From positions 136,155,990 to 136,219,989 of the forward strand of contig CP136067.1 of assembly GCA_032622095.1 (NCBI GenBank): a stretch of 64,000 bases of DNA. Direction: 5' to 3'. The DNA comes from Siphonodentalium dalli. Lineage: Eukaryota; Mollusca; Scaphopoda; Gadilida; Siphonodentaliidae. The translations under genes and the position numbers were made by a program. Shown piece after piece: positions 1 to 64,000 of this stretch. Under the pieces are notes generated by a model. That model searched no databases, was not told the DNA's origin, and saw only the letters and a program-made list of their open reading frames with translations. Numbering within the stretch: position 1 is the stretch's first letter; each line of letters begins with the position of its first letter.

Positions 1-404
1 ACATCATGGTAATTAAACATGTCTCACTCACACCATAGCAAATTCGCAGGACCCACCCACATCGTAGCAAATTAGCAGGACCCACCAACATCGTAGTAAA
101 TTAGCAGGACACACCAACATCATATCAATTAAGCAGGACCCACCCACTTCATAACAAATTAGCAGGACCCACCACATCATAGCAATTAAGCAGGACTCAC
201 CAACATCATAGCAATTAAGCAGGACCCACCCACATAATAGCAATTAAGTAGGACTCACCAACATCGTAGCAAATTAGCAGTACCCACCCACATCATAGCA
301 ATTAAGCAGGACCCACCCACATCATAGCAATTGAGCAGGACCTACCCACATCATAGCAATTGAGCAGGAATCACACGCATCGTAGCAAATTAGCAGGACC
401 ACTT
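1..404. repeat. ~30-bp minisatellite array
   Basis: About thirteen degenerate head-to-tail units of 29-30 bp, with a core of the form CATCATAGCAATTAAGCAGG followed by ACCCACC. Units alternate CATAGCAATTAAG and CGTAGCAAATTAG variants. The array is cut by the left window edge. The same unit occurs, not in tandem, inside hairpin elements at 12482-12545 and 14540-14679, so the array may have grown from such an element. Reading frames across it are by-products of the repeat. Confidence 0.9.
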
Positions 405-865
405 AACCATTTGTTTACTAAATACTCATTGATGAGTAGTTCCCTTAGGAAATGTTCAGATAATAAGTTCAACAAAACGTGCTCATATATCCTTATCATC
501 CCTCCAAACGAATAATATACCATTCCAATGTATACTGTTATAACTGCGTGGGAGATATCATTCAGTATAGACACATCCAACTTACAGGACACCGAGGGCA
601 CCGTCACACCCCGTATTAAAGCTCGTGGGCTCTACCAATACAACATTCAATTCAAATTTTGCAGCGTTCAGACATGACGATTTTGTATGTTCAGATATCC
701 TCAAATCAACAAATCGTGGGGTGAAGGAGAAGATTACTCGATCTTCTCGACCATCCCGCGCGCCTCGAACCCAACTACTCTCTTTATGCGGACAATTTTC
801 CATTCAGTATAAACATGGTTAACTAGAGTTGGCTTCTCGTGACTACACAAAAAACATTTCACCTT
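405..865. other. Non-coding interval between minisatellite and MITE
   Basis: I see no recognisable gene. A stretch near 700-790 is richer in G and C than its surroundings and is open in both directions for about 70 codons, but neither translation resembles a family I know. Confidence 0.4.
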
Positions 866-1329
866 TTAAAGATACGGGCAGCATTGGTGGTGGGTATGCG
901 GTTAAAATATTCAGCTCCGTCAAAAACCGCCATAAACAGAAAGAATAGTAAAATATAGACAGACCATTACGAAATATGGCATAAACAGTAAGTTATTGTC
1001 AAATGTTTTTCCTTTGTTGTTAGAGAACCTGGCTTTTGTTTAGATCCGGATTTGGTAAACATAAAGAGCGCTATTTGTTACTGTTTTCCTGATATGGATA
1101 TCATAAAGAGCGTTTATATCATTTTTGTGTGATTAACCAATAGAATTGCGCTGTGTTATGTAAAGAGAAGCAAAACTTCTGTAACACAGCAGGTTCTTGT
1201 TTACATACACCATCGTACTGATTATGTTTGGCATATGAACAAAACTTTATATATTTTAATATTCCTTCCGTTGATGGCGATTTCAACAAATACGAATATT
1301 TCGGCAACGAACGCCGCCCGTGCCTTTAA
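866..1329. mobile_element. Short inverted-repeat element (family A), diverged copy
   Basis: Begins TTAAAGATACGGGCAGC and ends CCTTTAA. Its two relatives at 24976-25424 and 39952-40400 begin TTAAAGGTACGG and end CACGTGCCTTTAA, so the ends form short inverted repeats of the type TTAAAGGYACG. Internally all copies share a GGCGGT...ACCGCC stem and two ATAAAGAGCG motifs (here 1061-1070 and 1103-1112). No coding capacity; a non-autonomous DNA element is the best reading. An ATTAAA poly(A)-type signal for the minus-strand lectin gene lies inside it (1255-1260). Confidence 0.6.
1255..1260 (-). promoter_or_regulatory. Candidate poly(A) signal of the lectin gene
   Basis: ATTAAA on the minus strand, 135 bases after the lectin stop codon. 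It lies inside the family-A element at 866-1329, so the transcript end may be supplied by a transposon. It is the only hexamer of this kind I noticed in the expected range; no transcript evidence is available. Confidence 0.35.
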
Positions 1330-1394
1330 GAATAACAGTTATATATTCCTTTCTTGTTCAGTGCATTTTGGTAATCTCTGTCTCTGCGAACACC

Positions 1395-2159
1395 TCAATC
1401 ATCATCATCATCATTGTTCTGGATTGTCAACGGCTCGTCGATGTGGCAGATAAACGGATAGCCGTTCCCGAAATCACATTTAATGTCATCCCACTCGTAG
1501 GCGCTAGTTGATTTCAGTTGAATACATTTGCCGGTGGCGTCGGGAGCTTGAAAACTCCATCTGAACCAGGTCATCGGACTTTCGTCGTAGAATCTCCAAT
1601 CAGCGGCCCCTGCGTTGTTGTTACCATCTATCCACCATTTAACAATATCAGGATATCCAGTGGTGAGAATATCTGCTATCCATTCCTGTGCCGATGGCGA
1701 TTTTATTACCAAGAGATGTCCACCATCGTCCATGCAGGTTGAGCCGGCCACTTCCCACTTCTGTTTCTGGTCTGCGTATATTTTATACCAACCCGATATG
1801 GTGGATTCGTATTTGTACTCCGGTGGCACAACGATTGACGTTTTTTGCTTTCTCCCGTTCATCCGATAGAACTTTGTATCAGGTCGCGATCCAGTGCATT
1901 CGATCTGTTTCGGAATGCAACTGTGTACTTCGCATTCATGTGTGTTTTTAGCGAAAGTGAAACCCAAGCATCTGCTGTCTTCCGAGCACACCAAAGAACA
2001 TTCCAATTTTGACCGCAATTCATTCCATCCCAATTTGCAAATGTTGCAATATAAGTTTTCTAATTCTGCCACAGATTTCCCTTGGTTGTACCTCACTTCT
2101 GAACATGTTGCTCGTGATATAAGAAGTAGAATAACATAGAGTGCTCTTCTATCTCCCAT
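1395..2159 (-). CDS. Secreted PAN/apple + C-type lectin-like protein
   Basis: A 254-residue protein from an intronless frame. Residues 1-19 (MGDRRALYVILLLISRATC) look like a signal peptide, which is why this ATG is preferred over one 46 codons upstream. Residues about 36-90 hold eight cysteines (38, 41, 54, 58, 64, 76, 81, 88) in a PAN/apple-like pattern around CSEDSRCLGFTFA. Residues 124-239 form a C-type lectin-like fold: Trp-rich WWIDGNNN, W..F....P..WFRW, WDD, and four cysteines (142, 212, 228, 238) matching the canonical two disulphides. The usual EPN/QPD sugar-selecting motif appears as APD (205-207), so calcium-dependent sugar binding is uncertain. The protein ends in an Asp run coded by an ATC microsatellite. 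Such lectins are typically secreted for recognition or adhesion; the ligand here is unknown. A broken paralogue lies at 4478-5460. Confidence 0.8.
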   Translation of the reverse strand: MGDRRALYVILLLISRATCSEVRYNQGKSVAELENLYCNICKLGWNELRSKLECSLVCSEDSRCLGFTFAKNTHECEVHSCIPKQIECTGSRPDTKFYRMNGRKQKTSIVVPPEYKYESTISGWYKIYADQKQKWEVAGSTCMDDGGHLLVIKSPSAQEWIADILTTGYPDIVKWWIDGNNNAGAADWRFYDESPMTWFRWSFQAPDATGKCIQLKSTSAYEWDDIKCDFGNGYPFICHIDEPLTIQNNDDDDD

Positions 2160-2327
2160 TTTTGTAAATGTATGTTCTCTAAGATTAATGGTCGTTATAA
2201 TGCCACTGATCAGTGACCTGTTTAGCGGTGGCGTGGTACCGTTCGCGCAGTGGTTCGGATTAATGTGATATTGTTGTTTGGACACACACACATTCACCCC
2301 ACATAATAAGAGTATGACTGTTTACGA

Positions 2328-2700
2328 TCATGGAAATTCTTTTGTGATAACCGCATCAGACACTCTGCGTTGTTATGGACAAATATCGATGGCCTGTATA
2401 ATTCACGAGGGGGAAACTCGTTTCTTATTCCCGTATATAGATGATTCTGAGGGACCTACTTGGACAATCTACGTTGTTTCTAGAAATGTATTAATATCCT
2501 AAATCAGTTGAAGAGGAATTTACGGCGAGGCACTCGTTTTGCGTGTCCCAGAAATGCTTTTGTGAGAACCTCCTTTGACAATCTGCGCTGTATGTGGAAA
2601 TATGTATGAGCCAGAGCATTTTAATAACAATTGCAAGAGGGACGAGGCGTTCTCGATTTCCGTGAATGTTTTTGACGCATTCTCATCAATCATGAATTTG
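2328..2700. repeat. Degenerate ~115-bp tandem repeats upstream of the lectin gene
   Basis: Three to four diverged units, each with the order ATGCTTTTGTGAGAACCT, GACAATCTGCGTTGT, ATGGAAATAT, CATTTTAATA, ACGAGGG, CTCGTTTC. Units start near 2330, 2441, 2554 and 2666. The same kind of unit lies upstream of the lectin pseudogene at 5620-6060, so the array predates the duplication that made the pair. The array may include promoter sequence; no TATA box is evident next to the gene. Confidence 0.6.
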
Positions 2701-2965
2701 AGTGTGTTTTAATCGATTGGAAGCAGTAGATTATATTGGGCTCAGTCCTGGTAACATGGATCCCTACCTATGTGGGCGTGTGGGGTGTTGTACATGTGGG
2801 TTTCTGGTGTCTCACCCCAACTTTGGCATAACTTTCAACAGTTGGAAAATTATGCGAAATGGAAATTCCTTAGCAAATAATAGATTCTAATTGGTTCATG
2901 CGTATCTACAGCTTCTATTTGCTTTAACCTTTCCATGAGTGGAGCTTCCTGAATTTTGAGAAAAT

Positions 2966-3011
2966 CCTGTGCCAATGCATTCTCTTATATATGCGAATCT
3001 CCCATAGGGAG
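2966..3011 (+). mobile_element. Solo arm of the 46.4-kb cruciform element
   Basis: CCTGTGCCAATGCATTCTC followed by TTATATATGCGA and CATAGGGA matches the arm of the palindrome at 46403-46633 almost base for base, but here only half of the hairpin is present. It shows that the palindrome belongs to a dispersed family. Confidence 0.6.
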
Positions 3012-3143
3012 TTCATGTGGAGTTTATTTGCCACGAAATATTTATTCAAGTCATGCAATTAAGAAAAAAGAGCTTTCGACTTTTTCTCCGCTTGCAACAA
3101 CAAAGAGCCAAGCAAACCCTCGAACAACGCACATGCACAGTAA

Positions 3144-3205
3144 GGGCGCGTTCACACACGAGCAAATTTGCCTGGCATTATTTTTGGCGCGCACTTTGAC
3201 ACAGA
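3144..3205 (+). mobile_element. Truncated Harbinger-like terminus
   Basis: After TAA the sequence GGGCGCGTTCACACACGAGC resembles the terminal repeat of the element at 8842-10088 (GGGTACGTTCATACACTGGC), and the next ~40 bases are also alignable. I found no opposite terminus, so this is either a fragment or a chance similarity. Confidence 0.35.
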
Positions 3206-4477
3206 AAGCAAACGAACGCATAAATGCTTATATAATGTACCTGTACCCGCAGCCAATTACGCCAGAAGCAAAAACTATGTTGTTCCACCTCTAACGATGC
3301 CACCGAAATTAGGCTGTAAATAGCATTAAATTATCTCACAAGAATCAATCATATAGGCATTTGAAGGAAAGTGCCAACAGCACCGTTACATACAGAACAA
3401 CACAATTCAACTTGTCGTAAGCTTTGGTAAAGATGCATTTCATACCCATTTGCCGTTCATATTCTTGTTGTCGTCCAAGATTTTATCCCGACTATTCAGA
3501 AAAAAGATATGGTCAAAGTTATTTTTTGGAGAATAGCATTCACATCTTCCTTATTTTGTGAGTCCATGGTCGATATCTGATGTCTGAGATCACAAATCAT
3601 CACCACTCTGTGTCCATCTCACAACCCACGGTAGGGAATCACGTGGTTTCGAGGTTGGTGAGTACCGCACATTAAAAATGGTCAAGACGAGTGAAAATGC
3701 ACACAACCATAATATATGAGGAATTGACGCTAAACATAGCATTATTACTGTTACGATCATAACTATGCTACTTTATTTGTTTTAAATGTTGATACCTTAT
3801 GTGTTCGGGAATACTCACTGAGTACTTTTCTAGAAGATTCTGACCAAAGTTGACAGTCGGAGGTGCGTGGAATACACCAGTCCATACATCTAGGAGAATC
3901 CTTCGACTGGCAACTTTCAGAATGTTAGAGCAAACAACTGTGAGTTTGGACAAAAATGAGGTATAAGCTAGCTTATATAGCATAATTATGCTTGTAGCTG
4001 CCAAAATACTATGTAATAAATCATTTTATTACATGATCCTACCATTATTCCATTCAATAAACCCATTCTATAAATTTTTATTTTAAACGTTCGTTGCATA
4101 ACAGGAAATAGTGCCTATTGACCTTTTACTTCCGATTTGTCGCCTGTTTACATTCCGATATTTGCCCAACAAATTATAATGACTGAAGAGTTTGAAAAGT
4201 TATGTCATTAATTATACGCCAATAAATACGCCAAAGAGTCTTTATTTATCTGGGACTATTTCTTTACGCGGGTAAATAACGCATAGTTACGGGAAACGTC
4301 ATCGCATGCCTTATATAAGCCGATGTTAGTTTCGCGTCCAATTTGTTTATTTAAATATGTTTTATTGAGGGTTTGTAATGTAATCAATAGAATCTGCAAC
4401 TCGTCCAGTAAATTAGATAATTCCGCTATAAACTGGGAACTCGTTGTAGATCATCTATATCCTAGTTTATTACCTTT

Positions 4478-5460
4478 TTCTGGATTGTCAGTTACGGCTC
4501 TTCGACGTGGCAGATAAACGGTGGACTATTATGGCAGTACATGTCGCATATCTCCGTTTGTAGCCACTAATGACCTCCAGTTGAATAATTGTTTTTCAGA
4601 ATGGGCTACATCGATGCCCAGGCCATCAGAATCAGAGATCACTGAGTCGCGGCCATATTTGGATCCATCCAGCCCCCATTCCGCGGTTTAAGTTCTACAG
4701 GTCAAAGTTATGGATGTAAATTCCATATATGGAGTTTTGAATATTCATGAGTTCCATATATGGATTTCATGAATAGTACTGAATTCCATATATGGCATGC
4801 AACAATAACTTTGACATGTAAAACACTTAAACCGCGGAATGTGGGGCTGGATAGATCAAATATGGCCACGACTCAGTGATCTCCCGTATTGCATCATGGC
4901 ATATTCAATCAGCGGCAATGTTGTTACCATATATATGCATAATTTGACCGCAACATAATTATCCGGACGGAGTTGCTGCTATCCAACACCGCGGCGCCTG
5001 TAATTTATTGCCAGGAGATTACCACAATCGGACCTCCAGATATTCAGATATTGTCGGTTGTTTCCCAGACCTGTTTCGCCGACCCTTTTATTATATACCA
5101 ACCGCTTATTGTGGATTCGTATTTGTAATCCGGTGGCACGTGGATTGCAGCATTTCTTCCGATTGCAACCAATCTGCCTCGGAACAAAATGGTGCAATTC
5201 ACATGCATGTGTGTCTTCCGCGAATGCAAAACCCAAACATCTGCTATCTTCCAAGCAAACAATTAAAGGAACACTCAAGTTTCGACCGCAATCCTATCCG
5301 CCCCAATTTGCAGATACTAAAATATAATTTTTTTTATAAATGTGCTGCTGCGTGCTTTTCTTTTATTGTATCTCATATCATAACCTGATTCCCATGATAC
5401 AAAAACGTAATAGTATAGAGGGCTCTTCTGTCCATAATTGCAGGTAAATGTTCACGGAGA
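4478..5460 (-). pseudogene. Broken paralogue of the PAN + C-type lectin gene
   Basis: Aligns to the lectin gene at 1395-2159 through most of its length. The SRCLGFAFAEDTHACELH segment of the PAN domain is at about 5150-5255, and PPDYKYESTISGW (113-124 in the intact protein) follows in a different frame. The lectin-fold region is present only as frameshifted DNA, and the element at 4635-4883 splits it. The 3' end is recognisable at 4478-4515 (GGCAGATAAACGG, as at 1446-1458). At least two frameshifts plus the insertion rule out a functional product. The sequence upstream (GCTGATCAGTGACTTGTTGA near 5480) also matches the intact gene's upstream region, so the duplication included flanking DNA. 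Confidence 0.8.
4635..4883. mobile_element. Non-autonomous inverted-repeat element inside the lectin pseudogene
   Basis: 249 bp with ~80-bp imperfect terminal inverted repeats: GAGATCACTGAGTCGCGGCC at the left, with the reverse complement of GAGATCACTGAGTCGTGGCC at the right. The repeats continue through CCGCGGTTTAAG and TCAAAGTTA. The centre has three ATTCCATATATGG-type motifs. Homology of the pseudogene to the intact gene resumes on both sides. No target duplication is clear, so the superfamily is not assigned. Confidence 0.8.
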
Positions 5461-5619
5461 TTGAAAGTTTGTTAAAAACGCTGATCAGTGACTTGTTGAT
5501 TGTGGTACGGTTCGGTGTGGCGATTTGGAATACTGTGAAAAATATGAGACTGGTGGATGAATAATGGTCCATATACCGTTGTTCGGACATGCGCGCCTTC
5601 TTTCTCGATCAATATTACG

Positions 5620-6060
5620 CCGAGGACGACTGGTTTCCGATTCCATGAGATACTTTTGTGATAACCTACTTGGACAATCCGCATTGTTTATTTGTGCATT
5701 TGTGCATATATCAATAGCCTAGAGTAGTGTAACAGCAATTCGCACAGAGAAACCCCTTCCTGGATTCCAGTCGATGCTTTTGTGAGGACCTCCTTGGAGG
5801 GACACTCTACGTTATGAAAATATATGAATGGCCCAACAGAATTTAAGAACAATTGACGAGGGAAAATTCGTTTCTGGTTCCTGTATACGTATGATTTTCG
5901 AGGACCTCTACGTTGATAATGGAAATATTGTATACCAGTGGAATGCAACATTTTAATAGCAATTCAACAATGAGTTCACGGAAACAATTTTGTGAGAACA
6001 TCCTTGGATAATCTGTTTCTATATAGATCTATGTATCAATGACGTAGATCATTTTAAGGG
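5620..6060. repeat. Degenerate tandem repeats upstream of the lectin pseudogene
   Basis: Three to four diverged units of the kind seen at 2328-2700: GATGCTTTTGTGAGGACCTC, CATTTTAATAGCAATT, GACGAGGGAAAATTCG and TTGTGAGAACATCCTTGGA. Units sit near 5640, 5770, 5890 and 5985. Confidence 0.55.
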
Positions 6061-6863
6061 TCATACGCACGTTTTGTCAAATTTTCCTGGTATGTCAAAA
6101 TGGATTTTCTCAAAATCTATTAGGAATATCTTTGTGAAATTTGGTACAGGCGATTATTGTGACACAATAATTTAAGAACCATCGACATTTGGATATTATT
6201 ACCTCATTTACTTTACTTCTATGGCATGAAATATATCTAAAATATCACTGTTTTCAGGTACCCAGAACTTCTGTAAAATATATATATTTTTTAAAGTGCA
6301 GTTCATATATCCATGGAATCATATCTCATGGTCATGAGAGGGGACATGGGTCATGGGTCCATAACCAAGTTAAAGCTGATCACAATATCTCCTAACAGTG
6401 TGGCCTAATTCATGCTGATTGCTCCCTGCTTGAGTGGACCACACTGCATATCAACATTTGTTTCCAATGGGCTGGAATATCTGTGATGCTTTATTCTTCA
6501 TTTGTATACAGTGGTAACTGGACCCGGGGGCGTTATTAGATATAGGTCCCCATTCACCCCAGATGTCACTAATAATTAATTTATATATTTTTTGGCCAGA
6601 GGCTCGGGGCTGAAAAATGTGTACGTATGGGTAATTTGACCCGGAGAATCTTATTAGATAGTCCCGTTGACCTCAAATTTATCTCTTAAAAGGGCAAACA
6701 TAATTAACTACCTGATGAATTATATACCCTGGTCGGTGAAAATTGAAACACGTGGATATGACACATGTACAACGTGATTTAAAACAAATCTATTAATCAT
6801 TTTATAGAACTAACAGGAAATTGTCTGGCTCCGTCATTAATTATTTCCGTTTCGAGATGACCG
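6061..6863. other. Gene-free interval
   Basis: AT-rich unique-looking sequence. I see no coding region, repeat array or transposon end in it. Confidence 0.4.
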
Positions 6864-7189
6864 CTATCTTTCAAGTTGAAGTTGCAGAATTTCTCGTTTC
6901 ATGTTTTCATTTTCTTCAACAAGTTCGAGATTCGCCATTTCGCTGGAATGTTTCTCCGCAGCTAGAATCCTCTCCATTGGTTTAAGTCTCTTCTGAGTCG
7001 TCGTATTGCTCGCGCTGTGAGGGAATCTGCTAATTCGAGGACTTGTATGTTTTCATCCGTTGTAGTCAGTCTTTTGTACTTTTTCGAAGATGCACCATAT
7101 ACTGGTATCAACAAGTGTTCCATGTCATAATTGATTGGTTTTTTTTCTGGATAACTGATTGGTTTTTTTTCTTCTGGATAATGATACAT
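6864..7189 (-). pseudogene. Unrecognised basic/coiled-coil coding fragment, one frameshift
   Basis: Two minus-strand frames join into one plausible protein stretch. The first frame (7189 to about 6970) reads through LTTTDENIQVLELADSLTAR and RAIRRLRR. It then stops, and a one-base shift near 6985 leads into ILAAEKHSSEMANLELVEEN and MKREILQLQLER before a stop at 6864-6866. The basic run followed by a leucine-spaced acidic/basic helix resembles a basic-zipper or coiled-coil segment, but I cannot name a family. There is no start context, and the upstream frame is closed. It could be a degraded exon or transposon-encoded protein. Confidence 0.35.
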
Positions 7190-8841
7190 ATTCTAATAGA
7201 TGGGCAATATTGGATCCTATCTGGACTTATGAACGTGAACGTATTGATCATATATGGAGATGGTTTTGTCATCGACCGCCTTCAACACCTTTGACTAAAC
7301 TATCTATCTATACGTAAGTATACGTAGCTGCCCACCATCCTTCCCGATACACCAAAGCATCTGATATTTGTTTTTTACTTTATTAACTCCTTAGTCACTA
7401 ATTTAGAATTTGAAAATACCACGCCTATACAGAAAGTGGGGGCAATGCCATAGATATAGGTTCCAATACATACGGCATATATTGCTATGTAGTGTTTATA
7501 TATATCCTAGAATAATATAGGGACTGTTTGCCGTGTGTATGGAGCCTCTGTGTGTTGTAACTTGTAATACTTTTCCCACAATGACGTAGAGCAGACCACC
7601 CTATTACCAAGAAGGGCGTTATGGAACAACATCTGTACAATATATACTAATCCTTTTATTTCAGACAAAAAGAACGCCCTTATCCCTGCCACGTGGGTGT
7701 GTATGGGGTATGTAAACACGTGACTTATATATCTAAGGAATTAATAAAGACATTTAACATTTAAAAAAAATGTTATAATAACAATAAATAATCTTCATAA
7801 TTGGCACATTACGCGTATAGAACAAACATGTTTCAGTATATTGAGAAATTATTTTTCATATCACATATCCTGGCCCTAATATTCCATTGGTCTGTCATAA
7901 TGTTTGTGTATGTAAGTCCACGTATAAATGCCATGAATACCATTTATTCACAAAATATAACAATAAATGCTGTACAATGTACCAAATCTAACCATCACAA
8001 ATCCGAAAGCTACCATGAAGAGGCGCCCTAATCAGCCTGTATATATTAATCGACAACAGATGAATTTAACAGGTGCTGTCTTATACTTTGGCCATTTTAG
8101 TGTCCCTCTTTCCCCAACAAATCATCCCTTGGAGATTATAACACTATGTGGTCCATTATCTTAAATGTGTACATAGTTTGATTTGATAGTTTTAACTAAT
8201 AAGCTTATCTAGCACTTCCTACTCCCCTCATTATATTTCCATTTGTCACCTCTCTGGCTCAGCGTGAAATTTCCAACCTTCATAATTTACTAATCCAAAA
8301 AAGCCCATAGGGCGAAGCTTTCGGATTCTGTTACTGTTTTATTATTATATTGTGTCGACTTATATGAACTAATACTCTTTTATACAAAACAAAATAAAAG
8401 CGACATAGAGTAAGCCGGTAAAATGAGTCTTTTTGTCTAACCGCCTGTTCGCAGAAGCGACCATTGCTCCAGGCTGTATAATGCAATTATCTCATTGGTT
8501 CACACATCTAATTGCGGTAGGGTCAATTGGGTCGGTCCCTGGTTATCAGAGACGACGCGATCCCTGGAATAATAGGATGTCAGAATTATTTCAACACGCA
8601 ATAATTAAAGATGTGAGATCTGAAACGACGTCGGTTGCAAAAGCAAAATGAATGGGACAACAGAATGGGACCATTACCAATCTTGTAAGCACGATGTGTT
8701 TCAAAAATGTTGAAATTAATTATTTTTAGCTCAGAACCCAGATAAAAATAAAACAAATTCTCATAAATCATAAGTTGCATATTCTAGATGACCGAATTAT
8801 GTAATCACCAAGTATACGCGTTAATTTGTGACTGTGTGTTA
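7190..8841. other. Gene-free interval
   Basis: Short reading frames only, none recognisable. No repeat structure beyond simple T and A runs. Confidence 0.4.
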
Positions 8842-10088
8842 GGGTACGTTCATACACTGGCAAGTTTGTACTGCATTTTTATTTCTGGCATTTTCTCTCA
8901 GAAAAACCGTACGGTACCAGAATATGAACGGCAACATTCATATAGCATTCATATAGCATTCATATAGCATTCATATAGCATTCATATAGCATTCATATAG
9001 CATTCATATAGCATTCATATAGCATTCATATAGCATTCATATAGCATTCATATAGCATTCATATAGCATTCATATAGCATTCATATAGCATTCATATAGC
9101 ATTCATATAGCATTCATATAGCATTCATATAGCATTCATATAGCATTCATATAGCATTCATATAGCATTCATATAGCATTCATATAGCATTCATATAGCA
9201 TTCATATAGCATTCATATAGCATTCATATAGCATTCATATAGCATTCATATAGCATTCATATAGCATTCATATAGCATTCATATAGCATTCATATAGCAT
9301 TCATATAGCATTCATATAGCATTCATATAGCATTCATATAGCATTCATATAGCATTCATATAGCATTCATATAGCATTCATATAGCATTCATATAGCATT
9401 CATATAGCATTCATATAGCATTCATATAGCATTCATATAGCATTCATATAGCATTCATATAGCATTCATATAGCATTCATATAGCATTCATATAGCATTC
9501 ATATAGCATTCATATAGCATTCATATAGCATTCTATAGCATTCATATAGCATTCATATAGCATTCATATAGCATTCATATAGCATTCATATAGCTTGCAT
9601 ATAGCATTCACATAGCATTCATATAGCATTCACATAGCATTCACATAGCATTCACATAGCATTCATATAGCATTCATATAGCATTCATATAGCATTCATA
9701 TAGCATTCATATAGCATTCATATAGCATTCATATAGCATTCATATAGCATTCATATAGCATTCATATAACATTCATATAACATTCATATAGCATTCATAT
9801 AAAAACGACGTGAGGAGTAAATTGTCGGTAGTTCCAATATTAAGGTGCTACCAACACTTTGCTTTAAAATGCCTGTATAATTGATTCTTGCGAGATAATT
9901 GCATGCTATATACAGGCATCTATAGTATCGCTACTAGTGGAACTACATATTTTTAACTGTTCATACTGTGGTACTGATGCATTCTACATGCATGTTTCCG
10001 ATCACAATCTGGTAACATTGGCTTTCCTGTGAGAAAATGCCTGTAAAACATGCTATGCATATAGACTTGCCAGTGTATGAACGTACCC
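8842..10088. mobile_element. PIF/Harbinger-type non-autonomous element with internal satellite
   Basis: Terminal inverted repeats of ~25 bp: left GGGTACGTTCATACACTGGC, right end its reverse complement (GCCAGTGTATGAACGTACCC, 10069-10088). TTA flanks both ends (8839-8841 and 10089-10091), the 3-bp TWA target duplication expected for PIF/Harbinger. No transposase is encoded. Most of the 1247-bp interior is an 11-bp satellite. Confidence 0.75.
8935..9801. repeat. 11-bp satellite CATTCATATAG, ~79 copies
   Basis: Near-perfect tandem array of CATTCATATAG. A one-base deletion near 9533 and a cluster of CATTCACATAG variants at about 9608-9660 break the uniformity. It is confined to the inside of the Harbinger-type element, and its long perfect core suggests recent slippage growth. 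Confidence 0.97.
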
Positions 10089-12481
10089 TTAACCAGCAGA
10101 TCAGGCACATCCTGAATTCCACTATTACAGTGGTAATCCACTATTATAGTGGTATATGAACTTAACATATTCGTGTTTCCGTTATATGCGTAGGGAATAG
10201 GATACGGCACGGCACGCAAATTTCACTCTTAACAATATCGCCGAGAATGAACAGTATTCCCACAAACTCGTTGTGCAATCTTTTGCGCCAGCTTTCTTAT
10301 CAATAATATTTATAATATATGACTCTCTAAATGATAATAACAGGATGACTAAGCAAGACAAGTTAAAACATTCTGGAATTTGGCCCATTGATCTGATGAT
10401 AAGAATTAATACACTGCGAATTGGCGTGTATTGTTGAATTTGGCCACAAAGAAACTGATTCCAGGATGACGAGAAGCGGAGTCCTACAATCGGTTTATGT
10501 GGTCAAAATCAATAGGCAAAGCAAATATGTGTCACGTATATGGTAAACAAAGTAATAAAAGTACAAAACTACACTGTATCTTCATTCCGAATATGACTTG
10601 AGTGTGTCTCTATATTAGTGACTATAGAGAAACAATGTATGCATCACCAAGTTGAACCCTCGTGTGTATCATACACGTATTTTAGCTGTGTAAAGGCTGC
10701 AAAAATAAACCATGGCTTTATTTTAACACGTGCTAAAATAAAGCAAGAACGGCTACTTCAACTATCATAATAAAGGCACGTTCCCAGAACTACAAACGAA
10801 AATCTTGCAATCGACTAAAATTTTTCCTAAATAAATTCCCCATTAATTTCTTAACCTATTTAAACAAATTTAATAGATGTTAACGACTTTTAAACTTTAG
10901 TGATGGATAAAACAACGCCGATATAGTTTGACGAGATGACTCGGCAAATGGGTAACCTCGCTAAAGCTCGGTCCCCACTTACTGAATCATTCTTGCGAAA
11001 ATAAACCTTGTATCTTCAAAGTTGTATCATACGAAGGAATCGCCGAAAAAAAAACGAACGAAGCAAGCGAAATAACAAAGATGTTTTTTCGCTTTCGTCG
11101 TTTGATTTTTTCGCTTGCTTCGTTTGATTCTTTCCACGAAGGAACCGAAATAATTGAGATTATTTCGCCGCGAAGGAACCGAAGGAAGCGAAAACACAAA
11201 ACGAAAAATGTATGTGGCGGAAACAGCTATGACACCAAGTTTCTCGATATACGGAACCGTCACAATACTGGGTGACATATAAGGGCTTTTAAAAAAAAAA
11301 GTGGGCTATTTCTGTCCATCAACATTTTTCTTTAGAAAAATGTATTAATTATCACATTTTTTTATTTTGAGATATAAGATGGGATGGGGTCGACTTGTTG
11401 CAGACCGTATATCATCCGCTCCTTGATATCTCTACAATCCAGAGACCCTGAATATGGCAAAAATGGCCATTTATGTCTGTCCCATTTTCCGAAATCTTCC
11501 CAAAAACAGACATTTTAGTATAATATATGACCATTAAATACCACTTTATTAGACAATTTGCATCATATGTAACATACCTGATAATAAAATCACAAAATAT
11601 GCGGAATTTGTATCAAGTAAAGTGACATAATTTAGGTCACAAACCTGTCCCACGATTGGTGGCCCCTACTGTTACCAAGAGAGAAACACATAATACAACA
11701 GTCTTGGCATTGGGGAATGAGGAAGTGCTAAATACACACAACTAAGCAACTGTTATCCGCTGGTCGGTACAGTTAATTTGCCCGTAATTGACAGTATCAT
11801 TCATCAAACAGGTGAGTACATCGGGAGTGTGTCACTACTGTTACCCATACATACAGGTCTGTTAGTTTATTATTACACAAATGTTTCTCTTCTTAGTTTT
11901 GTCCAATGTGATCCACGTGATGCAACACATACATTTTGTTACATTCCAATGGACGACCGGTGGAAATCCCCTTTATAAACCCGAAACGTCCCTACTGTTA
12001 CCGTCCCTACTGTTACCCTTTAAATTGTAACAGTAGTGAACATTTTGGTAACAGCATGGACAAAATTAAAAAATAGGCATGAGTAAGTATTAGTTTGCAT
12101 ATCGTAATGATTTTGACATCACGGAGCTCTGGCTCCTGGCTTATAACATTAATATTTTCACATATTTTACCCGTCATTCCTGTCCCATTCAGATAATGCT
12201 GGACGTGGTAACAAGAGGGACATTGTGGTAACAGCAATGACAACCCATAACACAGTTGTTATTTTTGGCAGTGAATTGACACATAGTTGTATTTCCATGC
12301 AGAACACCTTCCATTTCTGTCTTCCACACACTTATTTTTGGTATAGAATGTTTTCTGTTATTACTTGGTTGAGATCCAGTAAATGAAAGTATACGTGCTC
12401 ATTGGCAATGATCAAACAGTTTTCACATTCACTTAGGGCACATTCCCATGCCCAACATGTAAACTGTCAGATATAGACACA
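10089..12481. other. Gene-free interval with small inverted repeats
   Basis: No gene recognised. It contains a small hairpin around CACTATTACAGTGG (10120-10153) and another around GGCTTTATTTTAACACGTGC (near 10713). A purine/pyrimidine inverted repeat of ACGAAGCAAGCGAAA type lies at 11055-11130. Repeated GGTAACAG/CTGTTACC motifs occur between 11670 and 12240. Confidence 0.45.
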
Positions 12482-12545
12482 CCCCTGGTCAAGTGGTTCG
12501 GCTAATATGCTATGATGCTGGCAGCCCTGCTGATTTGCTATGATT
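12482..12545 (+). mobile_element. Half copy of a hairpin element
   Basis: CCCCTGGTCAAGTGGTTCGG then CTAATATGCTATGATGCTGG matches the left arm of the hairpin elements at 14540 and 29551, without the right arm. Confidence 0.55.
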
Positions 12546-13054
12546 TCAAAAACTCACGAAATTGAATGACTGCGTGATGTCCACGGTACATGTATGTGAA
12601 AAGGTCTTTTAATTGTGAGGTGCTATATTCTAAATCCAAACAAAGAATCTCCACCATTCCACAGCGATTCCATTAGTCATTTACGGCACACATAAAATAT
12701 ACGGAGTTTGCTATCGCCAGTATTTAACGAGACCGCTACTCGTGTGTAAACAAATATCAATGAGCAAACGGTGTTGGATAATAGCTATCAACATATATAC
12801 TAGTAGTAAAAGGTGCACTAGCATTGTACATGATCACCTGCCATGATGCAGAAGTCAGAAGTTGATCAATCTAAACCTGTCCATGTCAAAATTTCCTTTA
12901 AGGCCAGTTACAGCAAGTGGGGTTTGCATTTTTTCCCAGAACACTAGGCGGGGGTGGATGGATGGTCCAGCAGCACAGCTAACACATTTTTCCTGGCCCT
13001 GTAATTTTTTCCTACAGTCATTTTTTCTTCAAAATGGGTCAAATAGTTTTAAGT
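12546..13054. other. Gene-free interval left of the 15-kb duplication
   Basis: Nothing recognised. It forms the unique left flank of the duplicated block. Confidence 0.4.
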
Positions 13055-13060
13055 ATGCTT

Positions 13061-13953
13061 GTGTTATGTAATAGGTATGCACTTAGCTTTTGGTTTAAGT
13101 TCACCATCAGTTAATAATGAGGGATGACACCAAGTGGCAATAAAAAGGTCAGCTTGCTAAATGTTTTCATCAAGGATCTATCTGTGCACATTGACACGGA
13201 AAGGTTCAGATTTAAATAGTTCTAATAAAACTTATTTATTCAACCTGATATAAATGAAAACAACACAAAAATAAATTCTTCAAAAATGTGTAAACTCTTC
13301 ACTGAACTCTTCAAATAAAAATAGAATATTCTAAAAAACATAATAAAATAAAACAAAGGTGTTAAAATAAACTTTGACCGATTTCAACGATATTCGGTAT
13401 ATGGGTCTCGGGTCACCTCTAGATGGGAGTTTCCAAATTTGAATGATTTTTTATGACAAATATGGCCGCTGGCAGCCATCCTGGATATTACTCTTTGTAT
13501 GACCAAATCCTTTAGCGCATCTTATAGGTCACATTTCTCACCCAATCGTCACCAAACTTCATACGGATCTTCGAAGTGTCCTCTAGATGGGAGCCTCCAT
13601 GTTTTCCCCAACATTTGTTCCAAACAAACATGGCCATTTTGAATTTCAAATGTCAATCCATCAGCATACCATACAGCCCACATTTATTGGAGATTTGTTT
13701 TGAAACTTTACAGTCTTGTTGGTAAATAAAAAAGAAGGAATCTTCTATAATCATAATACGGAACATTGATCAGATAAGATCATCAAAAATGGTCATTTAA
13801 AGCAGTTTGGATGGGGTGAATCCCTATTCCAGAATCGGAACAAAATAGGGGGGGGGGTGAGTACCCAGAGGGTGGAAAAAAATTAAAAAGCGCATATTAA
13901 GGATCTTATTAGTGACACAACACTTCACAAGAGGCTAGACATACATTTGTAAC
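13061..13953. other. Gene-free interval in duplication copy 1
   Basis: No gene recognised. 13375-13650 contains two related phrases (CACCTCTAGATGGGAG and GTCCTCTAGATGGGAG), each followed by GCC-rich text, suggesting an old internal repeat. A poly-G run lies at 13849. The same content recurs at 28071-28964. Confidence 0.4.
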
Positions 13954-13955
13954 TA

Positions 13956-14117
13956 CAGTAATGCTCTAATTAATCGACTCCTTAACCACAGCAGAATTAC
14001 GGGTAACTCCGGGAGAGCTTTCCGATGAATGGCAACAAGCCATATATCCGACTAAATCCTGAAAAGTTACACATAATTCTGCTGTGGTTAAGGGGTCGAT
14101 TTCTTAGGGCACTACTG
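13956..14117. mobile_element. Tc1/mariner-type hairpin MITE, copy 1
   Basis: 162 bp. Inverted repeats of ~45 bp begin CAGTAATGCTCTAATTAATC at the left and match the reverse complement of the right end, which closes GGGCACTACTG. Both ends abut TA. The arm includes CCTTAACCACAGCAGAATTA. TA flanks and a CAGT terminus fit the Tc1/mariner group. A related left-type sequence occurs near 14958. Confidence 0.65.
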
Positions 14118-14539
14118 TATCTGTGTTCGGGCACATCAAATATATTTGTTGTCTTTCCTCTTGTAATTTGTCTTTGGTTGTGTTCGCCATTTCGATGGAC
14201 AACTACATGTACATGTACTGACATCAAATGACTGAAATGAGTCAAAATTTAGCAGTGCAACCAATTACCGGTATATAGATAAACAGAATTAAATAGCATC
14301 CAAATTCCAAATGAGCATAAATGATAAAACAAACTTTATTGAGCACACTTTTAATACTAGTAATTACAGCTACAATGAAAGCAACTAATAAAAATTCTAA
14401 GTTTGGTAAAACTGTCTGTATACAAAGTTTATCTGACCGTGATGAATAAAACCTATAAATGGGATCATATACATGTATGTTAGATATCATTACATGATTA
14501 TTTGAAAACACATATCCGTATGGAAAACAAACTATTTTA

Positions 14540-14679
14540 CCACTGGCCAAGTGGTCCTGCTAATATGCTATGATGCTGGTGGTCCTGCTGAATTGCTATG
14601 ATGCGGGTAGTGCAATTCATAGCAATTAAGCAGGACCCAACCGCACCATAGCACATTAGCAGGAACACTTGAACAGGGG
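14540..14679. mobile_element. Short hairpin element carrying minisatellite units, copy 1
   Basis: 140-bp near-palindrome: left CCACTGGCCAAGTGGTCCTG, right end AGGAACACTTGAACAGGGG. The arms contain GCTAATATGCTATGATG and its complement CATAGCACATTAGC. These are the same words that make up the tandem array at 1-404. No coding capacity. Confidence 0.7.
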
Positions 14680-15350
14680 TATATTTACAGTGTCAAATCG
14701 AATGGGCATCTTTTAACAATATTTTTGAACAATTTCCTAGAAGTGTTCGAAAATTGAGAACTGAATTTATAATTTTTTTAATGAGGTTTCGATTGAAAAC
14801 TTTCTAACTTAGCTCATCAGGATTAACAGACTACCAGTATGTTTGGTATATTTTTCTGTAATCGACACCTGCTGAGGTGGGGAAATATCATCCATTGTCG
14901 CACAGCTATATTCTCTTTCCCAACAAAGTCCATAGAACATACCGGTACATGTAAAATTACAGCTATGCTTTAATTAATCAACTCGCCTTATAAAGGTTGA
15001 CCACCGGGTATTACTGCAGTATTCAGGCGTGTTCATGCGATCAACCGCAGTCAGTTATACCGCCGCAGAATGTGGTCCACCTCACATTTGCAGTTAGGCT
15101 GTATTTTTCATGTGATGTTTATATGAATTTTGTTTTAAAGTTGACATTGTAACCACACCAGAATTTGTTTTTATTGTTTCAATATGTCTAGATAGAATTC
15201 AGAATTTTTGTGGTAAAATCAATTAACTTGGTTATCACAGTTAGCACATATTATTGTGGTAAGATTACCAGCGGATACCGCATGTCAACAGGGACTGCAT
15301 GCTCTAATTAATTATCAGGTCTAAAATGTTTATACTGGATACAGTTCATT
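14680..15350. other. Gene-free interval in duplication copy 1
   Basis: No gene. 14958-14995 (CAGCTATGCTTTAATTAATC) and 15295-15320 (GCATGCTCTAATTAATTA) resemble the left end of the Tc1/mariner-type MITE at 13956, so an old diverged relative may lie here. Recurs at 29691-30361. Confidence 0.35.
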
Positions 15351-16319
15351 TTAAAGGTACTCAATCCGGTTCGATGTTCCCCATATAATCAGATTCCAAC
15401 AACATCATACATTTGTATTTAGAAAAGCTGCTTCAGTTACGGTATCAGAATTGATTAATTGCCCTAAAATAATGCTAACCACTGTCAACTAAAGTATACA
15501 ATTGCCTGACATATGTTATTTATCAACATGTTGTTCTACAAAATTTGGCCTTATTATCAACAGAAAGCCTCTTGATTTTAGAGTTATCCATCTTCATCTG
15601 AAATTTGGTCCGAGACCGTGGGCCACTATTAATTCTTGATCGTGAAAAATGTGGGCCACTATTAATTCTTGATCGTGAAAAATAGTATATTTCAAAAAAT
15701 GATATCTAATAACTCTGAGCTTTGACAGGTGGGTTCCTCGACTCGTACCAAATATCTTTTACCCCCAAGTCCAAATAAATAGTAATGCGCGAGCGTTAAT
15801 TCAGGGGGCCATTAATCGGATTATGCATCTTTAAATTCAAATACAGTTTAAAGATGCATAATCCGATTAAGTGCCCCTCATTTACTATTTACATGTATAT
15901 GGAATCGGGGGGGGGGGGGGTAAACATATTTTAATCAAGTCGAGGGACCCACCTACATGTATCAAAGCTCAGAGTTATTATATATCGATTTTTGAAATTT
16001 TAATATTTATCACCATCGATACTTAATAGTGGCCCAGAAAAATTTGACGAGCCGACGGTCTCAGACCAAATTGCGGATGAAGATGGATAACTCTAAAATG
16101 AAGAGGCTTTGTGTTGATAATAAGGCCAAACTTCGTCGAATAGCATGTTAATAAATATAACGTATCAGGCAATTTTATACTATACATGTAGTTGACAGTG
16201 GTTAGCATTATTTTTGGGCAATTAATCGATTCTGATAACTGAAGCAGCATTTCTAAAAAAAATGTTGTTGTTGGAATCTAATTATATGGGGACCATCGAA
16301 TCTGATTGAGCACCTTTAA
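15351..16319. mobile_element. ~1-kb foldback element, copy 1
   Basis: Arms of ~450 bp fold on each other across the whole element: left TTAAAGGTACTCAATCCGG, right GATTGAGCACCTTTAA. The arms share GCTAACCACTGTCAACTA, GTTATCCATCTTCATC and GGTC(C/T)GAGACCGT. The centre is a perfect hairpin around AAGATGCATAATCCGATTAA. No protein is encoded. This copy has a 33-bp tandem duplication (15621-15680) that copy 2 lacks. The TTAAAGGTRC ends resemble those of the family-A element. Confidence 0.8.
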
Positions 16320-16349
16320 TAGTTAGCTATATGAGTTATATACACATAA

Positions 16350-16737
16350 GGCGACACCAATTTTTAAGTCCGGTTTACGAACACCTCCTACAACTTTTTT
16401 TCCATTTCATGAAAAAAAATTTAACTTTTTTGTCCCAAATTTTTTTACACACGTACTGATTTTCATGTGCTGTCGCATCCGGTTCTGCTTATAATCATTT
16501 GCAGATCCATATTTTCATGTATTTCATGACAAGAAATGTCTTGTTTGGTTCAGAATTTCACTCGAAAAAAAATTTTCTCACAATTTTTGTAAAATTTATG
16601 TCAAATTTCAAGATTTACTTGATATAAATTGGGGGGACAATTTTTTTGATTTTGATTTTTGTCCTTCCTGCAACTACTTGTTTTCTCCCCACATCAGCCC
16701 ACATGTTCGTAAACCAGACTTAAAAATTGGTGTCGCC
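16350..16737. mobile_element. PIF/Harbinger-type MITE, copy 1
   Basis: 388 bp. The ~32-bp terminal repeats start GGCGACACCAATTTTTAAGT and end with the matching ACTTAAAAATTGGTGTCGCC. TAA directly flanks both ends (16347-16349 and 16738-16740), as expected of PIF/Harbinger. The interior is A/T homopolymer-rich and non-coding. Confidence 0.75.
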
Positions 16738-16740
16738 TAA

Positions 16741-18255
16741 TAGACATTTAAACTTTGAAAATTGTAGGTTTCCGGATGATAACTTCAGTTTGTGTGATCA
16801 TATCTGAACCAAATGTGGTATGTAAGTTTATCAGACCAAAATACAGGTCAAGTTCGAATATGGGTCTGCTCCGCCCATTTTTGCGAGAGTTATGGCCCTT
16901 TTTCGACTTAGAATTGTGTTAATTTCTGGTTTCCGCATCATAATTTTAGTTTGTGTGATCAAATCTGAATCAAATTTGGTATGATAGTTTATTATCCACC
17001 ATTTCATGGGACACTGGTTGGATTGTTCTGAAATGTAGTATCGGATTTAGGGGTCCTTAATATATTTTTCAGACAAGCTGATGCCCCAATGAAGCCACAT
17101 TTGCTGAAATAGTATCCAAAACATCAACATATCAAGAGCCATTTGACTGAATTAGATAAAAATATATCACTTCGGTCTGTTTAAGCTGGAAAATACTCAA
17201 AATTTGTATAATTTTCTGCGATTATATCTGCATACTAGCCTTTTTGCTGAATCGTGAATGCCGGTTATATTGCCGTGTGAAATCCTAGTACCAGATAACA
17301 TTGGGTATGTATATAGCATACCACCTGAAAATGGATTGAATATCACATACCAAAGCGGGGTGGGGGTGTGTGTGACACCCCCCTTGATCATAGTCTATAT
17401 TCTACAGGGTATGTTAACTGTTTCGAGTTGGTGCAATTAATGTGATTGTTTAATCTCTACCATCTGAAATCTATTTATAGCATATTTTGCTATCTGAAAA
17501 ATTGCTACTGATATAAAAAAGGTTAAAGCTGGTGTGTCTCTTTCCCGATGTTCTGTTTACATGTACATTTGGGGGTTTATGAGTCAAATAATAACAGGCA
17601 ACATGTCCTTCTAACACTAAGAAATAATGTGTTATTATGAACCAGGACAAAATATGACTATTTCTGGAGCATTACAGCACATTATTACAAATCTAAATTT
17701 GTAAGCAGTAAGATAATGACAGGAAACATGTCCTCAGACTAAGAAATAATTTTTTGGTATGTATTTCACATCACAGCTCATGTGTATACTCACATTAGTT
17801 TATGTCATTCAAAGGGAGAAACCCATTTAGAAAGTTTAAATGAGACAAAACTACATCACTGTAGATGTAGTTGCAAGGTACTTTTGTGTCCACCGGTATG
17901 TCATGTACCGGTATACATTGCAACTACATGTACATATAACTTGCCTAACATACCATATACATGTATGAAGAGGGAATATGCAAGTGTTTTTTAATCAAAA
18001 TTTTAACCCAACTCTTGTTGTCAGTAAGTTTTAACCCATGCAGTTTAATGAGTTTATATATTTATATATTACATGTGTTTCTATACATGTATTTTATCTT
18101 TAGTTAGTTTGTTGTCCTTGAATAAACTTGTATTGCTGCACAATCAGATTCCTTAATGTTCTACTATACTAAAACAACTCCATTGATAACAATACCCCTG
18201 CATCCCATCAAAATCTACTTCATTGCCATCCTCATCATTTCACTTTGGTATCCCC
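16741..18255. other. Gene-free interval in duplication copy 1
   Basis: No gene recognised. Contains a diverged phrase repeated twice (CAGGCAACATGTCC...AAGAAATAAT at 17597 and CAGGAAACATGTCC...AAGAAATAAT at 17721) and many TACATGTA words around 17880-18090. Recurs at 31718-33231. Confidence 0.4.
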
Positions 18256-19010
18256 ACCCAGATGTACCTTGGTGTTATTCACCCAGGTGTTCCTTGATGT
18301 TTCCTACCCATGCGTACCTTGGTTTTTCCCACCCAGTTGTACCTTGGTGTTTCTTACCCAGGTGTACCTTGGTGTTTTCTTACCCAGGTGTACCTTGGTG
18401 TTTTACTGCCCAGGTGTACCTTGGGGTTTCCTTACCTGGGTGTACCTTGGGGTTTTCTAACTCAGGTGTATCTCAATGGGAAATCCACCTGGGTAAGAAA
18501 ACACCAAGGTACACCGGCGTAAGAAAACACCAAGGTACACCTGGGTTGGAAACATCAAGGTACACCTGGGTGGGGAACACCCAGGTAGGAAACATCAGGG
18601 TACACCTGGGTGAATAACACCAAGGTACACCTGGGTGGGAAACACCCAGGTATGAGACATCAGGGTACACCTGGGTGAATAACACCTGGGTACACCTCGG
18701 TGGGAAACACCCAGGTAGGAAACACCAGGGTACACCTGGGTGAATAACACCAAGGTAACCTGGGTGGGAAACACCCAGGTAGGAAACATCAGGATACACC
18801 TGGGTAAATAACACCTAGGTACACCTCGGTGGGAAACACCCAGGTAGGAAACACCAGGGTACACCTGGGTGAATAACACCCAAGGTAACCTGGGTGGGAA
18901 ACACCCAGGTAGGAAACACCAGGGTACACCTGGGTGGGAAACACCCATCTATGGTACACCTGGTGTGGTCACCTGTGTAATTACACCCAGGTTTATCCAT
19001 ACCAGGGTTT
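18256..19010. repeat. Inverted minisatellite array, copy 1
   Basis: Left part (to about 18480) is a tandem of CCCAGGTGTACCTTGGTGTT units of 22-26 bp. From there to 19010 the same unit runs in the opposite orientation (AACACCAAGGTACACCTGGG, with AGGAAACACC and GTGAATAACACC variants). The whole could fold into one long hairpin. Reading frames through it (LGVSHPGVPWCF-like on both strands) are artefacts of the repeat. Confidence 0.92.
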
Positions 19011-19140
19011 TTATCCAGTTTCAGGTGGGTAAATCATGGTAAAACCCAGGTTTCGCGGGGTCTTGATGGTTGGTGGATGTCTTGGTAGATTTTTTCCCTG
19101 GGTTTCGGCCCAAAAAACCTGGGTGGATTTACCCAGGTAC

Positions 19141-19665
19141 ATTTTTATATGGGAAACGCCGTATAGGTGTGATATCTGTCCGGCAGAATTCAGTCAAAGT
19201 GGTAACCTAAATCAACATAAGAGGAGCCACACGGGTGAAAATCGATATCAGTGTGATTTGTGTCAGAAGAAGTTCAGCCACCAGCATACTCTGATTCAAC
19301 ACAAGAGGATCCACACGGGAGAAACGCCGCATAACTGTGATATTTGTCAGAAACATTTCAGTGAACGTTCTTTCCTAAATGAACACAAGGGGTCCACACG
19401 GGACAAAAGACATTTTATTGTGATATTTGCCAGAAGTATTATCGTTACCATTCTAGCCTATCCAGACACAAGAGGATCCACATGGGAGAAACGCCTCATA
19501 AGTGTGATATTTGTCAGAAGTATTTCCGTTACCATTCTAGCCTATCCATACACAAGATGGCCCATACGCGCGGGAGAAAAGCTACACACATGTGATATTT
19601 CCAGAAGATATTCGCGGACCGCAGTCACCTAATTCAACACAAAATGATACACACGACAGAAGTGG
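19141..19665 (+). pseudogene. C2H2 zinc-finger pseudogene (about six fingers), copy 1
   Basis: Three fingers are in one frame: CDICPAEFSQSGNLNQHKRS, CDLCQKKFSHQHTLIQHKRI and CDICQKHFSERSFLNEHK. Just after the third finger the frame shifts, and fingers four and five (CDICQKYYRYHSSLSRHKRI, CDICQKYFRYHSSLSIHKMA) lie in the next frame. A further shift precedes the start of finger six, and another falls within it (FADRSHLIQHKMIH). TGE(T/N)P-type linkers are kept. Three frameshifts and a truncated 5' end, which runs into the minisatellite, make it non-functional. Absence of introns across six fingers is common in this family and does not by itself prove retroposition. Confidence 0.8.
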
Positions 19666-19754
19666 GACACTTGTGATATTCGTTACAAGGATTTCTTTTT
19701 ATATTTTATGCATTTCATTTGTTAAATAAAACATAATATATTTTAAATCCAGTG

Positions 19755-20211
19755 GTTTTTGATGGTAGGTAGCGCATGGGTGTGTTCCGGTCTCTCATGT
19801 GGCTTGAATCCATTGGGGATCATAATGGAATTAATGGTCTTAGGACTATTTTCTTATGCTATCCCCGATGGTTTTTGGTCACCTGTTAGTGCCGGACAAC
19901 TCCTTTACAGTATCATACCCTGTATAAACGCCATACTCATGCTGGGCATTGGTAAACTGCGGAAGTGGTAATGTACCATAATAATGGTGCATTACATCCT
20001 TCCGCAGGTGACCTACATGTATGTTCAGTAAAAAATCAAATAATTTGATATTCTACATCTTTACTGTTGATATGTTAATCTGTTACTTGTTACATGTATC
20101 TCACATATATATCATGTATTCCTGTTTAATTTTATCTATACGTGTAGGTTGTCCTATACCAATATGTTTAAAGACCATTAAAACGTATCTTATCTTATCT
20201 TATCTTATCTA
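19755..20211 (+). mobile_element. LINE 3'-UTR fragment ending in (TTATC)n, copy 1
   Basis: The segment CCATTGGGGATCATAATGG ... TTATGCTATCCCCGATGG ... GGTCACCTG matches the 3' untranslated region of the LINE at 50511-52321 (CCACCAGGGACCGCAATGG ... CCCTGATGG ... GGTCACATG, 51941-52008). Like that element it ends in a short tandem microsatellite, here TTATC repeats. The coding part is absent, so this is a heavily 5'-truncated copy. Confidence 0.6.
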
Positions 20212-20431
20212 GCCCAAAACCACAACTTGATGGGGAACACGGGGTAACTTACGTTTTACTTGCTACTCACCATACAATTAATTATTTCGCCATCCGTCTC
20301 AAGTCCTGGTAAAACAATTTAATAAATGCATGTATAGGTTGACTCTGTTTTCGCATTTCCTCCATGTAGGTCGCGACGCGATCGATTTGTCTTCGAATTT
20401 CGTTGGTTCACATTTAATATGTTTATATATT

Positions 20432-21512
20432 ATATCTCGCGTGACTTTCTCGCATCTGATTGGCTGCACACTGCTGTACTATTTTACGATAGTACCCAGT
20501 TGGATTCCAACATGCCTACTATTCTTTTTCTATTTATAGTAACAAACTCGTTTACCGCATATCCGGTTGTTGTAATATCGGTATATCATTAGATTTATTG
20601 GTGAATTGTAATGATCTTACAAATGTCCGATCATAGCTATCCAATGTATTTAATAGTGTGTCCGTTTAGTTGGCAAGCGACCAGTCCTAATTTTGTAATG
20701 CCAGTAGACGTTATTTATAACTTCCTTTCCGTTCGCCGAAATGTCTTTGCTAATGACGTATTAATAGAAATAAATGTAAAAATCATGGTGATATGTTGTT
20801 AGATGTAACTAATAGCAATAGTTATGGTCCACTGCTAATACACTGCCATCGTCAAAAGAATGTCGTAAATTGTAAAATCTGAGACCAATTTCCAAAGTTC
20901 ACGGTAAATAAATATGTGACAAAATCTATCTCTCTAACCCACCTATATTAGATATCACGTGACTTTCTCGCCTTCTGATTGGATGCACAATGCTATACTA
21001 TAATCCTATCGTACCCCTATATGATTCATACTCGCCTATACTATTCTTTTTATATTTATAGTAACAGACACATTTCGCGCAATCCGATTTCCACCTGGAG
21101 ACACGACCAATCTAAAACTATACATTTTACGATACGATATTGGGATATCATTAGACTTATTGGTGAATTTTAATGATCTTACACAATTAGGTCCGATCAT
21201 AGTTATCCAATGAATTTAAAAGTTTTTCCGTTTAGTTGGAAATCGGACAGTTCATATTTTGTAATGTCAGTGAACGTTAGTTATAACTTCCGTTTTCATC
21301 GAACATAAAAAGTTAACTTCTGAAATTTCGCCAATATGTCTTTGCTAATGATGTGTTTACAGTAATAAACGCATGAACCATGCCGAGATGCTGTTAGATG
21401 TAACAAATACCATAGATATGCTCCCATGTGATCGTCAACAGATTGCCGTAAACTGTAAAATCTGAGACAAGTTAAAAAAAATCACGGTAAATAAAAATGT
21501 GACGAAATCAGA
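20432..21512. repeat. Diverged ~540-bp local tandem duplication, copy 1
   Basis: Two direct units, about 20432-20930 and 20949-21512. Shared landmarks in order: CGTGACTTTCTCGC, CTGATTGG, CCTA(C/T)ACTATTCTTTT, TTTATAGTAACA, TTATTGGTGAATT, GGTCCGATCATAG-like text, CGTTAGTTATAACTTCC-like text, CCAATATGTCTTTGCTAATG-like text, and CACGGTAAATAAA. Identity is clearly lower than between the 15-kb copies, so this duplication is older. No coding content recognised. Confidence 0.75.
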
Positions 21513-21567
21513 AATACAAATGGTGTGATAATTGACACCAATGTTCGATATAATATAATAAATAATG

Positions 21568-21662
21568 CATGTCTTGTTGTTGACTATACCAAAATAGTGG
21601 CCTATTCGTGGACTATTCCTCCTCGGTGACCACTATTTTGGCATAGTCAACGACAAGACATG
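21568..21662. repeat. 95-bp perfect-looking hairpin, copy 1
   Basis: CATGTCTTGTTGTTGACTAT ... ATAGTCAACGACAAGACATG, with inner CCAAAATAGTGG/CCACTATTTTGG. The loop is ~25 bases. It could be a very small MITE or the fold of a structured RNA; there is no further evidence. Confidence 0.7.
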
Positions 21663-22882
21663 TATTATCTATATATACTATCCCAAGTTATATCTAGTAT
21701 TATACCAAGGGTAACTGTCCTATTCCGAAGAAAAGTCTTGATACAATTATTGCTTTTCAAAGTGAATTTCCCCCCAAAATTTGTCGGAAATGCTCTTCAA
21801 AATAAGGTGCATATGATTATTGTGTCATATAATATGTTCTGATTCTGCAATGATGAAGGCGATATCTTACATGGAAGAGTCTTCATGGGTGGAACCAGAA
21901 GTGCATTGCAGTTGTCTGCAAAACGTACGTCTGGACAATAAACTCACAGCTCAACTTCGTCGATAACTTATTCAATAGTGAGATTTCGCACGTCAAACAA
22001 CTTGATATTTTAAGGGCGTTGTCAACCCATTTCCCCTAAATTTGATGGAGTTAAAATAAAGGAGTCCATTCAATTATATTAGTAATCACAGAAACCAATC
22101 CCATGTTATGATGGATTATCTTAGAAATCCAAATGTTTTAAAAATATTCCTTTCTAACGGAAATCCAACAAACACAAAAATCAATTTCTAAAAAAACATA
22201 TGGAAATGTGTACAGAACATTGTGAAGAATGATGAACAATAAACACATTCCGGAGGGCTATGTGTAATTTTCGCTGACATATGTGGCACCTGGTCAGATC
22301 CACACTTACCTATAACACATGTTTATCTACCGCTCACTACCTTTATTGACTACATAAAGCCTGCATAATAAACGTTACGTTTATTGCGTCAGTGCAGCTT
22401 TATTAGATCAGCGTGGCTTTAATAGGTTAGTACTACTTTCATGGCGTAATTGTATATGTAAATTGCGCAGTAACTACTACTAACTAGGGACATCAACCGG
22501 CCTAAATGACGTCATTGCGATTTGAGAACCTTTTTTTCGTCCATAATTCACTGTTATTGATACAATATTAGTAAAAGGGATACTAATTAGTTTACTTGAC
22601 CTCATAAATATGGGTATATCCTGTCTACCCGGCAGGCAGAGATTAACGACTTGGCCGGCGGAGATTATAGTCCATATCAAAACACCTGCGGTCCAGTGTT
22701 GTCACAGTCCATAACTGTTGGTGGTGAATAACGTTTAATAGCGTGAGCCACATTCAGTTTATTTATTTTACACGTTTTATTATTTGTTTGTAAAGATGTA
22801 TTATGAATTATTATCAGTGTTTTAAGTAGAGTTCACTACTGAATATATATACTGTTAGATTCCCTGGTCTGACATAAACACG
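21663..22882. other. Gene-free interval upstream of the MULE gene, copy 1
   Basis: No gene recognised. A small palindrome AAACGTTACGTTTA lies near 22368. The 5' end of the transposon carrying the MULE gene should be here, but I could not identify its terminal repeats. Recurs at 36639-37858. Confidence 0.4.
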
Positions 22883-24443
22883 ATGGCAAGCACACAAGTG
22901 AACGTAAATTATATTCCAAATACTAGAGGTGGAAAGTATCTGGTATATGATGACTACAAATTCTCCGTTAAATCAAGGAGAAATGATCGAATTCATTGGC
23001 GATGTTGTAAGAAAGACTGCCGTGCAACCACCAACACTGAGAACGATATGGTGATATCCAACAGCGGCAACCATAACCACGAACCTGATTTCAACCAAGT
23101 AGCAGCAGAATCCTGGATTGCAGACATCAAAAAGCTTGTCAAGACAAGTAACAAGCCAGTAACAACGCTATACCAGGAAGAAATAGGAAGTATGTACTGA
23201 GTAAATTTAATTTCGCATTCTCATTAATCTGGCAACGCTCTTTATATTAGTATTCAGAAAGAAAACTAAGCAAGTAATAACTAAAGTAAAACTGGTGTAA
23301 TGTTATATTATATATATTATAATTATTATTAAAGAATAGAGAATACTAAGCAAGTAATAACTCTATTAATGTTTATAATTTATAACATATTACAGCGTCA
23401 AAACAGCATTGTATCATGCCAGAGCCGAAAACCAGCCAAAGTTACCAATTCATCGTTCAGGAGTCGACCTTCCTGATGTATACAAAACAACAGCCAACAA
23501 CCACAACTTCCTACTAGCCGATGACGGATAGACTGAAAAGATTCTGATATTCGCGACCAGAGAAAATCTAGAAAATTTAGCTGTTGCCGGAACGATCTTC
23601 TGTGATGGAACGTTTGAGAAAAGCCCAACGATCTTCTTTCAACTGTACACGATACACGCATTCGTCGCCGGAAAGATGTGCCCTTTGGTGTATGGCTTAC
23701 TTCCCAACAAGACCCAACACACATACCAACGCTTCTTCAATCTGGTGAAAGAAAGGGCAGCAGAACTCGACATCACCATCAGCCCAAGTGGAATTTTCAC
23801 AGATTATGAGACAGCTGCCCAAAACGCCCTGGCAGCTACATTTCCGTCAGCTACAATGAAAGGATGCCTATTCCATTACGGCCAAGCAGTGCTGAAGAAT
23901 GTTAAGAAATGCCACCTACAGCAGCTATACGAAGACACTGAAGGCAACGACCAAAAGACCCTGATAAGAAGAGCTCTAGCCCTCCCTATGGTTCCTGTCG
24001 AGATGGTTGGTGATGCCTGGTTCGAAGCGCTGGACGATTACCCTGCGACAAGCAACACAGGTCTCGATGAAAACGTCACCAAGTTCACGGATTACATCAC
24101 CGAGTTCTGGGTGGAAGGGAGCCATGGCCGCCAGCTATGGAATCACCACGACATAATTGGTCCAAGAACGACAAATCATGTGGAAGGATGGCACCGAAAA
24201 CTGCAGTTGGTGTTATCTTGCTCACACCCGAACATCTTCAGGTTGATAGATTTCCCGAAGAAAGAGCAAGCTTACCAGGAAGCAACCGTCATCCAATTGA
24301 GAGCGGGTGGAAGGATTGGCCCATGCAAGATGCGATATCGCAAAGTTGACAATTCCATCAGACATTTCAAGAGAGTTTTCGGCGCAGGCGAAATAGATAT
24401 TCTCGAATACATGGATTCAGTATCAAATAGTATCAAACATTAA
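22883..24443 (+). pseudogene. FLYWCH + MULE transposase gene, one premature stop, copy 1
   Basis: Mutator-like transposase with a FLYWCH zinc finger. Exon 1 (22883-23189) starts at ATGGCAAGC and encodes the finger: YLVYDDYKFSVKSR, then WRCCKKDCRA and HNHEP, giving the C-x(n)-C-x(n)-H-x-H ligands. A GT-AG intron 23190-23406 (GTATGT...AACAG) keeps the frame. Exon 2 (23407-24443) opens LYHARAENQPKLP and hits a TAG at 23529-23531 after LLADDG. The frame then runs on uninterrupted for 303 codons through FCDGTF (first catalytic Asp), FTDYETAAQNA (second Asp), CLFHYGQAV (the conserved Cys-His pair) and NHVEGWHR (catalytic Glu). Such enzymes cut and paste MULE elements. With one stop in an otherwise clean frame, the loss is recent or the codon is read through. 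An AATAAA signal lies at 24504-24509. Confidence 0.8.
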
Positions 24444-24975
24444 TGTGCTATAATTCATGTTATGTTATATTGATAGTATTTGTTATATATATCTTGAGTA
24501 TTTAATAAATTTGTTGAAATATATCACATGTGCATTTCTTCGTTCATAATGCAACTTCCGGTGTCCGTTCAGTGGAGGGATTAATATGTGTGGATAGGGC
24601 GAATATCGGCCTTTCGTTAGACACCAAAATGAGCCCTCTGCGCGCTGTATTCCTGGAGTTTTGAATTTTCCAAAAACCCCAATTATCCTCATCGTCCGGC
24701 CGCTCACCGCCGTCGAAATTAGCCATCGCCACCAATTTCCAGTAACAATTATGATAAAAACTATAGTCGGCAGCTCTGTGATGTTGAGGATTATCACACC
24801 TGCCCCAACACCTACCCGAAACAATAGCCGCCTGGTGAACAGGACGACCCCATAAATATGATGCCGTCATCGAAGTAATGGACGACAAACTTAGATAAAT
24901 GACAGAATTCCCCCAACAAAAGGCAAGTTTTACGCGATGGATAAATAAAATATGTAGCTATACTAATGCTGTCGC
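24444..24975. other. MULE 3' flank with an unrecognised GC-richer minus frame, copy 1
   Basis: Two overlapping minus-strand frames (to 24888 and to 24824) are open for about 114 codons in a GC-richer stretch, including DDEDNWGFWKIQ and LILVSNERPIFALS. Neither is a family I recognise, and overlapping frames of the same length argue for composition rather than coding. Recurs at 39420-39951. Confidence 0.3.
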
Positions 24976-25424
24976 TTAAAGGTACGGTTGGCCTTGGCGG
25001 TGGGTATCCTGTGAAAATATTTACACCCGTCAAAAACCGCCACAAACAGAAAGAACATAAAAATGTAGACATACTTTGTCCGTATACAAATAAGACAAAG
25101 GCATAACAAGTTACTTTTCTGGTGTTTGTTTATATTATGATGGTAAACACAAAGAGCGTTCTTTGTTGGTGAATTCCTGATATGGAACTAATAAAGAGCG
25201 TTTATGCCATTTGTGTGTGATTAGCCAGTAGCATTGTGCTGTCTTCTGTAACACAAACAGGCTCTTGCTTAGGTAAAATATAGTAGGTCTTTGTGATAAC
25301 ATGCTGTTTACGCGATGGTCATGGTATATATGAACGAAACTGTATGCGTTTTAATGTTTTTCTGTTTACGGTGATTGGAACAAATATGAATATTTTCGAC
25401 AACTAAGGCCTCACGTGCCTTTAA
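24976..25424. mobile_element. Short inverted-repeat element (family A), duplication copy 1
   Basis: Begins TTAAAGGTACGGTTGGCC and ends CACGTGCCTTTAA. Shares the order GGTGGGTATCC, TCAAAAACCGCCACAAAC, AAAGAGCGTTC, ATAAAGAGCGTTTAT and GTGTGATTAGCCAGTAGCAT with the copy at 866-1329, at clearly reduced identity. Non-coding. Confidence 0.65.
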
Positions 25425-25518
25425 ACGGTTTATGTCCCCTCGGGGGATTTGGCATCTATTGGACTCGACAGAGCCTCGCCCAATAGATGCTCAACCCCCC
25501 CTCACGTACATAAACCGT
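25425..25518. repeat. Hairpin adjoining the family-A element, copy 1
   Basis: Arms ACGGTTTATGT/ACATAAACCGT and GGCATCTATTGG/CCAATAGATGCTC, loop around CTCGACAGAGCCTCG. It abuts the TTAA end of the preceding element. Copy 2 (40401-40491) has three fewer G residues in the left arm. Confidence 0.65.
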
Positions 25519-26249
25519 GTAAGCGACGGCACTAGCTACATTTATTTATTTATTTATAGTTTAGGCTGGGCCATGCTTCATCATGGAATAAACCACATTA
25601 TGATATTATAATCCAACATCAGCGCGTGTGCTCGATGATTTTCACTGCTGCAGACATGAACCGTACTCACAATGTGATATTGAAAATGAGAGTCTACCAT
25701 GCAGGAACCATCTATATAGATACACTTGTGAATTGTGAAAAAGTTACCCAGCTTAATACAATTGCATGTACATGGATATAGCAACCATGTATTTGTTTGT
25801 TTCAATAAAATTACCGACTCAAGAATGCATGTACTAACATTTATACGGCCAAATAGTTGAATCACTTCGCAATATTGAACAATAATTTTCCTTCAGTCAC
25901 GTTTCAGCCCGACCTCATTGATTATTTTATTGGTGTAAACATATTTTTATTTCCAAATCCAAACAGATAGCATAATATACAGATGCCACATATAAGTGTT
26001 AATATATGGAAACGAGGAGCAGACAACATGCCCGATGGCTTATATGAAGTATTCTCCTCGTTGGCTACATGCCCGTCCCACAATAAGTGAGGGAGGTGGC
26101 TACTTGCTCCGTCCACAATAAGTGAGGGAGGGGTATAGTTCAGACGGGAAGTGTTGGAAATAAAGGGTTTTGGAGAATGGGAGATAAATATCAGAATTTG
26201 AGTTAGGGATGGAAAAGAGGAAAAAGATTGTGTTAGGGATGGCAGGAGG

Positions 26250-26250
<1 letters not shown>
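25519..26250. other. Gene-free interval in duplication copy 1
   Basis: Short reading frames only. A CCGTCCCACAATAAGTGAGG / CCGTCCACAATAAGTGAGG phrase is repeated 44 bp apart near 26069-26132. Recurs at 40492-41223. Confidence 0.4.
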
Positions 26251-26281
<31 letters not shown>

Positions 26282-26311
26282 AGAGATAGAGAGAGAGAGA
26301 GAGAGAGAGGG
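26251..26311. repeat. GA/AG microsatellite, copy 1
   Basis: Two (GA)n blocks split by GGGGGGAGAGATA. The same tract near 41224-41279 is a few units shorter, one of the few length differences between the duplicates. Confidence 0.9.
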
Positions 26312-26401
26312 AGACAAGACGGGGACATATGAAGTCGTGAGATGGTGACACTGTGGGTTGTTTTCAATGACTGTTGTTGCGTGATTAAAAGCTCGTATTA
26401 T

Positions 26402-26580
26402 CAGGGGGGGGGGGTCAGGAAAATAATTACCGATACAAGGTGGACATTTTGTGTTTTTCAGTTTTGGGGACCCACCACCTCGGGAGCGTAAGTTTTTTCC
26501 ACCCACGTCTGAGACACCCACCGGGACCGTAAGTATTTTCCCCCCAGGTCTGGGACACCCACCCCCAAAATTGATGAAAA
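26402..26580 (+). repeat. Dispersed G-run repeat (family G), copy 1
   Basis: Poly-G, then TCAGGAAAATAATTACCGAT, ACAAGGTGGACATTTTGTG, GGGGACCCACCACC and GGGAGCGTAAG. Related copies lie at 41373-41548 (duplicate), 48437-48600 (plus) and about 46120-46235 (reverse complement, ending in a C-run/G-run). Function unknown; probably a non-autonomous retro- or DNA element fragment. Confidence 0.55.
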
Positions 26581-27879
26581 TCGTGTAAATTCTACTTAAT
26601 AATGTGTTGTTGGCAGGGTAAGGGTATCTCATTGTTTCTGCACCGGAACTGAGAGAACGCTGATTAATTACACCCGCACAAAATAAACAAACAAAGCACA
26701 TGGCTGAAAAATATGCCAACAAAACCAGTGACAAAACCTTTAAAAGCCCAAATAGTTATGGTTATAAAGGTAAAATACAACTTTAACAGGATAGATGTGT
26801 CCCTTATTAGCAATAGGTTAAAATATGTGCATGTGTATTGTGTAAAGTAAAAACACCATCAATTTGATTAAATAAACACAGTTCCAGTCCTCTCCATGTG
26901 GGAACTCACTGGTGAGCAATGAGGAGCTCCCCTTAAAATCATTCTAGGCGAGTGGCGAGTAGCTCTCCTACAAAATGTCGAGGCGAGTAGTATCCCAGCA
27001 GGAGATGCCGAAGGCATCACCCGAAGGCCTGATGGGGGCGAGTACGGGAGGGGGTCTCCCCCCGTAAAATTTTGAAAATTAGATGCTCTGAGATTTAATC
27101 TGGAGCCTTTTAATGCTCCAATGCGTTTTTATTTCTCTCATCCAAGTTAATACATGTATAGCATAAGGATATTGAGATATATAATTATATAAACAATAGA
27201 TATATATAAATATTATACAATAGATATGTATATATGGTTCCGGGTCGATGGCATTTTGAAATTCGATGAATGTATTCCGAGTTTTATTCTGACATCGCTA
27301 CTATAGCTTATTGTCGCCAAGAGTAATGACGGCGCAATCTCGAGTGAAACCTTGTTGATTGGAGTAAACTATTTAATCGCAACGCTGACATAAAAGGTTG
27401 ATATCTTCACAGTCACACATGTGTGTTTAGATTTAGGTACAAATAATAGGTTACTACATGTAGGTCGTCAATTTTAGTATTTATACAATCGATGATTGCC
27501 ATATCGTTCACTAGTGACTATCGTATAATTGATTCCGGGAACCATACATATATACTAATATACCAACATAAAAGCCAAGTATTAATATCATAACGTATGA
27601 CTATTTAAATAATCAATTATAACTGATATAAATATACTTGAATCCTCATTGCGCTTGTTGGCAGGTATATATTTACTTTAATTCTTGGTTCACATCCATT
27701 CATCAATGTGGATGCTCAGCTAGCTAAATTCAGCAGAAAGTTTGAGACTTTCTGTCAAAATCCCGCATCTGACCATCACCATAGATGAATGAATGTTAAT
27801 CCGTGTCGTCTGTTCGAATCTACACATATATCATAGCAGATCAAAATTAGACAGATTCGTGACGAGAAATTTCGATGCA
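26581..27879. other. Gene-free interval and LINE 3' UTR, copy 1
   Basis: No gene. A GC-rich stretch (26930-27065) has GAGGCGAGTAG-type repeats and a GGGGGTCTCCCCCCG palindrome. From roughly 27600 to 27879 the sequence should be the 3' untranslated part of the LINE whose frame ends at 27880. Recurs at 41549-42847. Confidence 0.35.
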
Positions 27880-28066
27880 TTAATTGTGATCTGAGAATAC
27901 GTTCGAGATGATCCGAATGAAAGAACAAATTCTGCGTAGTAATATGGGATTCTTCATTTTGAAAATTTCATTTATCGCGGTAGCATTTATTCGTCTACGA
28001 TATTTTGGTTGTAAAAAGCGTTTTCTTACATCCGTAAAGAACTCACATTCCAATAGATAATGAAAT
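27880..28066 (-). mobile_element. LINE 3' coding tail cut off by the duplication junction
   Basis: The minus frame reads FHYLLECEFFTDVRKRFL ... KNPILLRRICSFIRIISN and stops at 27880-27882. It is the C-terminus of the LINE fully present at 42848-45590. At 28066 the frame leaves LINE sequence and enters the left end of duplication copy 2. Confidence 0.75.
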
Positions 28067-28966
28067 GCTTCTGTTATGTAATAGGTATGCACTTAGCTTT
28101 TGGTTTAAGTTCACCATCAGTTAATAATGAGGGATGACACCAAGTGGCAATAAAAAGGTCAGCTTGCTAAATGTTTTCATCAAGGATCTATCTGTGCACA
28201 TTGACACGGAAAGGTTCAGATTTAAATAGTTCTAATAAAACTTATTTATTCAACCTGATATAAATGAAAACAACACAAAAATAAATTCTTCAAAAATGTG
28301 TAAACTCTTCACTGAACTCTTCAAATAAAAATAGAATATTCTAAAAAACATAATAAAATAAAACAAAGGTGTTAAAATAAACTTTGACCGATTTCAACGA
28401 TATTCGGTATATGGGTCTCGGGTCACCTCTAGATGGGAGTTTCCAAATTTGAATGATTTTTTATGACAAATATGGCCGCTGGCAGCCATCCTGGATATTA
28501 CTCTTTGTATGACCAAATCCTTTAGCGCATCTTATAGGTCACATTTCTCACCCAATCGTCACCAAACTTCATACGGATCTTCGAAGTGTCCTCTAGATGG
28601 GAGCCTCCATGTTTTCCCCAACATTTGTTCCAAACAAACATGGCCATTTTGAATTTCAAATGTCAATCCATCAGCATACCATACAGCCCACATTTATTGG
28701 AGATTTGTTTTGAAACTTTACAGTCTTGTTGGTAAATAAAAAAGAAGGAATCTTCTATAATCATAATACGGAACATTGATCAGATAAGATCATCAAAAAT
28801 GGTCATTTAAAGCAGTTTGGATGGGGTGAATCCCTATTCCAGAATCGGAACAAAATAGGGGGGGGGGGTGAGTACCCAGAGGGTGGAAAAAAATTAAAAA
28901 GCGCATATTAAGGATCTTATTAGTGACACAACACTTCACAAGAGGCTAGACATACATTTGTAACTA

Positions 28967-29128
28967 CAGTAATGCTCTAATTAATCGACTCCTTAACCAC
29001 AGCAGAATTACGGGTAACTCCGGGAGAGCTTTCCGATGAATGGCAACAAGCCATATATCCGACTAAATCCTGAAAAGTTACACATAATTCTGCTGTGGTT
29101 AAGGGGTCGATTTCTTAGGGCACTACTG
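28967..29128. mobile_element. Tc1/mariner-type hairpin MITE, copy 2
   Basis: Duplicate of 13956-14117; no difference noticed. Confidence 0.65.
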
Positions 29129-29550
29129 TATCTGTGTTCGGGCACATCAAATATATTTGTTGTCTTTCCTCTTGTAATTTGTCTTTGGTTGTGTTCGCCA
29201 TTTCGATGGACAACTACATGTACATGTACTGACATCAAATGACTGAAATGAGTCAAAATTTAGCAGTGCAACCAATTACCGGTATATAGATAAACAGAAT
29301 TAAATAGCATCCAAATTCCAAATGAGCATAAATGATAAAACAAACTTTATTGAGCACACTTTTAATACTAGTAATTACAGCTACAATGAAAGCAACTAAT
29401 AAAAATTCTAAGTTTGGTAAAACTGTCTGTATACAAAGTTTATCTGACCGTGATGAATAAAACCTATAAATGGGATCATATACATGTATGTTAGATATCA
29501 TTACATGATTATTTGAAAACACATATCCGTATGGAAAACAAACTATTTTA

Positions 29551-29690
29551 CCACTGGCCAAGTGGTCCTGCTAATATGCTATGATGCTGGTGGTCCTGCT
29601 GAATTGCTATGATGCGGGTAGTGCAATTCATAGCAATTAAGCAGGACCCAACCGCACCATAGCACATTAGCAGGAACACTTGAACAGGGG
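29551..29690. mobile_element. Short hairpin element carrying minisatellite units, copy 2
   Basis: Duplicate of 14540-14679. Confidence 0.7.
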
Positions 29691-30361
29691 TATATTTACA
29701 GTGTCAAATCGAATGGGCATCTTTTAACAATATTTTTGAACAATTTCCTAGAAGTGTTCGAAAATTGAGAACTGAATTTATAATTTTTTTAATGAGGTTT
29801 CGATTGAAAACTTTCTAACTTAGCTCATCAGGATTAACAGACTACCAGTATGTTTGGTATATTTTTCTGTAATCGACACCTGCTGAGGTGGGGAAATATC
29901 ATCCATTGTCGCACAGCTATATTCTCTTTCCCAACAAAGTCCATAGAACATACCGGTACATGTAAAATTACAGCTATGCTTTAATTAATCAACTCGCCTT
30001 ATAAAGGTTGACCACCGGGTATTACTGCAGTATTCAGGCGTGTTCATGCGATCAACCGCAGTCAGTTATACCGCCGCAGAATGTGGTCCACCTCACATTT
30101 GCAGTTAGGCTGTATTTTTCATGTGATGTTTATATGAATTTTGTTTTAAAGTTGACATTGTAACCACACCAGAATTTGTTTTTATTGTTTCAATATGTCT
30201 AGATAGAATTCAGAATTTTTGTGGTAAAATCAATTAACTTGGTTATCACAGTTAGCACATATTATTGTGGTAAGATTACCAGCGGATACCGCATGTCAAC
30301 AGGGACTGCATGCTCTAATTAATTATCAGGTCTAAAATGTTTATACTGGATACAGTTCATT

Positions 30362-31296
30362 TTAAAGGTACTCAATCCGGTTCGATGTTCCCCATATAAT
30401 CAGATTCCAACAACATCATACATTTGTATTTAGAAAAGCTGCTTCAGTTACGGTATCAGAATTGATTAATTGCCCTAAAATAATGCTAACCACTGTCAAC
30501 TAAAGTATACAATTGCCTGACATATGTTATTTATCAACATGTTGTTCTACAAAATTTGGCCTTATTATCAACAGAAAGCCTCTTGATTTTAGAGTTATCC
30601 ATCTTCATCTGAAATTTGGTCCGAGACCGTGGGCCACTATTAATTCTTGATCGTGAAAAATAGTGTATTTCAAAAAATGATATCTAATAACTCTGAGCTT
30701 TGACAGGTGGGTTCCTCGACTCGTACCAAATATCTTTTACCCCCAAGTCCAAATAAATAGTAATGCGCGAGCGTTAATTCAGGGGGCCATTAATCGGATT
30801 ATGCATCTTTAAATTCAAATACAGTTTAAAGATGCATAATCCGATTAAGTGCCCCTCATTTACTATTTACATGTATATGGAATCGGGGGGGGGGGGTAAA
30901 ACATATTTTAATCAAGTCGAGGGACCCACCTACATGTATCAAAGCTCAGAGTTATTATATATCGATTTTTGAAATTTTAATATTTATCACCATCGATACT
31001 TAATAGTGGCCCAGAAAAATTTGACGAGCCGACGGTCTCAGACCAAATTGCGGATGAAGATGGATAACTCTAAAATGAAGAGGCTTTGTGTTGATAATAA
31101 GGCCAAACTTCGTCGAACAGCATGTTAATAAATATAACGTATCAGGCAATTTTATACTATACATGTAGTTGACAGTGGTTAGCATTATTTTTGGGCAATT
31201 AATCGATTCTGATAACTGAAGCAGCATTTCTAAAAAAAATGTTGTTGTTGGAATCTAATTATATGGGGACCATCGAATCTGATTGAGCACCTTTAA
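30362..31296. mobile_element. ~1-kb foldback element, copy 2
   Basis: Duplicate of 15351-16319 with a single copy of the 33-bp repeat and a shorter poly-G run near 30885. Confidence 0.8.
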
Positions 31297-31326
31297 TAGT
31301 TAGCTATATGAGTTATATACACATAA

Positions 31327-31714
31327 GGCGACACCAATTTTTAAGTCCGGTTTACGAACACCTCCTACAACTTTTTTTCCATTTCATGAAAAAAATTTTA
31401 ACTTTTTTGTCCCAATTTTTTTTACACACGTACTGATTTTCATGTGCTGTCGCATCCGGTTCTGCTTATAATCATTTGCAGATCCATATTTTCATGTATT
31501 TCATGACAAGAAATGTCTTGTTTGGTTCAGAATTTCACTCGAAAAAAAATTTTCTCACAATTTTTGTAAAATTTATGTCAAATTTCAAGATTTACTTGAT
31601 ATAAATTGGGGGGACAATTTTTTTGATTTTGATTTTTGTCCTTCCTGCAACTACTTGTTTTCTCCCCACATCAGCCCACATGTTCGTAAACCAGACTTAA
31701 AAATTGGTGTCGCC
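31327..31714. mobile_element. PIF/Harbinger-type MITE, copy 2
   Basis: Duplicate of 16350-16737 with small homopolymer differences. Confidence 0.75.
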
Positions 31715-33231
31715 TAATAGACATTTAAACTTTGAAAATTGTAGGTTTCCGGATGATAACTTCAGTTTGTGTGATCATATCTGAACCAAATGTGGTATGT
31801 AAGTTTATCAGACTAAAATACAGGTCAAGTTCGAATATGGGTCTGCTCCGCCCATTTTTGCGAGAGTTATGGCCCTTTTTCGACTTAGAATTGTGTTAAT
31901 TTCTGGTTTCCGCATCATAATTTTAGTTTGTGTGATCAAATCTGAATCAAATTTGGTATGATAGTTTATTATCCACCATTTCATGGGACACTGGTTGGAT
32001 TGTTCTGAAATGTAGTATCGGATTTAGGGGTCCTTAATATATTTTTCAGACAAGCTGATGCCCCAATGAAGCCACATTTGCTGAAATAGTATCCAAAACA
32101 TCAACATATCAAGAGCCATTTGACTGAATTAGATAAAAATATATCACTTCGGTCTGTTTAAGCTGGAAAATACTCAAAATTTGTATAATTTTCTGCGATT
32201 ATATCTGCATACTAGCCTTTTTGCTGAATCGTGAATGCCGGTTATATTGCCGTGTGAAATCCTAGTACCAGATAACATTGGGTATGTATATAGCATACCA
32301 CCTGAAAATGGATTGAATATCACATACCAAAGCGGGGTGGGGGTGTGTGTGACACCCCCTTGATCATAGTCTATATTCTACAGGGTATGTTAACTGTTTC
32401 GAGTTGGTGCAATTAATGTGATTGTTTAATCTCTACCATCTGAAATCTATTTATAGCATATTTTGCTATCTGAAAAATTGCTACTGATATAAAAAAGGTT
32501 AAAGCTGGTGTGTCTCTTTCCCGATGTTCTGTTTACATGTACATTTGGGGGTTTATGAGTCAAATAATAACAGGCAACATGTCCTTCTAACACTAAGAAA
32601 TAATGTGTTATTATGAACCAGGACAAAATATGACTATTTCTGGAGCATTACAGCACATTATTACAAATCTAAATTTGTAAGCAGTAAGATAATGACAGGA
32701 AACATGTCCTCAGACTAAGAAATAATTTTTTGGTATGTATTTCACATCACAGCTCATGTGTATACTCACATTAGTTTATGTCATTCAAAGGGAGAAACCC
32801 ATTTAGAAAGTTTAAATGAGACAAAACTACATCACTGTAGATGTAGTTGCAAGGTACTTTTGTGTCCACCGGTATGTCATGTACCGGTATACATTGCAAC
32901 TACATGTACATATAACTTGCCTAACATACCATATACATGTATGAAGAGGGAATATGCAAGTGTTTTTTAATCAAAATTTTAACCCAACTCTTGTTGTCAG
33001 TAAGTTTTAACCCATGCAGTTTAATGAGTTTATATATTTATATATTACATGTGTTTCTATACATGTATTTTATCTTTAGTTAGTTTGTTGTCCTTGAATA
33101 AACTTGTATTGCTGCACAATCAGATTCCTTAATGTTCTACTATACTAAAACAACTCCATTGATAACAATACCCCTGCATCCCATCAAAATCTACTTCATT
33201 GCCATCCTCATCATTTCACTTTGGTATCCCC

Positions 33232-33986
33232 ACCCAGATGTACCTTGGTGTTATTCACCCAGGTGTTCCTTGATGTTTCCTACCCATGCGTACCTTGGTT
33301 TTTCCCACCCAGTTGTACCTTGGTGTTTCTTACCCAGGTGTACCTTGGTGTTTTCTTACCCAGGTGTACCTTGGTGTTTTCCTGCCCAGGTGTACCTTGG
33401 GGTTTCCTTACCTGGGTGTACCTTGGGGTTTTCTAACTCAGGTGTATCTCAATGGGAAATCCACCTGGGTAAGAAAACACCAAGGTACACCGGCGTAAGA
33501 AAACACCAAGGTACACCTGGGTTGGAAACATCAAGGTACACCTGGGTGGGGAACACCCAGGTAGGAAACATCAGGGTACACCTGGGTGAATAACACCAAG
33601 GTACACCTGGGTGGGAAACACCCAGGTATGAGACATCAGGGTACACCTGGGTGAATAACACCTGGGTACACCTCGGTGGGAAACACCCAGGTAGGAAACA
33701 CCAGGGTACACCTGGGTGAATAACACCAAGGTAACCTGGGTGGGAAACACCCAGGTAGGAAACATCAGGATACACCTGGGTAAATAACACCTAGGTACAC
33801 CTCGGTGGGAAACACCCAGGTAGGAAACACCAGGGTACACCTGGGTGAATAACACCCAAGGTAACCTGGGTGGGAAACACCCAGGTAGGAAACACCAGGG
33901 TACACCTGGGTGGGAAACACCCATCTATGGTACACCTGGTGTGGTCACCTGTGTAATTACACCCAGGTTTATCCATACCAGGGTTT
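33232..33986. repeat. Inverted minisatellite array, copy 2
   Basis: Duplicate of 18256-19010; one substitution noticed (TTTTACTGCC versus TTTTCCTGCC near 33381). Confidence 0.92.
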
Positions 33987-34116
33987 TTATCCAGTTTCAG
34001 GTGGGTAAATCATGGTAAAACCCAGGTTTCGCGGGGTCTTGATGGTTGGTGGATGTCTTGGTAGATTTTTTCCCTGGGTTTCGGCCCAAAAAACCTGGGT
34101 GGATTTACCCAGGTAC

Positions 34117-34641
34117 ATTTTTATATGGGAAACGCCGTATAGGTGTGATATCTGTCCGGCAGAATTCAGTCAAAGTGGTAACCTAAATCAACATAAGAGG
34201 AGCCACACGGGTGAAAATCGATATCAGTGTGATTTGTGTCAGAAGAAGTTCAGCCACCAGCATACTCTGATTCAACACAAGAGGATCCACACGGGAGAAA
34301 CGCCGCATAACTGTGATATTTGTCAGAAACATTTCAGTGAACGTTCTTTCCTAAATGAACACAAGGGGTCCACACGGGACAAAAGACATTTTATTGTGAT
34401 ATTTGCCAGAAGTATTATCGTTACCATTCTAGCCTATCCAGACACAAGAGGATCCACATGGGAGAAACGCCTCATAAGTGTGATATTTGTCAGAAGTATT
34501 TCCGTTACCATTCTAGCCTATCCATACACAAGATGGCCCATACGCGCGGGAGAAAAGCTACACACATGTGATATTTCCAGAAGATATTCGCGGACCGCAG
34601 TCACCTAATTCAACACAAAATGATACACACGACAGAAGTGG
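34117..34641 (+). pseudogene. C2H2 zinc-finger pseudogene, copy 2
   Basis: Duplicate of 19141-19665 with the same three frameshifts, which therefore predate the duplication. Confidence 0.8.
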
Positions 34642-34730
34642 GACACTTGTGATATTCGTTACAAGGATTTCTTTTTATATTTTATGCATTTCATTTGTTA
34701 AATAAAACATAATATATTTTAAATCCAGTG

Positions 34731-35186
34731 GTTTTTGATGGTAGGTAGCGCATGGGTGTGTTCCGGTCTCTCATGTGGCTTGAATCCATTGGGGATCATA
34801 ATGGAATTAATGGTCTTAGGACTATTTTCTTATGCTATCCCCGATGGTTTTTGGTCACCTGTTAGTGCCGGACAACTCCTTTACAGTATCATACCCTGTA
34901 TAAACGCCATACTCATGCTGGGCATTGGTAAACTGCGGAAGTGGTAATGTACCATAATAATGGTGCATTACATCCTTCCGCAGGTGACCTACATGTATGT
35001 TCAGTAAAAAATCTAATAATTTGATATTCTACATCTTTACTGTTGATATGTTAATCTGTTACTTGTTACATGTATCTCACATATATATCATGTATTCCTG
35101 TTTAATTTTATCTATACGTGTAGGTTGTCCTATACCAATATGTTTAAAGACCATTAAAACGTATCTTATCTTATCTTATCTTATCT
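34731..35186 (+). mobile_element. LINE 3'-UTR fragment ending in (TTATC)n, copy 2
   Basis: Duplicate of 19755-20211 with one substitution near 35013. Confidence 0.6.
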
Positions 35187-35407
35187 AGCCCAAAACCACA
35201 ACTTGATGGGGAACACGGGGTAACTTACGTTTTACTTGCTACTCACCATACAATTAATTATTTCGCCATCCGTCTCAAGTCCTGGTAAAACAATTTAATA
35301 AATGCATGTATAGGTTAACTCTGTTTTCGCATTTCCTCCATGTAGGTCGCGACGCGATCGATTTGTCTTCGAATTTCGTTGGTTCACATTTAATATGTTT
35401 ATATATT

Positions 35408-36488
35408 ATATCTCGCGTGACTTTCTCGCATCTGATTGGCTGCACACTGCTGTACTATTTTACGATAGTACCCAGTTGGATTCCAACATGCCTACTATTC
35501 TTTTTCTATTTATAGTAACAAACTCGTTTACCGCATATCCGGTTGTTGTAATATCGGTATATCATTAGATTTATTGGTGAATTGTAATGATCTTACAAAT
35601 GTCCGATCATAGCTATCCAATGTATTTAATAGTGTGTCCGTTTAGTTGGCAAGCGACCAGTCCTAATTTTGTAATGCCAGTAGACGTTATTTATAACTTC
35701 CTTTCCGTTCGCCGAAATGTCTTTGCTAATGACGTATTAATAGAAATAAATGTAAAAATCATGGTGATATGTTGTTAGATGTAACTAATAGCAATAGTTA
35801 TGGTCCACTGCTAATACACTGCCATCGTCAAAAGAATGTCGTAAATTGTAAAATCTGAGACCAATTTCCAAAGTTCACGGTAAATAAATATGTGACAAAA
35901 TCTATCTCTCTAACCCACCTATATTAGATATCACGTGACTTTCTCGCCTTCTGATTGGATGCACAATGCTATACTATAATCCTATCGTACCCCTATATGA
36001 TTCATACTCGCCTATACTATTCTTTTTATATTTATAGTAACAGACACATTTCGCGCAATCCGATTTCCACCTGGAGACACGACCAATCTAAAACTATACA
36101 TTTTACGATACGATATTGGGATATCATTAGACTTATTGGTGAATTTTAATGATCTTACACAATTAGGTCCGATCATAGTTATCCAATGAATTTAAAAGTT
36201 TTTCCGTTTAGTTGGAAATCGGACAGTTCATATTTTGTAATGTCAGTGAACGTTAGTTATAACTTCCGTTTTCATCGAACATAAAAAGTTAACTTCTGAA
36301 ATTTCGCCAATATGTCTTTGCTAATGATGTGTTTACAGTAATAAACGCATGAACCATGCCGAGATGCTGTTAGATGTAACAAATACCATAGATATGCTCC
36401 CATGTGATCGTCAACAGATTGCCGTAAACTGTAAAATCTGAGACAAGTTAAAAAAAATCACGGTAAATAAAAATGTGACGAAATCAGA
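35408..36488. repeat. Diverged ~540-bp local tandem duplication, copy 2
   Basis: Duplicate of 20432-21512. Confidence 0.75.
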
Positions 36489-36543
36489 AATACAAATGGT
36501 GTGATAATTGACACCAATGTTCGATATAATATAATAAATAATG

Positions 36544-36638
36544 CATGTCTTGTTGTTGACTATACCAAAATAGTGGCCTATTCGTGGACTATTCCTCCTC
36601 GGTGACCACTATTTTGGCATAGTCAACGACAAGACATG
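36544..36638. repeat. 95-bp hairpin, copy 2
   Basis: Duplicate of 21568-21662. Confidence 0.7.
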
Positions 36639-37858
36639 TATTATCTATATATACTATCCCAAGTTATATCTAGTATTATACCAAGGGTAACTGTCCTATT
36701 CCGAAGAAAAGTCTTGATACAATTATTGCTTTTCAAAGTGAATTTCCCCCCAAAATTTGTCGGAAATGCTCTTCAAAATAAGGTGCATATGATTATTGTG
36801 TCATATAATATGTTCTGATTCTGCAATGATGAAGGCGATATCTTACATGGAAGAGTCTTCATGGGTGGAACCAGAAGTGCATTGCAGTTGTCTGCAAAAC
36901 GTACGTCTGGACAATAAACTCACAGCTCAACTTCGTCGATAACTTATTCAATAGTGAGATTTCGCACGTCAAACAACTTGATATTTTAAGGGCGTTGTCA
37001 ACCCATTTCCCCTAAATTTGATGGAGTTAAAATAAAGGAGTCCATTCAATTATATTAGTAATCACAGAAACCAATCCCATGTTATGATGGATTATCTTAG
37101 AAATCCAAATGTTTTAAAAATATTCTTTTCTAACGGAAATCCAACAAACACAAAAATCAATTTCTAAAAAAACATATGGAAATGTGTACAGAACATTGTG
37201 AAGAATGATGAACAATAAACACATTCCGGAGGGCTATGTGTAATTTTCGCTGACATATGTGGCACCTGGTCAGATCCACACTTACCTATAACACATGTTT
37301 ATCTACCGCTCACTACCTTTATTGACTACATAAAGCCTGCATAATAAACGTTACGTTTATTGCGTCAGTGCAGCTTTATTAGATCAGCGTGGCTTTAATA
37401 GGTTAGTACTACTTTCATGGCGTAATTGTATATGTAAATTGCGCAGTAACTACTACTAACTAGGGACATCAACCGGCCTAAATGACGTCATTGCGATTTT
37501 AGAACCTTTTTTTCGTCCATAATTCACTGTTATTGATACAATATTAGTAAAAGGGATACTAATTAGTTTACTTGACCTCATAAATATGGGTATATCCTGT
37601 CTACCCGGCAGGCAGAGATTAACGACTTGGCCGGCGGAGATTATAGTCCATATCAAAACACCTGCGGTCCAGTGTTGTCACAGTCCATAACTGTTGGTGG
37701 TGAATAACGTTTAATAGCGTGAGCCACATTCAGTTTATTTATTTTACACGTTTTATTATTTGTTTGTAAAGATGTATTATGAATTATTATCAGTGTTTTA
37801 AGTAGAGTTCACTACTGAATATATATACTGTTAGATTCCCTGGTCTGACATAAACACG

Positions 37859-39419
37859 ATGGCAAGCACACAGGTGAACGTAAATTATATTCCAAATACT
37901 AGAGGTGGAAAGTATCTGGTATATGATGACTACAAATTCTCCGTTAAATCAAGGAGAAATGATCGAATTCATTGGCGATGTTGTAAGAAAGACTGCCGTG
38001 CAACCACCAACACTGAGAACGATATGGTGATATCCAACAGCGGCAACCATAACCACGAACCTGATTTCAACCAAGTAGCAGCAGATTCCTGGATTGCAGA
38101 CATCAAAAAGCTTGTCAAGACAAGTAACAAGCCAGTAACAACGCTATACCAGGAAGAAATAGGAAGTATGTACTGAGTAAATTTAATTTCGCATTCTCAT
38201 TAATCTGGCAACGCTCTTTATATTAGTATTCAGAAAGAAAACTAAGCAAGTAATAACTAAAGTAAAACTGGTGTAATGTTATATTATATATATTATAATT
38301 ATTATTAAAGAATAGAGAATACTAAGCAAGTAATAACTCTATTAATGTTTATAATTTATAACATATTACAGCGTCAAAACAGCATTGTATCATGCCAGAG
38401 CCGAAAACCAGCCAAAGTTACCAATTCATCGTTCAGGAGTCGACCTTCCTGATGTATACAAAACAACAGCCAACAACCACAACTTCCTACTAGCCGATGA
38501 CGGATAGACTGAAAAGATTCTGATATTCGCGACCAGAGAAAATCTAGAAAATTTAGCTGTTGCCGGAACGATCTTCTGTGATGGAACGTTTGAGAAAAGC
38601 CCAACGATCTTCTTTCAACTGTACACGATACACGCATTCGTCGCCGGAAAGATGTGCCCTTTGGTGTATGGCTTACTTCCCAACAAGACCCAACACACAT
38701 ACCAACGCTTCTTCAATCTGGTGAAAGAAAGGGCAGCAGAACTCGACATCACCATCAGCCCAAGTGGAATTTTCACAGATTATGAGACAGCTGCCCAAAA
38801 CGCCCTGGCAGCTACATTTCCGTCAGCTACAATGAAAGGATGCCTATTCCATTACGGCCAAGCAGTGCTGAAGAATGTTAAGAAATGCCACCTACAGCAG
38901 CTATACGAAGACACTGAAGGCAACGACCAAAAGACCCTGATAAGAAGAGCTCTAGCCCTCCCTATGGTTCCTGTCGAGATGGTTGGTGATGCCTGGTTCG
39001 AAGCGCTGGACGATTACCCTGCGACAAGCAACACAGGTCTCGATGAAAACGTCACCAAGTTCACGGATTACATCACCGAGTTCTGGGTGGAAGGGAGCCA
39101 TGGCCGCCAGCTATGGAATCACCACGACATAATTGGTCCAAGAACGACAAATCATGTGGAAGGATGGCACCGAAAACTGCAGTTGGTGTTATCTTGCTCA
39201 CACCCGAACATCTTCAGGTTGATAGATTTCCCGAAGAAAGAGCAAGCTTACCAGGAAGCAACCGTCATCCAATTGAGAGCGGGTGGAAGGATTGGCCCAT
39301 GCAAGATGCGATATCGCAAAGTTGACAATTCCATCAGACATTTCAAGAGAGTTTTCGGCGCAGGCGAAATAGATATTCTCGAATACATGGATTCAGTATC
39401 AAATAGTATCAAACATTAA
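37859..39419 (+). pseudogene. FLYWCH + MULE transposase gene, one premature stop, copy 2
   Basis: Duplicate of 22883-24443: exon 1 37859-38165, exon 2 38383-39419. The same TAG is present (38505-38507), so the lesion is older than the 15-kb duplication. One coding difference from copy 1 was noticed, Glu to Asp in AA(E/D)SWIADIKK, plus a silent change in exon 1. Confidence 0.8.
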
Positions 39420-39951
39420 TGTGCTATAATTCATGTTATGTTATATTGATAGTATTTGTTATATATATCTTGAGTATTTAATAAATTTGTTGAAATATAT
39501 CACATGTGCATTTCTTCGTTCATAATGCAACTTCCGGTGTCCGTTCAGTGGAGGGATTAATATGTGTGGATAGGGCGAATATCGGCCTTTCGTTAGACAC
39601 CAAAATGAGCCCTCTGCGCGCTGTATTCCTGGAGTTTTGAATTTTCCAAAAACCCCAATTATCCTCATCGTCCGGCCGCTCACCGCCGTCGAAATTAGCC
39701 ATCGCCACCAATTTCCAGTAACAATTATGATAAAAACTATAGTCGGCAGCTCTGTGATGTTGAGGATTATCACACCTGCCCCAACACCTACCCGAAACAA
39801 TAGCCGCCTGGTGAACAGGACGACCCCATAAATATAATGCCGTCATCGAAGTAATGGACGACAAACTTAGATAAATGACAGAATTCCCCCAACAAAAGGC
39901 AAGTTTTACGCGATGGATAAATAAAATATGTAGCTATACTAATGCTGTCGC

Positions 39952-40400
39952 TTAAAGGTACGGTTGGCCTTGGCGGTGGGTATCCTGTGAAAATATTTAC
40001 ACCCGTCAAAAACCGCCACAAACAGAAAGAACATAAAAATGTAGACATACTTTGTCCGTATACAAATAAGACAAAGGCATAACAAGTTACTTTTCTGGTG
40101 TTTGTTTATATTATGATGGTAAACACAAAGAGCGTTCTTTGTTGGTGAATTCCTGATATGGAACTAATAAAGAGCGTTTATGCCATTTGTGTGTGATTAG
40201 CCAGTAGCATTGTGCTGTCTTCTGTAACACAAACAGGCTCTTGCTTAGGTAAAATATAGTAGGTCTTTGTGATAACATGCTGTTTACGCGATGGTCATGG
40301 TATATATGAACGAAACTGTATGCGTTTTAATGTTTTTCTGTTTACGGTGATTGGAACAAATATGAATATTTTCGACAACTAAGGCCTCACGTGCCTTTAA
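39952..40400. mobile_element. Short inverted-repeat element (family A), duplication copy 2
   Basis: Duplicate of 24976-25424. Confidence 0.65.
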
Positions 40401-40491
40401 ACGGTTTATGTCCCCTCGGATTTGGCATCTATTGGACTCGACAGAGCCTCGCCCAATAGATGCTCAACCCCCCCTCACGTACATAAACCGT
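40401..40491. repeat. Hairpin adjoining the family-A element, copy 2
   Basis: As 25425-25518 but 3 bp shorter. Confidence 0.65.
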
Positions 40492-41372
40492 GTAAGCGAC
40501 GGCACTAGCTACATTTATTTATTTATTTATAGTTTAGGCTGGGCCATGCTTCATCATGGAATAAACCACATTATGATATTATAATCCAACATCAGCGCGT
40601 GTGCTCGATGATTTTCACTGCTGCAGACATGAACCGTACTCACAATGTGATATTGAAAATGAGAGTCTACCATGCAGGAACCATCTATATAGATACACTT
40701 GTGAATTGTGAAAAAGTTACCCAGCTTAATACAATTGCATGTACATGGATATAGCAACCATGTATTTGTTTGTTTCAATAAAATTACCGACTCAAGAATG
40801 CATGTACTAACATTTATACGGCCAAATAGTTGAATCACTTCGCAATATTGAACAATAATTTTCCTTCAGTCACGTTTCAGCCCGACCTCATTGATTATTT
40901 TATTGGTGTAAACATATTTTTATTTCCAAATCCAAACAGATAGCATAATATACAGATGCCACATATAAGTGTTAATATATGGAAACGAGGAGCAGACAAC
41001 ATGCCCGATGGCTTATATGAAGTATTCTCCTCGTTGGCTACATGCCCGTCCCACAATAAGTGAGGGAGGTGGCTACTTGCTCCGTCCACAATAAGTGAGG
41101 GAGGGGTATAGTTCAGACGGGAAGTGTTGGAAATAAAGGGTTTTGGAGAATGGGAGATAAATATCAGAATTTGAGTTAGGGATGGAAAAGAGGAAAAAGA
41201 TTGTGTTAGGGATGGCAGGAGGCAGAGAGAGAGAGAGAGAGAGAGAGGGGGGAGAGATAGAGAGAGAGAGAGAGAGAGGGAGACAAGACGGGGACATATG
41301 AAGTCGTGAGATGGTGACACTGTGGGTTGTTTTCAATGACTGTTGTTGCGTGATTAAAAGCTCGTATTATCA

Positions 41373-41548
41373 GGGGGGGGGGTCAGGAAAATAATTACCG
41401 ATACAAGGTGGACATTTTGTGTTTTTCAGTTTTGGGGACCCACCACCTCGGGAGCGTAAGTTTTTTCCACCCACGTCTGAGACACCCACCGGGACCGTAA
41501 GTATTTTCCCCCCAGGTCTGGGACACCCACCCCCAAAATTGATGAAAA
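41373..41548 (+). repeat. Dispersed G-run repeat (family G), copy 2
   Basis: Duplicate of 26402-26580 with a shorter G-run. Confidence 0.55.
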
Positions 41549-42847
41549 TCGTGTAAATTCTACTTAATAATGTGTTGTTGGCAGGGTAAGGGTATCTCAT
41601 TGTGTCTGCACCGGAACTGAGAGAACGCTGATTAATTACACCCGCACAAAATAAACAAACAAAGCACATGGCTGAAAAATATGCCAACAAAACCAGTGAC
41701 AAAACCTTTAAAAGCCCAAATAGTTATGGTTATAAAGGTAAAATACAACTTTAACAGGATAGATGTGTCCCTTATTAGCAATAGGTTAAAATATGTGCAT
41801 GTGTATTGTGTAAAGTAAAAACACCATCAATTTGATTAAATAAACACAGTTCCAGTCCTCTCCATGTGGGAACTCACTGGTGAGCAATGAGGAGCTCCCC
41901 TTAAAATCATTCTAGGCGAGTGGCGAGTAGCTCTCCTACAAAATGTCGAGGCGAGTAGTATCCCAGCAGGAGATGCCGAAGGCATCACCCGAAGGCCTGA
42001 TGGGGGCGAGTACGGGAGGGGGTCTCCCCCCGTAAAATTTTGAAAATTAGATGCTCTGAGATTTAATCTGGAGCCTTTTAATGCTCCAATGCGTTTTTAT
42101 TTCTCTCATCCAAGTTAATACATGTATAGCATAAGGATATTGAGATATATAATTATATAAACAATAGATATATATAAATATTATACAATAGATATGTACA
42201 TATGGTTCCGGGTCGATGGCATTTTGAAATTCGATGAATGTATTCCGAGTTTTATTCTGACATCGCTACTATAGCTTATTGTCGCCAAGAGTAATGACGG
42301 CGCAATCTCGAGTGAAACCTTGTTGATTGGAGTAAACTATTTAATCGCAACGCTGACATAAAAGGTTGATATCTTCACAGTCACACATGTGTGTTTAGAT
42401 TTAGGTACAAATAATAGGTTACTACATGTAGGTCGTCAATTTTAGTATTTATACAATCGATGATTGCCATATCGTTCACTAGTGACTATCGTATAATTGA
42501 TTCCGGGAACCATACATATATACTAATATACCAACATAAAAGCCAAGTATTAATATCATAACGTATGACTATTTAAATAATCAATTATAACTGATATAAA
42601 TATACTTGAATCCTCATTGCGCTTGTTGGCAGGTATATATTTACTTTAATTCTTGGTTCACATCCATTCATCAATGTGGATGCTCAGCTAGCTAAATTCA
42701 GCAGAAAGTTTGAGACTTTCTGTCAAAATCCCGCATCTGACCATCACCATAGATGAATGAATGTTAATCCGTGTCGTCTGTTCGAATCTACACATATATC
42801 ATAGCAGATCAAAATTAGACAGATTCGTGACGAGAAATTTCGATGCA

Positions 42848-45590
42848 TTAATTGTGATCTGAGAATACGTTCGAGATGATCCGAACGAAAGAACAAATTC
42901 TGCGTAGTAATATGGGATTCTTCATTTTGAAAATTTCATTTATCGCGGTAGCATTTATTCGTCTACGATATTTTGGTTGTAAAAAGCGTTTTCTTACATC
43001 CGTAAAGAACTCACATTCCAATAAATAATGAAATTAATCACCAATGTATTTGTGACACTTTGGGCATATTATGTCAGCGATATCAATATTATTCCATCGC
43101 CCCGTCTCTATAGGTAGCTGGTGGTTACATGTACGGAATCTGCATAATGTTAACCGGTTTCTGGTATCAAGAATGCTCAAGTAATCTTCAAAATTGATAT
43201 CTTGTTTGAACATTTTGTATATAATTTCCCTACTGCCCGAAGCCTCTAGATAATTTTTCCATTTATTACGGAATCTACAAATAAGGTTGCACTCAATGTA
43301 TGAGAGTAATCGATCAATACAGAGAATTTTACCTATATCCATTAAGTGGATGTGACCACATTCTGTTAAAGTTTGCTTAACTTTGTTTATCCACGTGAAA
43401 TTAGAGGATGAGATATTACTGAGTTTTAGCGCCGACATATATAATATTTTACAATATCTATTACAATTCATATTTACTACTTTCAACCAGTACTTCACCA
43501 CGCGCATGTTTATTAATATATCAATTGGCATACGGCCGCTCTCTTCATACAACATATAATTGCATGTGGATGGTTTTAGCCGTAAAATAAACTTACAAAA
43601 TTTTCTATGTATATTCTCAATTATATCATTATTTCCTGTACCCCAAATTTCAGATCCATAAGCAAGTATGGGTACAACTTGTGCATCAAATAAATCAAAT
43701 TGGTCCTTTACCGACAGGCAGTGTGCTCTTAATTTGGTGATTATAGCGTACATTGCTCTAGTGGCTTTATCTACAAGCACCTTCTTTGCCTCCGTATATG
43801 AACCAGATTTAGTATGTAGTATTCCCAGGTAATTGAATTTTTTAACAACTTCAATTTCCCTCCCATTATAGAATATTTTCTCATTTTTGGAAGGCTACGC
43901 TTTGATATCAACATTATTTTAGTTTTATCGATATTAACTGTTAATTTCCAAATTTAACAGCACTTATAGAATGAATACAAAGCAGTTTGAAATTTTGCAG
44001 GTGTTTCTGCCATTATTACAGTATCATCTGCATACAAAATTACAAAAAAGTTTCATATAGATGTTCAAATTGTTTTCAATATCATCCGACAATTTTGACA
44101 GACCAATAACTCCTGTATTTGTCAGATAAGATTCCAAGTCGTTTACGTACAGTGCAAAGAGTATTGGTGAAAGATTCGCACCTTGTCGGACACCAGATAA
44201 ACATGGAAAGTAATTGGAGTGCTCATTTCCTAGTTGAACTTTGGACTTAATGTTCGAGTACATATTGCAAATGACTTTAAATATTTTTCCATTAACACCG
44301 TTAGATAAAAGTTTGTGCCATAGTCCCTGTCTCCATACTTTATCAAATGCTTTTTCAAAACCAATGAATGCACAATATAAGCTTCTGTTATATATATCTA
44401 CAGGTATGTACAGTAAAAGTTATCAAAGGGAGAAAGATCAATGATTCATATGTACCTAGTAATTTCTGTCAGCATGTGAAGAACAAAGATATTATCAACT
44501 GTGGAATATCCTTTTCTGAAACCGGATTGATTTTCTTTCATTACTTCATGTTCTTCTAGATATGTGTTGATCCTATTTGATAATATTTTGGTAAATAATT
44601 TCCCAAAACAACTGAGTAAAGTAATTGGTTTATAGTGTTTAGGGTAACTTGAATCTCCTTTATTTTTATATATGGGAATAATGGTTCCAATTCCCCAGGA
44701 ATCAGGTATACACCCAGAATCCAAGACTAGATAATTTTTTTTACAGTATATGTCTTTAAGTGTATCAGCCGAGGCTTTTATAAATTCATTTAATATTCCG
44801 TCATCTCCAGGTGATTTATTATTACTGAGACTATATAGCGATCGCGATTTTTATTTCCTCGTCTGTAATAGGTTTGTTAAGTGTGTCATTCCCATGCGTA
44901 GTTGTATCATCAGTAGCCAATTTGGGATCGTTTGTGTAGGTTATGGCATTTATTTCTCGGAAATAATTCTCAAGATCTTTTATTTGTAATAAACTGTCTG
45001 TTAGTTTTCTTTTCTTATTCAATATAGACAAAAAATTTCTCGAGTCGCCCTTTTTAAGTTTAGTCATTTCACCAGATATCTTTTCTCTGTGATATCTCAT
45101 GGCATTATCCATTGTAATCTTGTATAGTTTAGCTGTTTCACGCGCTACGTTTCTAGTCAAATTATTACTTTTAGACCTGTTGTTTCGTTCTGCCTTTCGG
45201 TATTCCTTCCTGGTTAGTTTACACGCTGGGTTAAACCAATGCTTGTTAGATGTTCTATATCTATTTTTCTTTATGTTACTTACTTGTCCCAGTCCAAATG
45301 TTTTATCTGCAGAATTATGAATTACATGTGTTAATTTTGATACAACATCGTTTATCTCTGTACAGCTAGGATAATCAGTTTCGTGTTTATAGATGGTCTG
45401 TCGTATAGCATCGATATCATCTGGGTCTAAATTATATACAAATTCAATATATTTTGTGCGATCCCATCTACGCCTAGGTCGGTTTTTATGCGAGTCATAA
45501 TTTCTTCGTGCTTAATTGAATCGATTAATATCTCAGATATCCAATCAGTGAACAACACGTTATTTTGTGACTTAAGACACTGTAGTCATG
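42848..45590 (-). pseudogene. Non-LTR retrotransposon (LINE) ORF2, decayed
   Basis: Reading from the right: linker with DRTKYIEFVYNLDPDDID (~45460), RT fingers IPIYKNKGDSSYPKHYKPIT (~44670) and QSGFRKGYSTVDNI (~44510), FEKAFDKVWR (~44340) where the expected catalytic Asp reads Gly, LSGVRQGANLSPILFALYVN (~44180), YADD (44023-44034) in another frame, then the thumb (LYSFYKC onward) and VDKATRAMYAI at 43780. The C-terminal knuckle CPKCHKYIGD is followed by an in-frame TAA (43034-43036) and then FHYLLECEFF, continuing to a stop at 42848-42850. The usual next residue would be Glu, so the TAA is a single-base lesion. There are several frameshifts, and the endonuclease domain is missing or unreadable. 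The right duplication breakpoint falls at the TAA. Clade not assigned. Confidence 0.8.
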
Positions 45591-46267
45591 TATCGACATC
45601 GACCATGTACTTCGACCACGTGGTCACTGTATTTATCGTTTATTCAATATCTTGACTCATATCATTAATATAAACAAATGAGGCCAACGGTTTTTCGGCT
45701 TTTTGACAGCAAATCAATCTAATGGGTCATACATTACCGGTATTTATTTAAAAGTACTAGGGTTTCCAGTGGGATTTCAAGGAATGCGGGAACCAAGAAC
45801 TTTTAAGCAATATGAATTTCTATGTTAGAGGATACCTGCGTGTATAATAGTTTTAAAAAGCCATGATAAACTATGAGAAAAGATGAGAATGGATTTTTTT
45901 TCATTGCAATTTTTTTCCTCGACCAAAACCGGACCCACCCCATAGTTTCAACTGTTAAAGGGAGAAATTGTGGACAAAAATAAAAACATAGAGCCCCCCT
46001 CACTTGTATAAGGCTATAGCATGCACTATTATATGAATATGATTGGTTCAATTCATTTTGAAGCTGTAATTTGTCTTAGAAATGAGTTTGGAAAAAAATT
46101 GCATGACAAACAAAAAATCTGCATTCCGGGCTCGGGGACACCCACCCACCCGGTCCTTGTATCCAGTAATTATTTTCCGACCCCCCTGGTATTATATGTA
46201 GTAATCGTCATGCGCCAGGCGTCATGGGATGGGGGGGGGGGGGGGGGTCGATCAGAATTACCGTTAA
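45591..46267. other. Gene-free interval
   Basis: Contains a reverse-complement copy of the dispersed G-run repeat (about 46120-46235) and a 15-base G-run near 46231. No gene recognised. Confidence 0.4.
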
Positions 46268-46652
46268 CCCTTTACCCAACAAACCGGCCAAAACCGGCCA
46301 AATAAAGCTTCAACAGCCTAAAATATCTTCGGTCTGTCTCAATATACAAATATGGATATCATTGGAACGGCTCCTTGACCACATTGTGATAGTTACAGTT
46401 ATGCCCTGTGCCAATGCATTCTCTTATATATGCGAGTCGACCATAGGTCGCCTCGCATATATAAGAGAATGCATTGGCCTAAAAAAAATCTTTTTTAAAC
46501 ACTTTTTACCATTTTTTCTTACATTCTTTAACAATTTTATAATTTTTAATGTGTTAAGCCAATCCATTCTCTTATATATGCGAGGCGACCTATGGTCGAC
46601 TCGCATATATAAGAGAATGCATTGGCACAGGGCCGTTCTGTTGGGTAAAGGG
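46268..46652. mobile_element. piggyBac-type MITE
   Basis: 385 bp with inverted ends CCCTTTACCCAACA and TGTTGGGTAAAGGG, each flanked by TTAA (46264-46267 and 46653-46656). TTAA target sites with a CCC terminus are the hallmark of piggyBac. No transposase. The interior holds a tandem AAACCGGCC pair and the nested palindrome at 46403-46633. Confidence 0.75.
46403..46633. repeat. Nested cruciform palindrome
   Basis: Outer inverted repeat of ~78 bp arms (left GCCCTGTGCCAATGCATTCT, right end AGAATGCATTGGCACAGGGC) around an A/T-rich 79-bp centre. Each arm is itself a hairpin: CCAATGCATTCTCTTATATA...GCGAG pairs with its own copy CTCGC...TATATAAGAGAATG across TCGACCATAGGTCG. One mismatch (CCAATCCATT) breaks perfect symmetry. 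A solo arm occurs at 2966-3011. Confidence 0.9.
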
Positions 46653-46656
46653 TTAA

Positions 46657-47479
46657 CACGTTACATCGGTCAAAAGTAAGTAAACACACAGGTAGCAACG
46701 AGTGTTTAGAGTCAAAATATGTCGTGGACTATATATCTTCCATGAGAACAACAACATATTCAACAGAACTAACCCGAAACGGAACAATTCCTATCTCAAG
46801 GGTGTTCACTGTGAATATCGCAGCGTCAATCGTATATACAGGATAATAACAAGTCAATAACATACAAAACAAGAAAACCAATATCAGAAATGTAATGCGC
46901 TCAAGATCATATATTATATACCCATGATTGTAATTATAGAATATAAAATATATTGGTTTTGCGAATGACAAACTCAGAATTCCGTTAAAATAACAATAAC
47001 AACCAGCACCTAATTAACGAACCGGCGGCCGACTCAATCGTCTCCGACCACAACCCCCATGCAGTGGGCTGCAGAACGAATAATGTCTATAAAATTTGAA
47101 ATATAAGACTTACAAATTATCTTTTTCATTTCTTTTATTTGTAATTGGCATATATAGCTTATCACAAACCAAAAATCAACATTATTGACATAATGTTAAC
47201 GACAATAAACGAAATTGAAATTCCCAACTACAACTTTTACCGGACTCGGCCTCCGGTCGCAGTTCGATTTTTAATCCTCCCAAAAATTCCAATTCTATAA
47301 ATAAAACACCCATGCGCCCAGGCGAAACAGGAATATCTACATTAGTATACACGCTGAGCTCGCGTAATACTCATTATTGGAATGCATATATTGTGGGGAA
47401 TATCATGCTGCCGCATAACGCAGCCGGAATCGAGAGCTATTCGTTACCCGTACACGTGATGGCATCATGGAATCTTTTT
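46657..47479. other. Gene-free interval
   Basis: No gene or repeat recognised. Short frames only. Confidence 0.4.
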
Positions 47480-48010
47480 GTTCTCATTATGTATGTCTGT
47501 ACTGCATTAAATATTGGTTTGTTTTCGCAAAGGCTAAACTCTCTTGATCCCAACAACAGAGTGTTCTCATATAGGATAACGTTGGGTAGGGAGTCATATG
47601 GTTCTCTTCTGGGCTCTTAATAAAATTTAATCTTAACGAGATAGTGGATGTTGACTCAATTCCCCAAATAAACATTAGGGGTTATATTTTACATGCTTAT
47701 CTGTCAGGTCACCGCTCAGGTGGCTGCAGTTCAGATTTAACCGGGTATGAACGATATGAGAGTTACGGCATTTACTATGATACAAATAGACAGATGGGCG
47801 TCTATTGTCATGGATGAGTTTCTTTTTGAAGTCTTCGGGTGTTCTGCTGCTCTTTATAGTTTCCGACAGTTTGTTCCATTCATTAATTGCAGCTGGTAAG
47901 AACTAATCCATATAATAGTCATAGTTAATATTCAGGGGTAGTCTTATATGTTCAAACCTGAAGTTATATCTCGAATTGCTTGCCTGAATTGGTCGTACGT
48001 AATTTCTTAA
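47480..48010 (-). pseudogene. LINE C-terminal fragment with zinc-knuckle region
   Basis: Reading leftward from ~48000: VRPIQASNSRYNFRFEHIRL, an in-frame stop, then FLPAAINEWNKLSETIKS, TPEDFKKKLIHDNRRPSVY, HSKCRNSHIVHTRLNLNCSH and LSGDLTDKHVKYNP before further frameshifts. The ...WN.L...I...T...FKKKL... block and the following H(S/T)RL.N..(S)..L pattern are typical of the end of LINE reverse transcriptases with a terminal zinc knuckle. Downstream pieces (FSLCENKPIFNAVQTYI) can be read near 47500 in another frame. It differs in sequence from the LINE at 42848-45590. Confidence 0.6.
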
Positions 48011-48436
48011 AATTGATGTCCATCATGGACAGCAGATATTAACATGTCTTGTCAATTCTGTAATCGCACAGGCAATATCTGACCCAATTCAATAGAGCGG
48101 TTCAGCAAAACTCATAAATTCTCCGTGTTGATACATGTAACTGGCACCCATATATTGTCACAGCAGCCTGGGTAACTTTATCACAAGTTTCTGTTCTTCA
48201 TTCAACAGATAGATAATATCGTGCATTATAATTATATGCACTTACCACCGACTCTCGGTTTTGCGGGCACAATATGTGCATGGTTACGGGGGTTTGTTAA
48301 TTCACACTGTACGCAGTGGACATTTATAGTCTGACGTCTCATTGGCCGAACACTGAGTATTTGAGTTTTATTGTCGGACACCGCCAGGACACGTAGTCAA
48401 CAAATCAACTGCATGTTTTCACCTTTTTTGCCACAG
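48011..48436. other. Unassigned interval, possibly more LINE
   Basis: Lies directly 5' (minus sense) of the LINE C-terminal fragment and may continue it, but I cannot read a convincing RT frame. No other feature seen. Confidence 0.3.
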
Positions 48437-48600
48437 TAGGGGGGGGGGGTGTCAGGAAATATTCCAGGATATAAGGTTGTAATTTTTGTTTTATTTAATT
48501 ATTGGGGGCCAGCACCCCGGGAAGGTAAGTTTCCTCTTGTCATATCACGGACACCAACCCCTTCATCGAAAGTTGTTCCCAAGGCAAAATAGGAGGAATA
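48437..48600 (+). repeat. Dispersed G-run repeat (family G)
   Basis: Poly-G, TGTCAGGAAATATTCCAGGA, ATAAGGTTGTAATTTTTG, GGGGCCAGCACCCCGGGAAG and GTAAG follow the same order as at 26402-26580, with moderate divergence. Confidence 0.5.
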
Positions 48601-50099
48601 AAATGTATTAAATAACTATGCGGATGAGATGCCAATCATTCATAACGAGAAGCACCAAAAAGATCAGAAAATCCCCCAACACACGGGAATTAAACTTGTC
48701 GAAAATGTTTCAGCATCCATACCCACAGGTTAGGCACATCATCGTTCAGTATATATATGCGATTCGATCCACAATTTATGATGGGATGAACAACTTCAAC
48801 TCTGTATTTAGTCTTCAAATCGAACTTGGCAGAGTGCCAATGAAGTGACTGATTGCCCGGGGGGTGCTTTTTTATTCCTAGATGTGACCGAACGTCTTAT
48901 TTCTAGACGAATTCTTTGGTTAAAATAACACAGAAAATGGCGTAATGTGGAATTTGTGCATGAGTGTCATGGACACATAGCACGTACGAAAAACAGAAAA
49001 TTTAATCCAAAGAGTTCTATCTCCAAAGTATTTTTCGTGATTACACCCACAATATCATACCTGTCGTCTCGATACTCGTAATAGTGTTTTTACAGCAGCT
49101 ATGCACCCGCCATGTACCGGTACTATATTCCATATATCTAAATGACTAACACGAATACATCAAGGTGGGTGTAACGGTTTCAACTTGCAAACAAATCGAA
49201 ATTCGGACACCGGCTTTTACCTGGAACTTCTCCCGCTGTTATATACCGACGATACCATAATTATATCGAACACAAATAATAACTAACAATAACTCCAACA
49301 ATAACTAATTAAATTCGCAGAATAGTGCGATATTTGGAAGGTGAAAAAACCATTTCGAAAACAATGTTGTAATATTCGGAAGTCGCACGAAAAATAAGGA
49401 GGCACAATTCAGTTTAAATTCAGAAGAAAATAGAAATTGTAAACAACTATATATACCTCTGATCGAGGTTGGACACGTTATATTTGATTATGAGCGGGTG
49501 GTTACGCGGGTACGAATTCTCAGTAGTGTTAGGATAGTGTCATTTGTCACGAATGAGAAGAAGTTTTCTAAAAAAAAAAATGTATCCCCTTACAAAGCTG
49601 GTGTTTCGCCGGGGTTTATTATTTTTCTGAGACGGCTTCAATCGACAGATGTCTTAATCGGGCCCTGTGATGGCTGAACAAAACTTAAAATATGCTGTGG
49701 ATGTTCTTCATTCCATTTATATATCAGCCATACTGCAGCCATATATATGTTATCAAATAATAAAAAAAACTAAAGCCGTTGACCATCAGGAGTGATTTCA
49801 GAGAAATATCCGATGATGTTACTCAAATGTTCCGTTCTAGAGTTATTCCTCTCTTATTTCTACCGTATGTATGTGGTTGGTTCGAATTTGCCGATAACCA
49901 TGGAAGTTTCCAAGAGTAGGAGATGTCGGTCCTTCGGTGGTGCAGCTGGAAATTCAAATATGATCGGATAGAGTTATCACACAAATGATCCATTACACTC
50001 AGCTTCCGAACATCCAACCGTTATGTTACCACACGCCTTTCCATTACTTTTACATTAAACATATTTTAATGTATCTAGAAAGATAGTATACATAGGGAT
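48601..50099. other. Gene-free interval
   Basis: No gene recognised. An ACAATAACT short repeat (49278-49312) and an A-run at 49571 are the only structures seen. Confidence 0.4.
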
Positions 50100-50505
50100 C
50101 GAGGCACAAGTTACAAACGTCGGATTTCAAGTCGGATATTGTTATTGAACCAAATTTTGTCTTTCGACCGTTTGTCTTTCGACCGTATCCTAACTGTAGT
50201 TTATGGTATAGTGATTCGCATTATTTCAAAGAATTTGACATAGAAAAATTGCACGAAGTTATCAATGTCATTCTCAATCTGGAGGAGATTGTCCCAATTT
50301 ACATCATTTATTAAAATTGCCGTTATTTGGAAGTCGCCGCGATTATAGTTCCATATGTTCCTTTGGAAAGAAGGGGTGGACAGTTTATCAACATTTAATT
50401 AGATGGTCGCATAAACACCTAAGTGGTCCGAAATGTCTAAGTAAAGGATGTCGGCATCCCGCACTTGGATGCCAGGGCTTATAATGATGGGCCCAAACCA
50501 AAATC
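50100..50505 (-). pseudogene. Inverted 5' part of a LINE (endonuclease end and linker)
   Basis: Minus strand from ~50490: GIQVRDADILYLDISDHLGV, whose SDH motif is the end of an AP-endonuclease domain. It continues YATI-stop-LNVDKLSTP, RNIWNYNRGDFQ, LINDVNWDNLLQIENDID, then after another stop TTVRIRSKDK (with a 14-bp tandem repeat of CGAAAGACAA type) and IWFNNNIRLEIRRL. This is the linker that precedes the reverse transcriptase in Jockey/CR1/L2-like LINEs. The fragment stops where the plus-strand RT begins, consistent with a 5' inversion of the same insertion. Confidence 0.65.
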
Positions 50506-50510
50506 GTCGC

Positions 50511-52321
50511 GGATGTACATGTAGCAGTTATTTGTATTTAACAAATAGAATGCAAGCAGTAGATATATATGGTACTCTATCCAAATTTGAACGTATCACC
50601 TGTGGTGTCCATCAAGGATAAATCTTAGGCCCCCTTCTTTTCCTACTCTATGTGAACGATGCTAGCCAGGCTGTGGATTGTCACCTCCTTCTATATGCGG
50701 ATGACTCTGCCCTTTTGGTTTCAGGTTGTGATGTCCGCGCTATTGAGCAGAGGCTCAGTTCAGAAATGAATAAACTGAAATTATGGTTGGTTGACAACAA
50801 ATTGTCCTTACATTTAGGGAAAACAGAATCAATTCTGTTTGGGTCTGGAAAGAAACTTGTAAAACACTCTGAACTGAGGGTCTGCTGCGATGGCGTTGAC
50901 ATCGCACCAACTAAATCTGTTAAATATCTGGGGGTGTTCCTCGATCAGAGGCTAAATGGTGAAATGATGGCAGAGCATGTTCTAAGTAAGGTAAATGCAA
51001 AACTGAAATTTTTGTACAGAAAAGCAAACTATCTGAATGAAAAATGCAGAAAACTTCTAATTAATGCTCTTATTCAATGTCATTTTGACTACTCAAGTGG
51101 TTTTTGGTTCTCTAGTCTGACAGTAAAAACCAAAAAGCGTCTTCAAGAATCTCAAAACAGACTTGTCAGATTTATCATGAAACTAGATCGCATGACTCAT
51201 ATTGGTTATAATGAATTTAAACATGTTAAATGGCTTCCAGTGAGTGATAGGGTAGACTTCAGAAAAATACTGATGGTACTAAAAATCTCGGAAAAGAAAG
51301 CTCCAGCATATCTAGATAATAATTTTATATTAGCTAGTACTCATTGTACATATGTAACTCGATCAGGGACCCTGAAATACTCATTACCCTCTGTAAAATC
51401 CAAGGGCATCCACAGTTTCTATTATACAGGAGCGAAACTGTGGAATGGTCTAGATAAAGTATACCATACTCGTGCCCCTTTTGATCTCAAACACTGGAAA
51501 ATTTGCATTAAACAACACCTACTAGAGAAATTGATGAACAGAGAAGAAAATCCATTTGCCTTTTACTAGGAACAATCTATTTTATCATCTTTTAACTAGA
51601 ATTTCCTCAATACAGCAGTTCAAGTTATATGGTAATGTACGATGACAGTATTTGGCCAGTTGCATATATTGTTACTGCTGCCTGTATTTCGGGTTTCCAT
51701 CTTTCGGTCATGGACAGACCAGTCCAAAGCCGGCCATACATGGCAGTGGTGCGTATATGCAGGTGGCGAAGGGCTGTTGAAGTTACATTACTTGCGTATT
51801 GACTTATTTTATTAGCTTTTCCTCTCCATATAAGTCTCGTTCTGAAATGGCTTTTATTTAATTTATATTCTAAATACTTTTATACATTGTCTTCCGAAGT
51901 TTCGAACTTCACTCACTGCCCATGTACCGAAAGCCACCAGGGACCGCAATGGAATTAAGTTCTCATTTAGAGAACTTTTTGCGTTATCCCTGATGGTCTC
52001 AGGTCACATGAGTATTTCTATTTTTATACAGATTTCTGCCACATAATTTACCTATATTCTGACGGCAACCTCTATAAAATAAAATGAATTAATTTTTGAG
52101 AAAATTGATATATCCTCTTACGGTATATATCAATTATTTACACAGTCTGAACTCTAACTGTCTCATCAACATATAACATATTTATATTTAATATAAACTA
52201 TTATAATTATAATATGTATATATTGTTGTGTATTATATTGATTCAACTTGTAAACATACCCATAATATGTATTCATGTAAACCTGAACTATCAAAATAAA
52301 ATCTAATCTAATCTAATCTAA
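50511..52321 (+). pseudogene. LINE reverse-transcriptase 3' half with 3' UTR and (AATCT)n tail
   Basis: Starts in the RT palm: SYLYLTNRMQAVDIYG, then ITCGVHQG followed by an in-frame TAA (50619-50621) where Ser is usual, then ILGPLLFLLYVND. Clean frame from there to 51569: LLLYADDSALL (catalytic YADD), VKYLGVFLDQRLN, KLLINALIQCHFDYSSGFW and the thumb/C-terminus ending NREENPFAFY. The 3' UTR (51570-52300) contains a stem CCACCAGGGA/TCCCTGATGG also found at 19785-19870. The element ends in TCTAATCTAATCTAAT repeats (52301-52321), typical of CR1/L2-like tails. Upstream domains are missing in this orientation but appear inverted at 50100-50505. Confidence 0.8.
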
Positions 52322-52441
52322 TTCTTCTTCTTCTTTCTTCTTCCGATTTCAGTCCACCATCAACAGGCTGATGATTATGACTAATTTATTTTGGCAACGA
52401 CTGGCGATAATTTCTCTTCATGATTAGGGTTTGTGATAAAA

Positions 52442-52810
52442 TAATTGATTTGATTTGAATTTGATTTGAATTTTTTGTTTTTGTTTTTTTGTTTTGTTTT
52501 TTTGTTTTTTTTGAATTTGGAGGTCATGATTAGTTGATTGGATTCTTTACTGGGTCGATTGGGTTTTCTGGGACGTCCAGCTTGGATATAGTTGGTTCAT
52601 CATCCTGGTCCTGAACTCATCGACTGGAATGATGGTGACTATTTCTGTTGGTATAGCATTCCATTCTCTTATGGTCCGGGGAAAGAAAGAAAATTTATGG
52701 TAATCGTAGTTGGATTGTGGAATTAGGTAGCCAACCGCATTAGTGTGCCTGGATTCTCTTGTTCTTTTAGCACATTCATCAATTTTTATTCTAGTCGGAG
52801 ATGTAGTCAC
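52442..52810 (-). pseudogene. LINE C-terminal tail, minus strand
   Basis: Minus frame KRTRESRHTNAVGYLIPQSN, YHKFSFFPRTIREWNAIP, TIIPVDEFRTRMMNQLYP, stop at 52547. The FFPRTI.EWN.LP block followed by a short F...L helix is the standard end of L2/CR1-like LINE reverse transcriptases. Its 3' end is marked by TTGATTTGAATT repeats at 52442-52471. A low-complexity TTTTG run (52471-52513) separates tail and frame. It faces the tail of the LINE at 50511-52321. Confidence 0.65.
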
Positions 52811-53147
52811 ATTTCTGAATGCAAAAATAATCCGTGGTATTTTTCAATTTGGACGATGTATCAAGATAAATCCCCATAGTAGCATTACGTTTTGGGAGAT
52901 ATCTAACGCCTTTCCATCGCTTTTGGATTGATAGTTCCTGGTCTGAGCTTGGGTTTCATTTCCACAATCACGTAATACTCCATGGATTCCTCGCACAGTT
53001 TGACAAATCACAGCTATAAATCACCGATAATATATATATAAAATGTCCATTGGGCGCATATAATCTAATATTCGGCCACCAATCGTTATTTTTATAACGA
53101 TTAAAAAAAATTCCGAAGTTAGCCGAAGATTTTGTTGTAGACGAAGT
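52811..53147. other. Gene-free interval
   Basis: Possibly more of the minus-strand LINE at its left edge (frames break repeatedly). A small AACGATT/AATCGTT hairpin is at 53084-53103. Nothing else seen. Confidence 0.3.
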
Positions 53148-53217
53148 CACGTGATCATCAGCCCGATCACGTGATTGTCACATGTAAACAGAAGCATAGC
53201 ACGTGATCGATCACGTG
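53148..53217. promoter_or_regulatory. Cluster of four CACGTG E-boxes
   Basis: CACGTG at 53148-53153, 53168-53173, 53200-53205 and 53212-53217, each flanked by GATC or ATC (GTCACGTGATC, GATCACGTGATTG, GCACGTGATC, GATCACGTGG). CACGTG is the binding site of bHLH-zip factors such as USF, MITF/TFE and Myc/Max in animals. No gene start is recognisable beside it, so a regulatory role is inferred only from clustering. Confidence 0.45.
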
Positions 53218-55088
53218 GTAACTCATTGACAACGCATAGATACGCGACGGCGGTATTTTAAGTTTGCATGTAGTCGATCGCGGCCTTTGAAGATTGTCGC
53301 GTTATCACACTGCGAATGCAAAACTTCGCCGAAAACATCGCCTTTCTCGTAATTTAATGTCTTTATCGTGTTATTATTACTATTATTATATGTATCGCGA
53401 TGTGTTGTTACTATAAAGCCATGCCCGTATATTATTCAGTTTTGCGCGCATTTATCTATATATAAACGCGTGCTCGTGTTTATATATATTTTTTCGTTAC
53501 CGGAATAGTCCAAGTTATATTATATATGCATATCAAGATTGCATATATACGCGAAAACTTGCACAGTTATTAGGCAATTATCATCTCGTAAACATTCCAA
53601 TTTCCAGATGCCATTAGTCGTGTGTCAATAAAGAGCGTTTCGTTTTAATTTATCGTAACGCGGTAAAACAACACAAAATTGGTTTATTGCTGTCGGATTT
53701 AATCAATTATAATCAAGTCATTCATTACCAATATGATATGATAAGTTCATTTTTCCTTGGTTATGAATCATGTATATATTTGGGCAATATGGTGTTTATA
53801 TATATTTCGGAATATTGCTTCCCCCACCCCAAAACAATCTAGCCGACTGTCACTGATGGAAATTCACTGCATCTATGCATGGTTATTGGCCTATAAAATT
53901 AGCACTCTAGCGATGCGGTCTATTGAATATCCAGGTCATAAATCGACCTCTATGTGTCAATTACGCATAACAATAGGGTTATAAAATATATAAATGTTCG
54001 CCGTGGTTCGTTTAAACATCCAATCATATATAACACTTTTTGAAGGAGGGATAATAATCCGGTTTAATATTGAATCACATATTCAAGTGCTCTTTATTCG
54101 CAATATATCGTAATAGTGAACGCTCTTTATCGTGTCAAGGTAAAGGGACTCGACTTAGAACAGTTGTTCTAGTGATTGTTTACTGATTACAACAATACAG
54201 GTCAATACATGTACATGAACTTCCGATATGCATGCTTTATATATCCTTCCATCATTGTCATAGCAATTTCCGCTTTATTAAACTCTTTTTATTCGTACCA
54301 TATTAGGAAAACTCTTAACATGGAACGCTCTTTATTGAGCCATGGTGAAGGAAATGGGGACTTAGAATAGTTGTCATCGTGAATTATTCATCAACATACT
54401 CCCCACTTTAACTGCAATTGTATGTATTCGTAACCATGACTGACTCGTCAAATTAAACGCTCTTTATCTGGTATATGTAATCGGTTTCTGATTTTGCGCA
54501 ACGAGTTTCCCACAGAAATCCTGCCAAATGTCACGTAAACGAACATCGTTTGGAAATGAATACAGCATATGCCTAACTGAGAGTCACTAGAATGAATGAA
54601 TGATTGTAAATACGGGACACTCGGGGCATATATACGGAAAATTAAAACAACATCGCGAACACGCACCCGAATAAAGTTCACATGCCGGCTCGTGTTTTTA
54701 TAAGCTTTATACGAAAGTGTTATCTACCCCGCTCAATCGTCCCTCTATATTTTTTGTCAAAACAATACCGTAACTTTCCAAACAGCACTTAAGACAAATC
54801 ACAAGTGAAGATAACTCACCGCGCGATGACAATTCACCATGTGTACCCGCAGCCAGGGTTGGCGCTGGACCCAAATTTTCTCTTGCCAAAATTTTTGCCA
54901 AATGAATTTTTTTTTTGCCAAATGAAATTTTTTTTTGCCAAATTAAATCGAAGGTCAAATTGGGGAAAAATAAGGAAAATTAGCGTTTTTATCTTTATTC
55001 ATATAAAACGTAAATAGATACAGGTAAAATGACAACAAATCAATATTAAATGTTAATAGAAGACACAATACATTTAGACAAGCAATTG
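53218..55088. other. Gene-free interval with recurring ATAAAGAGCG motifs
   Basis: ATAAAGAGCG or its complement at 53628, 54121, 54326 and 54458, plus a one-mismatch copy at 54089. Three tandem TTTTTTTGCCAAAT units lie near 54902-54945. No reading frame is recognisable. Confidence 0.45.
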
Positions 55089-55375
55089 TCAAATACTAGC
55101 AATGGCGTCATGGAATTCAGCGACACTTTGGTGATGGGTGTACGTGGTATGTTTGTCGACTTTTAGTGCTGCCAAGTCGCTGTTACCCTGGTCGATGCAC
55201 AGTTCGTTGAGGTCACCTAATATGCTGTTGGGTAGCTGATGCTTTGCTATGAAGTAAGCATTTTTCATAGCAGCGACAACGGATTTCTCGGCTTTGACGA
55301 CGGCAGTTTTGTGGACTTCTTTCATGTTTTTTGATTCGTTGATCATTTGTACGGCAATGTTGTGAGAATTTATGC
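55089..55375 (-). pseudogene. Exon of a ZNF862/KIAA1586-like (hAT-derived) protein, partial
   Basis: Minus-strand exon with a good acceptor (TTTAATTTTCAG, ending 55376). It encodes 94 residues: GINSHNIAVQMINESKNMKE, HKTAVVKAEKSVVAAMKNAY, FIAKHQLPNSILGDLNELCI, then LKVDKHTTYTHHQSVAEFHD and AIASI, then TGA. The HKTAV...AM(K)N.Y(F)IAK...LP.....L.(D)L pattern is that of the animal ZNF862/KIAA1586-like family, proteins related to domesticated hAT transposases. In the family this region is normally followed by a C-terminal dimerisation domain, which is absent here, and no partner exon was found upstream in the window. It is either a truncated gene or a transposon remnant. Confidence 0.5.
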
Positions 55376-56401
55376 CTGAAAATTAAATATATCCACATAT
55401 ACACACAATCATTAAAATAATTTTGATGAGCTAGAAGTATTTTTATATATATATATTTTTTTAAAACATTATAAAATAATTTCCACGAGCAGTCCTGCTT
55501 TCTATGATATACTTTTGCCACGTTCTCTGGTGTTAATTCGTTTACAATCTTTGTGGCTCAATTGCCGTTAATTAATCTTGGATTATTTCATTTCAACATG
55601 AGACAATATATATATCAGAGCAGCTAATATTTATATTAAATCATTTTTGAACCATTACATTTAAAATAGTATCAGATAATGAGTTTTTCCATTCGAATAT
55701 TAATCCACCTCGAATTTATAGAGTTATTGTTCTTGTTGCGGGCCGCAGCTGATGTCGATTCCGGATTTTCCATCGCCATATAGGTAGACATAATTAACTC
55801 CGACTCCGATTCCCTGTTTTTAATAAGTTTACCTCGCTTGACGTCATGCGAGGTTTTGCGACGGAGATAGCCGACAACCGGTGGTGGTATTATTTATTTA
55901 TTTTTCGGCTTATTTATTACGCGATTTTTATGGGACTTGGATCATTGTGATCACAATGGGGGTGGCTTTCCGATAGAGTTTTGTTGTTTCATGAGGATAG
56001 TAATCCTTTAAGGGGGAGGTCAAGTGACCAATTTTGAATGAGGATTTCCATACAAATCTGCGGAGCAAAAGTTACAGAGCCCATACTTCTGAGTGTGACT
56101 TGATGTGGCATTGAAAACGACAGGTGTCTATCTGGCGGGTCCGCTTGGAACTTGTTCCATTATAATGTCATCACCATGCCAAGGCATCCGTGTGGCAACG
56201 ACTGTAAATAAAAATATATGTATGCGTAGTTGGAAAACATTTAACAGGACTGAATCGTCTGAATTCACGAACAACATTGGGTGTGTCTCCTGTTATACGT
56301 GGCAATAAACCCTCTCCAAACACGCAATGCATGCTATGCGTACTGGCATGCAACACTAGGTTTATAATGGTCGATAAAAGGTTTGACCAAGAAAACATTT
56401 G
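55376..56401. other. Gene-free interval
   Basis: No second exon of the ZNF862-like gene could be recognised. AT-rich, with a TATATA run at 55445. Confidence 0.35.
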
Positions 56402-57450
56402 GTCTAAATTGGTTTTTATTCGATTTTGAAAAGGACTATATCCCTATAACATATCCAAAATCCGCTAAAGTCTGTTTTGAGCATTTGCTTGTAATTCAAG
56501 ATGGCTTCCAAGATGGCTGCCATTTTCCGATAAGTCATTTCAGTGCAATTATAGTGAGGTGTGTTCCAACCGGACCCGCCAGATAGATATCTGTCATATG
56601 TATATATCTGGTAGAGATTTTGTGAAGCTAAGGCATAACGCAACTTTTGTATGCCAAAATTGGAACGCCCCGTCAAGATGGCAGCCAAAATGGCGGCCGG
56701 AAGTGGAATAATGGATATTCCAACTCAATAGTATCATAATTCTTCATTTGGCTCAAAGTGTCTGCCAAAATATGAAAAATGCTACATGTATATATTGACC
56801 CACTGTGCCATGCAACATCGTTCACGTTGTGGTTAATACACACAATTGACAATTCTGTCTTATATACATCGAATACTAACATTTCTACACCTTGGTTATT
56901 TGTTACTATTTTGACCACTGACATTACAAGAATAATTGTTTTCTATCAAAAACTTTACAACAAAATCGGCAATCTGAATTGTGACTTTTTTGTGAAATTT
57001 GATACCGCGTTCTGTAAAATCGAATTTTTTAGTGATCGGAAGGGGTGGGGACCAATGGTCAGTTAAGATGAAAAATACAAAATAAAGTCAGAAGATGAAA
57101 AATACAAAATAAAGTCATAATTCTCAACCAGTTCCAGACAGCAGAAACTGATCTTAAAAATATTAGTAAAGAACGTAAATATTTCCACTTCCGGTCGCCA
57201 ATTTGGCGGCCATCTTGGACGGGGCGATCTAATTTGGCACAAAAAGGTTGCATTATGCCTTAGCGTCACACAATTGTATACATATGCATACATATGACAC
57301 GATTTTCTCACTATCATTGCATCAAACTGACTTATCGGAAAATGGGAGTCCTCTTGGACGCCATATTGAATTACAAAAACGCTCAAAGCGGATTTTGGAT
57401 ATGTTATAGAGGATATATTCCTCTTCAAAATGGAATAAAAACAACTTAGG
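56402..57450. mobile_element. Foldback element with ~290-bp arms
   Basis: Left arm 56402 to about 56705 and right arm about 57170-57450 are inverted copies: TTTTTATTCGATTTTGAAAAG, CATATCCAAAATCCGCT, AATTCAAGATGGCTTCC-like text, GACTTATCGGAAAATGG (complement), AAGATGGC and GGCGGCCGGAAGTGGAA with counterparts on the right. The centre (~465 bp) is unrelated and non-coding. No target duplication could be fixed. The arms carry YY1-like (AAGATGGC/ATGGCGGCC) and ETS-like (CCGGAAGTG) sites. Confidence 0.75.
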
Positions 57451-58231
57451 TGTGTTTACACATTAGCCGGCTAAGATCCTATCCGCTGTAGTCGGTTACT
57501 GATAACAATAGAGTGTTTATACTTCACCGGATAAGAGTTGAAGCTATCCGGCGTTGCATCTATCCGGTTTTCATCTTCTGGACAACATGATTTAATACAA
57601 GCATATGGTTGTCGTATGGATTGTAATTCGCTCTGCAGATGTTTACCTGGTATCAAACCATCATGGACAGAGACGTGGTTAGAGGGTCTCCGTTGTGGGG
57701 GGGGGGGGGTGCCCACTTTGGGAATTCCAACTGCAACTGCACCCCCATTAAATCAGGCCAAACACAATTTTTTTCGGAATTTCATTGGTACCACCGCCCC
57801 CTTGCACCTCAACTCCCCATTACAGGACTTGCTGAACGGCTCTTGTTGCTTGTTGTCACTATAGTCAGACGGATGAAAAGAACCATGACACTATATACCC
57901 GGTATCAGAACATTTATATAATTGAACCTGACAATTGCATAAATCCTAACATTTAGTGATCTAATTGCAGACAAGTTGACACGGCCAAGAGCGAGATACC
58001 AGGAAATACCGGTCATGGTTCGGCCCAGTGTGAGAACATTTCGAAATCTGAACAAGAAAATCGCAAAATCCTAGCATCTGGACCGGCCTCAACCTTTCCT
58101 AGTGTTGTTGGAAATTTCAAACCTGACACCCCCCACTTAGGTTGGAATATTTCAAACTGATGACCATTTCAGTCCATATTTTTGATAAAATGTAGGAAAA
58201 TATTGTTCTCTTAAATTAACTAGCAGTGTTA
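57451..58231. other. Gene-free interval before the Helitron array
   Basis: A small repeat of TTTACACATTAGCCGGCTAAG / TTATACTTCACCGGATAAG type at 57451-57560 and a G-run at 57698-57708. No gene recognised. Confidence 0.4.
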
Positions 58232-58755
58232 TCTATCTATACTATAATCTCATATATATTTTGAAGACCTCTGTCTGTCTGTTTGTCTGTTTGTCTGTTT
58301 GTCTGTAATTTATACATCTACGATTCTCTACCGATCGGGACGAAACTTGGTACGTGTGTGTAGTTTGACCAGGCGGTGGACGTTGTCGTATTGGCGAGCC
58401 CGTGTGGCGCCCGTGCAGCGCATGCGCAGACGAGATCTCGGAAACGGGTGGAGCTATCGACTTGAAATTTGCTACGTGAATGTATCTTGCCCCGGATACG
58501 AATTTTATCGGATCGCCGAGCCCGTACGACGCCAGCTTCGCGCATGCGCAGACCAGATCTCGGAAACGGGTGGAGCTATCGACTTGAAATTTGCTATGTG
58601 AATGTATCTTGCCCCGGATACGAATTTTATCGGGTCGCCGATCCCGTGCGACGCCAGCTTCACGCGTGTGCAGACCAGATCTCGGAAACGGGTAGAGCTA
58701 TCGACTTGAAACTTGGTTTTTGAATAGCCCGGACAACGTCGGGCTCATCGGCTAG
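58232..58755 (+). mobile_element. Non-autonomous Helitron A (array unit 1)
   Basis: Starts TCTATCTATACTATAATCTC after an A. It ends with a hairpin GCCCGGACAACGTCGGGC, then TCATCGG and the CTAG terminus followed by T. That is the rolling-circle Helitron signature (5' TC, 3' hairpin plus CTRR, insertion between A and T). Inside are a TGTTTGTC microsatellite and three 122-bp tandem units beginning AGATCTCGGAAACGGGTGGA. No Rep/helicase is encoded. Its head differs from the other array members. Confidence 0.75.
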
Positions 58756-59960
58756 TCTATCTATCTATACTATATATTTTGAGACTTCGTATATATGTGT
58801 GTGTGTGTGTGTGTACTTCATAGAATCCAAAACGCGTGTAAAGATTGAGCTCAAACTTCCTATGTAAGTGTCAAATCGCACCGACACGACCGTGGTCAAG
58901 GTTTAGAGAAGCTCAGAGCACCCGTTCTCCAATCTCAAATCACCGCAAAGGCACGGCGGGGGTTAATCAAGTGATTATTTAGTGAGCGTTTGTTTTTGAC
59001 GCATCTCTATAAAGAGCGTCTGTTTGCCATTCAACGTTATTTGCATCTGCAGAGAGATATACGGAACATACATTAAATTTAAAAAACATTTGTTTCTGAC
59101 CAACCCTGCGAGCACGGATGGCGCGCTTTGTTTTTACAGTATATAGTTATATACCGAAATCATCCCAGATAATCACGAATATAGCATCAGATTTCTCCCC
59201 AGATATATCGTTATAAAGCTACTGGAATCTGCCAATCTACGGGAAATTCCAGGGAATGCCGATTGAGCTCAAACTTGCTACCCACGTTAAGTGTCATATA
59301 TATGAGTGTGTCCTTTATAGACTCGAACCGATTGAGCTCAAACTTGCTAAATAAGAAAATAGCCCCCAAGCCGTAAATATCAACAACAACGATATTGCTA
59401 CCTACGAGGAGCAACGTTATTAGCATCTGCAGAATTATGCAGAGAGAAAGTGCTTTCCTATTTTTAGAACGCAACACATGTTTACGTCGCGTTGGTGATT
59501 GAGGTTCACAACGGGGTTAATTGACTGTCCGCTCTTTGCGACGATGAGGTTCACGGCGGGGACTATTGACCAACACTCACAATTTCGTCTTTTGCATCAG
59601 ATGCCAACACCTCGACCGATCGGGACGAAACTTGGTACGTGAGTGTAGTTTGACCAGGTGGTCGTCGCTGTCGTATTGGCGAGCCCGTATTGGCATGCGC
59701 AGACGAGATATCGGAAACGGGTGGAGCTATCGACTTGAAATTTGGTATGTGAATGTATCTTGCGCCGGGTACACATTTTATCGGGTCGCCGAGCCCGTGC
59801 GACGCCAGCTTCGCGCATGCGCAGACCAGATCTCGGAAACGGGTGGAGCTACCGGGTACAAATTTTTCTTATTGAAACGCGTGGAGCTAAAAATTAAAAA
59901 TATATATATAAAAAAATGTCATGTTTCGGACAAGCCGCCGGTGGCGGGCTAACCTGCTAG
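58756..59960 (+). mobile_element. Non-autonomous Helitron B (array unit 2, subtype 1)
   Basis: Starts TCTATCTATCTATACTATAT directly after unit 1. It contains a (GT)n tract, AATCCAAAACGCGTGTAAAG, the subtype-1 core TTGACGCATCTCTATAAAGA and two AGATCTCGGAAACGGG-type 122-bp units. It ends with hairpin GCCGCCGGTGGCGGGC, TAACCTG and CTAG (59957-59960). Confidence 0.75.
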
Positions 59961-61121
59961 TCTATACTATATATTTTGAGACTTCGTATATATGTGTGTG
60001 TGTGTGTGTGTACTTCATAGAATCCAAAACGCGTATACAGATTGAGCTCAAACTTCCTATGTAAGTGTCAAATCGCACCGACACGACCGTGGTCGTGGTT
60101 TAGAAAAGCTCAGAGCACCCGTTCTCCAATCTCAAATCACCGCAAAGGCACGGCGTGGGTTAATCAAGTGATTATTTAATGAGCGTTTGTTTTTGACGCA
60201 TCTCTATAAAGAGCGTCTGTTTGCCATTCAACGTTATTTGCATCTGCAGAGAGATAAACGGAACATACATTAAATTTAAAAAACATTTGTTTCTGACCAA
60301 CCCTGCGAGCACGGATGGCGCGCTTTGTTTTTACAGTATATAGTTATATACCGAAATCATCCCAGATAATCACGAATATAGCATCAGATGTCTCCCCAGA
60401 TATACCGTTATAAAGCTAATGGAATCTGCCAATCTACGGGAAATTCCAGGGAATGCCGATTGAGCTCAAACTTGCTACCCACGGGAAGTGTCATATATAT
60501 GAGTGTGTCCTTTATAGACTCGAACCGATTGAGCTCAAACTTGCTAAATAAGAAAATAGCCCCCAAGCCGTAAATATCAACAACAACGATATTACTAAAT
60601 ACACGTTTTCGGCAATGTGAGAGTTTTCGGGGAGCCGTGATGCCAACAACAACGACCCGAAGCCCTGAATGCCAACAACAGATTCAATGCAATGTTATCT
60701 ATTATGCAGAGAGACGACATTACGACGGGTACGGCAGACTCAAAATATTATGCAGACAGATTTCCCGACGGGAAGCGTTTGTTTTAAATTCAATGCAATG
60801 TTATCGTAGAGAGATTTCACGAAACAAAGAATGCGTTGTCTGTCGTTCCTAGGAAGGGGGGATTTCTACGGGTAAATTTTTCCGCCAGAAACAAAAAAAT
60901 TAATTAAAACAATTTACAATTTAATTAAAACAATATAAAATTAAAAAAAATTAACAATAAAAAAACAATTCAGAAACAAAATATATTGAATTTAAAAAAC
61001 ATTAAATTCATATTCAAAAATAAAAAACCAAAATAAATAAAAACAAAATAATTACAAAAATGTCATGTTTCTGAAACAAAGCCATGGGACGAATGCCGCC
61101 AGTGGCGGGCTAACCTGCTAG
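59961..61121 (+). mobile_element. Non-autonomous Helitron C (array unit 3, subtype 1)
   Basis: Starts TCTATACTATATATTTTGAG immediately after CTAG of unit 2. Subtype-1 core as in B, then an A-rich stretch of AATTAAAACAATTTA-type repeats instead of the 122-bp units. Ends GCCGCCAGTGGCGGGC, TAACCTG, CTAG. Confidence 0.75.
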
Positions 61122-62016
61122 TCTATCTATACTATATATTTTGAGACTTCGTATATATGTGTGTATGTGTGTGTGTGTGTACTTCATAGAATCAAAAACG
61201 CGTGTACAGATTGAGATCAAATTTCGTATGTAAGTGTAAAATACCACCGACACCGCCGTAGTCGTGTTTTCGAGAAGCTCTGAGCACCCTTTATCCACTC
61301 CCAAATCACCGCAAAGGCACGGTGGGGGGGGGGGGGGGGGGGGGGTTAAGGCAAAAACGCTCTTTATCTATACCTTATACGGAGGTTTTAACAATTAACG
61401 CTCTTTATTGCAATGGACGTGGCTAAACGATACCCCATGCGTCCGATGCGGATTCCAATGGACGTGGCTAAACGACTGACCCCATGCGTCCGAAATACGG
61501 ATGCGGACGAAATGCAACTAAAAAGTCAGAATTGATCTAAGTGCTCGAAATATTATGCAGAGGGATTTCACGACGGGATTAATTGACTGTCCGCTCTGAA
61601 GTTTAGGACGGGGAGGACGGGTACCATGAATTAACTCATTGAAAAACAAAGAATGCGTTATCTCGCAAACGGGTGGAGCTATCGACTTGAAATTTGCTAT
61701 GTGAATGTATCTTGCCCCGGATACAAAATTTATCGGGTCGCCGAGTCCGTGCGACGCCAGCTTCGCGCATGCGCAGACGAGATCTCGGAAACCGGTGGAG
61801 CTATCGACTTGAAATTTGGTATGTGAATGTATCTTGTCCCGGGTACGAATTTTATCGGGTCGCCGAGCCCGTGCGACGCAAGCTTCGCGCATGCGCAGAC
61901 CAGATCTCGGAAACGGGTGGAGCTATCGACTTGAAATTTGGTTAAATTAAAAAAATGTCATGTTTCTGAAACAAAGCCATGAGACGAATGCCGCCAGTGG
62001 CGGGCTAACCTGCTAG
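61122..62016 (+). mobile_element. Non-autonomous Helitron D (array unit 4, subtype 2)
   Basis: Head as in the other units, then a G-run and the subtype-2 core with two CGCTCTTTAT motifs and a duplicated AATGGACGTGGCTAAACGA. It then has 122-bp units spaced 61780/61902. Ends with the same GCCGCCAGTGGCGGGC hairpin and CTAG at 62013-62016. Confidence 0.75.
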
Positions 62017-63086
62017 TCTTCTATCTATACTATATATTTTGAGACTTCGTATATATGTGTGTGTGTGTGTACTTCATAGAATCCAAAACGCGTGTACAGA
62101 TTGAGATCAAATTTCGTATGTAAGTGTAAAATCCCATCGACACCGGCGTAGTCGCGTTTTCGAGAAGCTCTGATCACCCTTTATCCACTCCCAAATCACA
62201 GCAAAGGCACGACGGGGGTTAATCAAGTGATTATTTAATGAGCGTTTGTTTTTGACGCATCTCTATAAAGAGCGTCTGTTTCCCATTCAACGTTATTCGC
62301 ATCTGCAGAGTTATACGGGAACGCAAACGTTATCGCTCGAAATTTATTTCCTGCGAGCACGGATGGCGCGCTTTGTTTTTACAGTATATACCTTCGGTAT
62401 ATACCGAAATCATCCCAGATAATCACGAATATAGCATCAGATTTCTCCCCAGATATACCGTTATAAAGCTACTGGAATCTGCCAATCTACGGGAAATTCC
62501 AGGGAATGCCGATTGAGCTCAAACTTGCTACCTACGGGAAGTGTCATATATATGAGTGTGTCCTTTATAGACTCTAACCTATTGAGCTCAAACTTGCTAA
62601 ATAAGAAATTAGCCCACAAGCCGTAAATATCAACAACAACGATATTACTAAATACTCGTTTTCGGCAATGTGAGAGTTTTCGGGGAGCCGTGATGCCAAC
62701 AACAACGACCAGAAGACAGATTTCCCGACGGGAAGCGTTTGTTTTAAATTCAATGCAATGTTATCGTAGAGAGATTTCACGAAACAAAGAATGCGTTGTC
62801 TGTCGTTCATAGGAAGGGGGGGGGGGATTTCTACGGGTAAATTTTTCCGCCAGAAACAAAAAAGTTTATTAAAACAATTTACAATTTAATTAAAACAATT
62901 TAAAATTAAAAAAAATTAACAATAAAAAAACAATTCAGAAACAAAATATATTAAATTTAAAAAACATTAAATTCATATTCCAAAATAAAAAACAAAAATA
63001 AATAAAAACAAAATAATTACAAAAATGTCATGTTTCTGAAACAAAGCCATGGGACGAATGCCGCCAGTGGCGGGCTAACCTGCTAG
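62017..63086 (+). mobile_element. Non-autonomous Helitron E (array unit 5, subtype 1)
   Basis: Starts TCTTCTATCTATACTATATA. Subtype-1 core and A-rich 3' part closely matching unit C. Ends GCCGCCAGTGGCGGGC, TAACCTG, CTAG (63083-63086). Confidence 0.75.
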
Positions 63087-63860
63087 TACTATATATTTTG
63101 AGACTTCGTATATATGTGTGTGTGTGTGTACTTCATAGAATACAAAACGCGTGTACAGATTGAGATCAAATTTCGTATGTAAGTGTAAAATCCCACCGAC
63201 ACCGCCGTAGTCGTGTTTTCGAGAAGCTCTGAGCACCCTTTATCCACTCCCAAATCACCGCAAAGGCACGGCGGTGGTTAAGGCAAGAACGCTCTTTATC
63301 TATACCTTATACGGAGGTTTTAACAAGTAACGCTCTTTATTGCAATGGACGTGGCTAAACGATACCCCATGCGTCCGATGCGGATTCCAATGGACGTGGC
63401 TAAACGACTGACCCCATGCGTCCGAAATACGGATGCGGACGAAATGCAACTAAAAAGGCAGAATTGATCTAAGAGCTCGAAATATTATGCAGAGGGATTT
63501 CACGACGGGATTAATTGACTGTCCGCTCTGAAGTTTAGGACGGGGAGGACGGGTACCATGAATTAACTCATTGAAAAACATAGAATGCGTTATCTCGCAA
63601 ACGGGTGGAGCTATCGACTTGAAATTTGCTATGTGAATGTATCTTGCCCCGGATACAAATTTTATCGGGTGGCCGAGTCCGTGCGATGCCAGCTTCGCGC
63701 ATGCGCAGACGAGATCTCGGAAACCGGTGGTGCTAACGACTTGAAATTTGGTATGTGAATGTATCTTGCCCCGGGTACGAATTTTATCGGGTCGCCGAGC
63801 CCGTGCGACGCAAGCTTCGCGCATGCGCAGACCAGATCTCGGAAACGGGTGGAGCTATCG
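63087..63860 (+). mobile_element. Non-autonomous Helitron F (array unit 6, subtype 2, 3'-less)
   Basis: Starts TACTATATATTTTGAGACTT (the TCTA prefix is lost). Core closely matches unit D, including the doubled CGCTCTTTAT and 122-bp units. It has no 3' hairpin or CTAG: the text GGTGGAGCTATCG runs straight into the next head at 63861. Confidence 0.7.
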
Positions 63861-64000
63861 TACTATATATTTTGAGACTTCGTATATGTGTGTGTGTGTA
63901 CTTCATAGAATCCAAAACGCGTGTACAGATTGAGCTCAAACTTCCTATGTAAGTGTCAAATCCCACCGACACGACCGTGGTCGCGGTTTAGAAAAGCTCA
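63861..64000 (+). mobile_element. Non-autonomous Helitron G (array unit 7, cut by window end)
   Basis: Head TACTATATATTTTGAGACTT, (GT)n, AATCCAAAACGCGTGTACAG and ATTGAGCTCAAACTTCC. The ACCGTGGTCGCGGTTTAGAA wording matches subtype 1 (B, C). Confidence 0.7.

Follow-up and report, generated by a model that had tools for sequence, protein, structure and literature searches.

A head-to-tail array of seven apparently non-autonomous Helitrons with mosaic bodies and variable TCTA junctions

Tandem Helitrons described so far

Tandem Helitrons are reported in bats, Drosophila, rice, maize, other plants and a fungus in the passages drawn on here (PMC5876387, PMC5148889, PMC2267711, PMC12628747), which refer in turn to earlier accounts by Pritham and Feschotte (2007), Thomas (2014) and Xiong (2016). 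The excerpts that deal with the origin of such arrays (PMC5148889, PMC2267711, PMC12628747) weigh read-through, repeated insertion and recombination separately for each case. The sections cited on Helraiser, the reconstructed bat Helitron, describe Helitron TC and CTAG ends, AT targets and a hairpin 11 bases from the end of that element, and they report that it prefers AT sites in AT-rich surroundings, the AT targeting not being absolute (PMC4778049).

The array described here, whose seven units we letter A to G from 5' to 3', resembles the tandem Helitrons of bats and plants in that its units are consecutive and lie in one orientation, and according to the same excerpts CTAG is joined to TC in bats and maize. 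It differs from the bat and plant arrays in that its several non-autonomous units are mosaic and unlike one another and the TCTA spacers between them vary, and many of the plant arrays, unlike this one, have multiple 5' ends and a single 3' end (PMC12628747, passage on plant arrays). An adjacent pair of unlike Helitrons in maize has, as here, a G/T junction between unlike elements, which was read as consecutive insertion, the AT and GT orders both being given and the order left open; the two maize units carry captured genes (PMC2267711, passages on this pair), whereas none of the seven related units here has a recognised gene. In Metarhizium acridum three tandem Helitrons are discussed in terms of the same two options, repeated insertion at the 5' end or rolling-circle replication, that array differing from the present one in being fungal, in its non-canonical termini and in having three copies (PMC5148889, section cited). 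The oyster Cg_HINE elements are likewise non-autonomous rolling-circle elements with short internal tandem repeats (PMC11136912 and PMC7492417, in the extracts used), the repeat here being of 122 bases; they are called Helentrons (PMC7492417), whereas units A to E have canonical TC and CTAG ends. No array with a comparable TCTA record was noticed in the limited, mostly non-subscription literature on tandem Helitrons. Tandem Helitrons are already known, and the present array is a well-preserved new example. With most of its ends intact, its units unlike and its junctions variable, it allows the different routes to be separated given the host genome, and it may show a step from transposon to satellite.

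Units, ends and junctions

From position 58232 to the right edge of the window (the whole stretch of DNA analysed, 64,000 nucleotides) seven units follow one another head to tail, all of them on the + strand. The preliminary description had recognised this array and had its seventh unit ending at the window edge, and both points are borne out, the array itself by head matches in one orientation, CTAG ends and hairpins. At the 5' edge (58231..58232) host GTTA is followed by TC (A^T). Unit A (58232..58755, 524 bases) consists of two TCTA, a variant head, a TCTG/TTTG run, 2.4 copies of the 122-base repeat, its own hairpin and CTAG. Unit B (58756..59960, 1205 bases) has three TCTA, a head of type 1, a left body that we call alpha, a right half with the 122-base repeat, a variant tail and CTAG, and unit C (59961..61121, 1161 bases) has one TCTA, a type 1 head, alpha, an A-rich right half (R1), the tail t2 and CTAG. 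Unit D (61122..62016, 895 bases) is made of two TCTA, a type 2 head, a second left body (beta), 122-base repeats, t2 and CTAG; unit E (62017..63086, 1070 bases) of TCT TCTA TCTA, a type 2 head, alpha, R1, t2 and CTAG. Unit F (63087..63860, 774 bases) begins without TCTA and shows a type 2 head, beta and 122-base repeats, its 3' end being missing (88 bases compared with D), and unit G (63861..64000, at least 140 bases), also without TCTA and with a type 1 head, is cut by the window edge.

Exact copies of the 16-base head core TACTATATATTTTGAG lie at 58768, 59965, 61130, 62028, 63087 and 63861, in units B to G and always on the + strand. Allowing up to two mismatches over the whole window yields these six sites only (shuffle mean 0.15, maximum 1; none of 100 shuffles had six). 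By itself CTAGTCTA is weak evidence, with three occurrences in the data, a chance mean of 0.85 and one of 100 shuffles reaching three. The heads of B to G fall into two types that are 9 to 12.5% apart (13/140 to 23/184 differences, the head of A being left out of this comparison). Within type 1 the differences are 5/188 for B/C, 5/140 for B/G and 3/140 for C/G, and within type 2 D, E and F differ mutually at 3 to 7 of 184 bases. The head of A, at 58232, is related and longer, matching that of D at 70% over 71 bases. The common head type that had been claimed for A to F is thus upheld as an exact core in B to G, but A carries a variant and the others are divided between two types.

Canonical Helitrons are recognised by a 5' TC, a 3' CTRR, a GC hairpin some 10-12 bases ahead of the 3' end and insertion between A and T that leaves no target duplication, and the autonomous members alone have a RepHel transposase. 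Canonical 5' TC was found in five of the seven units (A to E), F and G starting with TACTATA without TC, and canonical 3' CTRR, in the form of CTAG, in five of the six units that end inside the window, F being without it. As to insertion at AT, the base preceding unit A is an A and the 3' edge of the array lies outside the window. The GC hairpin followed by CTAG that had been described for five units was recovered on A to E (CTAG at 58755, 59960, 61121, 62016 and 63086), the predicted stem stopping 10 bases short of the unit's end in A and B and 13 bases short of it in C, D and E; the folding energies are only mildly better than those of shuffles (z from -0.3 to -1.9), which is not significant alone. 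Unit F has neither CTAG nor a comparable hairpin, the last 88 bases of D being absent from it and the head of G directly adjoining. In the inverted-repeat test for Helentrons or Helitron2, which covered units A, C, D and E, A and D gave one pair each, within the 122-base repeats and not linking the termini, and no pair linked the head with the last 100 bases among the five longest of the 17 and 14 pairs in C and E, respectively. Of the 17 frames of at least 80 codons overlapping the array, 10 were scanned against Pfam and none matched, no RepHel transposase being seen among these scanned frames; the longest frame over the array, of 151 codons, runs antisense across unit A. Rfam gave no match at the gathering score. 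The units look non-autonomous, and their earlier identification as non-autonomous Helitrons arranged head to tail is supported by the ends, the hairpins, the A at the 5' edge, the uniform orientation and the lack of a recognised coding domain in the scanned frames (10 of 17).

Every one of the six junctions reads differently. With the boundary marked by a slash, they are CTAG/(TCTA)3 TACTATA for A/B, CTAG/TCTA TACTATA for B/C, CTAG/(TCTA)2 TACTATA for C/D, CTAG/TCT (TCTA)2 TACTATA for D/E, CTAG/TACTATA, without TCTA, for E/F, and GCTATCG/TACTATA for F/G. The total of TCT(A) over the seven units is 11, that is, four beyond one per unit. The preliminary description spoke of perfect CTAG/TCTA junctions without spacer at five places. 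All five CTAG positions stand, but CTAG/TCTA itself is present in three of the five, D/E reading CTAG/TCTTCTA and E/F CTAG/TACTATA. The position of the 5' end is ambiguous because TCTATCTATAC likewise starts with TC; if the 5' end is TCTATACTATA, the lack of a spacer holds for B/C only, and A/B, C/D and D/E contain 8, 4 and 7 surplus bases of TCTA repeat, respectively. We compared the A+T content of the 20 bases from each head start with that at AT sites elsewhere in the window (n = 6283). It was 80% at seven of the eight positions tested, a value reached by 15% of these sites, and 75% at the 5' edge of the array, reached by 29% of them, indicating a weak bias toward AT-rich surroundings of the head starts.

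Mosaic bodies and divergence between units

The bodies are combinations of shared segments. Left body alpha is common to B, C and E, with 7/434 differences between B and C; outside a replaced block (alignment columns 93-128) E has nine changes of its own, B four and C two, and with this block included C/E and B/E are 7.1% and 7.6% different. Left body beta is common to D and F (5/322 differences), and R1 to C and E (7/314). The 122-base repeat is carried by A, B, D and F, the pair D/F differing at 3 of 164 bases and the pairs A/B, A/D, A/F, B/D and B/F at 11 to 14 of 164. In the tails, compared over 46 or 63 bases from AATGTCATGTTTC onward, C and E are identical over 63 bases, D shows one change and B 4/46 with a gap; over the last 75 bases B is 29-30% different from C, D and E, and D is 6.7% different from C and E. 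Over their first 637 bases units B and C are 97.8% identical, and apart from this stretch, the tail and short repeats they have nothing in common, while C and D have only the head, the tail and a 35-base stretch in common. A 29-base motif was found at 23 sites, two of them outside the array, by a matrix scan, which replaced a first scan that had given three sites.

No two units are identical. The preliminary description had suggested comparing the divergence of neighbours with that of non-neighbours, and the nearest long pair, D/F (16/774 bases different), are not neighbours. Among heads of the same type, neighbours differ by 2.7% (B/C), 3.8% (D/E) and 3.3% (E/F) and non-neighbours by 3.6% (B/G), 2.1% (C/G) and 1.6% (D/F). 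In the stretch of the 122-base repeat the neighbours A and B are the most unlike (8.5%) and D and F the most alike (1.8%), and in the tail C and E are identical, C/D and D/E being one base different. Alpha is the exception, the neighbours B and C being closer to each other (1.6%) than either is to E. As a rule, therefore, neighbours are no closer than non-neighbours, the exception being the left halves of B and C.

Routes by which the array may have formed

Taking the ends, junctions and bodies together, we favour a history in which separate, related non-autonomous Helitrons, mosaic before their arrival, inserted repeatedly side by side to form the cluster, and we give it an even chance of being correct. 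The AT site entered by a newcomer would lie either on the 5' border of a copy already present or within the TCTA repeat of that copy's head, and the array would grow mainly toward its 5' side. Unit F would have inserted at TCTA^TACTATA within the head of G. Unit E would then have inserted likewise within the head of F, taking over the TCTA of the older head; the 3' end of F would have been lost later through a small deletion, and the transposase would have been supplied from elsewhere. Because insertion at TCTA^TACTATA leaves CTAG/TACTATA on the older head and the freed TCTA on the side of the newcomer, F and G would be without TCTA and E would have three. The counts expected if F entered G and E afterwards entered F (F 0, G 0, E 3) equal those in the data if the TCT of E is a worn TCTA, an agreement that was noticed after the fact and is suggestive, not proof. 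At F/G a small deletion overlapping by a single base would suffice, because CTAG and the last base of F both offer G before TACTATA. Also in favour of repeated insertion are the canonical ends of A to E, the A ahead of the first unit, the fact that most neighbours, as expected of separate insertions, are unlike in body, length (524-1205 bases, A to E) and tail, the weak AT bias at the head starts, in line with the preference of Helraiser (PMC4778049), and the consecutive insertion concluded for the maize pair (PMC2267711). Against it, the two TCTA of A, three of B and two of D need slippage or a TCTA-bearing target, the F/G junction shows no intact end, and the neighbours B and C are closer in left body than either is to E. 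Moreover, C-D and E-F stay collinear across their junctions and have diverged to the same extent on either side, a pattern that a single duplication would yield as well.

Such a duplication of C-D into E-F is the main rival, and a serious one, even if we consider it unlikely on balance. Unequal crossing over or template switching would have produced it within an existing tandem cluster, B and C sharing their 5' half, with later conversion of heads, and the array would behave as a young Helitron-derived satellite. The block running from the 3' half of C across the junction into D (60754..61931, +) does match the block from the 3' half of E into F (62714..63864, +) unbroken through the junction (94.8% with gaps), with equal divergence on the two sides (7/368 and 16/774; Fisher p = 1.0). 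The close pairs are two units apart, D/F (head 3/184, beta 5/322) and C/E (right half 7/314, tail 0/63), and C resembles a B-type 5' half joined with an E-type 3' half. However, two-unit repeats rarely slip, the junctions that would be duplicates differ (two TCTA in C/D, none in E/F), the heads of E (type 2) and C (type 1) are unlike (23/184 differences), and even D and F, the closest long pair, are different at 16 of 774 bases. The alternation of unit types, which would suggest a higher-order repeat, is not significant, 4 of the 30 possible orders of these types giving it by chance (13%). As regards satellite character, the seven unlike units extend over 5.8 kb and the array runs on past the window edge at G. 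Insertion and duplication may both have acted.

That a single transposition past the terminator laid down several units as a concatemer appears quite improbable to us. The B/C junction is exactly CTAG/TC, as in the Helraiser circles described in the passage cited (PMC4778049), and the 637 bases shared by B and C at 97.8% would agree with it, but the units of a concatemer should be alike at birth and B/C and C/D share only parts, nor would the number of TCTA be expected to vary between junctions. The G/T junction of B and C fits A^T insertion ahead of an older copy as well as it fits a circle junction. Read-through could explain a single pair such as B/C, followed by replacement; in its simple form, with a single element as source, it misfits the array as a whole, because adjacent units are unlike in their bodies, lengths and tails. 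Of the two routes proposed in the preliminary description this one hence does not account for the whole array. The other, insertion at CTAG/T, would go into G^T, which is not the AT that Helitrons usually target, a preference with exceptions (PMC4778049, section on targets); the canonical alternative to it is the A^T in front of an older copy. Truncation-driven amplification, attributed to Xiong et al. for plant centromeres in the passage of PMC12628747, produces many 5' ends with one 3' end. The missing 3' end of F, by which F and G present two heads before the next possible terminator, recalls this pattern, but the 3' end and hairpin are kept in five of the six units that finish in the window (A to E), and we hold this explanation to be very improbable. 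We give equally little credence to dispersed copies having been falsely joined in the assembly: the window also holds a near-exact 15-kb tandem duplication, possibly an assembly duplication, but no units of the array are identical, its six junctions are all different, and several independent misjoins, each falling precisely on an element end, would be needed.

Returning to repeated insertion, we put forward tentatively, and with some doubt, that the head of this family may be a self-renewing landing site. Each insertion would renew TCTA^TACTATA or A^TCTATAC at the 5' edge, growth would be one-way, and the TCTA counts of the junctions would record the order of arrival, G first, followed by F, E and, from D to A, the rest.

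With low-complexity filtering and a threshold of E 0.01, no copies of the array were found in the other 58 kb of the window, and a near-head at 5409-5419 (-), inspected by eye, is not otherwise similar to it. Exact patterns of the head, the core of the 122-base repeat and the tail were absent from IMG/VR, and the repeat core was also absent from GTDB genomes. A 15-mer spanning a junction matched 18 IMG/VR stretches, several of them copies of one sequence, which we take as chance because none shows the tail or head by eye (35 bases before, 30 after). In literature text TCTATACTA together with Helitron had a sole match, concerning maize transgenes. The window has frames bearing C-type lectin, MULE transposase, C2H2 zinc-finger and reverse-transcriptase domains, which together with the style of the elements point to an animal, perhaps a marine invertebrate; domain scans covered 8 of the 13 frames considered over the whole window.

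A motif shared by the units of the array

A 29-base motif recurs through the seven head-to-tail non-autonomous Helitron units, where a scan with a matrix derived from four sites of the array itself recovered 21 sites (58333-63956), all of them on the plus strand and at least one in every unit. Outside the array the same scan lists two sites (16801 and 31778, score 19.2), and 18 of the 21 array sites outscore both of these as well as the maxima of 20 shuffles. The motif could be a binding iteron, or its sites could merely be decayed copies of the 122-base repeat found within units A, B, D and F.

An apparently replaced block in units B and C

Units B (about 59065-59105) and C (about 60260-60300) carry a block of approximately 40 bases, containing ACATTAAATTTAAAAAACATT, that is similar to the A-rich right half common to units C and E; at the same position unit E has some 30 different bases. 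This block looks like the product of internal template switching or conversion.

Duplication and coding frames in the remainder of the window

Self-comparison of the window identified a near-exact tandem duplication of about 15 kb (13055-28066 and 28065-43034), whose copies align in two pieces at 99.8-99.9% identity and have matching long frames. The frames of the first copy, the one scanned for domains, encode a MULE transposase domain as well as C2H2 zinc fingers. The duplication is either a recent true event or an assembly duplication. Self-comparison also showed diverged tandem repeats at the left window edge (1-402). Elsewhere, a minus-strand frame (1395-2321) encodes a C-type lectin domain, together with a PAN domain at borderline score, and a reverse transcriptase fragment (Pfam RVT_1, 50622-51569) perhaps derives from a LINE.
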